A stretch of DNA of 64,000 bases from Bradyrhizobium canariense (GTDB taxonomy: Bacteria; Pseudomonadota; Alphaproteobacteria; Rhizobiales; Xanthobacteraceae), in contig NZ_LT629750.1 of assembly GCF_900105125.1 (NCBI RefSeq), positions 6,103,001-6,167,000 of the forward strand. Direction: 5' to 3'. The position numbers were made by a program, and so were the translations under genes. The notes beneath the pieces are model-generated. The model worked only from the letters and a program-made list of their open reading frames with translations, was not told the origin of the DNA and ran no database searches. Each line of letters starts with the position of its first letter. The stretch's first letter is position 1. Positions 1 through 64,000 of this stretch are shown here, piece by piece.

Positions 1-28
1 CAACGGCCCCTCAATTTGGGGCTGATTC

Positions 29-532
29 ATGCGCGCGGCGGCGGCGATTCTCGTAACATTATTGCTGGGCGGCTGCGCAGCTGAAAACACCACCACCGAA
101 CAGCCAGCCATGTATGTCAACATGGCCGATCCGGGCGCGAGGCTTGATGTGCAGGTTGCAGCTTCGATGATTTCGCAATATCGACAGAATAATGGCTTAG
201 GCAGCGTGGTGATCGACCCCGAACTCACAAGGCTTGCGGAATCGCAGTCACAGGCGATGGCGAACAAAAACAAGCTTGACCACGATGTCCGGGCGCCGTT
301 ACCCAAGCGCCTGAGCGAGGCCGGATATCCGGCGACGCTAGCGGTCGAAAATGTGTCAGCCGGCTATCATACCATGGCCGAAGCCTTCTCGGGCTGGCGT
401 GACTCACCGCCGCACCGGGAAAATATGCTCAAAAACGGTGTAACAAAAATGGGCATTGCGGCGACTTATGCTCCGAATACCAAATACAAGGTGTTCTGGA
501 CGCTCATTCTTGCATCAACCGAGGCGCGATGA
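29..532 (+). CDS. CAP-domain (SCP/PR1-like) lipoprotein
   Basis: A 167-residue protein that begins with a short hydrophobic stretch ending in a lipobox (LLGGC, Cys16), so it is probably lipidated and held at a membrane facing the periplasm. The rest matches a CAP domain: HD in 'KLDHDVRAPL', the 'VENVSAGY' segment, and the hallmark 'GWRDSPPHRENML' followed by a hydrophobic 'FWTLILAS' end strand. CAP proteins are secreted or periplasmic and often of unknown function. The start is the ATG that places the signal peptide at the N terminus; no strong ribosome site is visible. It is followed 92 bases later by the patatin gene on the same strand. The family call is firm and the role is unknown. Confidence 0.85.
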   Translation: MRAAAAILVTLLLGGCAAENTTTEQPAMYVNMADPGARLDVQVAASMISQYRQNNGLGSVVIDPELTRLAESQSQAMANKNKLDHDVRAPLPKRLSEAGYPATLAVENVSAGYHTMAEAFSGWRDSPPHRENMLKNGVTKMGIAATYAPNTKYKVFWTLILASTEAR

Positions 533-624
533 CTTCGGCGTGATCCCAATGGGGCTCGTCGTGGATTGACGGCATCAAGAACAGGAGCCACGGTGCGTGG
601 TCCTTTGATATTTGATCGGAAGTA

Positions 625-1809
625 ATGACGGATATTTCGGACCCAGCTCCGGCCGCGACACCCGCCAAGGCGCGGCGCGTGCTTGTCCTGCAAGGCGGTG
701 GTGCGCTCGGTTCCTATCAGGCCGGCGCCTATCAGGCGCTGTGTCATCACGATTTCGAGCCTGATTGGATTGCCGGCATCTCGATCGGCGCCATCAACGC
801 CGCGATCATCGCCGGCAACCCGCCGGAAAAGCGCGTGCCGCGGTTGAAGGAATTCTGGCAACTGGTGTCGTCGCCAGTGCCGTGGAATCCGATCATAAAA
901 ACCGATCGCGGGCGCACCGTTTTCAACGAGACCAGCGCCGCCTTGATTGCGACCTTCGGCGTCCCCGGCTTCTTTACCCCGCGAGTTCCGCCGGCGCCGC
1001 TTTGGCCGCCGGGCAGCTCGCAATCCCTGAGCTATTACGATACGTCACCGCTTCGCAAAACGCTGGAGCATCTGGTCGATTTTGACCGGATCAACGATCT
1101 CAAGACCCGGCTCAGTGTCGGCGCGGTGAGTGTGACGACCGGTAACTTCAGATATTTCGACAATATCGAGTTCAAAAAGCTCGGCAAGAAAATCGGCCCG
1201 GAGCACATCATGGCGTCCGGCGCGCTGCCGCCGGGATTTCCTTCCATCGAAATCGAAGGCGAGCATTATTGGGACGGCGGCATCGCTTCCAACACACCGC
1301 TCGACTACGTGCTCGATGAAGAAACCAGACAGGACCTGCTGATCTTCCAAGTCGACCTGTTCAGCGCGCGCGGGCCATTGCCGGTCTCGTTGCTGGAGGC
1401 GGCGGAGCGTGAGAAGGATATCCGTTTTTCCAGCCGTACGCGGATGAATACCGACAAGAACAAGCAGGTTCACAACGCCCGCAAGGCGGTACGCGAGCTG
1501 ATCGGCAAATTGCCCGAGGATCTGAAGAATGATCCATCGGTGGCGATCCTGCGTGAGGCCGCCAAGGAAAACACCGTCACCGTGGTGCACCTGATCTACC
1601 GCAGCAAAAATTATGAATCATCCTCCAAGGATTATGATTTTTCCCATGTTGGCATGGTCGAGCACTGGGACGCGGGCGTCCGTGACGTTCATTTGTCAAT
1701 GCGTCATGAAGAATGGCTAGAACGGCCTCAAGCCGGTGAAACCATGGTGACTTACGATCTGACGGGGGATGGTACCAACCCCCCTGATGGCAAACAGGAG
1801 CGACGATAA
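625..1809 (+). CDS. patatin-like phospholipase with DUF3734 C-terminal region
   Basis: A 394-residue patatin-family serine hydrolase. The oxyanion loop GGGALG is at residues 24-29, the nucleophile elbow GISIG gives Ser53, and the catalytic Asp217 sits in 'WDGG'. The C-terminal third, ending in 'HEEWLERPQAGE', matches the DUF3734 region that typically follows a patatin domain in proteobacteria. It probably hydrolyses acyl esters of phospholipids or storage lipid. Its stop codon overlaps the next start (TAATG), so it is translationally coupled to the 3-hydroxybutyrate dehydrogenase gene. That pairing is common in polyhydroxybutyrate-producing bacteria and suggests a link to storage-polymer or lipid turnover, which is inference. 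Confidence 0.9.
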   Translation: MTDISDPAPAATPAKARRVLVLQGGGALGSYQAGAYQALCHHDFEPDWIAGISIGAINAAIIAGNPPEKRVPRLKEFWQLVSSPVPWNPIIKTDRGRTVFNETSAALIATFGVPGFFTPRVPPAPLWPPGSSQSLSYYDTSPLRKTLEHLVDFDRINDLKTRLSVGAVSVTTGNFRYFDNIEFKKLGKKIGPEHIMASGALPPGFPSIEIEGEHYWDGGIASNTPLDYVLDEETRQDLLIFQVDLFSARGPLPVSLLEAAEREKDIRFSSRTRMNTDKNKQVHNARKAVRELIGKLPEDLKNDPSVAILREAAKENTVTVVHLIYRSKNYESSSKDYDFSHVGMVEHWDAGVRDVHLSMRHEEWLERPQAGETMVTYDLTGDGTNPPDGKQERR

Positions 1810-2597
1810 TGGGTACGTTGACAGGCAAGACTGCGGTGGTGACCGGCTCGACCAGCGGCATCGGATTGGCATATGCGCGCGCCTTCGCGGCTGCGGGTGC
1901 CAATATCGTTCTCAACGGCATGGGTGTGCCCGCCGACATCGAGAAGGAACGCTCCGGTATCGAGACCGACTTCAAGGTCAAGGCCGTGCATTCGCCCGCC
2001 GACATGACCAAGCCTGCCGAGATCGCCGAAATGGTCGCGCTGGGCGAGAAGACCTTCGGTTCGGTCGATATTCTAGTCAACAATGCCGGCATCCAGTTCG
2101 TCTCGCCGATCGAGGATTTTCCGCCCGAGAAGTGGGAAGCGATCATCGCGATCAATTTGTCGTCGGCGTTTTATGGTATCCGCGCCGCCGTGCCCGGCAT
2201 GAAGAAGCGCGGCTGGGGCCGCATCATCAACACGGCTTCGGCGCACTCGCTGGTGGCCTCGCCGTTCAAGTCGGCCTATGTGTCGGCCAAGCACGGCATC
2301 GCCGGCCTCACCAAGACGGTGGCGCTGGAAGTTGCGACTTTCAAGATCACCTGCAACTGCATCAGCCCGGGCTATGTCTGGACGCCGCTGGTCGAGCACC
2401 AGATCCCGGAGACCATGAAGGCTCGCAACATGACCAAGGAGCAGGTCATCCGCGACGTGCTTCTGGACGCGCAGCCGACCAAGGAATTCGTGACCTCCGA
2501 GCAGGTCGCTGCCCTGGCCTTGTTCCTATGTGGCGACGACGCGGCGCAAATCACCGGTGCCAACCTCTCGATCGACGGCGGCTGGACCGCGGAGTAG
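1809..2597 (+). CDS. bdhA: 3-hydroxybutyrate dehydrogenase
   Basis: A 262-residue short-chain dehydrogenase that interconverts 3-hydroxybutyrate and acetoacetate with NAD, in the cytoplasm. It shows the cofactor motif TGSTSGIG at residues 12-19, NNAG in the central sheet, the catalytic Ser in 'TASAHS', YxxxK in 'YVSAKHG', and the family-typical 'NCISPGYVWTPLVE' and 'ANLSIDGGWTAE' ending. Length and ending match PHB-pathway hydroxybutyrate dehydrogenases. The ATG overlaps the patatin stop codon by one base, implying one transcript and coupled translation. Identification as BdhA rather than a generic SDR rests on the C-terminal signature and the neighbour. Confidence 0.85.
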   Translation: MGTLTGKTAVVTGSTSGIGLAYARAFAAAGANIVLNGMGVPADIEKERSGIETDFKVKAVHSPADMTKPAEIAEMVALGEKTFGSVDILVNNAGIQFVSPIEDFPPEKWEAIIAINLSSAFYGIRAAVPGMKKRGWGRIINTASAHSLVASPFKSAYVSAKHGIAGLTKTVALEVATFKITCNCISPGYVWTPLVEHQIPETMKARNMTKEQVIRDVLLDAQPTKEFVTSEQVAALALFLCGDDAAQITGANLSIDGGWTAE

Positions 2598-2631
2598 GCG
2601 TTTCTGCTGACCCCTCTGTCGTGAAGCGGGG

Positions 2632-3999
2632 TCAGCGCTTCCCGAACGCCAGCACGTGCAGCCCGAGCCGCTGCCGCACGATCCAGAACAGCAGCACGGT
2701 CTCGAACGTCAGCGAGATCGAGGTTGCCGCGGCAGCGCCGTGGCCGCCGAAGCGGGGCACCAAAACGACGCAGAGCACGACGTTCATGACAAAGGCCAGT
2801 GCATAAGCCAGCGCGCAGATATGCTGGTGGCCGAGCATGTTGAGCAGCCGCTCGACCGGGCCGATCGCGGAGCGCACCACAAGTCCGATGGCCGCGATGA
2901 ACATGATGTCGTAGCCGGTGACGAATTGCGATCCGAACAACCACAACAATGGCTTGCCCAGGGCCAGCAGCACAATGGTCGCCGCCAGCGACGGCCAGAA
3001 CGTCCATTTGATCGCATGAGCGACGTAGGCGGATAGCCGCGCTCTGTCGCCAAGCGCGTGATACTCGGCGAAACGGTGCGCTGTCGTCGCCGACATCGCG
3101 TAGTGAATAAAGGACACCAGCGCCAGCGTCTTCACGACAGCAAAGTAAACGCCGACCTCTTCCGACGAACGGAATTGCTGCAACACCAATACGTCGGTGT
3201 AGGACAGCAGCAGATAGAAGCTCTCGACCAGCAGGATCGGCAGCGAGACGGCGAGCCAGCCGCGGAAATCGTAGGCTTTATGTCCGGGCTCGATATGGCC
3301 AGCGAGCCTGCGGTTCAGCACGATCATCTGCCCGATCATGGCGATCCACACTGCGGCTGCGCTGGCCAGCATCGCAACGGTCGCGCCGAGATGGAAGCCG
3401 AGCGCCAACGCGCCCGCGGTAAATCCGATGATCAGCGCCTGGCGGATGATGAATTGCGGCATCAAGCCGAGCCGCATCCAGTCGTGCGAGCGCGCGATGC
3501 CGTCCTGGGTATTGGCGACCACGAAGGCCGGCAGCGTCAGGCAGCCGATGTAGAGCGGAACGATCTCGCCCGCGCCCATCCACGGCGACAGTCCCTTCAC
3601 GATGCCGGCGAGCAGCACCGAGACCGCGCTCGATACCAGGAAGGTCATCCAGCGGCTGCCGGAGAGGAAGCCGCGCAGCAAGGCATGTTCGCCGCGGGTG
3701 CGGTATTCCGGAATGATCTTTTGCGCCGATGCCGAGATGCCGAAGTCCATCATGCTGCCGAGCAGCAACACCCAGGTCCAGACATAGACGTAGATGCCGT
3801 AGTCCGAACCGCCCATCCAGCGCGCGAGCAGGATCTGCGACAGATAGGCCAGGCCTGCGCTGAGGACCCGGATGATGAAGATGGTGCCGGCGAGGCGCTT
3901 GGTCACCGACGCTTCGCTCGAGCCGCCAAGCAGGCCGCGCAACATTGAACGCAGCCGCGCGATCACGCCGGTAGAAGTTGCTGCGGATTGCGCATCCAT
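2632..3999 (-). CDS. polysaccharide/oligosaccharide flippase family membrane protein
   Basis: About 455 residues with roughly a dozen hydrophobic segments from residue 35 to the C terminus, in the arrangement of Wzx/RfbX-type flippases that move lipid-linked sugars across the inner membrane. A typical first segment is 'VLSAGLAYLSQILLARWMG'. The frame is open upstream to 4131, but the ATG at 3999 (MDAQSAATS) is preferred because the extra residues are basic and unlike the family. It converges on bdhA with only a 34-base gap. No glycosyltransferases are adjacent, so the substrate cannot be inferred. Confidence 0.8.
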   Translation of the reverse strand: MDAQSAATSTGVIARLRSMLRGLLGGSSEASVTKRLAGTIFIIRVLSAGLAYLSQILLARWMGGSDYGIYVYVWTWVLLLGSMMDFGISASAQKIIPEYRTRGEHALLRGFLSGSRWMTFLVSSAVSVLLAGIVKGLSPWMGAGEIVPLYIGCLTLPAFVVANTQDGIARSHDWMRLGLMPQFIIRQALIIGFTAGALALGFHLGATVAMLASAAAVWIAMIGQMIVLNRRLAGHIEPGHKAYDFRGWLAVSLPILLVESFYLLLSYTDVLVLQQFRSSEEVGVYFAVVKTLALVSFIHYAMSATTAHRFAEYHALGDRARLSAYVAHAIKWTFWPSLAATIVLLALGKPLLWLFGSQFVTGYDIMFIAAIGLVVRSAIGPVERLLNMLGHQHICALAYALAFVMNVVLCVVLVPRFGGHGAAAATSISLTFETVLLFWIVRQRLGLHVLAFGKR

Positions 4000-4100
4000 C
4001 ACGGCCACGAAGCAAAATCCAAGGAGACGCCGGGCAATTGCGGCGCTCGCCCGGCCTAGCAACGATTCGTTAAGATTCGGTTGGGCGGTGCGTAACTTGC

Positions 4101-4217
4101 GTCGTCCCCGCGAAAGCGGATCCGCAACCACAGGCCGTGATCGTGTAACGAAAGTGTCTGCCTTGGTGACCCGAATATGACGGCCACGACGTAGGTCCCG
4201 GCGTTCGCCGGGACGAC
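4101..4217. repeat. palindromic intergenic repeat (GTCGTCCCCGCGAAAGCGG type)
   Basis: Imperfect inverted repeat whose ends read 'GTCGTCCCCGCGAAAGCGG' and '...GGCGTTCGCCGGGACGAC'. It fills the gap between two minus-strand genes. Similar 'GTCxTxCCCGCGAAAGCGGG' units occur elsewhere in the window (for example 5861-5948). Confidence 0.65.
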
Positions 4218-4225
4218 GTAAATCC

Positions 4226-5068
4226 CTACTCCAGATTGATGTTGAACTCGTAGGAGTGCTCGCCGCCGACCAGTGTCAGCTTGAGCGCTGCCCCTTCGGG
4301 GTTTGTGCCCGGAGGCAGGCCGTCGAGCTCGAAGCTGAAGCGCTTGACGCCGGGCGGGCTTTGCTCGAGCAATTTCGGAACCGGCAGTCCCCAATCCGGT
4401 GTCGGCCCTTCGACAAACAGATTGACCTGTTTGGCATCTGCCGGGGCGACCACGTCAACCAGCACGGTTGATTTCCCGTCGCGCTTGACGTCGCGGATGG
4501 TGAGCGGATTAGGATCGCCGACATTGGCGGGCTTCGGCACGGTGTCGAGGGCCGCGAACAGCGCGCTGTCCTCGGTGCTCGCCACACTGTTGAAAGCCAG
4601 CTCCGTATCAGCCTCAACGGGAATACAGAGCTTCTCGCAGACCGCATAATTGATCGCGGCGCGAAGCGTCACCGGCTTGTCGGCATTTTTCGCCACAATG
4701 CGCAGCGGCAGCACGATCTGATCGTGGTAACCGAGGGAGTGGCCGCCTGCGCCATCATCAAACTTCGTGGGCGCCGGCCACAGAATGGTCACGGCTTCGA
4801 TGTTCTCTGACTTCGAGAAATCGAAGCGCGGAGGCACGCCGGAATCACCTGGGGTCCGCCAGTAGGTTTTCCATCCCGGCTGGAGCTGAAAGGCGATGCC
4901 GCCGAGCAGCACTGCGCCGCTGCGTGAGCCCGCGAGCAATCGGACCGCGGAATGCCCGTCGCGTAGCCACGGCGAAGCATCCTCGGCGCGGGCCTCGATC
5001 GCCAGGGAACACGCAAATAGCGTTGCAACAAAGCCGAGCGCGGCACGCATGGGAACTATCGTGATCAT
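4226..5068 (-). CDS. protein-disulfide reductase DsbD N-terminal-domain family protein
   Basis: A 280-residue exported protein: 'MRAALGFVATLFACSLAIEARA' is a signal peptide, and an alternative start lies at 5050. The mature part resembles the periplasmic N-terminal domain of DsbD/ScsB, with 'LQPGWKTYWRTPGDSGVPPRF' and a CxxxC pair in 'YAVCEKLCIPVE'. Family members pass electrons to periplasmic thiol proteins. This protein lacks the membrane and thioredoxin domains of full DsbD, so it probably works with a separate partner that is not in this window. Confidence 0.8.
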   Translation of the reverse strand: MITIVPMRAALGFVATLFACSLAIEARAEDASPWLRDGHSAVRLLAGSRSGAVLLGGIAFQLQPGWKTYWRTPGDSGVPPRFDFSKSENIEAVTILWPAPTKFDDGAGGHSLGYHDQIVLPLRIVAKNADKPVTLRAAINYAVCEKLCIPVEADTELAFNSVASTEDSALFAALDTVPKPANVGDPNPLTIRDVKRDGKSTVLVDVVAPADAKQVNLFVEGPTPDWGLPVPKLLEQSPPGVKRFSFELDGLPPGTNPEGAALKLTLVGGEHSYEFNINLE

Positions 5069-5201
5069 TCGACGTCTTTACAGGCAAGAAAGAGGGCAAA
5101 CCATTGAATTGCTTGTGATGTATGACTAAAGGCGGCTCAAGCTTGATTGACAGAGCCGCCACCCAATATCAGGATGTGAATCAGCAAGAGAGTCCTTTCG
5201 G

Positions 5202-5852
5202 ATGGACCCACAAGGCAAAAAACCGAGGACTGTTCGCCGAAAAAGCGCCGGCAGCGGCGATATTCCGGTAGGGCGCGGCTATCTCGACGGCCAGTTGCTG
5301 ATTGCCATGCCGGTCATGGATGATCCGCGCTTTGAACGTTCGGTGATTTATCTCTGCGCGCACTCGTCCGAGGGCGCGATGGGCATCATCGTCAATCGCC
5401 CGGCGGGCAGTATCGATTTTCCCGGATTGCTGGTGCAGCTCGACATCATCGACAAGGCCGACCAGATCAAGCTGCCGGAAAACGCCGAGACCATGAAAGT
5501 GCTGAAAGGCGGTCCGGTCGAGACCGGCCGCGGCTTCGTGCTGCATTCGAGCGATTTCTTTATCGAGGATGCGACGCTGGAGATCGACGACGGCATTTGC
5601 CTGACCGCCACCGTCGATATCCTCAAGGCGATTGCCAAGGGCTCGGGGCCGAAACACGCGATCCTCGCTTTGGGTTATGCCGGCTGGGCGGCGGGACAGC
5701 TCGAAAACGAAATCCAGCATAATGGCTGGCTGCATTGTGATGCCGATCCGGATCTGATCTTCGGCGGCGACGTTGAGGAAAAATACCAGCGCGCACTGCG
5801 CAAGATCGGAGTCGATCCAAGCATGCTGTCCGCTGAAGCGGGACATGCGTAA
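5202..5852 (+). CDS. YqgE/AlgH family protein
   Basis: A 216-residue cytoplasmic protein of the YqgE/AlgH family. Diagnostic stretches are '[29 protein letters not shown]', '[10 protein letters not shown]', '[17 protein letters not shown]' and '[16 protein letters not shown]'. The biochemical role of the family is not settled; a link to alginate regulation was proposed in Pseudomonas. The start ATG at 5202 gives a 25-residue basic extension before the domain. It stands alone, divergent from the DsbD-like gene. Confidence 0.9.
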
Positions 5853-5860
5853 ATCCCACT

Positions 5861-5948
5861 GTCATACCCCGCGAAAGCGGGCATCCAGTAACCGCCAGCT
5901 TTCACCGACGTCCACGCTTACTGCATCGCCGTTGCGCCGGCGATGACG
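5861..5948. repeat. palindromic intergenic repeat
   Basis: Begins 'GTCATACCCCGCGAAAGCGGGCATCCAG' and ends '...GGCGATGAC', a typical dispersed inverted unit, here between the convergent yqgE-like and TauD-family genes. Confidence 0.6.
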
Positions 5949-5977
5949 GTATTTTCTATGATCGTCGTTGCGCCAAA

Positions 5978-6865
5978 CTATTCCGCCGCCTGCTGCTCAA
6001 CGGTTGGCGCCGTGCCGGCGACCGTGGCGCGGCGCATGTCGCGTGGTTGCGACTGGTCGTAGCGGCGGACGCGGTGCATGGTCTGGCGGTTGTCCCACAT
6101 CACGAGGTCGTGCAGCGTCCATTTATGGACGTAGACGAATTCCGGCTGCGTGGCGTGTTCGTTGAGATCGTGCAGCAACACCCGTGCTTCCGGCACCGTC
6201 ATGCCGACAATGCCGCCGGCATGCGACGACAGGTACAGCGACTTGCGGCCATGCACCGGATGCGTGCGCACCAGGCGCTGCAGCACCGGCTTGAACATCT
6301 GCTTCTCTTCCTCGGTGTAGTCGAGGAACCCCAGCGAACCCCGCGAATACATCAGCGAGTGCTCGCAGATCATGTCTTCAATCTCGGCCTTCGTCTCGTC
6401 ATCAAGCGCGTCATAGGCCGCGCGCATGTCGGCGAATTCGGTGTTGCCGCCCTTGGGGTTCACCACGCGCGCCGACAATAGCGAGAACTTGGCCGGGATC
6501 GGCCGGAACGAACTGTCGGAATGCCACAGGCAATTGCCGAGATTGAACAAATGGGTGCGGTGGTCGCGCGGCAGCGGCTTGCCGTCCTTGCCGAGGTTGG
6601 AGACGTCGTTCAGGCCGGAGGTGAGCCGGTAATCCGCCTTCTTGGTCACGGTGCCGCCGCGCGCGTTCTCGCGCTCGCCGAAATTACGCGCGAATATCAA
6701 TTGCTGGTCGTCGGTGATGTCCTGGCCGTGGAAAATCAGCACGGCATATCTGTCCATGCCGGCTTCGATATCGGCGGCCTCTTGCGGCGTCAGCGGCTGT
6801 CTAAGGTCGACGCCACTGACTTCGCCGACGAAATGCCGATGAAGCCGGCGGATAGCGACAGGCAT
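5978..6865 (-). CDS. TauD/TfdA-family alpha-ketoglutarate-dependent dioxygenase
   Basis: A 295-residue Fe(II)/2-oxoglutarate dioxygenase. The iron ligands are visible as HxD in 'LWHSDSSF' and a distal His in 'MHRVRRYD'; the following Arg pair is the 2-oxoglutarate-binding region. The N terminus 'HFVGEVSGVDLRQPL' is typical of TfdA-like enzymes (2,4-D, alkylsulfonate and related side-chain cleavage). The true substrate cannot be read from sequence. The gene ends beside a repeat and is followed upstream by 309 bases without an intact gene. Confidence 0.88.
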   Translation of the reverse strand: MPVAIRRLHRHFVGEVSGVDLRQPLTPQEAADIEAGMDRYAVLIFHGQDITDDQQLIFARNFGERENARGGTVTKKADYRLTSGLNDVSNLGKDGKPLPRDHRTHLFNLGNCLWHSDSSFRPIPAKFSLLSARVVNPKGGNTEFADMRAAYDALDDETKAEIEDMICEHSLMYSRGSLGFLDYTEEEKQMFKPVLQRLVRTHPVHGRKSLYLSSHAGGIVGMTVPEARVLLHDLNEHATQPEFVYVHKWTLHDLVMWDNRQTMHRVRRYDQSQPRDMRRATVAGTAPTVEQQAAE

Positions 6866-7174
6866 GGATGCCTCCCAAATGTCTTTGTCGTGCTTTTTTT
6901 GCGTTTTTGTCGATATTTTTTGCCGACGTTCTTACGTCGCAAAAAGCTACTCCGGCGTGACCTGATGTCAACACGCCCCGGTGCAGCCGGTCATGCATTT
7001 CGCGCCATTAGCCCGCCGTCTACCGGGATCGAGAACGGTCAATCGCTTCACCGCCGGCTAAGCTGCTTGAAATGGGACATCGACGGCTCGCGGGAGATGG
7101 GGGGCTGGATTGACAAGGCTTGCCCCGATCCGCGAGAGAGGTCAAACGAGGCAGCAACAAGGGATCGCAGGGCG
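6866..7174. other. 309-base gene-free stretch with a possible SDR C-terminal remnant
   Basis: No intact gene was found here. The TauD-side edge is A/T-rich and could hold its promoter. On the minus strand, 6991-7033 reads 'FSIPVDGGLMARNA' then stop, which looks like the C-terminal tail of a short-chain dehydrogenase whose body is missing. A TTGACA hexamer at about 7112 lies upstream of the plus-strand SDR but has no convincing -10 partner. Confidence 0.4.
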
Positions 7175-7909
7175 ATGAACGAACTGGATTTCAGCGGCAA
7201 GCAGGTTCTCGTGGTCGGCGGCTCCAGCGGTATCGGCAACGGTATCGCGCAAGCGTTTCGGGCCAAAGGTGCCGAGGTGCATGTCTGCGGCACGCGCGCA
7301 AGCGCGGCTGATTATTCGCCGGAAGAGGGATCGCACCTCGAAGGCCTCGATTACTTCCAGCTCGACGTCAACGATCCCAAATCGATCGAGAATTTTAGCA
7401 CGCCCTTCGAGCGGCTCGATGTGCTGGTGCTGGCGCAGGGCGCAGTGATTTACCGGCGCGGTGAATTCGAGATGGCCGGGTTTAGAAAAGTGCTGGAAGT
7501 CAATCTGATCAGCCTGATGGCTTGCGCCACCCGGTTTCATCCGACGCTGTGCGCGGCGAAGGGCTCGCTGATCATCGTCAGTTCGACGGCGGCGTATCAT
7601 TCGACAAAGGGCAATCCGGCCTACAACGCCTCGAAGACCGGCGCCGTCGGCTTGACCCGTACGCTGGGGCAGGCCTGGGCAGAAGATGGCATTCGCGTCA
7701 ACGGCATCGCTCCCGGTCTCGTCGATACCAAAATGACAAAGGTGACGACCGCGAATCCGAAGCGGCTCGAAGGCGCCATCGAGCGGATACCGTTGAAGCG
7801 GCTGGGAACGCCGGCCGACATGGCAGGCGTAGCGTTGTTCCTGGCGTCGCCGCTCGCGTCCTATGTCCTCGGTCAGACCATCGTGGTCGACGGCGGGCTG
7901 ATTTTGTAG
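7175..7909 (+). CDS. SDR family NAD(P)-dependent oxidoreductase
   Basis: A 244-residue short-chain dehydrogenase with 'GGSSGIGNG' as the cofactor loop, catalytic Ser in 'VSSTAAYHS', YxxxK in 'YNASKTG', and the C-terminal 'GQTIVVDGGLIL'. The ATG at 7175 puts the Rossmann strand at the usual distance. The frame stays open far upstream with no homology, so the longer reading is rejected. The substrate is unknown; the divergent TauD-family gene could act in the same catabolic step. Confidence 0.88.
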   Translation: MNELDFSGKQVLVVGGSSGIGNGIAQAFRAKGAEVHVCGTRASAADYSPEEGSHLEGLDYFQLDVNDPKSIENFSTPFERLDVLVLAQGAVIYRRGEFEMAGFRKVLEVNLISLMACATRFHPTLCAAKGSLIIVSSTAAYHSTKGNPAYNASKTGAVGLTRTLGQAWAEDGIRVNGIAPGLVDTKMTKVTTANPKRLEGAIERIPLKRLGTPADMAGVALFLASPLASYVLGQTIVVDGGLIL

Positions 7910-7967
7910 CTCACGGAACTGGAACGACGCCCGTCGGTTACCCCCAAGGAAACAAGGAGTGAGCGCG

Positions 7968-8342
7968 ATGGACAAGGATCGAATTGCCGGTTCGGCAAAG
8001 GACTTTGCCGGCAAGGCTGAAGGTGCTCTCGGTGAAGCGACCGGCGACGCCCAAACCCAGGCGTCCGGGCGTGCTCGCGAAGCCGCAGGCACGGTGCAGA
8101 ACCTTTACGGCCAAGCCAAGGATGCTGCACGTAGCGTCAGCGATGCGGCCTCAGGCTACGCCAAGGACGCTTACGAAAACAGCGGCGATACGTTGCGCGA
8201 CGGTTCGCAAGCCGTGGCCAGGAAAGTGCAGGACAATCCGCTTGGCGCGCTTCTGATCGCGGGCGGTATCGGCTTTGCGCTGGCGCTGTTGATGACGCGG
8301 CCACCACGCCGGCCGCCGCCACGATGGCGCTATTACGGCTGA
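7968..8342 (+). CDS. CsbD-like / membrane-anchored stress protein
   Basis: About 124 residues. The N-terminal part 'DRIAGSAKDFAGKAEGALGEATGD' is the CsbD signature. It is followed by Ala/Lys-rich amphipathic repeats and one C-terminal membrane segment 'LGALLIAGGIGFALALLM' with an Arg/Pro-rich tail. This combines a CsbD head with an ElaB/DUF883-like tail, a common general-stress protein layout in Rhizobiales. AAGGAG at 7953-7958 favours the ATG at 7968 over the in-frame GTG at 7959. Its biochemical role is unknown. Confidence 0.82.
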   Translation: MDKDRIAGSAKDFAGKAEGALGEATGDAQTQASGRAREAAGTVQNLYGQAKDAARSVSDAASGYAKDAYENSGDTLRDGSQAVARKVQDNPLGALLIAGGIGFALALLMTRPPRRPPPRWRYYG

Positions 8343-8355
8343 CAGACATCCACCG

Positions 8356-8423
8356 TCATCCCGGGACGTGCGCCTTCGCGTGGACCGGGAATCGAGGCTG
8401 CGGCTGCTCCGTGCTGGAATGAC
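8356..8423. repeat. short intergenic repeat
   Basis: A GTCATCCCGGGA...TGGAATGAC unit between convergent genes. It resembles the other dispersed GTCATxCC elements in the window. Confidence 0.5.
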
Positions 8424-8443
8424 GCGTTCGCGGAAGGATGCCG

Positions 8444-10102
8444 CTACCGCGTAAAGAAGTCCGGCGCCCACGCCGCACGGCCGACGTTGGCCGGAGGACG
8501 CAGCAGCAGGCGCGGACCTTGCGGCTGAGCCGGTTGCGGCTGGCGCTGCGCATTCCCAAACCCGAAGAAATTCTGACCCGATTGGGCGGGATGAACCTTC
8601 TTCGGCTTTGGCGGCGCGGTGGGAGCACCGGCCGGAGCGGCAGCCACCGTCCCATCAGGCGTCACGGCTGCAACCGGCGTTTCGCCCTTTGCCTGTTCGC
8701 GTCCGATTTCACGCCGCGGCCAGATAAAATCGTCGGCACGGCCCGCAGGTGGCGCCAGCGGCTCGCCCTTCACCAGCGTTCGCGCGGCGAGCGGATCGAC
8801 CGCGGCCGGCCGCGAGCCAGGACCGCCGAGCAGTTGGTCGGTACCGACCGAAGAGGCCACCAGCGGCAGGATCGGTCCCGCCAGCGGACGCGGCGCCGGT
8901 TGACCGGGCTGCGCGTTGGCATCGGGTGTCGCTGGCTCCGTTGGCAGCGTGATCGGCGCGGAACGCGCCGCCAGCAGCCGCGTGACCTCGCGTTCGACAT
9001 AATGCGCAAGCTTGCGCGCGCCGGCCTGGGTGAAAAACACGCCGTCGTAGGAGCGTAAGCGCCGGATCTGGCCTTCGAAGTCCGGGCCCTGTTGCAGGTA
9101 ACGGCCGGCCTCGTCGACGAAGCCGTCCCAGACATCGACATAGGTGATGCCGGCCTTGCCGGCGGCATCCCGATAGAGCGCATCCAGGAACAGCATATCC
9201 GATGTGCCCTTCGGGCCGCGTATCGCAGGCAGGCCGACCCACACCACCGGCACGCCCTTGGATTTCAGGACCGCGATCATCTCCTCGATCTTCTTGGTGT
9301 AGAGCTCGACCCAGCGTTCCTCGCGAAACTCATAGATCCCGTTCGGCGAGCGCGTGCTCTTCTCCGGTGCGATCGCCGGCGGCGCATCGCCATTGTCGGC
9401 GTCCTCTGGAGCTAATTCGGTGTCGACCGCTTTATCGTCCGGCTTTGCGGCGCCATCCGGCTTGGTGCCATCAGCGGGTTTGGCCCGGGCGTCTTTCTTG
9501 TCGTTCTTTTTATCGGGCGATTTGCCGTCGGATTTCTCCGCGGCCGGCTCACGCATCGCGACGCGGTCGCTCAGTCCGAGCATGACGACGATGGCGTCGG
9601 GCTTCTCGGTCGCGAGAATGCCCCTGGCCGCCGCAGCCCAGTCGGCCGGATCGCCCTTGGGCTGATATTTGATGAGACCGGAAACCGTCTTGTGTCGGCG
9701 GAGCACGCCGATATCAGGTTGATCGGCGTAAGCGTCCTCGAGACCATAGGCCAGCCAGTCGGCCATGGCATCGCCGAGCACCAGGATGTTGCGTTCCGGC
9801 ACGGTGTCGCGCTTCTCAGGTGGCGGCGCCTTCGAAAAATCCTCGCGGACGACGCGCTTTGGAGCCTGCTGCTGGAACGGCGTGAACAGATCGCCGCCGA
9901 ACCAGCCTCCGCCGCCATTGCCGAAGAAACCGCCACCACCCCGCGGCGGCGGTGGGGGCCGCTGTGGCCCGCCGAAATTGAAAAATTGTGCGGACGCCGG
10001 TCCGACCACGCCGACCAACAGCGCAGTTGCAATGGCCAGCGCGATCAGCGGGCCGCTTTCGGTAAACACCCGGAAAAAGGACTTCGGATTGGCCATGCGC
10101 AT
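8444..10102 (-). CDS. DUF459 SGNH/GDSL-type hydrolase, exported
   Basis: About 552 residues. The signal peptide 'LIALAIATALLVGVVGPASA' is followed by a Gly/Pro-rich stretch. A DUF459 SGNH domain then spans roughly residues 105-375: block I is 'NILVLGDAMADWLAYGLEDAY', where the usual Ser position is Ala ('GDAMA'), and later blocks include 'VVWVGLPAIRG' and 'GVFFTQAGARKLAHYV'. A low-complexity Pro/Ala tail follows. DUF459 proteins are periplasmic and are proposed to act on cell-wall or polysaccharide acyl groups. The start is chosen at the ATG at 10102; another ATG lies two codons in. It sits downstream of a lytic transglycosylase gene on the same strand, consistent with envelope work. Confidence 0.8.
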   Translation of the reverse strand: MRMANPKSFFRVFTESGPLIALAIATALLVGVVGPASAQFFNFGGPQRPPPPPRGGGGFFGNGGGGWFGGDLFTPFQQQAPKRVVREDFSKAPPPEKRDTVPERNILVLGDAMADWLAYGLEDAYADQPDIGVLRRHKTVSGLIKYQPKGDPADWAAAARGILATEKPDAIVVMLGLSDRVAMREPAAEKSDGKSPDKKNDKKDARAKPADGTKPDGAAKPDDKAVDTELAPEDADNGDAPPAIAPEKSTRSPNGIYEFREERWVELYTKKIEEMIAVLKSKGVPVVWVGLPAIRGPKGTSDMLFLDALYRDAAGKAGITYVDVWDGFVDEAGRYLQQGPDFEGQIRRLRSYDGVFFTQAGARKLAHYVEREVTRLLAARSAPITLPTEPATPDANAQPGQPAPRPLAGPILPLVASSVGTDQLLGGPGSRPAAVDPLAARTLVKGEPLAPPAGRADDFIWPRREIGREQAKGETPVAAVTPDGTVAAAPAGAPTAPPKPKKVHPAQSGQNFFGFGNAQRQPQPAQPQGPRLLLRPPANVGRAAWAPDFFTR

Positions 10103-10257
10103 CAATCGGAAATGAAGATCTGGCAGCCGCTATAATAGCGGAATCGGGCTGCAAGCGGGCATATTCTGCAAGCATAAACCGGGCATAGGCTACCGCCGTC
10201 AAGGGTACTGCGCAAATGTCGTATTCAGGGTTACTGAGCGGCCTTCCGGAACCGGAA

Positions 10258-11652
10258 TCAGTGTCCCCTGAGCCGTTCCAACACGTCGGAGGAGGCAAAT
10301 CCATCCGCTGGCGCCCCGATTGAGGCCTGGAAACTGCGCAGGGCATTTCGGGTCTCGCCACCAAACTGGCCGTCCGGGGTGCCGCGATAGAAGCCGCGCT
10401 CGACCAGCAATTGCTGAAGTTCCAGCCGCTCGGCGCGTGACAGTTCCCGTTCCTGCCGTGGCCACGGCTGCACGAACGGCGCGCCGCCGCGCAAACGGTC
10501 GGCAAAATGACCGATCGCCAGCGCATAGGCTTCCGCCGGGTTGTATTTCATGATCACCCGGAAGTTCTGCAGCATCAGGAAGCCCGGGCCTTCGGCGCCT
10601 GCCGGCGCCAGCAGATAGGCCTTCTCGGCCGGGTGCAGGAAGGGCTTGCCGTCGGCGTGCTTGAGGCCGAGATGCTCCCATTGCGCCAGCGTCATCACCT
10701 TGGCGCGGTCCGCCAGCATGTAATTGAAGCCCGGCGGCACCACGACCTCATAGCCCCAGGTTTCACCGGCCTGCCAGCCGTCTTTCTTGAGGTTGTTGGC
10801 GGTGGAGGCGATCAGGTCGGCCGGGTCATCGACCACATCGCGGCGGCCGTCGCCATCGGCATCGACGGCGTAGCGCTTGAAGGCGGTCGGCATGAACTGG
10901 GTGGGGCCGAACGCGCCGGCCCAGGAGCCGTGCATCTGCTCCGGGCGCAGGTCGCCGTGGTGCAGGATCTCCAGCGCCGAGAGGAATTCATCCTTGAAAT
11001 AAGCCTGCCGGCGGCCGATGCAGGCGAGCGTTGCGGTGGATTGCAGTACGCTGCGGTCGCCGATCTGGGTCGAGTAATTTGATTCGATGCCCCAGATCGC
11101 CGCGATCGCATAGCGGTCGACGCCGTAGGCCTTTTCCACCTCGTCGAATTGCGGTTTGTATTTGACGAGGATTTCGCGGCCCTTGGCGAGACGATTGTCG
11201 TTCACCAGAATGTCGAGATAGTCCCAGATCGACTTGCTGAATTCCGGCTGCGAATCCATCAAATCCATGATGTGCAGATCGGGCGTCAGGCCTGCGGTGA
11301 AGCGCTGGAAGCTTTCCTGCGAAATATTGCGGCGCGCGGCATCGGGCCACATCGAGGCGACGCAATTGTCGAAATTCGCGGCAGCCTCGCGGATGGCGCT
11401 GGCGGTCATCAGCGGATGGCCGGACGCGCCGTCCTCGCCGCTCCAGGCCTGAGTTCCGCCATTGCCAGGCGCCGGTTGCGCTGCTGACGGATTGTCCTTG
11501 GAAAACGATCCGGTGAAAATGTTACCGAAGAAGCTTAACGGCCCGCCGCCGCTCGACGACTGCGCGCGCGCCTCGCCGCCGAGCAGCAATGTTGCCGCAA
11601 GGATGACCGCAACCGTTCGCTTGTTCGCCAATGCTCCCGTCCGTCGCATCAT
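10258..11652 (-). CDS. lytic murein transglycosylase (MltB/SLT_2 family) with peptidoglycan-binding domain
   Basis: 464 residues. A signal peptide (residues 11-31) precedes an SLT_2/MltB-type catalytic domain, with the catalytic Glu190 in 'AAIWGIESNYSTQIGD', 'SWAGAFGPTQFMPTAF' and 'AVDADGDGRRDV'. A C-terminal peptidoglycan-binding repeat (about 400-461, 'LQQLLVERGFYRGTPDGQFGGETRNAL') completes it. It cleaves the MurNAc-GlcNAc bond with anhydro-sugar formation in the periplasm. The ATG follows an AGGTGG ribosome site. The DUF459 hydrolase gene lies 155 bases downstream. Confidence 0.92.
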   Translation of the reverse strand: MMRRTGALANKRTVAVILAATLLLGGEARAQSSSGGGPLSFFGNIFTGSFSKDNPSAAQPAPGNGGTQAWSGEDGASGHPLMTASAIREAAANFDNCVASMWPDAARRNISQESFQRFTAGLTPDLHIMDLMDSQPEFSKSIWDYLDILVNDNRLAKGREILVKYKPQFDEVEKAYGVDRYAIAAIWGIESNYSTQIGDRSVLQSTATLACIGRRQAYFKDEFLSALEILHHGDLRPEQMHGSWAGAFGPTQFMPTAFKRYAVDADGDGRRDVVDDPADLIASTANNLKKDGWQAGETWGYEVVVPPGFNYMLADRAKVMTLAQWEHLGLKHADGKPFLHPAEKAYLLAPAGAEGPGFLMLQNFRVIMKYNPAEAYALAIGHFADRLRGGAPFVQPWPRQERELSRAERLELQQLLVERGFYRGTPDGQFGGETRNALRSFQASIGAPADGFASSDVLERLRGH

Positions 11653-11881
11653 GTTCCACCTGCACCGCCGTAGACATCCCGCTTTCAGCAGGCCCTGTCG
11701 CGGTTTCCACTAGCTTAACAAAGGCGAGATTTTGTTGTCAGGATAGGCGCCAAGTTGGCATCACTTTTAACGCTGCGGCAAAGGAAACCACATATCCGCC
11801 TTTGTTCCCAGCCGTAAACCGGGTACCAACGCTGCATTAAACCCCTTCTCTGCATGCTTTTTTAGGGCACCACGATATCCC

Positions 11882-12763
11882 ATGAAAATTCGCAAAGCTG
11901 TCTTTCCGGTCGCCGGCCTGGGCACCCGCGTTCTGCCCGCCACCAAGGCGATGCCCAAGGAAATGCTGACCATCGTCGATAAACCGCTGATCCAATATGT
12001 GGTCGATGAAGCCAAAGAGGCCGGCATCGAGCATTTCATCTTCGTCACCGGCCGCAACAAGGGCGTGATCGAGGATCATTTCGACCGGATGTTTGAGCTC
12101 GACGCCACGCTCGTGGCGCGCGGCAAGAAGGCCGAGATGGAGATTCTGGCACGCGACCAGCCCGAGGCGGGCGCCATGAGTTTCACGCGGCAGCAGGCGC
12201 CGCACGGGCTCGGCCACGCCGTGTGGTGCGCCCGCGACATCGTCGGCAACGAGCCGTTCGCCGTCGTGCTGCCGGACGAACTGGTGCTGAACACGCCGGG
12301 CTGTCTCAAGCAGATGATCGAGGCCGCGGCCAATCTCGGCGATAAATCCAACCTGATCGCGGTCGAGGAAGTGCCCGAACATCTCACGCATCAATACGGC
12401 ATCTGCGGGGTCGGCAAACGCCACGCGCACCGCAAGCTGTTCGAAGTCAATGGCATGGTGGAGAAGCCGCCAAAGGGCACCGCGCCGTCGAACCTGTCGA
12501 TCACCGGGCGTTACATCCTGCAGCCGGAAATATTCAAGATCCTGGAAACGCAGGAGCGCGGCGCCGGTGGCGAGATTCAGCTCACCGATGCGATGATCGG
12601 GCTGGCAAAAACCCAGAGCTTCTATGGCGTCGAGTTCGAGGGCGAGCGGCATGATTGCGGCTCCAAGGCCGGCTTTCTCCGCGCCAACATCGCCTTCGGC
12701 ATGGCCCGCGACGATCTGCGCGACGGCCTGCGCGCGGAAATGAAGAAATACCTGAAGAAGTAA
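11882..12763 (+). CDS. galU: UTP--glucose-1-phosphate uridylyltransferase
   Basis: A 293-residue nucleotidyltransferase making UDP-glucose from UTP and glucose-1-phosphate, the precursor for exopolysaccharide, LPS and periplasmic glucans. It carries the signature 'PVAGLGTRVLPATKAMPKEML' near the N terminus, 'QAPHGLGHAVWCA', 'VVLPDELV', and 'GRYILQPEIFKIL'. Length is normal for GalU. It is transcribed divergently from the lytic transglycosylase gene over about 230 bases. Confidence 0.95.
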   Translation: MKIRKAVFPVAGLGTRVLPATKAMPKEMLTIVDKPLIQYVVDEAKEAGIEHFIFVTGRNKGVIEDHFDRMFELDATLVARGKKAEMEILARDQPEAGAMSFTRQQAPHGLGHAVWCARDIVGNEPFAVVLPDELVLNTPGCLKQMIEAAANLGDKSNLIAVEEVPEHLTHQYGICGVGKRHAHRKLFEVNGMVEKPPKGTAPSNLSITGRYILQPEIFKILETQERGAGGEIQLTDAMIGLAKTQSFYGVEFEGERHDCGSKAGFLRANIAFGMARDDLRDGLRAEMKKYLKK

Positions 12764-12771
12764 AGTAACTC

Positions 12772-14268
12772 CTAGGCCACCAGCGAAAGCTTCGGGATGC
12801 TGGCCAGTACGGATTGGTTACGGCCATTGGCCTTGGCCGCGTAAAGCGCTTTATCGGCAGCCCCCACTAGCTCGGACCAGTCGATCGTTGCGCCAGGCGT
12901 CAGACTGGCGATGCCGATGCTGACGGTGTTGATTTCCGACTCGTCGGACCATTGCTGGACTTTCAGCCGGATCTTTTCGGCGACCACCAGTGCTTCCGGG
13001 GATGATAGCCCCGGCAACAACACGGCGAATTCCTCGCCGCCATATCGCGCGGCGCAATCGCCGGCGCGACGAACCGAATCCGAGATGCAGATGGCAATCC
13101 CGATCAGCACCTGGTCGCCGGCCTGATGTCCGAACGTGTCGTTGTAGGCCTTGAAATGGTCGGCGTCGATCATCAGGAGCGCGAGCGGCGTTTGCTGGCG
13201 GGTCGCACGCCGCCACTCGTCATCCATCGTGGCGTCGAACTTGCGCCGGTTCTTCAGGCCCGTCAGCGCATCGGTTGTCGCGAGTTCCTCGAGCTTGTCC
13301 TCCGCCTGCGCGCGGCGGCTGATTTCGCGCGCGAGGAACAGGGTCACGGCGAGCATGAACAGGACCAGCGCCATCATGATCGCGCCGATCCGGATCGCCT
13401 CCTTGCGCCAGAGGTTGAGAATGCTGCTCCATGGCTTGCCAACCAGAACGACGAGCGGCTTGGTGCCGTCGCGCCAGACATAGAGCCGCGACATCCCGTC
13501 GATCACACTCTGGCCTGAATACCATCCGCTCGGTTCGGACAGCGCTCGTTTCACGCCGGCAACATCTCCGATGTTTTTGCCGATGACATCGAGGTCGAAC
13601 GGCACCCGCATGATAACGGTGCCGTCGCGGCGAACCACGGTGATGGTGTCTGCCAGGCCAAGGTTGAGACGGCCGAACATCTCGTGAAAATAACTGAAGC
13701 GTATCGAGCCCGCGACCACGCCGAGAAAGCGCCCGTCGGCTCCGGTGATGCGCCGGCTCAGCACGATGGCATAAGAGCCGCGATGCAGCATCGGTCGGCT
13801 GATGAACAGCCCGGTATCGGGTCGGTCGCGATGCACCTTGAAGAATTCTTCGTCGGCGCGGTTTTCGGGAACAGGATCCAGCGTCGAAGCGTCGACGGTC
13901 AGTTGTCCGTCGGCGTCGAACACCTGGATCGCGCCAAAATGTTTTGCAGTCGCCGCGTGGTCGAACAGGATCAGGTGCCGGATCGGCTTGCTGAGGTCCT
14001 TGACCTCCGGCATCACCATGCTGCTCGCGACCGCGCGTAGCGACAGGTCATAAAGCTCGACGTTGCGGCCGATGTCGGCGTCGATGCCGGATGCGAGGTT
14101 CTCAAGCGTCTGGCGGGCCAATGCCTCCTCGCCGCGACGCATGTCGAGCAGGACGCTGGCGCAAATCGCGGAGAAGCCGATGATGGTGACCACGGAGGAC
14201 GCGATCAGCAACTTGGCTGATAGCCGCCAAGGCCGGCTGGCCTCGTTCCTGCGCCGTCCGAATCTCAT
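12772..14268 (-). CDS. membrane-bound diguanylate cyclase (dCache-like sensor + GGDEF)
   Basis: 498 residues. TM1 (about 22-45), a periplasmic sensor region of about 250 residues (PDC/dCache-like, 'SRPMLHRGSYAIVLSRRITG'), TM2 (about 292-313), then a GGDEF domain from about 335. The active loop is an intact GGEEF, preceded five residues earlier by RAGD, which fits an RxxD inhibitory site, so feedback by c-di-GMP is expected. It makes c-di-GMP from two GTP in response to an external cue. It faces the end of galU with a nine-base gap. Confidence 0.9.
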   Translation of the reverse strand: MRFGRRRNEASRPWRLSAKLLIASSVVTIIGFSAICASVLLDMRRGEEALARQTLENLASGIDADIGRNVELYDLSLRAVASSMVMPEVKDLSKPIRHLILFDHAATAKHFGAIQVFDADGQLTVDASTLDPVPENRADEEFFKVHRDRPDTGLFISRPMLHRGSYAIVLSRRITGADGRFLGVVAGSIRFSYFHEMFGRLNLGLADTITVVRRDGTVIMRVPFDLDVIGKNIGDVAGVKRALSEPSGWYSGQSVIDGMSRLYVWRDGTKPLVVLVGKPWSSILNLWRKEAIRIGAIMMALVLFMLAVTLFLAREISRRAQAEDKLEELATTDALTGLKNRRKFDATMDDEWRRATRQQTPLALLMIDADHFKAYNDTFGHQAGDQVLIGIAICISDSVRRAGDCAARYGGEEFAVLLPGLSSPEALVVAEKIRLKVQQWSDESEINTVSIGIASLTPGATIDWSELVGAADKALYAAKANGRNQSVLASIPKLSLVA

Positions 14269-14422
14269 TATTCGCTCCCGATCCCGCCAGATACGTCCGG
14301 AATCGTTGCGACCGGCTTAAGTGACGACAACGATGCGGTAATAAGTTAACGATGGGTTGCCGGGACGGGGTGCATACTGCTCAAACCGCGCGACATTTTT
14401 CGAATGCCTTTTACAACCAGGA

Positions 14423-14677
14423 ATGCAAGTGAACGACTACGACGCGCTGCGCGATTATCTGAAAAAGCAGACCCTGGCCGAATTCGTCCTGAGCTTCGAC
14501 CAGATCGAGGAACTCATCGATGCCGTGCTGCCGCGCGCCGCGCAGCGGGCATCATGGTGGGAAACGCTGCGCAGCCCCCAGGAAAAGATGCCACAGCGCG
14601 AGGCCTGCCTTGCCGGCGGCTACATCGCCACGCGGCTTGCGGACGGCAAGGGCGTGCGGTTCAAGCGGATGAAGTGA
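14423..14677 (+). CDS. small conserved protein (DUF7662-like)
   Basis: 84 residues beginning 'MQVNDYDALRDYLKKQT'. The pattern 'DYL..Q....F.L.F.QIE.LI...LP..A....WW' matches a small conserved family that I recall as DUF7662, of unknown function. The ATG at 14423 was chosen because the family starts with this helix; the open frame upstream lacks similarity. It lies between two c-di-GMP signalling genes on the opposite strand. Confidence 0.65.
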   Translation: MQVNDYDALRDYLKKQTLAEFVLSFDQIEELIDAVLPRAAQRASWWETLRSPQEKMPQREACLAGGYIATRLADGKGVRFKRMK

Positions 14678-14686
14678 GGCACCTTC

Positions 14687-14777
14687 GTCATACGCGGGCT
14701 TGACCCGCGTATCCATCAATCTTCGCTAAATGCATCTTTCGAAACGGATGGATTGCCGGGTCAGGCCCGGCAATGAC
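14687..14777. repeat. palindromic intergenic repeat
   Basis: Two inverted pairs, 'ACGCGGGCTTGACCCGCGT' and 'TTGCCGGGTCAGGCCCGGCAATGAC', form a REP-like unit between convergent genes. Confidence 0.65.
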
Positions 14778-14784
14778 GAGCGTA

Positions 14785-17661
14785 CTAGCTCGCCGCCTCG
14801 AGCCGTTCTTCGGTCAATAGCCGCATCGCGGCGTCGGCATCCATCGGCTCGCCGAAGGCAAAGCCTTGCGCGTATTCGCAGCCGAGCTGATAGAGCTCGA
14901 CCGCGTCGGAATCGGTCTCCGCGCCTTCGGCCACCACGTCCATTCCGAGATCATGCGCCAGCGCGATGATCGATTTCAGGATCACGGGGCGCGTGCCGCG
15001 GCTGGTGGTGCGCACGAACGACTGGTCGATCTTGATGGTGTCGAACGGAAAGCGCTGCAGATAGGCCAGCGACGAATGGCCGGTGCCGAAATCATCCAGC
15101 GACAGCCCGGTGCCGAGTTCGCGAATCCGCGTCAGCATCTGGGCTGCGTGTTCCGGGTTTTCCATGACCAGCGATTCGGTCAGCTCGAGCTTCAGCGTGC
15201 CGCGCGCCACCGAGGAGCGCGACAGCACGGTGCGGATATCGTGGATCAGATCGTGCCGCAGCAATTGCCGCGACGAGACGTTGACGCTGGCGAAGATCGG
15301 GTCGCGCGAGCGCATCGCGCGCTGCCAGATCGCGAGTTGCTTGGCCGTCTGGTCCATCACGAACATGCCGAGATCGACGATCAGGCCGATCTCCTCGGCG
15401 ATCGAGATGAATTCCGACGGCGACATCCGTCCCAGTTTTGGATGATCCCAGCGCGCCAGGGCTTCGAAGCCGGCGATCGAACGATCTTCCAGCCGCACGA
15501 TCGGCTGGTACAGGATAGTGATTTCCTCACGCTCGATGGCGCGTCGCAATTCGGATTCCAGCGTCAGCCGGTCGGTCTTGCGCGCGCGCATCGCGGGTTT
15601 GTAGACATCGATACGGTCGCCGCCGATGCGCTTGGAATGATACATCGCAAGCTCGGCGTCCTTGATGATCTCGTCGGACAGCTGGGTCTGCGGATCGCTC
15701 AGCGCAAGGCCAATGGAAGCGGTTAGAAAAATCTCGCGATCATTGAATGCGATCGGCGCACGGATGGTCTTGCGGATGGTCTCGGCGAAGGCGGTGATAC
15801 GCGCCGGGTCCTGTTCCGACAGCAGGATCAGGCCGAACTGGTCACCGGCCAGCCGTGCCAGGGTGTCCTGCGGTTTCAGGATGCGGGTCAGCCGGCGGGC
15901 CAGCGTCAGCAGAATGGAATCGCCGACCGCGATGCCGACGGAATCGTTGACCTGCTTGAAGCGGTCGAGGTCGATCACCATCAGCGTCGGCCGCAGGCTC
16001 GGCATGGTCTTGGACAAATTGGCGACCGCGCCGAGGCGATCGATGAACAACTGACGGTTTGGCAGGCCGGTGAGGTTGTCATGCACGGAGTCGTGCAGCA
16101 GGCGTTCTTCGGCGTTCTTGATCTCGGTCACATCGGTGAGCGTGCCGACCACGCGCGACACCTCGCCATCGGAACCGACCACCGGTCGTGCCTTCAACGC
16201 GAACCACATGAAATGTCCGTCGGGCGTGCGCAGCCGGAAGTCCTGCACCAGCCGGCCGCGGCGCTGGTCGAGCACGCTGTCCAGCGCGGCGCGAAAACGA
16301 TCCTGATCGAGCGGATGCAGCACCTCGAGCCATTTCGCGGCGGGGCCCTCCAGCGTGCCGCGTTTCAGGCCCAGCAGGCTTTCGGTCTCGGGGCTGGTGA
16401 AGACCTTGTCGGCCGAGACGTCCCAGTCCCAGATCAGGTCGCCGGAGCCGGTCAGCGCCAGCGCTCGGCGTTCGACGTCGGAGACCACGCCGGTGGTGGC
16501 GCCGCCGCCGGCAAAAGCGTGCTGCATCACCGTAAATCCGATCAGCATCACGATCAGGACCAGGCCGCCGAGCAATGCGGGGCCGACGATGTCGTTGGTC
16601 ACGCTGCCGGCGACCGCCATGCCGGCCGCGACCACCCAGACCACCAGCAGGAACCAGGTCGGGATCAACAGCACGGCGCGGTCGAAGCCATGGGTCGACA
16701 GATAGACGATCAGCGCGAAGCCCGCGAACGCGATCAGCACCAGCGACATCCGAGCGATGCCCGAGGCGACCGCCGGATCGAACAGCGCCAGCGCCACCAG
16801 CGAACCGAGAAAGAAAAGCCAGCCGACGGTGATGTGGGAATAGCGCACGTGCCAGCGGCTGAGATTGAGATAGGCGAATAAAAACACCAATAGCGTCGCA
16901 GCCAGCATCGCTTCGCCCGCCGCGCGCCACACCCGCTCGGCGTTGTTCGACATGTCGAGCACCTTGCCCCAGAAGCCGAAATCGACGCCGATATAGACCA
17001 GCACCGCCCATGCCAGCGCCGCGGCAGCGGGAAACATGATGCTGCCCTTGACCACGAACAGGATGGTCAGCACCAGCGCCAGCAAACCGGAAATGCCGAT
17101 CACGATGCCCTGGTACAGCGTGAACGAGTTGACCTTGTCCTTGTAGGCGTCGGGTTCCCACAGATAGAGCTGCGGCAATTTATCGGTTCGCAATTCCGCG
17201 ACAAAGGTGATCACGGCGCCAGGGTCGAGCGTAATGCGGAAGACGTCCGCGGTCGGACTTTCCTGGCGTTCAGGACGGTCGCCGGTCGACGGTGTAATGG
17301 TTGCGATGCGCGACAATCCGAGATCGGGCCATATCAGTCCCGACGACACGATGCGGTAGTGAGGGGCGACGATCAGGCGATCGAGCTGGTCGTCGGTGTT
17401 GTTGGCGAGCGCGAACACCACCCAGTTCTGTCCGCCTTCGCGGGCACGAACTTCGATGCGGCGAACGATGCCATCGGTGCCGGGCGCCGTCGAAACTTGA
17501 ATGCGGTCACTGTCGCTGTGCTGATGCTCGAGCACGCCGGTGAGGTCGATCGCGGGCGCGTCACTGCGGACGCTGACGGCGTCGAGGGCGCGCGCCGGCG
17601 TCGTGGCGGCAAACGTCATGAGGCCCAGCGCGAGCAGCGCAAGGCACCTGATCAGACGCAA
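14785..17661 (-). CDS. membrane GGDEF-EAL protein with 7TMR-type sensor and PAS domain
   Basis: 958 residues. A signal peptide (1-25) and an extracytoplasmic beta-rich region (about 26-175) precede seven hydrophobic segments (about 185-385), the layout of 7TMR-DISM sensors. A PAS domain (about 405-515), a GGDEF domain (about 520-690) and an EAL domain (about 700-950) follow. The GGDEF motif is AGDQF ('ARLAGDQFGLIL'), which is degenerate, so cyclase activity is doubtful. The EAL side keeps 'GFEALARWDHP', 'ELTESLVM' and 'LDDFGTGHSSL', as expected of an active c-di-GMP phosphodiesterase. The predicted role is c-di-GMP breakdown. Confidence 0.9.
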   Translation of the reverse strand: MRLIRCLALLALGLMTFAATTPARALDAVSVRSDAPAIDLTGVLEHQHSDSDRIQVSTAPGTDGIVRRIEVRAREGGQNWVVFALANNTDDQLDRLIVAPHYRIVSSGLIWPDLGLSRIATITPSTGDRPERQESPTADVFRITLDPGAVITFVAELRTDKLPQLYLWEPDAYKDKVNSFTLYQGIVIGISGLLALVLTILFVVKGSIMFPAAAALAWAVLVYIGVDFGFWGKVLDMSNNAERVWRAAGEAMLAATLLVFLFAYLNLSRWHVRYSHITVGWLFFLGSLVALALFDPAVASGIARMSLVLIAFAGFALIVYLSTHGFDRAVLLIPTWFLLVVWVVAAGMAVAGSVTNDIVGPALLGGLVLIVMLIGFTVMQHAFAGGGATTGVVSDVERRALALTGSGDLIWDWDVSADKVFTSPETESLLGLKRGTLEGPAAKWLEVLHPLDQDRFRAALDSVLDQRRGRLVQDFRLRTPDGHFMWFALKARPVVGSDGEVSRVVGTLTDVTEIKNAEERLLHDSVHDNLTGLPNRQLFIDRLGAVANLSKTMPSLRPTLMVIDLDRFKQVNDSVGIAVGDSILLTLARRLTRILKPQDTLARLAGDQFGLILLSEQDPARITAFAETIRKTIRAPIAFNDREIFLTASIGLALSDPQTQLSDEIIKDAELAMYHSKRIGGDRIDVYKPAMRARKTDRLTLESELRRAIEREEITILYQPIVRLEDRSIAGFEALARWDHPKLGRMSPSEFISIAEEIGLIVDLGMFVMDQTAKQLAIWQRAMRSRDPIFASVNVSSRQLLRHDLIHDIRTVLSRSSVARGTLKLELTESLVMENPEHAAQMLTRIRELGTGLSLDDFGTGHSSLAYLQRFPFDTIKIDQSFVRTTSRGTRPVILKSIIALAHDLGMDVVAEGAETDSDAVELYQLGCEYAQGFAFGEPMDADAAMRLLTEERLEAAS

Positions 17662-17780
17662 ATCAGTTCTCCGCTATCAACAGCCGCTATGGGCGAGGTG
17701 AGTTGCCCAATGTTGCGGCGATAAATGACATGAAAGCGAAGGAAATCAAAGGGTTTCCAGTAACGATGCGTTCACGAGTC

Positions 17781-18782
17781 TCAGGCAACCAACACAATTT
17801 TGCCAATATGTTCGCTGCTCTCCATGCGCCGGTGTGCGTCGGCGGCCTTTTCCAGCGGAAACGTGCTGTCCATCAGCGGTTTGATGCGCCCTTCGCGCAG
17901 CAGCGGCATGACCTTGGCCTCGATGGCTGCGACCATGGCCGCCTTATCCGCATTACTACGGGGGCGCAGCGTCGAACCGGTATGGTGCAGCCGCTTCACC
18001 ATCAGCTTGGCGAAGTTGACGGTTGCCTTGGGCTGGCCGCTCAGAAACGCGATCTGGACCACGCGTCCGTCGGTCGCGGCCGCGTCATAGTTGCGATCGA
18101 TGTAATCGCCGCCGACCATGTCGAGGATGACATTGACACCCTTGCCATCGGTGATCGTCTTCACCTCGGCGACGAAGTCCTGGGTCTTGTAGTTGATCGC
18201 GTGATCGGCGCCGAGTTTTAAGCAGGCGTCGGCCTTTTCCTTGGATCCGACGGTCACGATCACGGTGGCGCCAAAGGCCTTGGCCAACTGGATCGCCATG
18301 GTGCCGATGCCGGAGGAGCCGCCATGGACCAGCAGCGTCTCGCCGGCTTTCAGCGCGCCGCGCTCGAACACATTGTGCCAGACCGTCATCAGCGTTTCCG
18401 GGATGGCGCCGGCTTCGGTCATCGACAGCGCCGACGGCACCGCCATCGCCTGGGCATCTTGCGCGATGCAATATTGCGCGTAGCCGCCACCGGCGACCAG
18501 CGACATCACCTTGTCGCCGATCTTGTGCTTGCTTGCACCGCTGCCGATCGCAACCACTTCGCCTGATATTTCAAGGCCGGGCAGGTCGCTGGCGCCCGGC
18601 GGCGGCGGATAGCTGCCGGAGCGCTGCGCGACGTCGGGCCGGTTCACGCCCGCAGCCGCGACCTTGATCAAAATCTCGCCCGGACCGGGCGCCGGCACGG
18701 CGCGGTTCTCAGGCAGCAGCACTTCCGGGCCGCCGGGCTTGCTGATGCCGATGACGGTCATTTGCGCGGGCAGCTTTTCCAT
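17781..18782 (-). CDS. NAD(P)H quinone oxidoreductase, MDR superfamily
   Basis: A 333-residue medium-chain reductase of the PIG3/TP53I3 and QOR type. Features are 'AAGVNRPDVAQRSGSYPPPPGASDLPGLEISGEV' (substrate side), the cofactor loop 'VHGGSSGIGTMAIQLAKAFG', and 'HTGSTLRPRSNADKAAM' near the C terminus. No structural zinc Cys cluster is present, which fits quinone reductases. It probably reduces quinones or enals with NADPH in the cytoplasm. It is divergent from the small DUF1192 gene. Confidence 0.9.
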   Translation of the reverse strand: MEKLPAQMTVIGISKPGGPEVLLPENRAVPAPGPGEILIKVAAAGVNRPDVAQRSGSYPPPPGASDLPGLEISGEVVAIGSGASKHKIGDKVMSLVAGGGYAQYCIAQDAQAMAVPSALSMTEAGAIPETLMTVWHNVFERGALKAGETLLVHGGSSGIGTMAIQLAKAFGATVIVTVGSKEKADACLKLGADHAINYKTQDFVAEVKTITDGKGVNVILDMVGGDYIDRNYDAAATDGRVVQIAFLSGQPKATVNFAKLMVKRLHHTGSTLRPRSNADKAAMVAAIEAKVMPLLREGRIKPLMDSTFPLEKAADAHRRMESSEHIGKIVLVA

Positions 18783-18953
18783 GATTTGTCCTTGCGAAAC
18801 GCGGGAATTCGGGAGGCCGCACCTGCATTAACCAGCCATGCTCCGGCTGGCAACCGCCTCAGCATATTCTCGAACCCGGTCTTTTGTTTTGACGCGTTTT
18901 CTGCACGCGAACCGGTAGCCGCTTCGCTCGGAAACGCTGGAGGAGGACGACGC

Positions 18954-19145
18954 ATGGCGATCGAGGACGACGACAAGCCGAGAAAGAAAATCACGCACGA
19001 GATCGGGCAGGACCTGTCGCTGTTGTCGGTCGAGGAACTCAACGAACGCATTGCGCTGATGACCTCGGAGATCGAACGGCTGCAGCAGGCGGCGACCAAG
19101 AAGCGCGCCTCCAAGGACGCCGCGAATAGTTTTTTCAAATCGTAA
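18954..19145 (+). CDS. DUF1192 family small protein
   Basis: 63 residues: 'MAIEDDDKPRKKITHEIGQDL' followed by the conserved 'LSVEELNERIALMTSEIERL' helix and a Lys/Ala tail, the DUF1192 pattern found across Rhizobiales. It is probably a short coiled coil of unknown role. An AGGAGG ribosome site at 18941 sits seven bases before the ATG, which settles the start. Confidence 0.85.
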   Translation: MAIEDDDKPRKKITHEIGQDLSLLSVEELNERIALMTSEIERLQQAATKKRASKDAANSFFKS

Positions 19146-19291
19146 TCGGCGTCGTCCTGGTCCGGCATCGTCCTGATCAAGCCGATGGGCCTCGGCGTTC
19201 GCGCGACGACCGTGGCGCAAATTTGCGTCACGGTGCCTGCGCACTCGGCCAATGGCCGACATGGCAAACGAAGCCTAAAGAAAATCGTTCG

Positions 19292-19320
19292 TTTACGACC
19301 CGTTAAGCTTTCTCGATTAT
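19292..19320 (+). promoter_or_regulatory. candidate sigma-70 promoter for a small RNA
   Basis: TTTACG at 19292-19297 and GATTAT at 19315-19320 are separated by 17 bases. Transcription would start near 19327 and end at the terminator around 19425. Confidence 0.45.
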
Positions 19321-19326
19321 GACTTG

Positions 19327-19425
19327 GATCGTCCTCTTTTGGACACCGAGTGGCTCCTGTCCACTCTGTTTGACGCCTCCCTGTTATCAACTTCAAAAGC
19401 CGCCGGAAACGGCGGCTCTTTTTTT
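19327..19425 (+). ncRNA. candidate small RNA with CCUCC-type anti-Shine-Dalgarno motifs
   Basis: This roughly 100-base stretch has no open frame, a plausible promoter just upstream and a strong intrinsic terminator at its end. It contains a perfect 6-bp hairpin (GAGTGG 19348-19353 with CCACTC 19361-19366) that exposes CTCCTGT in its loop, and an unpaired CCTCCC at 19376-19381. Hairpin loops and linkers rich in CCUCC are the hallmark of alphaproteobacterial trans-acting sRNAs such as the alpha-r14 and CcsR-type families. Its position between the DUF1192 and DUF1465 genes leaves 470 bases with no other content. Expression is not shown. Confidence 0.5.
19398..19425 (+). terminator. rho-independent terminator
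   Basis: Perfect stem AGCCGCC / GGCGGCT with a GGAAAC loop, followed by C and seven T. It fits the end of the candidate sRNA; the DUF1192 gene ends 250 bases upstream and could also use it. Confidence 0.85.
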
Positions 19426-19616
19426 GGCGAGCCTGCATCGTCGCCAAAGTGTTTCGAAACGGGGCTTTTGGGCATTGGTCATTGAATGACCGCACCTCGT
19501 GGAAACCATAAAAAGTCTTGTGGCTGGACTCTCGCCCACGCTCGCGCAATGATTTGTTCATCATAAGCCGGCGCTTTCCAAACCGGTGGTGTAATCAGTG
19601 GCGTGAGGCGTTAACC

Positions 19617-20129
19617 ATGTCGGACCGTTCGCAAGGAGAAACCGCTCTAGTGCAATTCAGCGAGCGGCTGACCAATTCCGCGGCGTTCGGTACTCTGTTC
19701 CGGGAAGGCATGGATCTGGTCGAGGAGACCGCCGCCTATCTCGACGGGATCGGCCGCGCCGAGGCCAAGGCGCTCGATCGTTCTGTCAGCCTTACTTACG
19801 CGACCGAGAGCATGCGGCTGACCACGCGCCTGATGCAACTGGCGTCATGGCTTTTGCTGCACCGTGCGGTGAAGGAAGGCGAGATGACGCTGACCCAGGC
19901 CAATCGCGAAAAGACCAAGGTCCGGCTCAGTGCCGCCGATCCCGGCGCCTCGGACATGATCGACAAACTGCCGCAACAATTGCAGGACCTGATCGCCCGT
20001 TCGATGACCCTGCAAACCAAGGTGCGCCGTCTCGACAGCACCATGCACGCCACGGGGTCCGAACGCGCCGCGATCGGTAATCCGCTGGTGCCGCAGCTCA
20101 ATCGCCTCAAGGAAGCGTTCGAGCAGTAA
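19617..20129 (+). CDS. DUF1465 family protein
   Basis: A 170-residue helical protein that matches DUF1465 (alphaproteobacteria-restricted) through 'FGTLFREGMDLVEETAAYLDG', 'TYATESMRLTTRLMQLASWLLLHRAV' and the end 'NPLVPQLNRLKEAF'. A role in cell-cycle or regulator binding has been discussed for some members but is not established here. ATG 19617 is chosen because the upstream in-frame codons overlap the intergenic region and lack similarity. Confidence 0.85.
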   Translation: MSDRSQGETALVQFSERLTNSAAFGTLFREGMDLVEETAAYLDGIGRAEAKALDRSVSLTYATESMRLTTRLMQLASWLLLHRAVKEGEMTLTQANREKTKVRLSAADPGASDMIDKLPQQLQDLIARSMTLQTKVRRLDSTMHATGSERAAIGNPLVPQLNRLKEAFEQ

Positions 20130-20247
20130 GCTCTATCTTCATCGTCATCACGAAGAACGAAGTGACAAGGCGATCCGGACCTTCCTTGGACCCCGGATGG
20201 CTTCGTCGCGTTGCTGCTCGTAATGAGACAAAATGACCCGGGACAAA

Positions 20248-20277
20248 TAAAAACGCCCCTGACCAGGGGCGTTTTTG
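20248..20277 (-). terminator. bidirectional rho-independent terminator
   Basis: Stem AAACGCCCCTG...AGGGGCGTTT with A-rich and T-rich flanks, so it can stop transcription from both strands: DUF1465 on the plus strand and rpmE on the minus strand. Confidence 0.88.
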
Positions 20278-20311
20278 CGTTTGGCTCAAAAGAAGGTGAT
20301 TGAAGAGGTTC

Positions 20312-20539
20312 TCAATCCTTCTTGAGGAAGCCCGAAAATTTCTTCTGGAACCGCGAAACACGGCCGCCGCGGTCGAGCAGCTGCTGGGAGCCGCCGATCC
20401 AGGCCGGATGCGATTTGGAGTCGATATCGAGGTTCAGCTTGTCACCCGCCTTGCCCCAGGTCGAGCGGGTCTGATACTCGGTGCCATCGGTCATCACGAC
20501 CGTAATCGTATGATAATCCGGGTGAATTTCGGCTTTCAT
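20312..20539 (-). CDS. rpmE: 50S ribosomal protein L31
   Basis: 75 residues starting '[20 protein letters not shown]', with '[22 protein letters not shown]', typical of alphaproteobacterial L31. No CxxC zinc pair is seen, so it is the Cys-minus form. The ATG at 20539 follows AAGGAT; an 11-codon upstream extension is not conserved. It is a part of the large ribosomal subunit bridging to the small subunit. A good promoter lies 63 bases upstream and a terminator follows the gene. Confidence 0.95.
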
Positions 20540-20601
20540 GGCATATCCTTCGGCGCGCCGGCGCCTGTCCAAGAGATCTCAGGGTTGCGGATTTGGCCGG
20601 C

Positions 20602-20630
20602 TCTATAACGCAGCCAGCCCGCCAAAACAA
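20602..20630 (-). promoter_or_regulatory. sigma-70-type promoter of rpmE
   Basis: On the minus strand, TTGTTT (20630-20625) and TATAGA (20607-20602) are separated by exactly 17 bases, and the start of rpmE is about 60 bases downstream. Confidence 0.6.
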
Positions 20631-20741
20631 GCCAACTAATGGGACTGAAGCCATCTCTCTTCCGGTCTCTTACGGATTTGCCAGCGCAGGCGCCGGGGCC
20701 TATCTGGGGGCGGCGATTAGCCAAAGCGATAGGTCAGACTC

Positions 20742-22598
20742 ATGAGTGCAGTGGAGCGGCTTGACGGCAGCGACGGCGAAACGCCGTTGCAGGATCCGGC
20801 GCCGGCAGAGGCATCTTCCATCGAAACGGTGCTGACGGAATCGCCGGCCAAGAACCGCGCGCGGCTGCGCCCGCTGCTGGCATTGGCGCCTTATATCGCG
20901 CGGTACCGCTGGCGCGCCATTCTGGCTGTGGTTTCGCTTACGGTCGCCGCGATCACGACCCTGGTGGTGCCGGTCGCGGTTCGGCGGATGATCGATTTCG
21001 GGTTCACCCCGAAAGGCATCGCGATGATCAACAGCTATTTCGGCGTGATGATCCTAGTGGTCGCGGTGCTCGCCCTGGCCAGCGCATCGCGCTATTATCT
21101 GGTAATGACCATCGGCGAGCGGATCGTCGCCGATCTCAGGCGCGACGTGTTCGCGCATCTGATTTCGCTGTCGCCGGCCTTCTTCGATTCCGCGCGCAGC
21201 GGCGAACTGATCTCGCGGCTCACCGCCGACACCACCCAGATCAAGTCCGCGGCCGGCGCCTCGGCGTCGATCGCGTTGCGCAACCTGCTGCTGTTTTTAG
21301 GCGCCACCGCGATGATGGTGTTCACGAGCCCCCGGCTTTCGGGGTTCGTGCTGTTGGCGATTCCGCTGATCGTGCTGCCGCTGGTGGCGTTCGGCCGCTG
21401 GGTTCGGCGATTGTCGCGTAACGCGCAGGATACGCTCGCCGAAGCGTCCGCCTATGCGTCCGAACTGGTCGGCGCCATCAGGACCGTGCAGGCCTATACC
21501 GGCGAGCGGCTGGCCAATGCGCGCTTCGGCAGCGAAGTCGAACAGGCCTATGACGCGGCGCGGACGTCCACCCGCGCGCGCGGGGTGCTGACCGCGATCA
21601 TCATCTTCATCGTCTTTACCAGCGTCGTGGTGATCCTGTGGATCGGGTCGCACGATGTGCTGAGCGGCGCCATCACGCCGGGGCGGCTCGGCCAGTTTAT
21701 TCTGTACGCAGCGTTTGCCGCGGCGGCACTCGGCCAGCTCAGCGAGGTCTGGGGCGAGGTTTCCGCTGCCTCAGGCGCCGCAGAAAGATTATTCGAAATT
21801 CTGCGCGTCACATCCGACATCACCGTGCCGGCGTCGCCGCGCGCGCTGCCGATGCCGGCGCGCGGCGACGTCAGTTTTGACAACGTCCGCTTCGCCTATC
21901 CGACCCGGCCGGATGCTGCCGCGGTCGATGGCGTCTCATTCTCGGTCCGCGCCGGCGAGAAGGTCGCGATCGTCGGCCCTTCAGGGGCGGGCAAGAGCAC
22001 GCTGTTTCATCTGCTGCTGCGATTCTACGATCCGGCATCCGGAACCATCACGATCGACGGCGTGCCGATCCGGTCAGCCGATCCGCATGACGTGCGCGCC
22101 CGCATCGCTTTGGTGCCGCAGGAGTCGGTGGCGTTTGCCACGACCGCGCGCGAGAATATCCGCTTCGGCCGGCCGGAAGCCACCGACGCCGAGATCGAAC
22201 GCGCCGCGGATCTGGCGCATGCCACCGAGTTCATCCGCCGCCTGCCTGGCGGCTTCGAGGCGCAACTTGGCGAGCGTGGCGTAACGCTGTCGGGCGGCCA
22301 GCGCCAGCGCATCGCGATCGCACGCGCGATCCTGCGCGACGCGCCGCTGCTGCTGCTCGATGAAGCGACCTCTGCGCTCGATGCGGAAAGCGAAACGCTG
22401 GTGCAGACCGCGCTCGAAGAACTGATGCGCCACCGCACCACGCTGGTGATCGCCCATCGCCTCGCGACCGTCCTGTCCTGTGATCGGATCCTGGTGATGG
22501 AGCAGGGCCGCATCGTCGAGCAGGGCACCCACGCCTCGCTGGTCGCCGCCAACGGACTCTACGCCCGGCTGGCCCGGCTGCAGTTCGAGGGGATATAA
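20742..22598 (+). CDS. ABC transporter, fused permease and ATPase (MsbA/exporter type)
   Basis: 618 residues. An N-terminal cytosolic extension of about 45 residues precedes a six-helix exporter domain (about 50-340) and an ATPase domain with Walker A 'GPSGAGKST', signature 'LSGGQRQRIAIARA', Walker B 'LLLLDEATSALD' and the H-loop 'IAHRLAT'. As a half-transporter it should act as a homodimer that exports a lipid, peptide or drug. It resembles the lipid/multidrug exporter group. No substrate clue comes from its neighbours, rpmE and a GNAT gene. Confidence 0.92.
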   Translation: MSAVERLDGSDGETPLQDPAPAEASSIETVLTESPAKNRARLRPLLALAPYIARYRWRAILAVVSLTVAAITTLVVPVAVRRMIDFGFTPKGIAMINSYFGVMILVVAVLALASASRYYLVMTIGERIVADLRRDVFAHLISLSPAFFDSARSGELISRLTADTTQIKSAAGASASIALRNLLLFLGATAMMVFTSPRLSGFVLLAIPLIVLPLVAFGRWVRRLSRNAQDTLAEASAYASELVGAIRTVQAYTGERLANARFGSEVEQAYDAARTSTRARGVLTAIIIFIVFTSVVVILWIGSHDVLSGAITPGRLGQFILYAAFAAAALGQLSEVWGEVSAASGAAERLFEILRVTSDITVPASPRALPMPARGDVSFDNVRFAYPTRPDAAAVDGVSFSVRAGEKVAIVGPSGAGKSTLFHLLLRFYDPASGTITIDGVPIRSADPHDVRARIALVPQESVAFATTARENIRFGRPEATDAEIERAADLAHATEFIRRLPGGFEAQLGERGVTLSGGQRQRIAIARAILRDAPLLLLDEATSALDAESETLVQTALEELMRHRTTLVIAHRLATVLSCDRILVMEQGRIVEQGTHASLVAANGLYARLARLQFEGI

Positions 22599-22601
22599 GC
22601 C

Positions 22602-22743
22602 GTCATTGCGAGCCAACGGGTCGCGCGAATGCGCGCCCGATGACAGGCTCCGCGAAGCAATCCAGAGCAGGGAAACTGGATTGCTTCCGCCTTCGCTAAA
22701 AAGCTACGGCGGACAGGTCGTCGCTACGCTCCTCGCAATGACG
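22602..22743. repeat. dispersed palindromic repeat (GTCATTGCGAG type)
   Basis: Begins 'GTCATTGCGAG' and ends 'CTCCTCGCAATGAC', with 'GAAGCAATCCAG' and 'CTGGATTGCTTC' as inner arms. The same element occurs at 45717-45803. Its right end encodes the last residues and stop of the adjacent GNAT gene. Confidence 0.8.
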
Positions 22744-23194
22744 AGCTTCCCTTCCACTCCATCCGCAACACTGGCCGGCCTGACGTCGGATTGACGTCCT
22801 CGCCGGCATGCACAAAGCCGTTGCGCCCGTAGAAGCGGATGGCGCGGGCATTGTCCTGGTTGACGAGCAGCGTGACGCGCTCTGGTGACCGGCGTTTTGC
22901 TTCGTCGACAAGCGCATCGCCGAGCGTCGAGCCCCAGTGATCTGGCGCGACCACCAATTGGTCGAGATAACCGGAATCATCGATCGTCACGAATCCGATC
23001 AGCACGTCGGCCTGCTCTGCCACAACGATCGCGGCGTTCGGCACCAGCTCATCCCGCCAGCGTTCGCGCCACCAGGCCACACGCGCGGCAAAATCGATTG
23101 AAGGATAGGCTTGTTGCCAGGTGCGCTGCCACAGCGCGATCGTGGCGTCTTCGTCCTTGGTGCGATAGGGACGAAGGGTGAAGGAAGGACTCAA
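22724..23194 (-). CDS. GNAT family N-acetyltransferase
   Basis: About 156 residues with the GNAT fold: 'FTLRPYRTKDEDATIALW' start, 'LIGFVTIDDSGYLDQLVVAPDHWGSTLGDALV' including the acetyl-CoA loop, and 'LLVNQDNARAIRFYGRNGFV' as the last helix-strand. It transfers an acetyl group to an unknown amine. The frame is open to an ATG at 23239, but that part lies inside a dispersed repeat, so the TTG at 23194 is the likelier start. The C-terminal 'SSLRGA' and the stop come from another repeat, which suggests that repeat insertion replaced the original end. Confidence 0.8.
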   Translation of the reverse strand: MSPSFTLRPYRTKDEDATIALWQRTWQQAYPSIDFAARVAWWRERWRDELVPNAAIVVAEQADVLIGFVTIDDSGYLDQLVVAPDHWGSTLGDALVDEAKRRSPERVTLLVNQDNARAIRFYGRNGFVHAGEDVNPTSGRPVLRMEWKGSSSLRGA

Positions 23195-23209
23195 GCCGAA
23201 ACCCGAGCC

Positions 23210-23298
23210 GTCATGCCCGGCCCTGTGCCGGGCATCCACGTCCTTCCTTGCGGGGCCACAACTAGACGTGGATCGCCGGGACTAGCCCGGCCATGACG
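23210..23298. repeat. palindromic intergenic repeat
   Basis: Outer arms 'GTCATGCCCGG' and 'CCGGCCATGAC', with inner arms around 'CACGTC...GACGTG'. A related 'GTGGATGCCCGGCACAAGGCCGGGCATGACG' unit is found at about 32302-32332. Confidence 0.7.
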
Positions 23299-23327
23299 AT
23301 GTTGTGAGAGACGCGACGATATCACCA

Positions 23328-24359
23328 CTATCTTTCCGTCAGCTTCAGCTCGATGCGGCGATTGCGCTTGTAGGCATCTTCGGTCTGCGCGGTGTCCAGC
23401 GGCTGGAATTCGGCAAAGCCGGCCGCGACCAGCCGCTGTGCCGGCACGCCGAGCGATATCAGATACTGCACCACCGCAATCGCGCGTGCCGATGACAATT
23501 CCCAGTTCGACTTGAACAACGGGCTGTTGGTGATCGGTCGCGCATCGGTGTGGCCATCGACCCGCAGCACCCAGGCGATCTCGCTCGGAATCTGCTTGTC
23601 GAGATCGGTCAATGCGTTCGCCACCTTGTCGAGTTCGGCGCGGCCTTCGGGCAGCAATTGCGCCTGTCCGGTGTCGAAAAATACTTCAGACTGGAAAACG
23701 AAACGGTCGCCGACAACACGGATATCCGGCCGGTTGCCCAGGATGGCGCGCAGCCGGCCGAAGAACTCCGACCGGTAGCGCGACAATTCCTGCACCCGCT
23801 GCGCCAGCGCGACGTTCAGCCGCTGTCCGAGATCGGCGATTCGTCCCTGCGATTCCTTGTCGCGTTTATCCGAGGCGTCGAGCGCTTCTTCCAGCGCCGC
23901 AAGCTGCCGTCGCAGCGCACTGATCTGCTGGGTCAGCACTTCGATCTGCGCCAGTGCGCGGGTCGAAACTCCTCTTTCGGAATCCAGCGCCTTGTTGAGT
24001 TCGGTGGTTCGGCCGGCGGCATCATTGCCGGCGTTGGCGAGGCCCTCATACAGGCCTTTGACGCGGTCGCGCTCACCCTCGGCGGATGACAGCCCCGCGC
24101 GCAACTGCGAGATCTGGTCGTCGAGATTGAGCTTGCCGAGCTTTTCCAGCGACAGCATGTCATTCAGCTGCGCGATCCTGGCGTTGAGCTGTTCCAGCGC
24201 CTTGTCCTTGCCGCTGATCTGCTGCGACAGGAAAAACTGCACCACCAGGAACACCGAAAGCAGAAACACGATCGAAAGCACCAGCGTCGACAGCGCGTCG
24301 ACAAAACCCGGCCAATAGTTGAACGCGGATTCGCTGCGGCGTGCACGTGCAAGGGCCAT
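23328..24359 (-). CDS. OmpA/MotB-domain membrane protein
   Basis: 343 residues. One N-terminal membrane helix ('VDALSTLVLSIVFLLSVFLVVQFF', about 18-42) follows 'SAFNYWPGF', and a long coiled coil (about 50-200) leads to a C-terminal OmpA-like peptidoglycan-binding domain ('VDGHTDARPI', 'NWELSSARAIAVVQYL', 'RNRRIELKLTER'). This is the architecture of the MotB-like half of a proton-driven channel. It lies just downstream of the MotA/TolQ-type gene, and the two probably form one complex anchored in the cell wall. A flagellar role is unlikely because no other motility genes are near. Confidence 0.88.
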   Translation of the reverse strand: MALARARRSESAFNYWPGFVDALSTLVLSIVFLLSVFLVVQFFLSQQISGKDKALEQLNARIAQLNDMLSLEKLGKLNLDDQISQLRAGLSSAEGERDRVKGLYEGLANAGNDAAGRTTELNKALDSERGVSTRALAQIEVLTQQISALRRQLAALEEALDASDKRDKESQGRIADLGQRLNVALAQRVQELSRYRSEFFGRLRAILGNRPDIRVVGDRFVFQSEVFFDTGQAQLLPEGRAELDKVANALTDLDKQIPSEIAWVLRVDGHTDARPITNSPLFKSNWELSSARAIAVVQYLISLGVPAQRLVAAGFAEFQPLDTAQTEDAYKRNRRIELKLTER

Positions 24360-24483
24360 CGTCGTCCTCTGCTAGGTTCGTGGTCGATCGCACTTCGACG
24401 AACGCAGTGCACCCCCTCTCCCTAAGGGAGAGGTAAGACTGCATACGCCGTTCGTCCTCAAAGTCGACATCAATGATCTCGTA

Positions 24484-25488
24484 CTAGTTCTTCTCGGGCT
24501 CGCGCGCCAACCGCTCGAGCAATTTCCTGATCTCGCGGTTCTGCTCGCCCTGGCCGTCAGCCCATTCGCGGATCATCTGCTGTTCGGTCCGCATATGCGC
24601 GACTAGCCCCTGAATGGCTTCGGCGAGATTGGCCATCGCCACCGTGGTGCCGCGATTGGCGCCGCTTTCCTCTACGCTCGAACGCAACCGTTCGAGTGCG
24701 TTGTGCAGATCGCCGCTCGCGCCGTTGACGGCGGTCTCGCCCGAAGAATATTCCCGCACGGTGGTCGCGAGCCAGTCCTCGAGGTCGGTATAGAAGCGGT
24801 TCTGCGCCTGGCTCGATTGCAAATCGAGAAAGCCGAGGATCAGGGAGCCGGCGAGGCCGAACAGCGACGACGAAAACGAAATGCCCATGCCGCCGAGCGG
24901 CGCGGCGAGGCCCTCCTTCAGCGTGTCGAACAAGGCGCCGGCGTCGCCACCGACCTTCAATCCGTCGATCACCTTGCCGACCGAGCCGACCGTTTCGATC
25001 AGGCCCCAGAACGTGCCGAGCAGCCCGAGGAACACCAGAAGGCCGGTCATGTAGCGGGAGATGTCACGGGCCTCATCGAGCCGGGTTGCGATCGAGTCCA
25101 GCAGATGCCGCATGGTCTGCTGCGTGATCGTCATCCGCCCGGTACGCTCGCCACCGAGGATCGCCGCCATCGGCGCCAGCAGCGTGGGACGCCGGTCCAT
25201 GGCAAGGCCGGGATCGGCGATGCGGAAATTGTTGACCCAGGCCACTTCCGGATAAAGCCGGATTACCTGGCGGAATGCCAGGATGGTGCCGATCAAAAGC
25301 ACCAGCCCGATCAGTGCGTTCAGGCCCGGATTGGCGAAGAACGCGATGACGATCTGCTTGTAGAGCACCACCATCACGAGGGCGCACAGCACCAGAAATA
25401 CCAGCATCCGCACCAGGAAAATTCGTGGCGATGACAACTTGGTCAGTTCGATTTCCATCGCAGAGCGGGAAGAGGGGCCTGAAGACAT
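24484..25488 (-). CDS. MotA/TolQ/ExbB proton-channel family protein
   Basis: About 334 residues with two N-terminal membrane helices ('IFLVRMLVFLVLCALVMVVLY' and 'NALIGLVLLIGTILAFR') and two later ones in the conserved MotA/ExbB block ('MTGLLVFLGLLGTFWGLIETV', 'GMGISFSSSLFGLAGSLILGF'). It is predicted to form the pentameric stator of an ion-driven complex with the downstream OmpA-domain protein. The start used is the ATG at 25488 (MSSGPSS) with CAGGTGA upstream; GTG 25530 is an alternative. Confidence 0.87.
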   Translation of the reverse strand: MSSGPSSRSAMEIELTKLSSPRIFLVRMLVFLVLCALVMVVLYKQIVIAFFANPGLNALIGLVLLIGTILAFRQVIRLYPEVAWVNNFRIADPGLAMDRRPTLLAPMAAILGGERTGRMTITQQTMRHLLDSIATRLDEARDISRYMTGLLVFLGLLGTFWGLIETVGSVGKVIDGLKVGGDAGALFDTLKEGLAAPLGGMGISFSSSLFGLAGSLILGFLDLQSSQAQNRFYTDLEDWLATTVREYSSGETAVNGASGDLHNALERLRSSVEESGANRGTTVAMANLAEAIQGLVAHMRTEQQMIREWADGQGEQNREIRKLLERLAREPEKN

Positions 25489-25674
25489 TGGCTGATCGTC
25501 ACCTGTTGCAGGGGAAGCGCTTTCGGGCACCAATATGGCACAGCGGCGCGGGGAAAAAAGCCAATTGCACTCCGTTCATGGCGGGAACAGGGAACTTGCA
25601 CCTGAAACCGGGCTTAGACCCTGTGCGTATTTCATAAATCTTTGAGGTCTCTGACGCTTAGCCGGAACGTTGGC

Positions 25675-26517
25675 ATGAATCTTTTTTATTTAGAGGCCCT
25701 ATTTTATTTGGAAGCCTTGGCCGCGATCGTGCTGTCCATGTCGGTCCTCATGGCCGGTGCCTGGGTGGTGCAGCAGCGCACCGGCAATTCCGGTTGGGTC
25801 GATACTATCTGGACGTTCTCGCTCGGCCTCGTCGGTGCCGCCAGCGCGTTGTGGCCGATAGCCGGAGCCGGGCCAAACCCGCGGCAATGGCTGGTCGCGG
25901 CATTGGTGGCGATCTGGTCGATCCGGCTCGGCTCGCATATCGCGGTGCGAACCGCCGGGATCACCGATGATCCGCGCTATGCGGCCTTTGCCAGCGAATG
26001 GGGCGCGGATTCATCGCGCAAGATGTTCGTGTTCCTGCAAAATCAGGGATTAGGATCGATCCCGCTTTTGTTTGCGATTTTTGTTGCGGCGCGGTTTCCT
26101 CAATCGGCGCTTCGGCTGCAGGATTATCTGGGCGCGCTGGTGCTGGTGGTCGGCATATCTGGCGAAGCGCTGGCCGACGCGCAGCTCAAGCGCTTCCGCA
26201 CCAACCCCGCCAACAACGGCCGGGTTTGCGACGCCGGGCTGTGGCGGTGGTCGCGGCATCCGAACTATTTCTTCGAATGGTTCGGCTGGCTAGCCTATCC
26301 GGTCATCGCGATCTCGGCCGGTGACCCGCTTCGTTATCCTTGGGGCTGGGCGGCGCTGCTGGCCCCGATCTTCATGTACTGGATCCTGGTCCACGTCACC
26401 GGCATCCCGCCGCTCGAGCAGCAGATGCTGCGCTCGCGCGGCGAGCGCTACCGTGACTATCAGTCGCGTACCAGCATGTTCTTTCCGTTGCCGCCGCATA
26501 AAGGAGTGGCCGCATGA
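25675..26517 (+). CDS. DUF1295 family membrane protein (steroid 5-alpha-reductase-like)
   Basis: About 280 residues with six to seven membrane helices. The C-terminal region 'LFRT..N', 'GLWRWSRHPNYFFEWFGW' and 'PPLEQQMLRSRGERYRDYQ' is the DUF1295/isoprenylcysteine-methyltransferase-like core. DUF1295 genes commonly sit beside cyclopropane-fatty-acid synthase genes, as here. The N terminus carries a tandem 'FYLEALFYLEAL' (an imperfect 18-base duplication). ATG 25675 is chosen over an upstream non-ATG start at 25642. The stop overlaps the next start (ATGA). Confidence 0.85.
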   Translation: MNLFYLEALFYLEALAAIVLSMSVLMAGAWVVQQRTGNSGWVDTIWTFSLGLVGAASALWPIAGAGPNPRQWLVAALVAIWSIRLGSHIAVRTAGITDDPRYAAFASEWGADSSRKMFVFLQNQGLGSIPLLFAIFVAARFPQSALRLQDYLGALVLVVGISGEALADAQLKRFRTNPANNGRVCDAGLWRWSRHPNYFFEWFGWLAYPVIAISAGDPLRYPWGWAALLAPIFMYWILVHVTGIPPLEQQMLRSRGERYRDYQSRTSMFFPLPPHKGVAA

Positions 26518-26989
26518 GCTTCGTATCCAGCATGATCGTGACCGCGGGGCGCGTGCCGCTGCCGGATCTCATTATTCGCGCCGCGATCCAGCGGCTGTGC
26601 TCGCGCACCGCGACGCGCATATCTTTACCCATCGGGCCGGCGCCTATCTGTTCGATCGCGCCGATGGCGAAGACTGGATCGCACAGCATTTCTTCACCGG
26701 CGGCGTGATGCCGAGCCATCATTTGATCCGCCAATATGCCGATCTGTTCGCGATCGAGAAGGAATGGTGCTGGAGCGGTACGCATTACCGGCGCACCGCG
26801 CTCGGCTGGCTTGCCAATTTCGATTCTTGCCGCGAGCAGATCGAGGGCATCCTGCGTCCGGTCTACGGCAGCGACACCGCGCTATGGATGCGGCGCTGGC
26901 GCTGGTTCTTCCTCGCCACATCAGGATTGTTCGGTTACGCCGGCGGCAGCGAATGGGGCGTCAGCCATTACCGGATGAAGGCGGCGTAG
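26514..26989 (+). pseudogene. cyclopropane-fatty-acyl-phospholipid synthase-family methyltransferase, internally deleted and frameshifted
   Basis: The start codon overlaps the DUF1295 stop and follows AAGGAG. The first 35 or so codons (MSFVSSMIVTAGRVPLPDLI...CSRTATR) match the N terminus of CFA-synthase-like methyltransferases. The sequence then jumps, in another frame, to the C-terminal part beginning 'HIFTHRAGAYLFDR' and running through 'WIAQHFFTGGVMPSHHLIRQ' to 'FGYAGGSEWGVSHYRMKAA' (stop at 26989). The whole SAM-binding domain (E/DxGxGxG and following) is missing, roughly 200 residues by comparison with remembered homologues. No functional enzyme can be made. Confidence 0.82.
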
Positions 26990-26992
26990 GCG

Positions 26993-27787
26993 CTACTTGC
27001 CCAGCGGCTTGAGAATCTTCACCAGCTCGCCGTGGACGAATTCATTGCCGCAGATGAGGTGCCCGGTCTTGAGCGGATCATCGTCGCCGGCCATGCCGCT
27101 GACGACGCCGCCGGCCTCGCGCACCAGGATCTGACCGGCCGCCATGTCCCACGGCTGCAGATTGCGCTCCCAATAACCGTCGAGGCGGCCCGCGGCGACG
27201 AACGCCATGTCGAGCGACGCCGCGCCGAACCGCCGAAGCCCCGCGACCTTGTTCTGGATCTCGGCCATTTCTTTGCGCGACAGGTCATGATCGCCGCGTC
27301 CGATATGCGGCAGGCCGCAGGCGATCACGCATTCATCGAGCTTGCGGCGGCCAGCGACGCGCAGCCGCTGCTCGTTGAGGAAGGCGCCCTTGCCGCGTTC
27401 GGCGATGTAGAGCTCGTCATTGGCGGGATTGTAGATGACGCCCGCGATGATCGTGCCCTCGCGCTGCAGGCCGATCGAGATCGCAAATTGCGGAATGCCG
27501 TGCAGGAAATTCGTGGTGCCGTCGAGCGGATCGACGATCCAGGTGTGGCTCTTGTCGGCGCCTTCGCGCGTGCCGCCTTCCTCGCCGATGAAGCCGTAAC
27601 CCGGCCGCGCCTTGGCCAGATCGGTGTAGATCATCTCCTCGGCGCGCTTGTCCGCCATGGTGACGAAATTGGCCGGTCCCTTCAGCGACACCTGGAGGTT
27701 CTCGACCTCGCCGAGATCGCGATTGAGGCTGCGGCCGGCGCGGCGCGCGGCTTTGACCATGACGTTGATGAGGGCTGAATGCAGCAT
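26993..27787 (-). CDS. inositol monophosphatase family protein (SuhB type)
   Basis: 264 residues with the metal-binding signatures 'GEEGG' (Glu), 'WIVDPLDGTTNFLHGIPQFAISIGL' (DPLDGTTNF) and 'WDMAAGQILVREAGG' near the C terminus. It is a Mg-dependent phosphatase of inositol-1-phosphate or related sugar phosphates; SuhB homologues also act in ribosomal RNA antitermination. It lies at the end of a minus-strand run with the Sel1-repeat gene 76 bases upstream. Family certain, substrate uncertain. Confidence 0.92.
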   Translation of the reverse strand: MLHSALINVMVKAARRAGRSLNRDLGEVENLQVSLKGPANFVTMADKRAEEMIYTDLAKARPGYGFIGEEGGTREGADKSHTWIVDPLDGTTNFLHGIPQFAISIGLQREGTIIAGVIYNPANDELYIAERGKGAFLNEQRLRVAGRRKLDECVIACGLPHIGRGDHDLSRKEMAEIQNKVAGLRRFGAASLDMAFVAAGRLDGYWERNLQPWDMAAGQILVREAGGVVSGMAGDDDPLKTGHLICGNEFVHGELVKILKPLGK

Positions 27788-27863
27788 GATCTCGGCTTGT
27801 TGAAGTTCTAGCGCGGGAGTGGTGAGACTGGGTGCCCTGCGGTTGTGCGGGCGTCAAGGCGGA

Positions 27864-28949
27864 TCATTTGGTGCCGAGCCATCTGCGCGCCGCGGCTTCA
27901 GCTTTGGCCCGATCGCCCGGGCTGAGATCGGCCAGGGCCTCGTCGAGCATCGGGTCGCCTTTTCCGGCGGTTTTCGCGATCAGGTGCCATTTCAGCCCCT
28001 CGATCTTGTCCACCGGCGCGCCCTGTCCGTTCACCAGCACCCAGGCGAGGCGGTTTTGGGCGATCGGGCTGTTTTCCCGGGCAGCCTTGCGCAGCAGCGC
28101 CACCGCGGCAGGCCGGTTTTGCGGCGTGCCGGTGCCGTTGAACATTGCGATGGCATATTCGACCTCGGCGTCGGTATTGCCGGCCAGCGATGCCGCCTGC
28201 AGCAGCCGCACCGACTTTTCGGGGTCCTTCGGCACCCCGTTGCCGTCCTTGTAGAATGTCGCGAGCGCATATTGCGCTTCCGGATTACCGGCATCGGCCG
28301 CCTCGCGGAGTAATTCAGCGGCGCGCTTGAGATCCTGCGGCAGCGTCTGCCCGTCGATATAGAGCAGCGCGAGGTTATAGGCGGCTTTCATGCTGCCGAG
28401 CTTGGCCGAGGACGCCAGCAACTTCGCGGCTTCGGCGCCGCCGTCTGGGCCACCTTGCCCGGACAGGCGAAGCATGGCGAGCGAGAACATGGCCTCACGG
28501 TCCCCGGCGTCGGAGGCGCGCCTGTACCACTCGATGGCCTTGGCATAATCGCGCTTGACGCCAAATGCATTGGAATAGAGCTCGCCCAGCATCGTCATGG
28601 CCTTCGGGTCGCCCTTTTCCTGCACGCGCTTGGTGGCAAGATCGAACGCGGTTTTGTACTGCCCGCGCTGAAAAGCGCCGTAGACCAGATCGACATGGGG
28701 ATCGTCGGGCGCGGGCGTCGCGGTGGCGGCCGGCGCCGGAGTAGCTTCCGGCTTCGGCGTCGCCGCTGCAGGCTTCTTGACGGCTTCCTTGGCAACCTCG
28801 CGCGGTTTTGCTGGCGGTTTGGCAGCAGGCTTGTTGGCTGCCGGCGGCGGCTCAGAGCCGGGAGGCGTCAGCGAGACCTGCGCTACTGCGCCACTTGCTG
28901 CCAGCATCAGGCTGCCTGCGAGGATCGCTATGGGACGCAGTCTCTTCAT
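27864..28949 (-). CDS. Sel1-like/TPR repeat exported protein
   Basis: 361 residues. A signal peptide (1-23) and a Pro/Ala/Lys-rich linker (about 30-80) are followed by six to seven Sel1 repeats of about 36 residues, for example 'AMTMLGELYSNAFGVKRDYAKAIEWYRRASDAGD' split over adjacent units. Sel1 proteins act as periplasmic scaffolds. The gene lies ten bases downstream of the thiamine-phosphate-synthase-like gene, so they share a transcript. The binding partner is unknown. Confidence 0.87.
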   Translation of the reverse strand: MKRLRPIAILAGSLMLAASGAVAQVSLTPPGSEPPPAANKPAAKPPAKPREVAKEAVKKPAAATPKPEATPAPAATATPAPDDPHVDLVYGAFQRGQYKTAFDLATKRVQEKGDPKAMTMLGELYSNAFGVKRDYAKAIEWYRRASDAGDREAMFSLAMLRLSGQGGPDGGAEAAKLLASSAKLGSMKAAYNLALLYIDGQTLPQDLKRAAELLREAADAGNPEAQYALATFYKDGNGVPKDPEKSVRLLQAASLAGNTDAEVEYAIAMFNGTGTPQNRPAAVALLRKAARENSPIAQNRLAWVLVNGQGAPVDKIEGLKWHLIAKTAGKGDPMLDEALADLSPGDRAKAEAAARRWLGTK

Positions 28950-28958
28950 GTGCGGGCG

Positions 28959-29639
28959 CTATTCCTGCTCAGCCGTGGCTTTTCCGGATGAAGCGGCGTG
29001 GGCCTGCCTGATCGTCTGTTCCACGTCCGATAGCGCCGCCGCCGGGCCGCGCGGATCGGCCCAGATGAAATCGCCGACCAGGACGAAATCAGCGCCGGCT
29101 GCCGCGAATTCGCGGGCCTCTTCGCGCGACTCCGCAAAGCCGACACAGGGCGGCTCGAACAATTCGGCCCACCATTGCAGGCGCTCGGCGATCGCCTCAA
29201 TCGAGGGCCGCTGCCCGTTCGCGTCGGGTTCGCCGAACAGCACATAATCCGCCCCGGCTTCGCCAACGGCCATGGAATCGTGCCGGGTGGTCAGCCCGCC
29301 GACGCCGGCGATACGGTCCGGCTTCAGGCTTGGCAGCGCATCCTCCATGGCTGCGATGCCGGTGAGGTGCGCGCCATCAGCGCCAGCACGGGCAACCAGT
29401 TCGACATGGCCGTCAAGCAAAAGCGCAGCGCCGCTGTCCTGGACAGCCGGCACGAGCGCCTTGACGCGTGCGATCATGGTGCGCTGGTCAGTCGGCTTCA
29501 GCCGCAGCAGGACCGCAGCGACATCGGCGCCTGCGAGCACGCCCGCAAGGCTTGCCACCAGCGGTGACGGATCGTCCACGACGGGGGTCGCGAGATAAAG
29601 CCGTGGCACGGGGCGCGGCGGAACGGGTTTGGTGGCCAT
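28959..29639 (-). CDS. thiamine phosphate synthase family protein
   Basis: About 226 residues with a TIM-barrel ThiE-like pattern: 'RLYLATPVV' strand 1, 'ALLLDGHVELVARAGADGAHL', 'IAGVGGLTTRHDSMAVGEAGADYVLFG', and 'CVGFAESREEAREFAAAGADFVLVGDFIW'. Classical ThiE residues are only partly kept, so it may be a Rhizobiales-specific paralogue. The ATG at 29639 is chosen; the frame runs to 29690 through a palindromic repeat. It is placed between fba and the Sel1 gene on the same strand. Confidence 0.8.
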   Translation of the reverse strand: MATKPVPPRPVPRLYLATPVVDDPSPLVASLAGVLAGADVAAVLLRLKPTDQRTMIARVKALVPAVQDSGAALLLDGHVELVARAGADGAHLTGIAAMEDALPSLKPDRIAGVGGLTTRHDSMAVGEAGADYVLFGEPDANGQRPSIEAIAERLQWWAELFEPPCVGFAESREEAREFAAAGADFVLVGDFIWADPRGPAAALSDVEQTIRQAHAASSGKATAEQE

Positions 29640-29645
29640 GACGCG

Positions 29646-29724
29646 GCTAGTGCCCACTTTCCGAAGTTCGTGATCCATCGCAGCGCCCACCTTTCACGAA
29701 CTTCGGAAAGTAATGGGCACTAGC
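29646..29724. repeat. long palindromic element
   Basis: Arms 29646-29673 (GCTAGTGCCCACTTTCCGAA...) and 29694-29724 (...TTCGGAAAGTAATGGGCACTAGC) are nearly perfect inverted copies around a 20-base loop. Confidence 0.85.
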
Positions 29725-29736
29725 AAATCCATAATT

Positions 29737-29815
29737 CTAGTGCCGCTTCGCGATTTGAAGTTCCTGGATCGAATTTGCAGCTTGTTCTGCGGGAACTTCA
29801 AATCGGCGGCACTAG
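29737..29815. repeat. second long palindromic element
   Basis: Arms 29737-29764 (CTAGTGCCGCTTCGCGATTT...) and 29791-29815 (...AAATCGGCGGCACTAG) are inverted copies around a 26-base loop. The outer CTAGTGCC end is shared with the neighbouring element. Confidence 0.85.
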
Positions 29816-29834
29816 TTGCCCCCGGACTGCGGCC

Positions 29835-29861
29835 AAAAAAAGGGGCGGGATCAAGCCCGCC
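29835..29861 (-). terminator. rho-independent terminator of fba
   Basis: On the minus strand GGCGGG / CCCGCC with a six-base loop is followed by CC and seven T, eleven bases after the fba stop. Confidence 0.85.
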
Positions 29862-29871
29862 TCCTTGAATT

Positions 29872-30939
29872 TCATGCGACTTTCGGATCGAGGTCGCCCT
29901 TGGTGTAGCGCTTGGCCATTTCGGCGGTGGTCAGCACCTTCTTGATCTTGCCGGCTTGCCCTGCGGTATTGAATTCCTGCAGCCGCTGTTTGCACAGCCG
30001 GGTCATCGCTTCCATCGCGGGCTTGAGATATTTGCGCGGATCGAACTCTTCCGGATTGTCCTTCAGCACTTTGCGGATCTGGCCGGTCATCGCCATGCGG
30101 TTGTCGGTATCGATGTTGATCTTGCGGACGCCGTTCTTGATGCCGCGCTGAATCTCGGCCACCGGCACGCCCCAGGTCGGTTTCATCTTGCCGCCATTGG
30201 CATTGATGATGTCCTGCAAATCCTGCGGCACCGAGGATGAACCATGCATCACCAGATGCGTGTTGGGCAGCTTGCGGTGAATTTCCTCGATGACGTTCAT
30301 GGCCAGAATGTCGCCGTCCGGCTTGCGGGTGAATTTGTAGGCGCCGTGCGAGGTGCCCATCGCAATCGCCAGCGCGTCGACCTTGGTCTCCTTGACGAAC
30401 TTGACGGCCTCGTCGGGATTGGTGAGCAACTGGTCGTGCGAGAGTTTTCCTTCCGCGCCGTGACCGTCTTCCTTGTCGCCCATGCCGGTTTCAAGCGAAC
30501 CGAGCACGCCGAGTTCGCCTTCCACCGAAATGCCGCCGAGATGGGCCATATCGGTCACGGTCTTGGTGACGCCGACATTGTAATTCCAGTCGGCCGCCGT
30601 CTTGCCGTCGGCTTTCAGCGAGCCGTCCATCATGACCGAGGTGAAGCCGGCCTGAATCGCGGTCATGCAGGTGTCGGGCCCATTGCCGTGATCGAGATGC
30701 ACGCAAACCGGAATCTGCGGATAGATTTCGGTGACCGCATCCATCATGTGCTTGAGCATGATGTCGTTGGCATAGGACCGCGCGCCGCGCGAGGCCTGGA
30801 TGATCACGGGCGCATCGAGGCTGGAGGCGGCATCCATGATGGCGAGCGCCTGCTCCATATTGTTGATGTTGAAGGCCGGCACGCCGTAGTCGTGCTCCGC
30901 CGCGTGGTCGAGCAATTGACGCAACGTGATGCGAGCCAT
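29872..30939 (-). CDS. fba: class II fructose-bisphosphate aldolase (Calvin-cycle subtype)
   Basis: 355 residues. Zn-dependent aldolase interconverting fructose-1,6-bisphosphate with DHAP and glyceraldehyde-3-phosphate, and sedoheptulose bisphosphate in the Calvin subtype. It shows '[20 protein letters not shown]', the zinc-site 'VCVHLDHGN', 'SVMMDGSL', '[14 protein letters not shown]', and '[10 protein letters not shown]'. Length fits the 350-residue subgroup of autotroph-related aldolases. It is part of the tkt-gap-pgk-fba series on the minus strand and has its own terminator. Confidence 0.95.
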
Positions 30940-30976
30940 GAATTCTGTTCTCCGCGTTGGGGCGACGCCCGATAAA

Positions 30977-32173
30977 CTATTTTACTTTCAAAACCTCGAC
31001 ACCGGGGAGGGGCTTGCCTTCCATCCATTCGAGGAACGCGCCGCCCGCGGTCGAAACATAGGTGAAATCGCCGGCCACCCTGGCCTGGTTCAGTGCCGCC
31101 ACGGTGTCGCCGCCACCGGCGACCGAGATCAGTTTCTTAGCCCTGGTCCGATCGGCGGCGTGCTTTGCCGCCTGCATGGTGCCGCGATCGAACGGCGTCA
31201 TCTCGAACGCGCCGAGCGGACCATTCCAGACCAGCGTTGCGGCGTCGTCGATCGCCGAATGAATCCGCGCAATCGACCGCGGGCCGACATCGAGGATCAT
31301 GCCATCAGCCGGAATCGCGTCGAGGCCATAGGCATGAGACGGCGAGTTGGCAGCGAAGTGAAACGCCACGACGGCGTCAACCGGCAGGATGATGGCGCAG
31401 TTCGAAGCCTCTGCCTTTTCGAGAATCCGCAGCGCGGTCGCGGCGAGATCCTTTTCCGCCAGCGACTTGCCGATGCCGACGCCCTGCGCGTGCAGGAATG
31501 TGTTGGCCATGCCGCCGCCGATCACCAGCGCATCGACCTTGGTGACGAGATTTTCCAGCAAGTCGATCTTGGTGGAAACCTTGGCGCCGCCGATCACCGC
31601 AATCACCGGCTTGGTCGGCGCTTCCAGCGCCTTGCCGAGCGCGTCAAGCTCGGCCTGCATGGTGCGTCCGGCGTAGGCCGGCAGCTTGTGGCCGAGGCCC
31701 TCGGTCGAGGCATGCGCGCGGTGGGCCGCCGAGAACGCGTCGTTGACCCAGATGTCGCCGAGCTTCGCCAGTGCTGCGACGAAGGCCGGATCGTTCTTTT
31801 CTTCCTCTTTGTGGAAGCGGGTATTTTCCAGGCACAGGATGTCGCCATCCTTCATCGCCGCGACCGCCTTTTCGGCGGCGTCTCCAATGCAATCTTCCAC
31901 GAAAGCAACCGGCTTGTTGATGATCTGTGAAAGGGCGGCGGCAACCGGCTTCAGCGAATCCTTGGCGTCGTGTCCCTTGGGCCGGCCGAAATGCGCGAGC
32001 AGGATGGCCTTGCCGCCCTTGCCGGAAATCTCGGTAATGGTGGGAACGACGCGTTCGAGCCGGGTCGCGTCGGTGACGCGGCCATTTTCCATCGGCACGT
32101 TGAGGTCGACGCGCAGCAGCACGCGTTTGCCCTTCACGTCGACGTCATCGAGGGTGCGGAATGATTTGGACAT
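30977..32173 (-). CDS. pgk: phosphoglycerate kinase
   Basis: 398 residues catalysing 1,3-bisphosphoglycerate + ADP to 3-phosphoglycerate + ATP. Signatures are '[16 protein letters not shown]', '[10 protein letters not shown]', '[18 protein letters not shown]', '[17 protein letters not shown]' and the C-terminal '[37 protein letters not shown]' split across the nucleotide loop. The start is ATG 32173. The frame is open far upstream through a repeat but that extension has no similarity. It is encoded 37 bases upstream of fba. Confidence 0.96.
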
Positions 32174-32209
32174 GGACGGACTCGAACTCTTGTCCCTGGC
32201 ATTTAAGTA

Positions 32210-32332
32210 GTCATTCCGGGCAATAGAAAGCATCGAACCCGGAATCTCGAGATTCCGGGTCGGGTCCTTCGGACCATCCCGGAATGACCGTGCAAGAAGA
32301 CGTGGATGCCCGGCACAAGGCCGGGCATGACG
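32210..32332. repeat. composite of two palindromic repeats
   Basis: First unit GTCATTCCGGG...CCCGGAATGAC with inner 'GGAATCTCGAGATTCC' and 'GGTCCTTCGGACC' hairpins; second unit 'GTGGATGCCCGGCACAAGGCCGGGCATGAC'. The composite fills the gap between gap and pgk. Confidence 0.75.
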
Positions 32333-32343
32333 ATTGACTTGTT

Positions 32344-33351
32344 CTAGAGCAGTTTTCCCATCGCGACGGCGGTATCGGCCATCCGGTTCGAAAAACCCCA
32401 TTCGTTGTCGTACCAGGACATCACCCGCACCAGCGTGCCGTTCTGGACCTTGGTCTGGTCCATGTGGAACGTGGAGGAGTGCGGATCGTGGTTGAAATCG
32501 ATCGAGACATTGGGCGCGGTGGTGTAGCCGAGAATGCCCTTGAGCTGCTGCTCGCTCGCGCGCTTCATCGCCTCGTTGATTTCCTTGGCGTCGGTCTTGC
32601 GCGACGCCACGATCTTGAGATCGATCACCGAGACGTTTGGCGTCGGCACGCGGATCGCGACGCCGTCGAGCTTGCCCTTCAGCTCCGGCAGCACCAGGCC
32701 GATCGCCTTGGCCGCACCGGTGGAAGTCGGGATCATCGACATCGCCGCGGCACGGCCGCGATAGAGATCCTTGTGCAGGGTGTCGAGCGTCGGCTGATCG
32801 CCGGTATAGGCATGGATCGTGGTCATGAAACCGGTCTCGATGCCGACGGTGTCGTTCAGGATTTTTGCCACGGGCGCGAGGCAGTTCGTCGTGCACGAAC
32901 CGTTCGAAACCACCAAATGGTCCTTGGTCAGCTTGTCGTGATTGACGCCGAACACGATGGTCGCGTCGGCATTATCGGCGGGCGCCGATACCAGCACGCG
33001 CTTGGCGCCGGCGGTGAGATGCGCCGCGGCCTTGTCCCTCGCGGTGAAGATGCCGGTGCATTCCAGTACGATGTCGACGCCGAGTTCTTTCCACGGCAGC
33101 TTGGTCGGATCGCGTTCGGCGGAAACCTTGATCTTGCCGTTACCGACGCTGATCGAGTCGCCTTCCACCGTCACCGTGCCCGGGAAGCGGCCATGCACGG
33201 AATCGAAACGCAGGAGATGGGCGTTGGTCTCAACCGGGCCGAGATCGTTGATGCCAACCACCTCGATATCGTTGCGGCCGGACTCGGCGATGGCCCGAAG
33301 CACATTGCGGCCGATGCGGCCAAACCCGTTGATTGCGACCCGGACTGCCAT
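32344..33351 (-). CDS. gap: type I glyceraldehyde-3-phosphate dehydrogenase
   Basis: 335 residues. NAD-binding '[17 protein letters not shown]', catalytic Cys in '[18 protein letters not shown]', substrate-site '[11 protein letters not shown]' and '[25 protein letters not shown]', ending '[12 protein letters not shown]'. It oxidises glyceraldehyde-3-phosphate in glycolysis or reduces it in gluconeogenesis/Calvin cycle. An AGAGGAG ribosome site precedes the ATG. A GCCCGG/CCGGGC hairpin in the 5' leader (about 33427-33443) is visible but of unknown role. Confidence 0.96.
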
Positions 33352-33495
33352 CTCGCGCTTCTCCTCTAATAGCTGACATCATCCCCGCGGAGATGGTTCA
33401 TCCACGGAGATGCTTGATGCGGATCGCCCGGTTCAGCCGGGCGAGAACGGACTATATGACCGTTAGGTAGCCTTTTTTTCGGGCAATCTCAACCA

Positions 33496-35481
33496 TCACC
33501 CCAAGCGTTTCAGGGCAGCGTTAACCGCAGCCTCGGCGGTAATTCCGAAGTGCTTGAAAAGGTCCTTGGCGGGCGCGCTGGCGCCGAAACCATGCATGCC
33601 GATAAATTCACCATCCCGGCCGATCACGGCGTCCCAGCCCCAACGCACTGCCGCTTCGATCGCGACCTTGACCGGGGCATTGCCGATGATCGCCTGCTGG
33701 CGGTCCGCCGGCTGCGACAACAGCAGCTCGAGCGCAGGCACCGACACCACCCGCGACGCGATGCCGCGCTCGGCGAGCTGCTTCTGGGCGTCGACCGCGA
33801 TCTGGACCTCGGAGCCGGAAGCAAAGAACGACACTTTTGCCTCGCCCTGTGCCGCGACCAGCTCGTAGGCGCCATGGCTGCAGGGGGTGTCGTTGGGCGT
33901 GGAGGTGCGCAATTGCGGCAGGTTCTGGCGGCTCAGCACCAGCACGGTCGGGCCGTCGATCCGGTTCAGCGCCAGATCCCAGCATTCGGTCACCTCGATC
34001 GCGTCGCAGGGACGGAACACGCGCATGTTGGGGATGGCGCGCAGCGCCGCGAGATGCTCGACCGGCTGATGGGTCGGTCCGTCTTCGCCGAGACCGATCG
34101 AGTCATGCGTCATCACATAGACGACGCCGGTGCCCATCAATGCCGCAAGCCGCATCGCCGGCCGGGCATAGTCGGTGAAGCAAAGGAAGGTAGCGCCGTT
34201 CGGCGCGAAGCCGCCATGCAGGAAGATGCCGTTCAAGGCCGCGGCCATGCCGTGTTCGCGAATGCCGTAATGGATGAAGCGTCCCTTCGGCATCTTGACC
34301 GAGAAGTCGACCGCCGTTTTTGCCTTGTTGTTGTTGGAGCCGGTAAGGTCGGCCGAGCCCGCGACGAATTCGAGCGGCATCGCTTCCGCGATCGCGTCGA
34401 TCACGGATTCGGATGATTTGCGGGAGGCGATATTCTGCGGCGTCTCCAGCAGCGACTTCTTGTGCGCCTTGATCGCTTTCGCCAGCGAGGCCGGGCGCTC
34501 ATGCCGCAAGCGGCGGTCAAATTCCGACTGCTTGCGATTGGACAATTCTCCGAAGCGTGTTTCCCACTCCTTGCGCGCAGCCACGCCGCGGCTGCCTGCC
34601 GCGCGCCAGGCCTGCAACACGTCGTCGGGCACCGAGAAGGGCTCGAGCGAAATGCCGAGTTTTTCCTTGGCGCCCTTGAGCTCTTCGGCGCCGAGCGCCT
34701 CGCCATGGGCCTTGGCGGTGCCGGCCTTGGTCGGCGCGCCATAGCCGATCGTGGTCTTGCAGGCGATCAGCGATGGTTTGTTGGACTTCTTCGCGCGCGT
34801 GATCGCAGCGGCGATCGCATGCTGATCCTGGCCGTCGATCAGCTCAGCCGCCCAGCCGGCCGATTTGAATCGCTTCACCTGGTCGACCGAGTCGGAGATC
34901 GAGGTCGGGCCGTCGATCGAAATGCCGTTGTCGTCGTACAGCACGATCAGCTTGTTGAGCTTCCAGTGCCCGGCCAGCGCAATCGCTTCCTGCGACACGC
35001 CTTCCATCAGGTCGCCGTCGGAGCAAAGTACATAGGTGTGATGATCGACGATCTTCTTGCCGAACTCGGCCGCGAGCATCCTCTCCGCCAGCGCCATGCC
35101 GACCGAGGTCGCAAGGCCCTGGCCCAGCGGCCCCGTCGTGGTCTCGACACCTTTGGTGTGGAAATTTTCCGGATGTCCCGGCGTCAGCGATCCCAGCTGG
35201 CGGAAATGCTTGAGCTGATCGAGCGTCATCTCGGAATTGCCGGTGAGGTAGAGCAACGCATAGAGCAGCATCGAGCCGTGGCCGGCCGACAGGATGAAGC
35301 GGTCGCGATCCGGCCACGCCGGGTTGGCGGCGTCGTACTTCAGGAATTGCGTAAACAGCACGGTGGCGATATCGGCCGCTCCCATCGGCAGGCCCGGATG
35401 GCCCGATTTGGCCTTTTCGACCGCGTCCATCGCGAGACCGCGGATCGCGTTGGCCATACGGGTGTGATCGACCTGCGTCAT
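33496..35481 (-). CDS. tkt: transketolase
   Basis: 661 residues of the thiamine-diphosphate enzyme that moves two-carbon units in the pentose phosphate and Calvin pathways. It has '[18 protein letters not shown]' at the N terminus, the ThDP/Mg loop '[24 protein letters not shown]', '[19 protein letters not shown]', and in the pyrimidine domain '[17 protein letters not shown]', '[15 protein letters not shown]' and '[19 protein letters not shown]'. The start is ATG 35481; in-frame codons further upstream up to 36420 are antisense to zapA and are not coding. It heads the minus-strand tkt-gap-pgk-fba block. Confidence 0.96.
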
Positions 35482-35744
35482 GATGAAAATCCGCCTAAAA
35501 TGAGATGCTTGGTTGCGATACGGGTGTGAGGACCACGGAAAGTCAGGGGCTGGATAGCACCTGTGTTCCCGGAGTCCAAGGCGATGAAACGCCCGGGCCG
35601 GCCGAAAAGTTGCTTTGCGGTGCATAGTTCTGCGGCGGCGTTGCGTTGGCCTCGCTTGCCACGTAAATTTCGCCGTGTAACCGCTTGCTGAGCCGTGGGA
35701 TTTTGTCGCCCTGCGGCTGCTCATAAAAGGCCTGCACTGACCGC

Positions 35745-36062
35745 ATGAGCGATCGTCCCTCCAACGGTTTCGGCGCTGCCGAGCCATCCTCAGTGGACAT
35801 TGACGCCGCGACGCGGCGGCTGATGACGGCGCTTGATGCATTGGAAAGCGCGGTCGAGCGGCGTCGCGAGGCCGATCGTGACGAGAATGAACTGGCAAGC
35901 CGGATTCAGGCGCTGGGTGCGGATCGCTCGCGGCTCGCCGACGAACTCGACGGATCGCTGGTGAAAACGCGCCGGCTGGAGCGCACCAACCGCGAGATCG
36001 GCGAACGGCTGGATGCGGCGATCGAGACGATCCGCGCCGTGATCGATGCTGGAGAACTCTGA
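35745..36062 (+). CDS. DUF4164 family coiled-coil protein
   Basis: A 105-residue acidic, helical protein ('[23 protein letters not shown]', then heptad-like '[26 protein letters not shown]'). This matches DUF4164, which in alphaproteobacteria sits immediately upstream of zapA. Its last base overlaps the zapA start region (TGATG), implying coupled translation and a likely role in the same division-related process. Confidence 0.85.
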
Positions 36063-36445
36063 TGAGCCACGTCAACGTCACCATCAATGGCCGGCAATAC
36101 CGCATGGCCTGCGAGGAAGGGCAGGAGGCGCGGCTCCTGCACCTCGCAGAAGGCTTTGAGGATCGGATCGGATCGCTGCGCGGCAAGTTCGGCGAAATCG
36201 GCGACTCCCGCCTCACCGTGATGGCGGCGCTGATGGCCAGCGACGAATTGCTCGATGCCAACCAACGCATCGCTAGCCTTGAGCAAGAGCTCGAAGCCTT
36301 GCGCGATGCCCGCTCCACATCGGCCGATCGCGCCAAGGTGGTGCAAACCGCGGTCGCCAAGGCGCTCAACGCGGCCGCCGACCGTATCGAGAAAACCACG
36401 CAGGTGCTGAACCGCACCATCGGCGGCGGCGTCGCGATTGGTTGA
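36062..36445 (+). CDS. zapA: cell division protein ZapA
   Basis: 127 residues with the ZapA core '[33 protein letters not shown]', followed by a helical C-terminal domain '[26 protein letters not shown]'. ZapA bundles FtsZ filaments at midcell. The ATG overlaps the DUF4164 stop. The context DUF4164-zapA-6S RNA-formyltetrahydrofolate cyclo-ligase is the conserved proteobacterial order. Confidence 0.93.
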
Positions 36446-36499
36446 CCGCGGCTTGTCTTAAGCGCTGGCGGATCGAGCTAATCGTAGCTACATTGGCGG

Positions 36500-36661
36500 G
36501 GCGAAGCTGCGTCGCGCGTCAGGAGCCATATATCCCCGGGGCCTTATCGATCCTTTAGGGAACTGTCCCTGGCCGGGTCCGTGGATCCGGACATATGGTG
36601 CCCACCTACTTTCGTAGGGAACTCCGGGATCGAGCGCTCCAACGGCCATCGTGGCTTCGCA
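36500..36661 (+). ncRNA. ssrS: 6S RNA
   Basis: Located between zapA and the formyltetrahydrofolate cyclo-ligase gene, the classical ssrS position. The ends pair: GCGAAGC at 36501-36507 with GCTTCGC at 36654-36660. Internal inverted segments around an unpaired centre give the long bulged hairpin that mimics an open promoter and binds sigma-70 RNA polymerase. Length of about 160 bases fits alphaproteobacterial 6S RNA. The 3' end is followed by a T/C-rich tract. Exact ends are estimated from the terminal stem. Confidence 0.88.
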
Positions 36662-36757
36662 CTTTTCTTTTTCCTGTGGCGGTTCTTTTAGCCTCCCTGC
36701 GAGGCGGGTGAGGTGAAGGCCACTTTCGCCGGTGATGACAGCGGAATATAACGCTGT

Positions 36758-37345
36758 ATGGCCGCTACTCCCTCGACCCGGTCAAAGGCCGATCTGCGCG
36801 CCGCAGCGCTTGCGGCGCGCGATGCGTTGAGTGATCAGCAGCGTGCCGCCGCGGCCCAGTCTGTCGCCGAGCGTGGCATGCCGTTTGAGATCGTGCGCGA
36901 CATGATCGTCTCCGGTTATTCCCCGATCCGCAGTGAGATCGATCCGACCCCCTTGATGCTGAAAGTCGCCGCGCAGGGCGCGCGGCTGGCACTGCCGGCT
37001 GTAACGGCACGCGGCCAGTCGCTTACATTTCGCGCATGGTCCCCCAACGACAGGATGCAGCTCGGATCGCTCGGTATCCTCGAGCCGTCGCCTGCTGCCG
37101 CCGAAGTCATTCCCGACGTGATGCTGGTGCCGCTGGCCGCGTTCGACCGTTTGGGTCACCGCATCGGCTACGGCGCCGGTCATTACGACTACACCTTCGC
37201 GCATTTGCGCAAGGTGAAAGCCGTCATCGGTATCGGTCTTGCCTTTGCCGCGCAGGAAATCGAGGCCGTCCCGGCGTTGTCGCACGACGTCGCACTGGAT
37301 TATGTGCTAACGGAAACACGAATGTTCGATTTCCGGAGTTTTTAG
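36758..37345 (+). CDS. 5-formyltetrahydrofolate cyclo-ligase
   Basis: 195 residues; converts 5-formyl-THF to 5,10-methenyl-THF with ATP. It shows 'KADLRAAALAARDAL' at the N terminus, the phosphate region 'YSPIRSEIDPTPLM', and the signature 'DVMLVPLAAFDRLGHRIGYGAGHYDYTFAHL', which includes the 'GYGGG(Y/H)YD' motif here as GYGAGHYD. It lies directly downstream of the 6S RNA, as in Escherichia coli ygfA, so it is probably cotranscribed from the ssrS promoter. The next gene starts two bases after its stop. Confidence 0.93.
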   Translation: MAATPSTRSKADLRAAALAARDALSDQQRAAAAQSVAERGMPFEIVRDMIVSGYSPIRSEIDPTPLMLKVAAQGARLALPAVTARGQSLTFRAWSPNDRMQLGSLGILEPSPAAAEVIPDVMLVPLAAFDRLGHRIGYGAGHYDYTFAHLRKVKAVIGIGLAFAAQEIEAVPALSHDVALDYVLTETRMFDFRSF

Positions 37346-37346
37346 C

Positions 37347-38171
37347 TTGCGTATTCTTTTCGTCGGTGACGTCGTCGGCAGGGCCGGTCGCACTGCCATC
37401 TCGGAATATCTGCCTGGAATGATCCGCGACTGGGCGCTCGATCTGGTCGTCGTCAACGGCGAGAATTCCGCCGGCGGGTTCGGTATCACCGAGGCGATCT
37501 ACCAGGAATTCCTCGACGCCGGCGCCGACGCCGTCACACTCGGCAATCATTCCTGGGACCAGCGCGAGGCGCTGGTCTTTATCGAGCGCGCGCCCCGGCT
37601 CATTCGTCCCGCGAATTTTCCAAAGGGCACGCCCGGCCGCGGCGCCGCGCTGATCGACACCAAAAGCGGCAAGCGCGCACTCGTCATCAATGCCATGGGC
37701 CGCGTCTTCATGACACCGTTCGATGATCCCTTTGCCGCCATCAACCACGAGTTGGAGGCCTGTCCGCTCGGTGCGGCAGCCGATGCGATCGTGGTCGATT
37801 TCCACTGTGAGGCGAGCAGCGAGAAGCAAGGTATCGGATTTTTCTGCGACGGCCGCGCCAGCCTTGTCGTCGGCACCCACACCCATGTGCCGACCGCCGA
37901 CCATCAGATCCTCTCGGGCGGCACCGGCTACATGACCGACGCCGGCATGACCGGCGATTATGATTCGATCATCGGCATGCAGAAGGAAGAGCCGCTGCGC
38001 CGCTTCACCTCGGGCATTCCGTCGGGGCGTTTTGAGCCGGCACTGGGCACAGCAACACTCAGCGGTGTCGCGGTCGAGACCGATGATACAACCGGTCTGG
38101 CGCTGCGGATCGCACCGGTGCGGATCGGTGGCCGGCTGGAAGAGGCGATGCCGGGGTTCTGGATGCCCTGA
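37347..38171 (+). CDS. TIGR00282-family metallophosphoesterase (YmdB-like)
   Basis: 274 residues. Metal ligands are seen in 'ILFVGDVVGRAGR', 'VVNGENSAGGFGI', 'GNHSWDQREAL', 'VDFHCEASSEKQGIGFFCDGRASLVVGTHTHVPTAD' and 'GYMTDAGMTGDYDSIIGM'. Family members are cyclic-nucleotide phosphodiesterases, shown for YmdB of Bacillus. The start is TTG at 37347 (no ATG fits), with GGAG 12 bases upstream. It is tightly coupled to the cyclo-ligase gene. Confidence 0.92.
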   Translation: MRILFVGDVVGRAGRTAISEYLPGMIRDWALDLVVVNGENSAGGFGITEAIYQEFLDAGADAVTLGNHSWDQREALVFIERAPRLIRPANFPKGTPGRGAALIDTKSGKRALVINAMGRVFMTPFDDPFAAINHELEACPLGAAADAIVVDFHCEASSEKQGIGFFCDGRASLVVGTHTHVPTADHQILSGGTGYMTDAGMTGDYDSIIGMQKEEPLRRFTSGIPSGRFEPALGTATLSGVAVETDDTTGLALRIAPVRIGGRLEEAMPGFWMP

Positions 38172-38992
38172 GAGTCTGACCGAAAATGCGACCAACTCGT
38201 AGGGCGGAATAGCGCTGGCGTATTCCGCCAATTCAAATTCCCTTGCAGCGCAATACGCTGACGCTATTGCGCCCGACGGTCCTGGATCTAGCCTTCGTCA
38301 TTCCGGGATGGTCCGAAGGACCAGACCCGGAATCCCGAGATTCCGGATCGCCGCTTCGCGTCGTCCGGAATGACGATCGTATTTAATGGTTGCTACGGGT
38401 TGATTTGCAGACAGGTTGTTCAGCGATTCCGGTGTCCAGCCCCTTTCGCAAAAATATTTTCGTTCCGGTCCGACCCAAATCAACTTAACAACCCGCGCCA
38501 TCCCGCACCCACAAGAGGGGCGTATCGCGATCGTCACGGACGTTGGGTGCGGGATGCGGTGGACGCGGCAGCCGCGAGAGACGAACGCTGTTGGCGTGGA
38601 CGGCGAAGCCGTGTGGTCCTGACGCCCCGACGCTGGCGTCAAGTTGGCGATGATGCGTTCCGCATCACGCCGATGACGGTGACAACAAAGCCCGGTCACC
38701 GGGGAGAGCGCGGAGTAAGCCGTTAAAACCATTGCGCAGGGAAGGCCGGGTGCTCCGGTGAACCTGTGGCGACGAACTCGTGTGCTTTTTATTTTGCGCA
38801 CGGGGCTGCGGGTGCAGCGGGCACCCGGCTTTCCCTGCGCCCTCTGTCATCGAGGGAGAGGATTTTGCAACAACTCGGGCGCTTCGCGCTGCGAGATGGC
38901 GGATGCCTGTCTTCTCCGTTGTTTGAAAATCGAATCGGAAATGACGCCTTCGCCGACGCTGTGGCGCGCAACCTGCGCTCCGTCAGCCTCGG
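38172..38992. repeat. 821-base gene-free spacer made of dispersed repeats
   Basis: No coding gene was found. It holds a 'GTAGGGCGGAATAGCGC...GCGTATTCCGCC' unit (38201-38230), a GTCATTCCGGG palindrome (38297-38374), and a longer element from about 38480 whose second half is a strong inverted repeat: 38734-38753 (GCGCAGGGAAGGCCGGGTGC) with 38821-38840, one mismatch, loop 67 bases. I recall this larger unit ('cgtatcgcgatcgtcacg...tgtggtcctgacgcc...') as recurrent in Bradyrhizobium genomes. Confidence 0.65.
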
Positions 38993-40336
38993 TTACTGCG
39001 ACACCTGCTTTCGTAGCTCAGTGACGTCCTGCGCCGTGAGCTTCGATCCCTTGCCGCCGAAGCGCGCCGTCACATAGTTAGCGACCGCCGCGATCTCGTC
39101 GTCGGAATAGGCGTCGCCGAAGGCAGGCATCGAGAGCGCGCCGTCCGGCGTATTCCGCCTGGTGCCGGCGATCACGATCTGCGCGACATTGGTCGCGCCG
39201 GGATCGTTCACCGCCCAGGCCCCGGTGAGCGTGGCAAACGGTGAGACCGGACTTTCGCCGGTCCAGCCGTGGCAGGAAACGCAGGCGCCCGCGAACACCA
39301 TCTTGCCGCGCGCATCCGCCGTGACGCCGTCCTTGTGCGAAGCCGGCGCAGGCGGCGCCAGCGTCGCCGGCAGATCGGGCGATGGTGTCGGGGGCACACT
39401 GCGCAGATAGGCCACCACGGCGCGGATATCTTCCGGCGCTAGCTGGCTGAAGCTCTGGTCGACCGCTTCGCCCATCGGCCCCGACGCCGTGCCATGACCC
39501 GCCGCATGTCCGGTCGACAGATAAGCGATGAGATCGTCGTCGCGCCAGGCACCGATGCCGGTGGCCTTGTCCGAACTGATGTTGAAGGCACGCCAGCCCG
39601 CGGTGAGCGCGCCGCCGAATTTCTTGCGGTTGTCGAGCGCGAACGCCAGATTTCGCGGCGTATGGCATTCACCGCAATGCGCCAGGGCTTCCGCGAGATA
39701 AGCGCCCCTGTTCCATTCCGGGCTCTTCGATGTGTCGGGTTCGAACCGCGTGTCCGGATTGAACACCGCCGACCAGAACATCATGCCCCAGCGCTGGTTG
39801 AACGGAAACGTCAGCGTATTGGCGGGAGCGGCCGCGCGCACCGGCGGCAGGCTGAACAGATAGGCCTTGATCGCCAGCGCATCGGCGTCGCTGATGTAAG
39901 TGTAGGACGTATACGGCATCGCCGGATAAAGCCGCGCGCCGTCGCGGCGGACGCCGCGATGCAGCGCGTTCAGGAAGTCCTGATCGCTGTAATTGCCGAT
40001 GCCGGTGTCTTTGTCCGGCGTGATATTGGTCGAATAAAGCGTACCGAACGGCAGCTTGAATCCGAGGCCGCCGGCATATTCCTGGCCGCCCTGGGTGGTG
40101 TGGCAAACCATGCAATCCGCGGCATGTGCGAGATAGGCGCCACGTTCAACAAGGCTCGCCTTGGCGAGCGCAACCGGTGTGCCGGTCGGATTGGCGGCTT
40201 TATAGTCCGCCAGTGATACTTTCGGGCCGTCCGAAAATGCCATCGGGCCTGGGCCACGGATGACCCAAAGTCCGATCGCCAGCGCTGCCACCACAATCGC
40301 GGCAACGCTGAGCAGGATCCGCGCGGTCGCGCTCAT
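38993..40336 (-). CDS. membrane-anchored triheme cytochrome c, dehydrogenase partner
   Basis: 447 residues. One N-terminal membrane helix ('ILLSVAAIVVAALAIGLWVI') is followed by three class I cytochrome c domains, each with a CxxCH heme site: CMVCH, CGECH and CVSCH. The layout matches the cytochrome subunit that takes electrons from membrane alcohol/aldehyde dehydrogenases and from IorAB-type molybdenum hydroxylases. Its start overlaps the end of the molybdopterin subunit gene by four bases (ATGA), so the three genes form one operon and one electron-transfer complex in the periplasm. Confidence 0.92.
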   Translation of the reverse strand: MSATARILLSVAAIVVAALAIGLWVIRGPGPMAFSDGPKVSLADYKAANPTGTPVALAKASLVERGAYLAHAADCMVCHTTQGGQEYAGGLGFKLPFGTLYSTNITPDKDTGIGNYSDQDFLNALHRGVRRDGARLYPAMPYTSYTYISDADALAIKAYLFSLPPVRAAAPANTLTFPFNQRWGMMFWSAVFNPDTRFEPDTSKSPEWNRGAYLAEALAHCGECHTPRNLAFALDNRKKFGGALTAGWRAFNISSDKATGIGAWRDDDLIAYLSTGHAAGHGTASGPMGEAVDQSFSQLAPEDIRAVVAYLRSVPPTPSPDLPATLAPPAPASHKDGVTADARGKMVFAGACVSCHGWTGESPVSPFATLTGAWAVNDPGATNVAQIVIAGTRRNTPDGALSMPAFGDAYSDDEIAAVANYVTARFGGKGSKLTAQDVTELRKQVSQ

Positions 40337-42519
40337 GCTTTTTTCCCCGCGATCAGGCTGCGGTCGATGGGCAATCTTCGCAGCGCAACCCCGGTCGCGG
40401 CGTAGATGGCATTGCGCAGCGCGGGCGAACTCGCCGTGACGCCGGTCTCGCCGATGCCGCCGGGCGCCTCGCCGCTCTTGATGACGTGCACCTCGATCTT
40501 CGGCGCCTGATCGATGCGCAGCATGCGGTAGTTGTTGAAGTTGGACTGCTGGACTCGCCCCTTGTCGATGGTGATCTCGCCATAGAGCGCGGCGGTGAGG
40601 CCGAAGATCAGCCCGCCTTCGAGCTGCGCCATGATGGTGTCGGGATTGACGGCGATGCCGGTATCGACAGCGGACGTGACGCGCCGCAGATGCACCTCGC
40701 CCTGTTCGTCGACTTCGGCTTCCACCACGGTTGCAATAAAGCTGCCGAACGACGGCTGTACGCACACGCCGCGTCCTACCCGCGCAGGCAGTGGCTGGCC
40801 CCAATTGGATTTCTCGGCCACCAGATCGAGTGCGGCCTTCAACCTCGGGTTTTTACCGAGCATGTCACGGCGGAACGCGACCGGATCCTTGCCCGCCTTG
40901 CGCGCGAGCTCGTCCATGAAACATTCGATCGCAAACACATTGTTGTTGGGACCGACGCCGCGCCAGAACCCGGTCGGCACCGCAGGCGGCTCGGACCGAA
41001 CATATTCGACGTGGAGATTGGGAATGTCATAGGGAATATCGACGGCGCTATCGACTGCATCGATGTCGATGCCTTTCTGGAAGGCGGGCGGCAGCCAGCG
41101 TGCGATCACAGCCGATCCGGTGATGCGATATTTCCAGCCGACGATCTTGCCGTCCGACAGCGTCGCCGCAATCGTGTCGCGATAGACCGGGCGATAGATA
41201 TCATGCTGGATATCTTCCTCGCGGGTCCAGACCACCTTGACCGGCCCATCGACATGCTTGGCGATGCGAACGGCTGCAACCACCATGTCGGGCTCGAGCC
41301 TGCGGCCGAAGCCACCGCCGAGCAGGTGATTATTCGCGATCACTTTCTCGACCGGAAGCCCGGCCGCTTTCGCCGCTTCCGACTGAACGCGCGAGATGAT
41401 CTGCGTGCCGGTCCATAATTCGCAGGAATCCTGCTTGAAATGAACGGTGCAGTTCAGTGGCTCCATCGTCGCATGCGCGAGAAACGGCAACTCATAAGAC
41501 GCTTCGACCTTGTCGCCGGTGGCAAGGCCCTTGGCGATGTCGCCGTCGGATCTTGCGACGACGCCGTCCTTTTCGCTGGCCGCGCGGATATCTTCCCAAA
41601 TGTCTTTCGAACTGATGCGGGCGTTGGCGCCTTCGTTCCAGGTCACAACCAGGGCATCGAGACCTTTCTTCGCCGCCCACATGTGATCGCCGACTACCGC
41701 GACCAAATCGTCCAGCACCACGATTTGCTGCACCCCCGGAACCTTCTTGGCGGCGGTGTCATCGACGGTGCCGACCTTGCCGCCGAATACGGGACATGCG
41801 GCCAACGTCGCGAACTTCATGCCGGGAAGTATCGCGTCGATGCCGTAGACGGCCTTGCCGTTGACTTTGTCGGGGGTGTCGAAGCGCTTCAGCGGCTTGC
41901 CGATGAAGACGAAATCCTTGGGGTCCTTGAGCGCGACATCCTTTGGCGGGCTCTGGCTGCTCGCCGCCGTCGCCAGCGCGCCGTAGGAAAGCTTGCGGCC
42001 GCTTTCGGTGTGCGTGACCTCGCCTTTCGACGTCGTGCAGCTTGCCGGCTCGACCTGCCATTGCTGCGCGGCCGCCTGCACCAGCATGGCGCGCGCGCTG
42101 GCGCCGGCGTTGCGCAGCGGCTTCCAGAACGCCCGGATCGAATTGGAATTGCCGGTGACCTGAATGCCGAACGTCGGATTGCCGTAGAGCTTGTCGTTCG
42201 GCGGCGCGGGCTCCAGCGTCACCTGCGCCAGATCTGCATCGAGCTCTTCGGCCAAAATCATCGCCACCGCGGTGTAGACGCCCTGTCCCATCTCGACCTG
42301 CGGCATCACCAGCGTGGTATGGCCGGCGTCGTCGATACGGATGAAGGCGTTAGGCGCGAATTTGCCATCGGTCACGTCGGGCGGCTGCACCGGCTCGTTG
42401 ACCGCAGGGGGAAGAGCACGGACGGGGAGATGGAAGGCGAGCAGGAAACCGCCTGCCAAACCGCCGGTAAGGAGCGCACGCCGTGAGACTGTGTCGGATA
42501 TTTTCGCTGCGACTGTCAT
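40333..42519 (-). CDS. molybdopterin-binding hydroxylase subunit (isoquinoline 1-oxidoreductase beta / IorB type)
   Basis: 728 residues of the xanthine-dehydrogenase family. A twin-arginine-like leader 'SRRALLTGGLAGGFLLAFHLP' indicates export. Further blocks are 'IRIDDAGHTTLVMPQVEMGQGVYTAVAMIL', 'NNHLLGGGFGRRLEPDMV', 'GFWRGVGPNNNVFAIE' and the near-terminal 'GGIGETGVTASSPAL' with the catalytic Glu. The single long chain lacking separate FAD subunits is the IorB/aldehyde-oxidoreductase type. It probably oxidises an aldehyde or N-heterocycle, passing electrons through the 2Fe-2S subunit to the cytochrome. Confidence 0.92.
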   Translation of the reverse strand: MTVAAKISDTVSRRALLTGGLAGGFLLAFHLPVRALPPAVNEPVQPPDVTDGKFAPNAFIRIDDAGHTTLVMPQVEMGQGVYTAVAMILAEELDADLAQVTLEPAPPNDKLYGNPTFGIQVTGNSNSIRAFWKPLRNAGASARAMLVQAAAQQWQVEPASCTTSKGEVTHTESGRKLSYGALATAASSQSPPKDVALKDPKDFVFIGKPLKRFDTPDKVNGKAVYGIDAILPGMKFATLAACPVFGGKVGTVDDTAAKKVPGVQQIVVLDDLVAVVGDHMWAAKKGLDALVVTWNEGANARISSKDIWEDIRAASEKDGVVARSDGDIAKGLATGDKVEASYELPFLAHATMEPLNCTVHFKQDSCELWTGTQIISRVQSEAAKAAGLPVEKVIANNHLLGGGFGRRLEPDMVVAAVRIAKHVDGPVKVVWTREEDIQHDIYRPVYRDTIAATLSDGKIVGWKYRITGSAVIARWLPPAFQKGIDIDAVDSAVDIPYDIPNLHVEYVRSEPPAVPTGFWRGVGPNNNVFAIECFMDELARKAGKDPVAFRRDMLGKNPRLKAALDLVAEKSNWGQPLPARVGRGVCVQPSFGSFIATVVEAEVDEQGEVHLRRVTSAVDTGIAVNPDTIMAQLEGGLIFGLTAALYGEITIDKGRVQQSNFNNYRMLRIDQAPKIEVHVIKSGEAPGGIGETGVTASSPALRNAIYAATGVALRRLPIDRSLIAGKKA

Positions 42520-42528
42520 TGTGCCCTC

Positions 42529-42993
42529 CTACGACTGGCGACCGGAAGCAGCCTGCTTGATGGCTGCACGGATCCGCACATAGGTGCCGCAGCGGCAGAT
42601 ATTTCCGGCCATCGCGGCGTCGATGTCGGAATCATCCGGATTGGGCGTGGCCGCCAGCAGCGCCGCGGCCGACATGATCTGGCCCGATTGGCAATAGCCG
42701 CACTGGATCACTTCGAGATCAAGCCAGGCCTTTTGCACTTTCGCGCCGGCGGCCGATGCACCGATGCCTTCGATGGTGGTGACGGCGCGATCGCGCACCG
42801 CGCTGACCGGCAGCATGCAGGAACGCACCGGTTTGCCGTCGATATGAACCGTGCAGGCGCCGCATTGGGCAATGCCGCAGCCAAATTTGGTGCCGGTCAT
42901 GCCGAGGATGTCGCGGAGAACCCAGAGCAACGGCATTTCGGCGGGAGCGTCGAAGGACTTCGTCTCGCCATTGATCGTCAGCGTGGTTGTCAT
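42529..42993 (-). CDS. (2Fe-2S)-binding subunit of the molybdenum hydroxylase
   Basis: 154 residues. The plant-type ferredoxin cluster ligands are in '[24 protein letters not shown]' and the second cluster in '[10 protein letters not shown]' and '[12 protein letters not shown]'. It is the small electron-transfer subunit (IorA type). GGAGG five bases before the ATG at 42993 decides the start over two nearby upstream ATGs. It is the first gene of the three-gene operon. Confidence 0.94.
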
Positions 42994-43210
42994 CATAACC
43001 TCCATTGCAACGACCGCGGGCAGCGGCCGCCGTGGCGAAAGTCGCCATGGGCTGATCGAGAGAATGCGATTGGATTATATCCCGCTGCGCGACGCAAAGA
43101 AGCAGATATCTTTGCAACGCTGACTTGAATCGGCCGTGAAAGCGATTACGCGCGCAATTTTTCTTTCCGAGAAATTCGCCCGGCGATTGTTCGCATCTGA
43201 TTTTTCTTGC

Positions 43211-44638
43211 TCAGGTTTGCCGAAAGCCCATGCGGAACGCGCCCCAATGGCGGCCGCGGACGTAAATCGGCGACGAGACGTCCTTCATCAGGACGAAATT
43301 GCCGCCGCCCATATCGCGGCGATAGGTTTGCAACAGGAACGGCTTGGTATTGTCAGCTACCTTGTGTACCGCGCGGTCGTTGAACAACCGCCTGTTGCGG
43401 CAGTTCGCATTATTCCAAACCGGGTCTGCGCCCTGCGGCAGGCGATAGTTCGGATTATGCGTGGGAAGATATCCGCCCTTTGCCCATGCGACGCAAAAGA
43501 CGATCCGGGGGGCGATCTTTTGAATCGGATCCTGGATCGGCGGCAAGATCCGGTCGGTGAACGCGACATAGTCCGTGAGGTATTGCTTGGGATTGGTGCC
43601 CGGAATCTCGCGATAGTTCTCATCCAGCAACTGCGCGAGGCTGATGTCACCTCGCGCAAGACCCGCCTCGAACGCAGCGGCGATCTGCTTTGCGGTATCG
43701 ACGGTGATGCGGATCAGCGGTGCATCTGAAGTTTCCACCCCGCTGTCGGCGATCAGCGAGATCAGCCCTTCGGAAAGGTCCAGCAGCCTCGCGACCCGGT
43801 CGTCGGCCTGCTTGAGATCGGTCGATGACAGATCGACGCCCTTGGCAAGGTGGCTGAGCTCGGAAATCACCATATCGCAGTGGGAGAGATTGGAAGTGGC
43901 TGCCTTGGCGACGCCATCGATTTCATGACCGACCGATGTGAAGCCGGTCTGCACCCGCATGATGATGTTCTGAATCTGCTCGGCGCCTTCGCCGGCGCTC
44001 TTGGCCCGCAGCGAGGCGTCGCCGCTCTCGCCGATCAAATTGCCGACCTGGCCGTCGAGATCGCGAACGGTGTCGCCGATCAGATGCGTCGCCTGGCGCG
44101 TCGCTTCGGCAAGGCTCTTCACCTCGCTGGCGACGACGGCAAAGCCTCTTCCCGCCGCGCCGGCGCGGGCGGCCTCGATGGTCGCATTCAGGGCGAGCAG
44201 GTTGGTTTGCTTCGCGATCGCTTCGATCGAGCCGGATACCTTGGCGACCTGCGCGAGCGCGGTTCCGACCGAACCAAGGCGGCGCTCGATGCGGCCGACG
44301 GCTTCGATCAAGGCGGCGATATGCTGGACCGCGGTCTCCACCGCAGCGCGCGACTGTGTGATTTCGCTGACGGCCGCCGATGTGGCGGACTGCACCGCGC
44401 CCGACGCTGTGGCGATGTCGTGATTGGCGGAAACCATCGTCTCCGCAGTCTTCTGCAGATGCCGGAAACGATCGGATTGGCTGGAGACGCGGCCCGCGAC
44501 TTCCTGCAGGTTTCCCGCCACGTCGGCGAGCTCGACGCCAAGGCCGCCAATCCGGTTCGAAAGCTGATCGACCAGACGCTCGCTATCGGATGGCACCGTG
44601 GCGGCATCGTCCAACTTCACGAACTGCGTAACCGGCAT
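43211..44638 (-). CDS. soluble methyl-accepting chemotaxis protein with C-terminal sensor region
   Basis: 475 residues without a membrane helix. The N-terminal two thirds are a chemoreceptor signalling coiled coil with the hairpin tip '[41 protein letters not shown]'-like core (split here: '[15 protein letters not shown]', '[16 protein letters not shown]'). The last 160 residues form a separate globular domain ('[22 protein letters not shown]', '[30 protein letters not shown]', '[18 protein letters not shown]') that resembles a Cache/PAS-type ligand domain placed after the signalling part. It probably senses an intracellular cue or redox state. Confidence 0.88.
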
Positions 44639-44963
44639 TGCAGGACCTCTCCAGGTCGATACGCGGTTCAGAACTTTTGACTGCAGGCGTCATCAAGCCT
44701 GTACGCTTTGCGGAAGCTTCCGCCTGCGGCGGCCATTGACGCGGACGGACTTGCCGGTCTCGCGCACCCCTAAGGTGATGCCGTTGCGACCGTGATCGTC
44801 GCATCTCGGCGTGAACTCATGGTTAACAATTGCCTCATTCTCAGGCAGAAGGCACTACCGGTATACCGAAGGCTTGGGCAAATCTTTGATTTTGCCGGAA
44901 TCCCGGCCTATAAGGCCGCGCTTTCCACCCCTGCATCCCCAAGACGAATCCAAGAGACCTCGC
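44639..44963 (+). other. 325-base intergenic region upstream of yebC
   Basis: No gene was found. It separates the divergent chemoreceptor and yebC genes and contains the yebC promoter at 44886-44914. Confidence 0.5.
44886..44914 (+). promoter_or_regulatory. sigma-70-type promoter of the yebC gene
   Basis: TTGATT (44886-44891) and TATAAG (44909-44914) with a 17-base spacer; the start codon is 50 bases downstream of the -10. Confidence 0.6.
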
Positions 44964-45710
44964 ATGGCCGGCCATTCCCAATTCAAGAACATCATGCACC
45001 GCAAGGGGCGGCAGGACGCCCAGAAGTCGAAGCTGTTCGGCAAGCTGGCGCGGGAAATCACGGTAGCTGCGAAGCTTGGAACCCCGGATCCCGCGATGAA
45101 TCCGCGCCTGCGCGCGGCGGTGGTCGCAGCGCGCGCGGAAAACATGCCGAAGGATAATATCGAGCGCGCGATCAAGAAAGCGCTCGGCGGCGAGGGCGAT
45201 AATTACGACGAGATTCGCTACGAGGGGTACGGCCCGGGCGGCGTCGCCGTGATCGTCGAGGCACTGACCGACAACCGCAACCGCGCAGCCTCCGATATCC
45301 GATCCTACTTCACCAAATCCGGCGGCAATCTGGGTGAAACCGGTTCGGTGGCCTTCTTGTTCGATCGCACCGGCGTCATCGAATATGACGCCAGCGTCGC
45401 ATCTGACGACGCAATGCTGGATGCGGCCATCGAGGCCGGCGCCGACGACGTTGCCTCCAGCGAAAGCGGCCACGAGATCTATGCGTCGCAGGAGACCTTC
45501 CGCGACGTCGCCAAGGCGCTGGAAGCCAAGTTCGGCGAAGCGCGCAAGGCCGCGTTGACCTGGAAGCCGCACAATACGGTCGCGGTGGACGACGAGACCG
45601 GCGAGAAGCTGTTGAAGCTGATGGACCTGTTGAACGAACATGACGACGTGCAGAACGTGTTCGCCAATTTCGAGATTTCCGACGCGCTGGTCGCCAAGAT
45701 GGGCGGGTAG
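44964..45710 (+). CDS. YebC/PmpR family transcriptional regulator
   Basis: 248 residues beginning '[19 protein letters not shown]', with '[38 protein letters not shown]' as the central signature. YebC-family proteins bind DNA and some act as translation factors that relieve ribosome stalling. It lies just upstream of ruvCAB, a widespread arrangement. The start is the ATG at 44964; upstream codons overlap the promoter. Confidence 0.95.
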
Positions 45711-45716
45711 GACGCC

Positions 45717-45803
45717 GTCATTGCGAGGAGCGTAAGCGACGAAGCAATCCAGACTGTTTCCGCGGGCGGATTTCTGGATTGCTTCGCTTGCGCTCGCAAT
45801 GAC
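45717..45803. repeat. dispersed palindromic repeat (GTCATTGCGAGGAGC type)
   Basis: GTCATTGCGAGGAGCGTAAG...CGCTTGCGCTCGCAATGAC with inner 'GAAGCAATCCAG' and 'CTGGATTGCTTC' arms; a sister of 22602-22743. Confidence 0.85.
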
Positions 45804-45880
45804 GAATCAGGGCCAGCACCGCGGTTGATAGCGGACCACCTGCGCTAGGCTCGAGACTTCACCATGGGTTATAAAAGCCC

Positions 45881-46408
45881 ATGACATCACCGCCGATTCG
45901 CCATCCCGTCCGTATCCTTGGCATCGATCCGGGCCTGCGCCGCACCGGCTGGGGCGTGATCGAGATCGACGGCAACCGGCTGACCTTTGTCGGCTGCGGC
46001 TCGGTGGAACCACAGGACGACCTGCCGCTGGCGAGCCGCCTGCTGGCGATCCATGAGGGGCTCGCCACTGTGCTCGGCGACTTCCAGCCGGCCGAAGCTG
46101 CGGTCGAACAGACTTTCGTCAACAAGGACGGCGTTGCCACGCTGAAGCTCGGACAGGCGCGAGGCGTTGCGATGCTGGCGCCGGCGATATTCGGGATATC
46201 GGTCGCGGAATACGCCCCGAACCAGGTGAAGAAGACCGTGGTCGGCGTCGGCCACGCCGACAAGAATCAGATTCTGATGATGTTGAAGATTCTGCTGCCG
46301 AAGGCCGAGCCGAAATCCGCCGACGCTGCCGACGCCTTGGCCATCGCCATCACGCACGCGCATCACCGCGCCAGCGCGGCGCTCAGGATGAAGGTCATGA
46401 GCCTATGA
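45881..46408 (+). CDS. ruvC: crossover junction endodeoxyribonuclease RuvC
   Basis: 175 residues. The acidic active-site residues lie in '[17 protein letters not shown]' (Asp), '[12 protein letters not shown]' (Glu), and '[17 protein letters not shown]' (two Asp). RuvC resolves Holliday junctions with RuvAB. Its stop overlaps the ruvA start (ATGA), and the three genes are one operon. Confidence 0.96.
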
Positions 46409-47022
46409 TCGGCAAGCTCAAAGGCCTGATCGACAGCTATGGGGAGGATTACGTGATCGTCGACGTCGGGGGCGTCGGCTATCAGGTGCACTGTTCGGCG
46501 CGGACATTGCAAACGCTGCCGTCGCCCGGCGAGGCCGCGGTGCTGTCGATCGAGACCTATGTGCGCGAGGACCAGATCAAACTGTTCGGCTTTCGCAGCG
46601 ACATCGAGCGCGAATGGTTTCGCTTGCTGCAGACCGTGCAGGGCGTCGGCGCGAAAGTGGCGCTTGCCGTGCTCTCAACCCTGCCACCGGCGGAGCTAGC
46701 GAACGCGATCGCGCTGCGCGACAAGGCCGCGGTGACGCGCACGCCGGGCGTCGGCCCGAAAGTCGCCGAGCGTATCGTCACCGAACTGAAGGACAAGGCG
46801 CCGGCCTTCGCCAATGTCGACCCGGCGTTGGTGCATCTTTCCGGCGCGATCGACGATCAACGCGCGCCGCGTCCGGTCACCGATGCAATTTCGGCGCTGG
46901 TCAATCTCGGCTACGGCCAGCCGCAGGCGGCCGCCGCCATTGCGTCCGCCTCGCGAAGCGCCGGCGAGAATGCGGAGACCGCGCAACTGATCCGGCTCGG
47001 CCTGAAGGAGCTGGCGAAGTGA
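46405..47022 (+). CDS. ruvA: Holliday junction DNA helicase subunit RuvA
   Basis: 205 residues. The OB-fold part '[31 protein letters not shown]', two helix-hairpin-helix motifs ('[18 protein letters not shown]', '[19 protein letters not shown]') and the C-terminal RuvB-binding domain ('[20 protein letters not shown]') are all present. It binds four-way junctions and loads RuvB. It overlaps ruvC by four bases and ruvB by four. Confidence 0.96.
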
Positions 47023-48068
47023 GCACGCCCTCCCGCATTGTCGCCCCCGAGCGCCGCGCCGACGATGTCGGCGACACCGCGCTGCGTCCGCAATTGCTGT
47101 CGGAATTTGTCGGACAGCAGCAGGCGCGCGCCAATCTCTCGGTCTTCATCGAGGCGGCGCGCAAGCGAGGTGAGGCGCTGGACCATGTGCTGTTCGTCGG
47201 TCCTCCCGGGCTCGGCAAGACCACGCTGGCGCAAATCGTCGCGCGTGAACTTGGCGCCGGTTTCCGCGCCACGTCCGGTCCCGTGATCGCCAAGGCGGGC
47301 GATCTCGCAGCACTTCTCACCAATCTCGAGGAACGCGACGTGCTGTTCATCGACGAAATCCACCGCCTCAGTCCCGCGGTCGAGGAAGTGCTCTATCCCG
47401 CGATGGAGGATTTTCAGCTTGATTTGATCATCGGCGAAGGCCCGGCGGCGCGTTCGGTCAAGATCGAGTTAGCAAAGTTTACGCTGGTCGGGGCCACCAC
47501 GCGCGCCGGTCTCCTGACCAATCCGCTGCGCGACCGTTTCGGAATTCCGGTGCGGCTGAATTTCTACACCGAAGAAGAGCTGGAGAGGATCGTCACCCGC
47601 GGCGCGCGCGTACTCAACATTGGCATGACGCCTGACGGCGCCAACGAAATTGCGCGCCGCGCCCGCGGTACGCCGCGCATCGCCGGACGGTTGTTGCGGC
47701 GGGTGCGGGATTTCGCCTCGGCCGCGGACGCGGTCTCGATCGATCGCAAGATCGCCGACAACGCGCTCCGCGCGCTGGAGGTCGATGCCGCCGGCCTCGA
47801 TGCGATGGACCGGCGTTATCTCACCACCATCGCGATCAATTACGGCGGCGGTCCGGTGGGCGTGGAGACCATGGCGGCGGCGCTGTCCGAACCGCGCGAT
47901 GCGATCGAGGACATCATCGAGCCGTATCTCATCCAGTGCGGCTATCTGCAGCGCACGCCGCGCGGTCGGCTTCTGACCTCGCATGCCTTCCGCCATCTCG
48001 GCCTTGCTGAACCCGCCCGCGATCCGGCGCAGTTCGGATTGTTTGGCAGCGCGGAGGACGAGCAGTGA
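47019..48068 (+). CDS. ruvB: Holliday junction branch migration DNA helicase RuvB
   Basis: 349 residues of the AAA+ ATPase that drives branch migration. Walker A '[13 protein letters not shown]', Walker B '[11 protein letters not shown]', sensor '[18 protein letters not shown]', and C-terminal winged helix '[19 protein letters not shown]'. The start is GTG at 47019, overlapping the ruvA stop (GTGA). The stop overlaps the following ybgC start, as in intact tol-pal loci. Confidence 0.96.
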
Positions 48069-48340
48069 CCGATATCGGTCTGCCGATGACGGCGCATCTC
48101 GACGGCGCGATCCGCGACGGTCGCCATCACATGCAGGTCCGCGTCTATTACGAGGACACCGATTTAGGCGGCCTCTTATCGCATCTGGCCTGGCAATCGC
48201 GCGCACCGCTTCGACGCGATAGAGCGGACTGCCACCCCTGGGGAGGCGGTAATATCCAGCGCAGCCATGTCGTTCATCACCCTTGGCAGCAAGACTTCTG
48301 GGCGGGCGAGAGAGCTACTCAAGCGATGTTCTATCGATAG
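48065..48340 (+). pseudogene. ybgC: truncated tol-pal thioesterase YbgC (5' fragment fused to foreign sequence)
   Basis: Starts with GTG overlapping the ruvB stop (or ATG 48086) and reads 'MTAHLDGAIRDGRHHMQVRVYYEDTD', the N terminus of hot-dog thioesterase YbgC including the catalytic Asp region. After about codon 34 (near position 48166) the expected continuation (an 'FSGIVYHANYLRF'-like segment) is absent. The frame continues 57 unrelated codons ('LGGLLSHLAWQSRAP...QAMFYR') to a stop at 48340. In relatives ybgC is followed by tolQRAB-pal; here a large accessory segment follows. The break therefore marks the left end of an inserted or rearranged region. Confidence 0.8.
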
Positions 48341-48396
48341 ATAGAGGTTGACAGAGATGGACAAGAGTCGTATCAAACCATCGATCTATCGATAGA
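48331..48396 (+). promoter_or_regulatory. promoter flanked by two TCTATCGATAGA operators
   Basis: Operator copies TCTATCGATAGA at 48331-48342 and 48385-48396 are perfect 12-bp palindromes. Between them lie TTGACA (48349-48354) and TATCAA (48371-48376) with a 16-base spacer. The promoter would drive the PEP-mutase-family gene and be blocked by TetR-type repressors. Confidence 0.65.
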
Positions 48397-48546
48397 TATA
48401 TTACGCAGCGGCGCGTGGCAGTTGATCGTGGCCCGTCGCTCAGTGCTGCGCGGCGGGTCACGGTCGCCGGCGTACGCAAGCAAGACTTCGAGTCCAAGTC
48501 TGTCTGCGATTTCACCATCGTGCAATCTATTGAACGGAGGATGACA

Positions 48547-49293
48547 GTGAGCCAGATCAAGAAAGCTAAACAATTTGCGGCCCTTCACGTCAAAGGGACG
48601 CCAGTGATACTTTATAACGCGTGGGATGCAGGCAGTGCGAAAACGATCGTCGAGACCGGTGCGGAGGCGATCGCGACGAGCAGTTGGTCTGTCGCCACTG
48701 CGCAGGGGTATGAGGACGGCGAGGACCTTCCGCTTCCGCTTGCCGAGCAGATCGTCGAGCGGATCGTGGCGGCAGTTGACGTGCCCGTGACCGTCGACTT
48801 CGAAGGCGGCTACAGCGACGATGATCGCAAACTAGCCTCGAACATCTCCAAGCTGCTTGATCTGGGAATCATCGGGATCAATTTCGAGGACCGCGTGGTT
48901 AAGGGGAAAGGGCTCTACGACGTTGATCGGCAGGCGAAGCGAATTGCGGCGATCCGACATGCTGCCGAACACAAGGGCGTTCCTCTCTTTATCAATGCGC
49001 GGACCGATGTGTTCTTAGGTAACAGCGGCGATGTCGACGAAGCCCTGGAGAGAGCGAAGGCATACGCGTCGGCCGGCGCGTCCGGCTTCTTCATTCCCGG
49101 GCTGACCGAGGCCGACCATATCCGTCGGATTGCTGAGGAAGCGAAGCTGCCGGTCAACGTCATGGTCATGGAAGGCGTCCCATCGAATGACAAGCTCGCG
49201 AAACTAGGTGTCGCCCGCGTGAGCTATGGGCCGATTCCGTACATCGAGGCGATGGAGGCTCTCCAGAAGAAGGCAAGCAAGCTCTTTTCGTAA
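48547..49293 (+). CDS. isocitrate lyase/phosphoenolpyruvate mutase family enzyme
   Basis: 248 residues, TIM barrel of the ICL/PEPM superfamily: 'LYNAWDAGSAKTIVETGAEAIATSSWSVA', metal-site 'VPVTVDFEGGYSD', 'GINFEDRVV', 'LFINARTDVFL' and 'AGASGFFIPGLT'. Members cleave or isomerise C-C or C-P bonds in 2-methylcitrate, oxaloacetate or phosphonate chemistry. No Cys of classical isocitrate lyase (KKCGH) is visible, so a lyase/hydrolase of the oxaloacetase or carboxyvinyl type is as likely. GGAGG at 48536-48540 touches the ATG at 48541, so the in-frame GTG at 48547 is the better start. Confidence 0.87.
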   Translation: MSQIKKAKQFAALHVKGTPVILYNAWDAGSAKTIVETGAEAIATSSWSVATAQGYEDGEDLPLPLAEQIVERIVAAVDVPVTVDFEGGYSDDDRKLASNISKLLDLGIIGINFEDRVVKGKGLYDVDRQAKRIAAIRHAAEHKGVPLFINARTDVFLGNSGDVDEALERAKAYASAGASGFFIPGLTEADHIRRIAEEAKLPVNVMVMEGVPSNDKLAKLGVARVSYGPIPYIEAMEALQKKASKLFS

Positions 49294-49567
49294 TCTGCAT
49301 GCGACCTCTGGAGGTCGGCCAAACCCGCGACGCCCTTGCAAGGATTGTGAGTAAATTTGCGCCGCGAAGATAGGCCAACTTCCGCAGCGCCGTTTGCCCA
49401 GATATCCTCATCTTCGTCTCGCGTTGCCGCGGTCTCGGCCCCTCGACCAGCCTTCGCCTGGACCAAAGGGGCGCGTCCCAGCGGACTGGGAAAATCACAT
49501 CAATCAATGAGCCGGTCTATGACGACGGCAACACGCCACGAGCGTAAAATCCAGAAGGAAGAATCCT

Positions 49568-50074
49568 GTGTATCATCAAGTCGTTTCGCAGTGCGTCCAG
49601 TCCTTGAAAACTGTAGAGGTCTTGCTCGACAAGGCCGAGCAATTTGCCGCTGCCAAGCAGTTTGACGTCCGTGTGCTGTTGAACGGCCGTCTCGCGCCCG
49701 ACATGAAGCCCTTGATCTACCAGGTGCAGAGCGCTTGCGACTATGTCAAAGCCGCCGCCGCGTGGCTTTCCGGGCAGACGCCTCCAAAGCACGAAGACAA
49801 TGAGCAAACCCTCAAAGAGCTGCGCGCTCGCGTTCGGAAAACTGTCGATTTCGCCGAAAGCGTAGGCAAGACACAATACGAAGGCGCAGAAGGCCGCAAA
49901 GTCAGCCTTTCGTGGGTTCCCGGGAAGGTCATCGGTGGCGAGGATTATCTGCTTCAGATAACGATTCCGAACGTCTACTTCCACATTGCGATGACGTACG
50001 CGGTTCTCCGCAACGGCGGCGTTGACGTCGGCAAGATGGACTTCCTTGGGCCAATGAATTTTGTCGAAGCCTGA
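49568..50074 (+). CDS. DUF1993 family protein
   Basis: 168 residues matching DUF1993 (DinB-like four-helix fold): 'QCVQSLKTVEVLLDKAEQFAAAKQFD', 'LNGRLAPDMKPLIYQVQSACDYVKAAAAWL', 'YLLQITIPNVYFHIAMTYAVLRNGGVDVGKMDFLG'. Function is unknown. GTG at 49568, preceded by AAGGA, is the start. It lies between the PEP-mutase gene and alkB in the accessory region and has no TCTATCGATAGA site of its own. Confidence 0.87.
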   Translation: MYHQVVSQCVQSLKTVEVLLDKAEQFAAAKQFDVRVLLNGRLAPDMKPLIYQVQSACDYVKAAAAWLSGQTPPKHEDNEQTLKELRARVRKTVDFAESVGKTQYEGAEGRKVSLSWVPGKVIGGEDYLLQITIPNVYFHIAMTYAVLRNGGVDVGKMDFLGPMNFVEA

Positions 50075-50192
50075 CGAGACAGGCATTCCTTTCTTGCCCG
50101 GACCCTCTCGGCGCCGATCGGTGGCGCGGTCGCCCTGCGGCAAGCCGTCCGCTCACCACAAGTCGAGCCTCCAAGAAGAATCTCCAGATTCG

Positions 50193-50825
50193 ATGCCCGT
50201 GAAACGCGCTTTAGCAAAGAAATACACCAGCAGCCCCGTCAGTGGCATGGGCGACCTGTTCGGGGATCCCGAGCTGCCTGCCGGTTTCCGCTATATCCCG
50301 TATGTAATATCGACCGCCGACGAAAAGAGCCTCGTTCAGCGATTTAAAAAGCTGCCCCTGAAGCCCTTTGAATTTCACGGACATCAGGGCAATCGCCGCA
50401 TATACACCTTCGGGCACAGATATGTCTTCGCAGGCCAGGAGCCGCGCGCCGATGCGAGCATTCCCGATTACCTTCTGCCGCTCACCGACGTTGCAAGCCA
50501 GATCAGTGGCGTGCCGGCCGAGGCGTTTGAGCAGTTCATGGTGACGGAGTATGCGCCGGGTGCTGGAATCGGCTGGCACCGCGACCGACCGTCGTATGAA
50601 GATATCGTCGCAGTGTCGTTTCTCGCGCCTTGCACATTGCGGCTGCGTCGGAGGGCGGGGGAGGGCTGGGAGCGCCGGTCCGCGCATGTCCAACCACGAT
50701 CAGTGTATTTGCTCCATGGCCCGGTGCGGAACAGCTGGCAGCACAGCATCGCGCCGATGGACGTTCTGCGCTACTCCGTGACCTTGCGTACGTTTCGCCC
50801 TGGCCGAAACTCCTCGAGCGATTAG
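50193..50825 (+). CDS. AlkB-family alpha-ketoglutarate-dependent dioxygenase
   Basis: 210 residues. Fe(II) ligands are HxD in 'GIGWHRDRPSYED' and a distal His in 'SWQHSIAPM', with 2-oxoglutarate-binding Arg residues in 'RYSVTLRTFRP'. AlkB-type enzymes remove alkyl lesions from DNA/RNA by oxidative demethylation. Presence in a cluster for electrophile handling suggests repair of alkylation damage by the same compound, which is inference. The ATG at 50193 follows a weak AAGAAG. Confidence 0.87.
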   Translation: MPVKRALAKKYTSSPVSGMGDLFGDPELPAGFRYIPYVISTADEKSLVQRFKKLPLKPFEFHGHQGNRRIYTFGHRYVFAGQEPRADASIPDYLLPLTDVASQISGVPAEAFEQFMVTEYAPGAGIGWHRDRPSYEDIVAVSFLAPCTLRLRRRAGEGWERRSAHVQPRSVYLLHGPVRNSWQHSIAPMDVLRYSVTLRTFRPGRNSSSD

Positions 50826-50952
50826 CGTTCCACCATTGCGGTTGTCAGATCGGCGAATAGATGGGCGAAGTGATTAGATAAAACGTCCGCGGCGATGGTG
50901 AGGTCGCTTCAGCCCGAAGCCGGGATCATGACAGCACGCTTTCGCGCGATCA

Positions 50953-51489
50953 TCAGGCGACTGCGAATGTGGACCCGGTAAGCCCCGCAGTCGCCTGATC
51001 GAACGCAGAGATATCGTGATAGGCACGCGTAAGAATCAGGCCTCCTTCCAACGCCGCCATCACATGGAAAGCCCGACCCACAGCATTCGCTCCGCCAATT
51101 CTGCTCGAAAGGTCGTCGATGCAGCGTCGAAAGAACATCTCGATTTCCTGCACGATCTCGGGCGGTAGACCGCCCGCTTGAGCTCCAAGCATGCCGCCTA
51201 GACACATCCGGCCATCCCGTTCGATCGCGCTGCGAAACGCGGATCGATAGATCGCAATCACCTGGTCGCCGCTCTCATCATGCCGCCGCGCGACCAGTTC
51301 GAAGAAGCGATCCCCGTATCGGCGCGCGACCGCAGCGGCCATTCCCGCCTTGGTCGGAAAATGGTGGTGGACACTGGCGCTCTTGATGCCGATCTCGGCT
51401 GCGAGATCGCGGAAGCTGAAGCCCCGGTAGCCCGCCTCGCGGATGCGAGCCTCGGCCAGGTCCATCAGGCGCTCTGCCGTTTCGTTCAT
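50953..51489 (-). CDS. TetR/AcrR family transcriptional regulator (first copy)
   Basis: 178 residues. The N-terminal helix-turn-helix 'GYRGFSFRDLAAEIGIKSASVHHHFPTKAGMAAAV' (about 20-54) is typical TetR, followed by a C-terminal ligand domain with 'CLGGMLGAQAGGLPPEIVQEIEMFF'. It is about 40% similar by eye to the second regulator at 59146, including 'FSFR.IA...GVKS.SVH.HFPTK'. It is divergent from the hydrolase operon; operator-like palindromes sit in the 95-base gap, consistent with autoregulation. Confidence 0.9.
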   Translation of the reverse strand: MNETAERLMDLAEARIREAGYRGFSFRDLAAEIGIKSASVHHHFPTKAGMAAAVARRYGDRFFELVARRHDESGDQVIAIYRSAFRSAIERDGRMCLGGMLGAQAGGLPPEIVQEIEMFFRRCIDDLSSRIGGANAVGRAFHVMAALEGGLILTRAYHDISAFDQATAGLTGSTFAVA

Positions 51490-51502
51490 TGCATTTCCTA
51501 TC

Positions 51503-51568
51503 TCTACTGATAGATAGACGTTGACGGCAGGGATTTCCAGAGTTATCCCTTTCTCTACCTATCGATAG
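51503..51568 (+). promoter_or_regulatory. divergent promoter region with two TCTATCGATAGA-like operators
   Basis: TCTACTGATAGA (51503-51514) and CTATCGATAG (51559-51568) flank a TTGACG (51521-51526) and a TTATCC (51543-51548) with a 16-base spacer. Expression of the hydrolase/oxidoreductase operon (plus) and of the TetR gene (minus) would both be affected. Confidence 0.6.
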
Positions 51569-51584
51569 AGCGGAGAAGGAGCTC

Positions 51585-52445
51585 ATGAGCAACGAACAGG
51601 ATACGCCGGCCGTTCGCCACGTCGACACGCCGTCAGGCCGAATCGGTTACGTGGAAGTGGGATCGGGACCGGTCGCTCTCTTCGTGCACGGCGTGCTGCT
51701 GAACAAGCACATGTGGCGCTACCAGCTCGGCGCGCTTTCAGATTTTCGGCGGTGCATCGCGGTCGACCTGCTTGCGCACGGCGACACGGAAATCGCAGCC
51801 GCTCAGAACGTATCTGTGACCGCCAACGCGAATATGCTGAAAGAAGTGCTCGACGCGCTGCATATAGATCAGGTCGATCTGGTCGGAAACGACAGCGGCG
51901 GAGGGATTTGCCAGATCTTCGCCGCGCTCAATCCGGATCGGGTGCGGATGCTGACGCTCACCAACTGCGATACCCATGACAACTGGCCGCCTGAAGCATT
52001 CAAACCGTTCGTGGAAATGGTTTCTGCCGGCGGGCTGAGCAAAACCCTCAACGCAATGCTCGGCGACAAATCGATCTATCGCTCGCCAGGGGCGCTTGGC
52101 CCGGCCTACGAGCATCCCGAAGCCGTCACGGACGAAGATATCGAAATCTACCTGCGGCCACACCTGCGCAACGAGCAGCGTACCCACGATCTGGAGCGTT
52201 TCGTCGGCGCATTCGACAATAAGCACACTTTGGCCATCGAGCCCCGATTGCGGCAGCTCAAGGCTCCGACGCTGATCGTCTGGGCCACGGACGATGTCTA
52301 CTTTCCGGTGAAATGGGCGCACTGGCTGGCCGAAGCGATCCCAGGAGCGAGACCGCCCGTCGAACTGCCCGGAGCGCGGCTTTTCTTTCCCGAGGAGCGG
52401 GCGGACGCATTCAATCGGCTGCTGCGCGGCCATTGGGTCGGCTGA
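51585..52445 (+). CDS. alpha/beta-fold hydrolase with Asp nucleophile (dehalogenase/epoxide-hydrolase-like)
   Basis: 286 residues. The oxyanion 'FVHGVLLN' (His35-Gly36) and the nucleophile elbow 'VGNDSGGG' (Asp103, not Ser) fit the haloalkane dehalogenase/epoxide-hydrolase branch. The second acidic residue is likely in 'LIVWATDDVYFP'. At the place of the usual catalytic His the sequence is 'PGARLFFPEERAD', with no His, so it may be a non-standard hydrolase. A GGAGAAGGAG ribosome site precedes the ATG. The next gene starts 63 bases downstream in the same operon. Confidence 0.85.
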   Translation: MSNEQDTPAVRHVDTPSGRIGYVEVGSGPVALFVHGVLLNKHMWRYQLGALSDFRRCIAVDLLAHGDTEIAAAQNVSVTANANMLKEVLDALHIDQVDLVGNDSGGGICQIFAALNPDRVRMLTLTNCDTHDNWPPEAFKPFVEMVSAGGLSKTLNAMLGDKSIYRSPGALGPAYEHPEAVTDEDIEIYLRPHLRNEQRTHDLERFVGAFDNKHTLAIEPRLRQLKAPTLIVWATDDVYFPVKWAHWLAEAIPGARPPVELPGARLFFPEERADAFNRLLRGHWVG

Positions 52446-52507
52446 CCAATCCGACCCGTACGATTCGGCGTCGCACGAGCCGAATCCCCATCAGCGAGGC
52501 ACTTGGT

Positions 52508-54142
52508 ATGCTGCTGGAAGACCGACTGGCCCAAATCGTTCCGACGCTGACTCCAGCTCAGATACAGTTCGCTCTTCGTTTCGCGAGCGGTCCTGAGCGG
52601 CGTTTTGCACCGGACGAAAAGCTTCTCGATGTCGGCGATCGGGACATGGCCGTGTGGCTGGTCGTCGAGGGGGGCATCGTTGCGAGCCGACGGGATGGTC
52701 TGGGCCGGGAGGGGATATTTGCCACCGGCGGACCGGGTCAGTTCAGCGGAGAAGTAAGTGACCTTGCCGGGCATGCCTCCTTGGCCATGGTCTGCGCGGG
52801 ACCGAACGGGTGCACGGCCTATCCGTTCGATCTCCCTCATCTTCGAGCTCTGCTCATCAGCAGCGCGGACATCGGCGAACTGATGATGCGGGCCTTCATC
52901 CTGCGGCGCGCCGCGCTGTTGGAGGGGGACAGCGTTGGCTCGGTCATCCTTGGAGAAGCGGGATCGCCGGCGACGGTTCGCCTTCGGGGCCTGCTTACCC
53001 GGAACAGCTACCCGCACTCGCTGATCGATGCAGGTGGTACTGAAGGTAAAGCCCTTGTCGAGCGCCTCGGCGTGCAGGCGGCCGATTTGCCGATCCTGAT
53101 CTGCCCGAACGGGACGGTGCTGCGGCGGCCCAGCGATACTGAGGCGGGAGTAGGGCTGGGAATCGTTCCCGATATCAAGCCTGGAACGACGTACGACGTG
53201 ATCGTCGTTGGCGCGGGCCCGGCAGGCCTCGCTGTTGCCGTGTATGCGGCATCGGAGGGGCTCTCCGTTCTGGTTGTCGATAGCCGCTCGTTCGGTGGCC
53301 AAGCGGGCGCATCCTCGAGGATCGAGAACTATCTGGGATTTCCGACCGGCATCTCCGGCCAGGCGCTTACGGCGCGCGCATTTCTTCAAGCTCAGAAATT
53401 CGGTGCTCAATTTGCGGTGCCGGTCTCGGTCGTCGAACTCGATTGCTCGCAGCCACCGTTGCACCGCGTGGCACTCGACAATGGCGTTTCAATTTGTGGA
53501 CGGACGGTCGTGATCGCGTCGGGCGCGCGTTACCGGCGGCCAGAGATCGAAAACCTCGACCGCTTCGAGGCAACCAGCGTCTCGTACTGGGCGACGACGA
53601 TCGAGGCGGCCCTGTGCGAGGGCCGCGATATCGTTCTCGTCGGAGGAGGCAATTCTGCGGGGCAGGCGGCTGTCTTCCTCGCCGCGCACGCGCGCCAGGT
53701 ACACCTGGCTGTCCGCTCGTCGGGCCTCGATGCCTCCATGTCCCGCTACCTGATCGACAGGATCAAGGCGACGCCCAACATCGACTTGCGGGTCCGCACC
53801 GCCGTCACCGGATTGTCGGGTACGGCAGATGGTACACTGGAAAGCATCGACATGACCTGCCGTGAGAGCGGCGACAGTCGCCGGGTCGACGCACGGCACA
53901 TGTTCTTGTTCATCGGTGCCGATCCCAACACCCAGTGGCTCGATCGGCGTATCACCCTGGACAACAAGGGCTTCGTTGCCACCGGTAGCGATCCGCAATT
54001 GCCGTTGGCAACCAGCAGCCCCGGTGTTTTTGCGATCGGAGACGTGCGGCGCGGATCGGTGAAGCGCGTGGCGGCCGGCGTCGGCGAGGGTGCCGCGGCC
54101 GTAGCTCAGATCCACGCCTACCTCGCCACCCTTCATTCGTAG
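52508..54142 (+). CDS. cyclic-nucleotide-domain / thioredoxin-reductase-like FAD oxidoreductase fusion
   Basis: 544 residues. Residues 10-130 form a cNMP-binding-like domain ('DVGDRDMAVWLVVEGGIVAS'), 145-205 a thioredoxin/glutaredoxin-like segment without a CxxC ('HSLIDAGGTEGKALVERLGV'), and 228-540 a pyridine-nucleotide disulfide reductase fold with GAGPAG (235-240), 'GGQAGASSRIENYLGFPTGISG', 'GGGNSAGQAAVFLA' and the terminal 'FAIGDVRRGSVKRVAAGVGEGAAA'. The redox-active CATC of thioredoxin reductase reads WATT. It therefore cannot reduce disulfides in the standard way and may reduce another substrate with NADPH. Confidence 0.87.
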   Translation: MLLEDRLAQIVPTLTPAQIQFALRFASGPERRFAPDEKLLDVGDRDMAVWLVVEGGIVASRRDGLGREGIFATGGPGQFSGEVSDLAGHASLAMVCAGPNGCTAYPFDLPHLRALLISSADIGELMMRAFILRRAALLEGDSVGSVILGEAGSPATVRLRGLLTRNSYPHSLIDAGGTEGKALVERLGVQAADLPILICPNGTVLRRPSDTEAGVGLGIVPDIKPGTTYDVIVVGAGPAGLAVAVYAASEGLSVLVVDSRSFGGQAGASSRIENYLGFPTGISGQALTARAFLQAQKFGAQFAVPVSVVELDCSQPPLHRVALDNGVSICGRTVVIASGARYRRPEIENLDRFEATSVSYWATTIEAALCEGRDIVLVGGGNSAGQAAVFLAAHARQVHLAVRSSGLDASMSRYLIDRIKATPNIDLRVRTAVTGLSGTADGTLESIDMTCRESGDSRRVDARHMFLFIGADPNTQWLDRRITLDNKGFVATGSDPQLPLATSSPGVFAIGDVRRGSVKRVAAGVGEGAAAVAQIHAYLATLHS

Positions 54143-54329
54143 TCCATGGTGACTTAAGCGGATGGAGCGTCGGCGGCTTGTCGCAGGCAGGTGAGGCAGT
54201 CGAACTGCCTTTGGTCGGCGTACCCGGACCTCCTGCTCGACTTGCACATCGACCCCGCCACCTATGACGACGCTGTCACGAAGCGCGGCGCCCGCAGGTC
54301 GGTGGCAAACATAAGCTGCGTGTCCCGCT

Positions 54330-55940
54330 CTAGGATGAGCGCGTTCCAGCCGCCCGGATGAGCCGCCAACTCGCCAGGCTTGCAAAAACTGCGACGACCG
54401 CAGCAACGGAGAGTGCAGCACCGAAGCCGGCTGCTACGCTGGCGTGCACCGCGCCTTGGAGGGCGATTCGAATCGGATCTGATAAAGCAGACAAAGCACC
54501 GCTCGCGTCGCCGCCCACGATCCGAAGGCTCAGGTCGTGCCAATCGATCCTCTGATCGAGCACGAGCGACCTTCCAAGCCTTCGAAGGTTGGCCTCGGCC
54601 ACGCCCGCGAGCACTGCGCCCAGCCCCGCGACACCGGCGACGATGCCAATGAACCGCGTCGTACTTGCCAATCCGGAGGCCATTCCGGCGCGCTCTGGCG
54701 GAACGGAGCTGACTTGAGCTTTCGCCGTCTCGCTGTTGAGCAGGCCCGCGCCGGATCCCGTGATGAACATGCCGATCGCAGCCGTCCAATATGCGAGGTC
54801 CGACAGCACGGCTGCTGCCGCGATCGCATTGCCAAGCGCGACCAATCCGAGACCGAAGCTCAGGATCGCACGGCTGGACATGCGCGTCGCGAGCCTGCCG
54901 CCCACGCTGGGACCGATCAGCAGCGGCAATGCGAAAGGTATCATTGCGAGACCTGCGATCGCCGGCGAAAGCACAAACGCATCCTGGAGATAGAGCGGAA
55001 GGATCGTCATCATGACTTGTGCTGCGGTCGCGTAACCCAGCATAGCGACGGCTGCTCCGGTGACGGTCGGATCGCGGAATATCGACAGGTCGATCATCGG
55101 GCGTGGGTGTTTGCGTTCGGCAAAAACGAACGCCACAAGCAGGACCGTGCCCACTGCTAATCTGATGATTGTCGGCGCACTCTCCCAGCCGATGCTATTT
55201 GCATCGATCAGAGCCCACACGACGCTGAAAAGACCGGCGCCAAAGAGGATGATTCCTGGATAGTCCAAGCCTGACGCTTTCGGGTCGCGAGATTCCGCGA
55301 CCGATGTCAGGGCGAGGACGATCAATCCGGCGCCCAACGGCAAATTGATGTAAAACGCCCATCGCCATCCCAAATAGGACGTAACGAGGCCGCCGAGGAT
55401 CGGACCGAGAGGCGGTGCCATACCCATTACGGTGCCCCAGATCGCGTAGACGCGGTCTCGTTCGTGAGGTTCGAATCCGTGTGCGACAACGGCCAGCGAC
55501 GAAGTCAGCTGGAGCGCGGCGCCGACCGCCTGCAATGCGCGCGCGCCGTTTAGCGTAGCGAGATTAGGTGCCGCACCGCAGAGAAAAGAGGCGAATGTGA
55601 AGATCGACAGCCCGATAAGCAGCATGCGCCGCCGCCCAAGACGGTCGGCCAAGGCGCCTGCTGGCATCAGCAGTGCCGCGAACGGAAGGATATAGGCGCT
55701 GACAACCCATTCGACATCGGTGAATCCGCCGTGCAGGTCGCGCGCAATGGATGGCAGCGAGACCGCGACAATGTTGGTGTCGAGCATGATGAGAAAGGGC
55801 GCGCCGGCACAACAAAGCAACATGCGCAGCTTCCGGCCAGAGAACCGAGCCGTCGGAGACGGTGGCATAGCATCAGTCTGCAGCTGTCCCGCTGCAATAC
55901 CGAGGCTATTTTCGCCATTCCTGAGCACGAAACCATCCAT
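54330..55940 (-). CDS. MFS transporter, DHA2 (EmrB/QacA) family
   Basis: 536 residues with about 14 hydrophobic segments, motif A 'GALADRLGRRRMLLIG' and motif C 'GPILGGLVTSYLGWRWAFYINLPLG', as in proton-driven multidrug exporters of the DHA2 group. An alternative start is ATG 55868 (MPPSPTARF). It is third in the minus-strand series SDR-OYE-MFS and probably exports the compound or product handled by the cluster. The 187 bases downstream to the oxidoreductase stop hold no gene. Confidence 0.9.
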   Translation of the reverse strand: MDGFVLRNGENSLGIAAGQLQTDAMPPSPTARFSGRKLRMLLCCAGAPFLIMLDTNIVAVSLPSIARDLHGGFTDVEWVVSAYILPFAALLMPAGALADRLGRRRMLLIGLSIFTFASFLCGAAPNLATLNGARALQAVGAALQLTSSLAVVAHGFEPHERDRVYAIWGTVMGMAPPLGPILGGLVTSYLGWRWAFYINLPLGAGLIVLALTSVAESRDPKASGLDYPGIILFGAGLFSVVWALIDANSIGWESAPTIIRLAVGTVLLVAFVFAERKHPRPMIDLSIFRDPTVTGAAVAMLGYATAAQVMMTILPLYLQDAFVLSPAIAGLAMIPFALPLLIGPSVGGRLATRMSSRAILSFGLGLVALGNAIAAAAVLSDLAYWTAAIGMFITGSGAGLLNSETAKAQVSSVPPERAGMASGLASTTRFIGIVAGVAGLGAVLAGVAEANLRRLGRSLVLDQRIDWHDLSLRIVGGDASGALSALSDPIRIALQGAVHASVAAGFGAALSVAAVVAVFASLASWRLIRAAGTRSS

Positions 55941-56040
55941 TCCGCTGTTCCGCGACCTGCGCGATGAGCTTGGCTATGTAGATCAGCGACAAGAGGTCCT
56001 GCCGACGCGCAGACGATCGGCAGGGCTTTCGAAGGCTCAA

Positions 56041-57186
56041 TCAGGAAGTGGGAAGCAGAGCCTGTAAGGACGTTTCGTAGGTGGGATAGTCGGTGTAGCC
56101 GCGCGCGGTGTAGCCATAGAAGGTGCTGCGGTCATATGGGTTCAGCCGCAAGCCGAGTTCGATCCTCCTGGGCAAGTCGGGATTCGCGATGAAGTGACGG
56201 CCGAAGGCGATTAGGCTCGCATCGCCATTGACCACGCTTGCCTCGGCCGTCTCCGGATTGAATCCACCGGCTGCGATGACTGGTCCCTTGAAGATCTTGC
56301 TCAATTCTTGGGCTGCGACCGGCGCCTGCGCTTCGGCAATGGTCTCACCGCCCTTCACCCGCGGTTCGATGAGGTGAAGATACGCGAGCCCGAAGCCGTC
56401 GAGCCGCTCTGCCACCGAGCGGAACAGCGCACGGGGATTGCTGTCGCCCATGCCATTGAACGTCCCGCTTGGCGCGAGCCGAACCCCGACCCGATCCGCG
56501 CCCCAGACTTCGCTCAACGTCTGGACGACTTCGACCAGAAGACGCATTCGATTCTCGACCGTACCGCCGTATTGGTCGCTCCGCTTGTTGGTGTTGTTCT
56601 GCAGAAACTGATCTATCAGGTGGCCGTTGGCCGCCATCAGCTCGACACCATCGAAACCCGCTTTCTTGGCGTTGCGCGCGGCGGCGCGATATTGATCGAG
56701 GATGCTGGCGATTTCCGCCGTCTCCAGCGCGCGATGCGGCGACGTCTGGCGAAACCCATCAGGCGTATCGACGACGATGCTCGGATCAGCCCAGTAGGTC
56801 GGATCGACGGACGCCGTGACCGGTTGCGATCCCGTGATCGAGACATGTGTCGTGCGGCCGGCATGCCAAAGCTGGGTGAAGAAGTATGCGCCCTTGGCGT
56901 GAACTGCATCCGTGATGCGTTTCCAGCCTGCCACGTGCTCGTCGGCGTAGAGACCGGGCGCGTGATAGTAGCCTCGCGCGGACGCCGCGATCGCTGTCGC
57001 TTCCGTGATCATCAGCCCGCCGTCAGACGCACGCTGCGTATAATAATCGAGCTGCAAGTCGCTCGGAATGCCCGTCCCTGGCTGCGCCCGTAGCCGGCTT
57101 ATCGGCGGCATGACGACACGGTGTTTCAGTGTGATCGGCCCGATTTGCACGGGCGTGAAGAGCTTCTTTTGAACGTTTATACCCAC
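56041..57186 (-). CDS. old yellow enzyme-family alkene reductase
   Basis: 381 residues, FMN-dependent TIM barrel: 'LFTPVQIGPITLKHRVVMPPISRLRA', 'QLWHAGRTTH', the His/Asn substrate-binding region 'GVELMAANGHLIDQFLQNNTNKRSDQYGG', 'ENRMRLLVEVVQTL' and 'ALIAFGRHFIANPDLPRRIELGL'. It reduces activated C=C bonds (enals, enones, nitroesters) with NADPH, as in NemA. It lies 128 bases downstream of the SDR gene and upstream of the MFS gene in the same direction. It fits a role in removing electrophiles. Confidence 0.93.
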   Translation of the reverse strand: MGINVQKKLFTPVQIGPITLKHRVVMPPISRLRAQPGTGIPSDLQLDYYTQRASDGGLMITEATAIAASARGYYHAPGLYADEHVAGWKRITDAVHAKGAYFFTQLWHAGRTTHVSITGSQPVTASVDPTYWADPSIVVDTPDGFRQTSPHRALETAEIASILDQYRAAARNAKKAGFDGVELMAANGHLIDQFLQNNTNKRSDQYGGTVENRMRLLVEVVQTLSEVWGADRVGVRLAPSGTFNGMGDSNPRALFRSVAERLDGFGLAYLHLIEPRVKGGETIAEAQAPVAAQELSKIFKGPVIAAGGFNPETAEASVVNGDASLIAFGRHFIANPDLPRRIELGLRLNPYDRSTFYGYTARGYTDYPTYETSLQALLPTS

Positions 57187-57314
57187 TGGGATTCTCCGTT
57201 CGTGATGAGGCTGCGCTGGAAACGGAAGGGAGGGGCGTGAAGAGGAAGGCGGTCCCGCGCGGGTCGAGCGCGGGACGGATCACTAAGGTCGGATGTTGCC
57301 CCGACCGCAGGCGA

Positions 57315-58088
57315 TCACTGCCTGCCAGCCATGATGCCGCCGTCGACCGGAAGGATGACCCCGGTGATGAAGCTCGCCTGATCCGAGGCAAGGAACAGGA
57401 GCGCTTCGGCCGCGTCTGCGGGCTGACCGTTGCGGCCAAGAGGGTGCATCGCATTGAAGGTCGGCAAAACGGTCTTCACCTGCTCCGGCGTCAGGAATGT
57501 GCTGAAGACCGGGGTCTCGATCACGCCGGGCGCGATCGCATTCACGCGGATCTTGTCGGGCGCCAGCTCGATCGCGAGGTTCTTGACCAGCGCATGGACG
57601 CCACCATTGGCCGCTGAATAGGCCGATGACGGCGTGGCGCCGATCGCCTGCAGGCCCCACATGGAGCCAGTTTGCACGATCGCGCCGCCGCGGCCCGCAG
57701 CCTTCATGGTCTTGGCGGCCGCCTGTGCGATGAAAAACTTGCCCTTGAGGATGATGTTCAGGAAACGATCGTATTCATCTTCGGTGACGTCGAGGAATGG
57801 CTTCGGCCCGAAGATGCCGGCGTTGTTGAACAGGACGTCTAGGCGGCCAAAGCGATCAAGCGCTGCCTTCACCGCTGCTTGTCCGGTCGCCGGCAGGGAA
57901 ATGTCGCCCACATGGGCGATAGCACGCTTTCCGGTCGCGTCGATTTGCTTGGCTGCGGCTTCAGCTTTGGCGGCATCGCGTCCGATGATGACGACAGATC
58001 CACCTTCAGCGACAAATCGGGTCGCCACTTCCTTGCCGATGCCCGAACTGCCTCCTGTAACGATCGCGACCTTGTCCTGAAAACGCAT
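57315..58088 (-). CDS. SDR family oxidoreductase
   Basis: 257 residues with 'TGGSSGIGKEVATRFV', NNAG, catalytic Ser in 'VQTGSMWG', YxxxN-like 'YSAANGGVHALVKNLA' (the usual YxxxK lysine is Asn here: Y-S-A-A-N), and 'GVILPVDGGIMAG'. The Lys-to-Asn change in the catalytic tetrad is unusual. The start is ATG 58088 with GGGAGAG upstream. It is the first gene after the 58.1-kb double-operator promoter. Confidence 0.9.
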   Translation of the reverse strand: MRFQDKVAIVTGGSSGIGKEVATRFVAEGGSVVIIGRDAAKAEAAAKQIDATGKRAIAHVGDISLPATGQAAVKAALDRFGRLDVLFNNAGIFGPKPFLDVTEDEYDRFLNIILKGKFFIAQAAAKTMKAAGRGGAIVQTGSMWGLQAIGATPSSAYSAANGGVHALVKNLAIELAPDKIRVNAIAPGVIETPVFSTFLTPEQVKTVLPTFNAMHPLGRNGQPADAAEALLFLASDQASFITGVILPVDGGIMAGRQ

Positions 58089-58111
58089 GGCAACTCTCCC
58101 GGTTATTCTAC

Positions 58112-58184
58112 CTATCGATAGATTGATGAGCTTCCGAGAATTAACTCTGGAAACTGGATGCGTCAAGCCTGATCTATCGATAGA
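58112..58184 (-). promoter_or_regulatory. promoter of the SDR-OYE-MFS series with two TCTATCGATAGA operators
   Basis: Operator cores at 58112-58121 (CTATCGATAG) and 58173-58184 (TCTATCGATAGA). On the minus strand TTGACG (58166-58161) and TTAATT (58144-58139) with 16 bases between them lie inside the pair. Confidence 0.65.
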
Positions 58185-58240
58185 GAGGAACAACGTCGTG
58201 ACGGGCGGCGGACGGATTGCCGACCTTCCTCCGACGGAAC

Positions 58241-58930
58241 CTATCGGTGCGTCATCAGGCCACGCGGAACGTCAGGATAATATTGTGGGCTTTCACGTCG
58301 ATCGAACATGCCGTAGTCACGCACGATGCGCACGACGCGATGACGAACAGCGTTGGCCTCGGTAGGGAGCTGTGGTTCAAACTGCTCAGCGGAGTTGCGG
58401 TCGCGCCAGCTCGCCAACAATGCAAGCTTTCCCGCATTGTAGATGCTTGAGAAAACGTCGTGGTCGATCAGGGCCGGGTGCCTTCGATCGAGCGACAAGC
58501 GGTCAGCGAGCTCCGACAGAGCCAGCGATCCCGATCTAGTCGGTGCCGGCAAAACCTCGGTAAGCGTTGCAAATTTCCCGGCGCCGACCTCCGTCTCGTC
58601 CAAACGCTGTTCAACCAGAGGCACGCCGTCGGGAGGCGCCGTATCCGCCACGATTTCGCCAACCCGCAAATGATAATCTTGAAAGACGTCGTCGCGGCCG
58701 CGCTGTTGAGTCTCGTGGTGCTTGGCTACGGTGCGCCATCTCACAACGGACTTTTCGTCTCGCCACGTGGAATGCGACAGGATCCACCCCGGCCGGCGCG
58801 CGCTTTCGAAGCGCTCGTTGTCGACGAACCCGTCGATGGCCTGCAGGATCGGCCTCAAGTCTTTCGCAAGAGCGAGGTAAAGGTCGAATTGTTCTTTCTT
58901 GGGATGGACTTCGAAGATCACCGAGAACAT
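58241..58930 (-). CDS. antibiotic biosynthesis monooxygenase-like protein with two ABM-type domains
   Basis: 229 residues. The first half 'MFSVIFEVHPKKEQFDLYLALAKDLRPILQ' with 'RPGWILSHSTWRDEKSVVRWR' is a clear ABM dimeric alpha+beta barrel. The second half repeats the theme ('VFSSIYNAGKLALLASWRDRNSAEQF', 'RHRVVRIVRDYGMFDRRESPQYYPDV'). Small ABM proteins are cofactor-free oxygenases or binding proteins in quinone metabolism. The start is ATG 58930. It is divergent from the second TetR gene across a shared operator region. Confidence 0.85.
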   Translation of the reverse strand: MFSVIFEVHPKKEQFDLYLALAKDLRPILQAIDGFVDNERFESARRPGWILSHSTWRDEKSVVRWRTVAKHHETQQRGRDDVFQDYHLRVGEIVADTAPPDGVPLVEQRLDETEVGAGKFATLTEVLPAPTRSGSLALSELADRLSLDRRHPALIDHDVFSSIYNAGKLALLASWRDRNSAEQFEPQLPTEANAVRHRVVRIVRDYGMFDRRESPQYYPDVPRGLMTHR

Positions 58931-59063
58931 CTTGATTACCCAGCTTGCCTGAGATTCGTGCCGAGGGAGGGGATGTCTTCCGCGATCGACGGGCCGAAGC
59001 CCGGCCAAGGACCCGAAGATTAGGCTTGCGACAGACGTTCGCTATCTTGCATAGCATTGTGCC

Positions 59064-59124
59064 CTATCGATAGATAGACTGACGGGCATTGTTTTTGGTC
59101 TCTTTAAGCCCTACCTATCGAGAG
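59064..59124 (+). promoter_or_regulatory. operator pair upstream of the second TetR gene
   Basis: CTATCGATAG (59064-59073) and CTATCGAGAG within CTACCTATCGAGAGGTAG (59112-59129). A weaker CTGACG (59079-59084) and TCTTTA (59101-59106), 16 bases apart, lie between them. Confidence 0.55.
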
Positions 59125-59145
59125 GTAGCCACGGGAGCAGACCCA

Positions 59146-59697
59146 ATGAGTGACGTCGCCGCCGCCATCATGGACGCCGCCGAGCGGCGAATGCGGAAGG
59201 GCGGATTCAGCGGTTTCAGTTTTCGAGAGATTGCAGTCGACGTGGGCGTCAAGAGTTCTAGTGTCCACTATCATTTCCCGACCAAGGAGAATCTCGCGGC
59301 TGCCGTCATCCAGCGCTATACCGCACAGACGGCGGATTTGATCGAACGGGAGCTCCAGAAGGAGCCAAACCCGGTGAAGGTTTGGGTGAAAGCGTTCCGA
59401 GGGACTCTGCACTCAGAGGATCGCATGTGTCCATGCGCCGTGCTCGGTGCATCAACCATGGATCTGCCGTCGGAAGTGTCAGCGGAAGTAAAGAAGTTCT
59501 TCAAGATGTGTCATGAGAAGCTCGTGCAGGAGGGCCTCTCGTCGGATGAGGCCTCGCAATTGCTGGCAACGATCACGGGCGCGTTGGTGGTGGCCAATGC
59601 GGTGAATGACTTCGCGACATATGATCGTGCTACGCGTGAGTTCACCCGAGCGTGGAAACCTGCGCCGGTGAAAGTTGGTCGCCAGCGTTCGAAGTAA
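59146..59697 (+). CDS. TetR/AcrR family transcriptional regulator (second copy)
   Basis: 183 residues. HTH 'GFSGFSFREIAVDVGVKSSSVHYHFPTKENLAAAV' and C-terminal ligand domain with 'CPCAVLGASTMDLPSEVSAEVKKFF'. It parallels the regulator at 50953, so the two may bind the same TCTATCGATAGA operator. It faces away from the ABM gene. ATG 59146 has GGGAG 8 bases upstream. Confidence 0.9.
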   Translation: MSDVAAAIMDAAERRMRKGGFSGFSFREIAVDVGVKSSSVHYHFPTKENLAAAVIQRYTAQTADLIERELQKEPNPVKVWVKAFRGTLHSEDRMCPCAVLGASTMDLPSEVSAEVKKFFKMCHEKLVQEGLSSDEASQLLATITGALVVANAVNDFATYDRATREFTRAWKPAPVKVGRQRSK

Positions 59698-59836
59698 ACG
59701 TCAAACGCGCGCCGCGTGAATTCCGGCGGCTCGCCAAACCCAGCCTTTTGTAGGCACCGTATCAAAGCTTTGGAGCGCGGTAGCGCGGCTCAAGTAGGGA
59801 TCGAAGCCGCAAGGCCCGAGCCGCGTGGGCGAAGTG

Positions 59837-61144
59837 TCAACCGAATCCATGCCGCGGCGACCACGTGAACCGGTCGGGTGCCGAGGTCCTCGTGAGCCTC
59901 GAAAGCAGCGCCAATCCATCCCGAAAGAGCACGAACGGATACCGTGATCCATCATCGCGCGAAGGGCTGTCAAATCCCGGAACTAGGCCGAACGGCTCGG
60001 TCGCTGGTAGATCAACAACTCTGGGAAACGGGGCCGCCTGGCCGCCTATCATTCCGGAAAGAAGAGAGAGGAATGACTTCGCGGCAACTTCCTCCATCGC
60101 GAACACATTGAAAAAACTACCCTGAAGCCGCCGGAACCAGTGACCGTACTCGCTTGGCGGCAATCGGCCGGCGACGGATTCGAACTCGTCCAGCAGCAGC
60201 CAGGGCCGGACGAAGGGAAACAGACTTTCGGCAGCAACCCAGAACCGCCGGCCGCCAAGTCCGAACGTCAGAAATGTTGTGACGATCTCGTCGTCGGGTC
60301 GATTGCCAGCACCCCGGAGCCAGTCAATCCACGCGACGATCTGCGGAGCGCCCATCAATAAGAAGTTCGACCGATGCGCGGCGAAAACAACGGAGGCAGG
60401 CGCAGACCCCGCACCCGCCTGGGAAACGGCAGGCGGCGGAGCGGGCTTCGACTTTTTCTTTGCTATCTCTGTCTCGGCGATATGTAAGAACGTGTCGGAG
60501 GAAACAGGATTAGAGCCGAAAGCCACGGAGTAGCCGTGCACGACCTTTCCATGCGCGCATAATTGGCCGATGTGCGGTTTCACTTGGCGAAAATACTTTT
60601 GCTTGGCCTCTCGCTTCATGTCGGCGCTCGTCACCGCTAGCGCAAAAGAACCGTGGGCCTCGGCTAGCACCACGCCATGGGCGGCGACGGCGCCGCCAGC
60701 ATAGATGAAGTCGGCGTGCGGATTGGCGCTACCGGGTAATGCGACGCCGTTGTCGCGCCAGACGTATCCGAGAGCATTCATCATAACGTCGGTCACGCCA
60801 GCGCCAACGCGTCCAGCAAAGCCGGACCGGTCCGCATCGCCAAGCGCCATGATGTCCGGCGAGAGCGCGAAGGAAGATCCATCCCGCACGAGATATTCTA
60901 TTTGCAGGAGCTGCGAGCGGGCCCATTGGGCAAGCATCGCATCAGGCGCCCGACGTAGCGTGAGCGTTCGCCCCATCGCTGCTGCAAGCGCCTCTGGCCG
61001 GACGCGGATGGCTGGCGGCATGGCCGGAGCCACAAACCCGTCCGAGACCGGGCTGGGCCGTTGCCCGTGCACCGTATGCCCGGAAACCAGAACGGTCTTT
61101 TCGGTGCGCCATATGGCCGGCGCCGCTACCGTGGCAACTGTCAA
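59837..61144 (-). CDS. unrecognised protein with PD-(D/E)XK-like residue pattern
   Basis: About 435 residues; no family was identified with certainty. A middle segment 'GRVGAGVTDVMMNALGYVWRD...PHADFIYAGG...VVLAEAHGSFALAV' followed by 'KPHIGQLCAHGKVVHGYSVAFGSNP' resembles nuclease-like proteins in which D...ExK binds metal. Here Asp145, Glu162 and His164 would be the residues, with His in place of Lys. The C-terminal third ('LLMGAPQIVAWIDWLRGAG', 'FWVAAESLFPFVRPWLLLDEFESV') is unassigned. The start used is TTG 61144 after GGGGGA; the frame is open to 61243. It is divergent from the GHKL gene. Confidence 0.7.
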   Translation of the reverse strand: MTVATVAAPAIWRTEKTVLVSGHTVHGQRPSPVSDGFVAPAMPPAIRVRPEALAAAMGRTLTLRRAPDAMLAQWARSQLLQIEYLVRDGSSFALSPDIMALGDADRSGFAGRVGAGVTDVMMNALGYVWRDNGVALPGSANPHADFIYAGGAVAAHGVVLAEAHGSFALAVTSADMKREAKQKYFRQVKPHIGQLCAHGKVVHGYSVAFGSNPVSSDTFLHIAETEIAKKKSKPAPPPAVSQAGAGSAPASVVFAAHRSNFLLMGAPQIVAWIDWLRGAGNRPDDEIVTTFLTFGLGGRRFWVAAESLFPFVRPWLLLDEFESVAGRLPPSEYGHWFRRLQGSFFNVFAMEEVAAKSFLSLLSGMIGGQAAPFPRVVDLPATEPFGLVPGFDSPSRDDGSRYPFVLFRDGLALLSRLTRTSAPDRFTWSPRHGFG

Positions 61145-61322
61145 AGTCCCCCCAAGATTCTTCGATGCTAAGGATATCTTAAGTCTGGATTTCCTGCTTA
61201 CGGGCGCCGGCGGGCCTGCATTTGGTTGAGCACAACCGTCCAAATGGACTCGCGGCTTGGGACGCGACTCGCATATTATACCCGCCTATTTTGGGATATT
61301 TACCTTCCATTCTGAGCGTTTT

Positions 61323-62171
61323 GTGCACTTTGCCAGCCAACCTTTGCCGCGCGCCAATCTGACCTTTGATGTCGTTGACGACCTCGTGGGCGCCCATGGA
61401 CGTGGCCGGCTCAAAGGAGCTCCGCAGGTTCGCTACGCGCCGAACGACGTGTGCCCGCTGATTGAGCTGATGATGGAGGCCAGCACCGGCCGGACGGGCC
61501 CTCTCTTGCAAACGCCGTGGCTCGATTCCATCACACAGCTGGATCTTCGCTCCGCGCTCGTGAGCCATCAGAACATTTGGCTCGATGAGACACGGACACG
61601 CGGATTCATGCGCACGACCTTCGATCCGCGCGTGGAGGCCGACGATCTGCAGCGAAACCGCTTTCTGATCGCCGCACGAATGGCGGCCGAAACGTCGGGC
61701 CTCGTCAAGCCCGTCGCGCAAAGCTTGACGGCAGCGCTGCGTGAGATGGAATCCAACATTCACGAGCATTCTGGCGCGTCATCGACAGGCATTCTTGCCT
61801 TCCAGGCCCGCGCTTCTTCCTTTGAATTTGTTGCGGCCGACGCGGGCTATGGGATTCTTGCGACCTTGCGCGAAGACGAGGAATTTGCGGACCTCACCGA
61901 CCATGGCCTTGCCATGCACACCGCGCTTCAGGAAAACGTATCGCGTTATGGGCGCAAGTCCGGCCACGGAAACGGCTTTCGCGACCTGTTTCTCGGTCTT
62001 GCCCATTTGAATGCCGATTTGCGGTTTCGTTCGGGCGATCACGCATTGCTCATCAGCGGCCCGCAACCTGAGTTGAAAACCGCCCGCCTTGCCCAAAAGG
62101 CGCCGTTCAAAGGATTTCTCGCCGCCGTGCGGTGCCAGCCAATGATGCCGGGCTCGGACACGCGTCACTGA
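61323..62171 (+). CDS. stand-alone GHKL-family ATP-binding protein
   Basis: About 282 residues. N box 'ALREMESNIHEHSG' (about 138-151), G1 box 'DAGYGI' (173-178), and G2-like 'GHGNGFRDLF' (214-223) are the Bergerat ATP-binding motifs of the GHKL/HATPase superfamily. There is no histidine-kinase dimerisation box, sensor or membrane segment. It could be an ATP-dependent switch like those of defence or conflict systems, or an anti-sigma-like kinase. The GTG at 61323 is preferred; the frame is open from TTG 61257, but a TATTAT -10-like box lies at 61274-61279. Its end overlaps the end of the next, convergent gene by seven bases. Confidence 0.75.
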   Translation: MHFASQPLPRANLTFDVVDDLVGAHGRGRLKGAPQVRYAPNDVCPLIELMMEASTGRTGPLLQTPWLDSITQLDLRSALVSHQNIWLDETRTRGFMRTTFDPRVEADDLQRNRFLIAARMAAETSGLVKPVAQSLTAALREMESNIHEHSGASSTGILAFQARASSFEFVAADAGYGILATLREDEEFADLTDHGLAMHTALQENVSRYGRKSGHGNGFRDLFLGLAHLNADLRFRSGDHALLISGPQPELKTARLAQKAPFKGFLAAVRCQPMMPGSDTRH

Positions 62172-63376
62172 TGTTGAGCCGCGAGATAGTGGAGAACCGC
62201 TACGGCTGCGACAACGAGGAGCAGCCCCGCGGCTAGTCCGCGCCAGGATCTTGGCTGCGGCGGTGGGTCGATGCGCTCAACAAGCATGCCGTCACCGAAC
62301 GCCTTTATGAACGGGTCAAAATCCGAGACCTCAAGCGGATGTTTTGCACCGCCATTGAGATACACGCGGCAGAACGGCTTCGACGGCGGCGCGTCAGTAC
62401 CCGTCGCGGGCCAGCCGTTGAGGAACACTAAGCCCGACAGAAGCGCCGACGCCTCCGCGTGCGTGATGCCTTCGACTAGCGTCATATCGTTGACGAACGA
62501 CTGAAACGCCCCCGCCGCAAGCGTCTTGGCGACGTGGTCTGTGGTACCAGCGAAATTCTTATTGAGCTGACCACCGCCAAACCACGGATGGATTATGAAG
62601 ACAAGGAAGAACGGGCGGTGTCGCGTGAATTGGCCGGTGAAACGATAGGGATAGCCTTCATTCAACTGCGCCATTGTCGTGAGATTGATCGAGCGGGTAG
62701 AAACATTCATGCGCTGCTTCTTCTGAACGCTGAACTCCAATGCGCCGCGCTTGGCCTGACCGGAGCTTTGAAGCTCGGCCACCAGACTGGAAAAGCCCTT
62801 ATAGTCGAGCAGATCCTGAAGCGTGTCGATCGATAAGCTCCAATCGCCACCGAACTGAACCACGTCTTTGGGAAATTCGTCGGCCAATCGCTTCTGCAAG
62901 ATCTCGGTTTTATGCTCGACAAAGCCGAACCCCTTGATGTCGAGGTTTGCGATTTTGCCGGAAGGGAACGTCGTTTGGCCGTCGGCGGCGGTGCCATTTG
63001 GGTTGACAACGTCGGCCCCCGTCATCGGCGCCTGTGCCGTGAACGGCAGGCCTGCATCGTTCAACCATTTGTAAGCGACGAGTTCGCTGAACGCGCCATA
63101 CGTCTTCTTGCTAGTCAGTTCACCGAGCAGGCTGCGGATCGCGTCATCCGGCATCTTCCCTTGCAACGCCGCTACCGCGTCGACGATGATGGCATTGTGC
63201 GGCGGTGAATTAGCGACATTGAAAGCATCTTTATCGCGGGTGCGATCCGACTGGTTCGATGTCCGGTCGACGTAAACAGTGTTCTTTTTCAGGGTCGTGT
63301 TTGTCAGATCATACGTCTTGATGATCGGGCTCAATCTCTCGAGTTCGGCGACCCATTGATATCGGGTGTCAATCAT
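62165..63376 (-). CDS. unrecognised protein with DxK nuclease-like core and C-terminal membrane anchor
   Basis: 403 residues. No family is recognised. Residues 94-148 read 'GAFSELVAYKWLNDAG...GADVV...ANLDIKGFGF', that is Glu98, Asp122 and Asp146-x-Lys148, the spacing and context of a restriction-like PD-(D/E)XK fold. The C-terminal 25 residues ('RGLAAGLLLVVAAVAVLHYLAA', about 380-400) are a membrane helix with the body on one side. It is 13 bases downstream of the 63390 gene in the same direction, so the two are an operon. Function is inferred only. Confidence 0.7.
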   Translation of the reverse strand: MIDTRYQWVAELERLSPIIKTYDLTNTTLKKNTVYVDRTSNQSDRTRDKDAFNVANSPPHNAIIVDAVAALQGKMPDDAIRSLLGELTSKKTYGAFSELVAYKWLNDAGLPFTAQAPMTGADVVNPNGTAADGQTTFPSGKIANLDIKGFGFVEHKTEILQKRLADEFPKDVVQFGGDWSLSIDTLQDLLDYKGFSSLVAELQSSGQAKRGALEFSVQKKQRMNVSTRSINLTTMAQLNEGYPYRFTGQFTRHRPFFLVFIIHPWFGGGQLNKNFAGTTDHVAKTLAAGAFQSFVNDMTLVEGITHAEASALLSGLVFLNGWPATGTDAPPSKPFCRVYLNGGAKHPLEVSDFDPFIKAFGDGMLVERIDPPPQPRSWRGLAAGLLLVVAAVAVLHYLAAQHQ

Positions 63377-63389
63377 GGCGAACGGCCCG

Positions 63390-64000
63390 TTAGGGAAGCA
63401 GGCTTTCGATGCGCGCCCGCATGGTGGCGATATTCTCGACCAGGAGACTGTCGACCGGCTGGCCGATCAGCGTAAGTTCGCTCAGCTTCTTCATCTTGCC
63501 TTCGTTGTTAAGATAGAGGCGTTGCCGGTGCATCGCGGCCATGAACGCCGACGTATCGATGTAGGTCACACGATTGAAAGCGGGGGCTAAGGCCGGCAAC
63601 ACCGTCAGGCCGCCGATCATGGTGAGATTGAGCGACCGCCCGGCACGGCTGGGAAGCTGCGTCAACTCATGAACGTGAAACGGCAGCCGCTTCCGCCAGG
63701 ACGCCCCGGTCTTGAACTCGAATGCGACGTCGGTCACTTCCGACCGCTCGGCGATGAACGCGGCGAGACGCTGGTAATCTTTCGGTGTTCGGGCATTGAG
63801 GTGATACCCCCCGGGAACGCCGGCAGCGATGATCTCCTGCCAGGCCGTGCCGATGCGCTTCATCGCGTGCATGTCGTTATAGCGCACCTCGTCCGTGAAC
63901 ATGGAGTAGTTCGGTCCCGTGATCAGGGCGACGCCAAGAGCGCGCAGTCCCGCGAGGATCGGGATGCGCCGTTCACTGAGTTTCCACCATGCTTCGATGG
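63390..64000 (-). CDS. partial unrecognised protein, DUF4417-reminiscent (runs off window edge)
   Basis: At least 203 codons on the minus strand. The frame is open beyond the internal ATG at 63902 to the last base of the window, where it reads 'IEAWWKLSERRIPILAGLRALGV' and 'ALITGPNYSMFTDE'. The stretch 'ITGPNYSMF.DEVR..D....KR.G..WQEIIAAGVP' recalls DUF4417 proteins, but the match is only by eye. The start lies outside the window. It is transcribed with the membrane-anchored putative nuclease downstream. Confidence 0.6.
   Translation of the reverse strand, partial: IEAWWKLSERRIPILAGLRALGVALITGPNYSMFTDEVRYNDMHAMKRIGTAWQEIIAAGVPGGYHLNARTPKDYQRLAAFIAERSEVTDVAFEFKTGASWRKRLPFHVHELTQLPSRAGRSLNLTMIGGLTVLPALAPAFNRVTYIDTSAFMAAMHRQRLYLNNEGKMKKLSELTLIGQPVDSLLVENIATMRARIESLLP

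Follow-up and report, generated by a model that had tools for sequence, protein, structure and literature searches.

A small putative detoxification regulon in Bradyrhizobium canariense with paired operators predicted to serve two paralogous TetR repressors

The tandem tet operators of Tn10 carry CTATC/GATAG half-sites; their half-site spacing differs from that of the operator analyzed here, and no membership is claimed. NemR of E. coli represses nemA and gloA, and its Cys21 and Cys116 are tied to the electrophile response in a review (PMC7464077). The epoxide-responsive CifR of the P. aeruginosa cif operon is reported to use two binding sites, and the operon is described as containing morB together with genes for an MFS protein and a hydrolase (PMC8244358); the logic and gene kinds of this system appear to resemble those of the block described below, and CifR is not closely related in sequence (ranking 28th at 12% identity across 175 aligned residues). 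AcuR of Rhodobacter sphaeroides is a TetR repressor answering acrylate, an unsaturated reactive compound, and its operator is a single inverted repeat, TAATAGAC-n6-GTCTATTA, that overlaps the promoter (PMC3017554); the operator of the block is different. With the AcuR model, whose cut-off is 247 bits, TetR2 of the block reaches 23.2 and TetR1 has no listed match; AcuR was rejected as the family of the two proteins on the operator and this score. In Bradyrhizobium itself, FrrA is a flavonoid-responsive TetR that adjoins an RND pump (PMC4070704); the likeness lies in the genus, the TetR protein, and the adjacent RND pump, and RND genes in relatives of the block also bear operator pairs. No printed match to the operator was found in CC-licensed PubMed Central papers, the motif-string matches among those listed (20 of 26 and 4 of 4) being chance ones in primers and eukaryote papers, and five extended operator strings had no match in the same collection.

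Here, a 64,000-nucleotide stretch of the B. canariense genome (the window) was analyzed, and we consider it probable that a block within it is a small detoxification regulon in which the paralogous TetR1 and TetR2 share one operator code as putative binding sites.

Genes and insertion context of the block

The genes of the block, with the left edge of the DNA that carries it, are as follows:

48065..48165, + strand: cut 5' end of a thioesterase gene, which we take to be ybgC-like; left edge of the block-bearing insertion (comparison with relative G003)
48547..49293, + strand: PEP mutase / isocitrate lyase superfamily enzyme, 248 aa, GTG start proposed (PF13714, 1.6e-81, scanned as ORF 48415-49293; best solved relative 4mg4, 8.8e-64)
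49568..50074, + strand: DUF1993 protein (PF09351, 4.2e-50)
50061..50825, + strand: AlkB-like 2-oxoglutarate/Fe(II) oxygenase ORF, start provisional (PF13532, 1.1e-13)
50953..51489, - strand: TetR1, 178 aa, proposed repressor of CTATCGATAG sites (PF00440, 3.7e-10; helix SFRDLAAEIGIKSASVHHHF; Cys96)
51585..52445, + strand: alpha/beta hydrolase (PF00561, 2.1e-21; partial match to esterase 5egn, 1.5e-16)
52508..54142, + strand: cyclic-nucleotide-binding-like domain fused to a thioredoxin-reductase-like FAD oxidoreductase (PF07992, 3.1e-35; PF00027, 2e-5, below its cut-off; TIGR01292 below cut-off)
54330..55940, - strand: DHA2-family MFS efflux permease (TIGR00711, 4.5e-76, above cut-off)
56041..57186, - strand: old yellow enzyme / ene-reductase, OYE (PF00724, 3.2e-89; best solved relative 6s32, 2.4e-113)
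57315..58088, - strand: short-chain dehydrogenase/reductase, SDR (PF13561, 2.8e-59, scanned as ORF 57315-58193)
58241..58930, - strand: ABM-domain (antibiotic biosynthesis monooxygenase) protein (PF03992, 6.2e-11, scanned as ORF 58241-59008)
59146..59697, + strand: TetR2, 183 aa, second proposed repressor (PF00440, 6.4e-11, scanned as ORF 59089-59697)

The nucleophile motif of the hydrolase was read as GNDSGG. Both regulators have the TetR/AcrR superfamily features, namely the TetR_N DNA-binding domain and an all-helical fold (AlphaFold2 pLDDT of the TetR1 model, 93.3), and they are 36% identical to each other; in genome G000, TetR1 has 2 matches at E<=1e-10, both within the block.

Comparison with relative G003, which is colinear up to 48165 and resumes at 81479, beyond the window, places the block at the left end of a 33-kb insertion. 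ARAGORN finds 0 tRNAs in the window, and positions 46000-64000 have 0 Rfam matches. A conserved 79-base piece following ruvB had resembled a tRNA but proved to be the 5' portion of a coding gene, and insertion at a tRNA was rejected on these grounds.

Putative operator pairs and their promoters

Exact copies of CTATCGATAG begin at 48331, 48386, 51559, 58112, 58174, and 59064 of the window. Near copies begin at 51504, with 2 mismatches, and at 59115, with 1; together, the six exact and two degenerate copies form four pairs flanking TTGAC/CTGAC promoters:

48331..48395, + strand: operator pair 1, cores 48331-48340 and 48386-48395 around the -35 TTGACA at 48348; promoter of the PEP-mutase-like/DUF1993/AlkB-like genes
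51504..51568, + strand: operator pair 2, cores 51504-51513 (2 mismatches) and 51559-51568 (exact) around the -35 TTGACG at 51521; between tetR1 and the hydrolase gene
58112..58183, - strand: operator pair 3, cores 58174-58183 (upstream) and 58112-58121 (downstream) around the -35 TTGACG; promoter of SDR-OYE-MFS
59064..59124, + strand: operator pair 4, cores 59064-59073 (exact) and 59115-59124 (1 mismatch) around the -35-like CTGACG at 59081; tetR2 promoter

An earlier note on this DNA had described eight copies or near copies in four pairs flanking a TTGAC- or CTGAC-type -35, and both the pairing and the hexamers are as it described, with TTGAC at three of the four window pairs and CTGAC at one. 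Five of its eight coordinates are correct, and 48385, 51503, and 58173 are each off by one; the 16-base spacer that it gave between -35 and -10 did not hold, the A/T-rich -10 sitting 17 nt past the -35 hexamer in an alignment of 51 related promoters. Read by eye, the -10 elements of the four window promoters are TATCAA, TATCCC, TAATTC, and CTTTAA, and it is because these are poor that a generic sigma-70 scan of the region finds 0 promoters. At pair 1, the -35 begins 7 nt past the core, as in 44 of the 51 registered pairs.

Matching CTATCGATAG with up to 2 mismatches gives 24 places in the window versus 16.6 expected by shuffling, and 24 was reached in 3 of 100 shuffles; it is thus the exact copies, and the way they are paired, that carry the signal, rather than loose matches. 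On the test that the earlier note had set in advance, the palindrome is rare in the genome outside these promoters: exact CTATCGATAG occurs at 11 places in 7.84 Mb, 6 of them in the block (reversed-pattern control, 4), and the extended 18-mer CTATCTATCGATAGATAG with up to 3 mismatches has 6 matches, every one of them in the block (control, 2), sites 51504 and 59064 differing from this 18-mer by more than 3 mismatches. The binomial chance of at least 6 of the 11 falling in one given 10.8-kb stretch is 3e-15, before correction for ~1,450 stretches. For the five copies outside the block (genome positions 1495075, 4036866, 5958256, 5996013, and 6372627), no exact partner was found in the 160 bases around each. 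Two of these five sit in similar repeat-like DNA. The degenerate copies are conserved, 51504 being identical in 3/3 orthologous loci compared (L086, L087, L089) and 59115 in 3/3 (L086, L089, L090); the exact site 59064 has one mismatch in relative genome G176 (locus L087).

The TetR subfamily in other genomes

Within the genus, exact pairs were present in 8 of 195 genomes, the source genome included, and the reversed control in 0/195. Among 30 same-genus TetR loci, with rows identical over the first 120 residues counted once (which omits the site-bearing L098), sites were found at 8, precisely the 8 whose TetR has S25, S37, and H41, and at none of the 22 others. This recognition-helix signature is present in both TetR1 and TetR2. 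Among site-bearing TetRs, L072 departs from it with F at 41 and L025 lacks S25; in Pseudoalteromonas (H15), the signature is present and no site was found. Genome G047 keeps the same sites and a TetR2 orthologue with no close TetR1, and in the single case of genome G097, which has no close TetR, no sites were found beside the SDR relative (70%). Among seven genomes hand-picked as interesting rather than sampled, R. sophorae has 13 of its 14 exact sites within 22 kb. A TetR match was present in 48 plasmid records; at the six plasmid TetR loci examined among these, paired sites were found in five.

A motif-only scan for exact pairs in one genome for each of 84,980 species, covering contigs of at least 3,000 bases and perhaps not genomes very near that of the window, yielded 71 pairs in 61 stretches. 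A TetR1/TetR2 homologue (E<=1e-12) was encoded in the same stretch for 42 pairs, within 300 bp for 32, and TTGAC lay 6-8 nt past the core in 40 pairs, comprising 32 of the 42 with a homologue and 8 of the 29 without; the register was absent from the other 10 of the 42 and 21 of the 29. Many pairs lacking a TetR homologue are repeats in unrelated phyla, and some motif-first matches are tandem repeats. The subfamily is characterized, over 51 registered pairs, by paired CTAYC-N8-GRTAG with TTGAC 2-4 nt past the upstream 18-mer.

In a midpoint-rooted tree with long branches, TetR1 and TetR2 fall in separate supported clades. The 7 motif-label changes on this tree are an overcount, four loci having been scored "none": L098, which has sites and is the locus omitted above, and L043, L056, and L075, each with a pair farther off than the 350 bp of upstream sequence viewed. 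A nested clade carries S25N, S37A, and mostly H41Y in the helix, and paired CTAYC-N8-GRTAG operators with the pair and spacing kept in 16/16 loci (TTGAC in 15, TTGAA in L118); compared with the CTATCGATAG type, the operator centre is changed and the arms and distance to TTGAC are kept. A helix change matched by a new operator centre would represent a natural change of specificity.

Cys96 is invariant in the subfamily (76/76 rows) and aligns with the cysteine that NemR has at position 108 of the 4yze chain, which corresponds to Cys106 given a constant offset of 2 in that chain. A second cysteine, 98, is present in 57/76 rows, with Gly in TetR1. In contrast to NemR, neither TetR1 nor TetR2 has a cysteine at the positions of Cys21 and Cys116 in the alignment with 4yze, and several paralogous repressors appear to share sites. 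An electrophilic inducer is plausible, given the detoxification gene set and the alignment of the invariant cysteine with Cys106.

Regulon model and competing explanations

The model builds on the observed sites, their rarity, pairing, and fixed -35 distance, and their association with a TetR subfamily and helix across phyla; beyond these, we infer that the two proteins bind the sites, act as repressors, regulate their own genes, and sense an electrophilic inducer through the cysteine. TetR1 and TetR2 would both recognize CTAYC-TATCGATA-GRTAG, with one dimer just upstream of -35 and a second over the start region at each of the four promoters, and the two bound dimers would exclude RNA polymerase. 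A reactive or xenobiotic compound would then be sensed, probably via the effector domain holding Cys96, and release of the repressors would allow the enzymes and the DHA2 pump to be made. The controlled functions are likely xenobiotic/electrophile detoxification (OYE, SDR, hydrolase, PEP-mutase-like enzyme, MFS).

The single two-TetR regulon proposed in the earlier note stands insofar as comparative genomics, the helix signature, and G047 link both TetRs to the same site, with binding predicted and a single, electrophilic inducer a possibility. It is unlikely that only one TetR reads the CTATCGATAG pairs, the other having drifted or reading another site, with no shared code: the two proteins are only 36% identical and occupy separate supported clades, and G047 retains the sites and a TetR2 orthologue with no close TetR1, yet the signature residues occur in both, conserved pairs stand at the promoter of each, and separate single-TetR lineages use the same site. 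That the TetRs read the sites while the block is an ordinary collection of xenobiotic genes that are autoregulated independently and respond to different ligands, rather than mounting one response, seems less probable still; the modular, shuffled composition in other genomes would suit it, as would the redundancy of two repressors for one ligand, but one operator code at four promoters and helices indistinguishable by operator would make cross-talk unavoidable unless they are kept apart by promoter context. A mobile repeat, or a site for a different regulator, might account for the two outside copies (of five) that lie in repeat-like DNA and for the tandem repeats among motif-first matches, but we regard such an origin of the palindromes as highly improbable in view of the -35 register, TetR adjacency, helix signature, and matched operator change in the nested clade.

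A further, rather doubtful proposal is that paralogous repressors with different effector pockets share the paired sites, full opening requiring the release of every repressor present, and that the operator/-35/operator cassette recruits new detoxification genes. If so, the tetR paralogues that a mobile element carries would, by their number and kind, set a tunable AND-type sensor for toxic mixtures.

From this analysis, a widespread, apparently unnamed TetR subfamily gains a testable operator code, together with a regulon predicted for rhizobia and other Proteobacteria; for rhizobia, this may supply candidates for genes that deal with reactive compounds from plants or soil. Modular in make-up, the predicted regulon is also found in other genera, its promoter architecture retained while its genes are shuffled between genomes: the same pairs, in shuffled gene order, occur in Rhizobium, Mesorhizobium, and Bradyrhizobium upstream of tetR1, tetR1b, tetR2, and genes for PEP mutase, SDR, OYE, DUF1993, RND, and isochorismatase, and gene kinds tied to the site elsewhere are GST, RND, and DJ-1.

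Proposed paired operators and their spread among genomes

The 10.8-kb accessory block (48331..59129) lies in a window covering positions 6103001-6167000 of a single-contig 7.84-Mb genome and encodes two related TetR proteins, TetR1 and TetR2, together with four pairs of the 10-mer core CTATCGATAG, arranged as follows.

Genes and operator pairs of the block
PEP-mutase-like, DUF1993 and AlkB-like genes: left part, in that order, + strand
TetR1: right of the AlkB-like gene, - strand
Alpha/beta hydrolase, then cyclic-nucleotide-binding-like/thioredoxin-reductase-like FAD protein: right of TetR1, + strand
MFS (DHA2), OYE, SDR, ABM: left to right after the FAD protein, - strand
TetR2: rightmost of the block, + strand
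Pair 1: ahead of the PEP-mutase gene
Pair 2: in the stretch separating tetR1 from the hydrolase gene
Pair 3: ahead of SDR-OYE-MFS
Pair 4: ahead of tetR2, between tetR2 and the ABM gene

The FAD protein (52508-54142) fuses a cyclic-nucleotide-binding-like domain (Pfam match below cut-off) to a thioredoxin-reductase-like enzyme, and four ORFs of 170-468 aa right of tetR2 (59837-63902) have no Pfam match.

As the earlier note had described, the pairs comprise eight copies or near copies of the core. Six prove to be exact, one has 1 mismatch and one has 2. Exact cores occur at 11 places in the whole genome, 6 of them inside the block, and the extended 18-mer CTATCTATCGATAGATAG, allowing up to 3 mismatches, at six places, all inside the block. 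The motif is thus rare outside the block rather than common genome-wide, and the proposed regulon therefore survived this attempt at refutation. Two of the five outside copies (L003 1501 and L004 1501) lie in similar repeat-like intergenic DNA.

One genome from each of 84,980 species was scanned for two exact cores 34-62 bases apart, yielding 61 stretches with 71 pairs. A TetR1/TetR2 homologue (E<=1e-12) was encoded in the same stretch for 42 of the 71 pairs, in 32 of these within 300 bp, and TTGAC started 6-8 nt past the core in 40 of the 71. This register was found in 32/42 pairs with a TetR in the stretch, compared with 8/29 without. Many of the 21 pairs lacking both are repeats (Bacteroidota, Prochloron, Gracilibacillus, archaea and similar). 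Among the 8 TetR-less pairs with the register are some from Rhizobium and Mesorhizobium clusters in which the TetR genes sit beyond the retrieved stretch. Of 195 same-genus genomes, our own included, 8 had an exact pair and none had the reversed pattern.

Three relatives (G024, G030 and G176) carry near copies of the block; a fourth, G047, shows the same sites alongside TetR2, ABM and a truncated SDR, and lacks a close TetR1. Exact sites are concentrated in other rhizobia as well: 13/14 inside 22 kb in R. sophorae, 18/20 on one contig in R. multihospitium and 8/11 inside ~20 kb in Mesorhizobium sp. YC-39. They stand there ahead of tetR1, another TetR1-like gene, tetR2/ABM, PEP mutase, SDR, OYE and DUF1993, as well as an RND pump and isochorismatase followed by DJ-1/PfpI, in orders that differ from that of the window.

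Promoter geometry and operator specificity

In 51 distinct pairs from the motif-first and same-genus loci, selected for having the register, the spacing between core and TTGAC is 7 nt in 44 pairs, 8 nt in six and 6 nt in one. Across this set the extended operator reads CTAYC-TATCGATA-GRTAG, a T-A-A/T-rich -10 follows 17 nt after the -35 hexamer, and the downstream core begins 30-52 nt after the -35 start. In the window pairs this distance is 38, 38, 45 and 34 nt, which would place the downstream cores over the likely start site.

TetR1 matched in 56 of 98 same-genus genomes searched. Among the 30 same-genus loci listed, 8 (L092, L093, L094, L096, L098, L100, L107 and L114) have sites close to the TetR gene that carry no more than 1 mismatch, and 22 have none at that threshold. 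All eight combine S25, S37 and H41 in the helix-turn-helix (for L098, judged from its 92%-identical TetR2 orthologues), compared with none of the 22. Sixteen of the siteless loci (L099, L101-L106, L108-L113, L115, L116 and L118) form one group with A37, N25 in 15/16 and Y41 in 15/16, and all 16 carry two upstream CTACC-N8-GRTAG operators; 3 or 4 nt past the 18-mer comes TTGAC, or TTGAA in a single locus, the same register as in CTATCGATAG pairs. We read the TetR gene here as divergent from a gene starting like the GSTs of other loci. These loci form one clade (100/100) adjoining site-bearing L107 (100/97), nested in a supported clade whose other members carry CTATCGATAG; operator specificity seems to have changed here, with arms and promoter distance retained.

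Paired sites were also present in 5/6 plasmid TetR loci opened (Sphingobium, Sinorhizobium, Rhizobium, Methylobacterium and Paraburkholderia), beside genes annotated SDR, GST or RND; the sixth, from Pseudoalteromonas, had no sites.

The observation itself is confirmed, and the proposal that the TetR paralogues share one operator is well supported by comparison. TetR control of detoxification is already known (NemR, CifR). New to us is a paired code that extends across the subfamily, is common to paralogues, is held in register with the -35 and has a recorded change of specificity; its novelty relative to the CifR and FrrA operators may be lower than stated.

A candidate sensing cysteine

Among solved structures, 3on4 and 2g7s, both uncharacterised TetRs, come closest; NemR ranks fifth and CifR 28th. 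Cys96, in the effector domain, is present in 76/76 aligned TetR rows and aligns with the only cysteine displayed for the corresponding part of NemR 4yze, chain position 108, which a constant offset of 2 suggests is Cys106. According to a review (PMC7464077), NemR Cys106 responds to reactive chlorine, and Cys21 and Cys116 to electrophiles; TetR1 and TetR2 lack counterparts of the latter two. In the predicted TetR1 model (pLDDT 93.3), Cys96 immediately precedes helix 97-103. A sensing role for this residue is thus plausible.

The insertion carrying the block

Relative G003 is colinear with the window up to 48165 and resumes at a position equal to 81479, beyond the window; the block is therefore the left end of a ~33-kb insertion that interrupts the thioesterase gene following ruvB. 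The G024 and G176 blocks start at the same base, beside similar sequence. The split ybgC-like thioesterase gene next to ruvB comprises 48065-48165 and, beyond the window, positions equal to 81479-81847; duplicated stretches resembling the thioesterase occupy 65854-66256 and 70632-70735, likewise beyond the window. Immediately after tetR2 in G030 there is a gene for a phage-type integrase (L089 12456-13814). Also within the insertion, L152 (positions equal to 67285-78891, beyond the window) has an AbiEi/AbiEii pair, a TPR-CHAT protein and a DUF4365-TPR protein, the last adjoined by an ORF of 207 aa whose Piwi match is weak and below cut-off.
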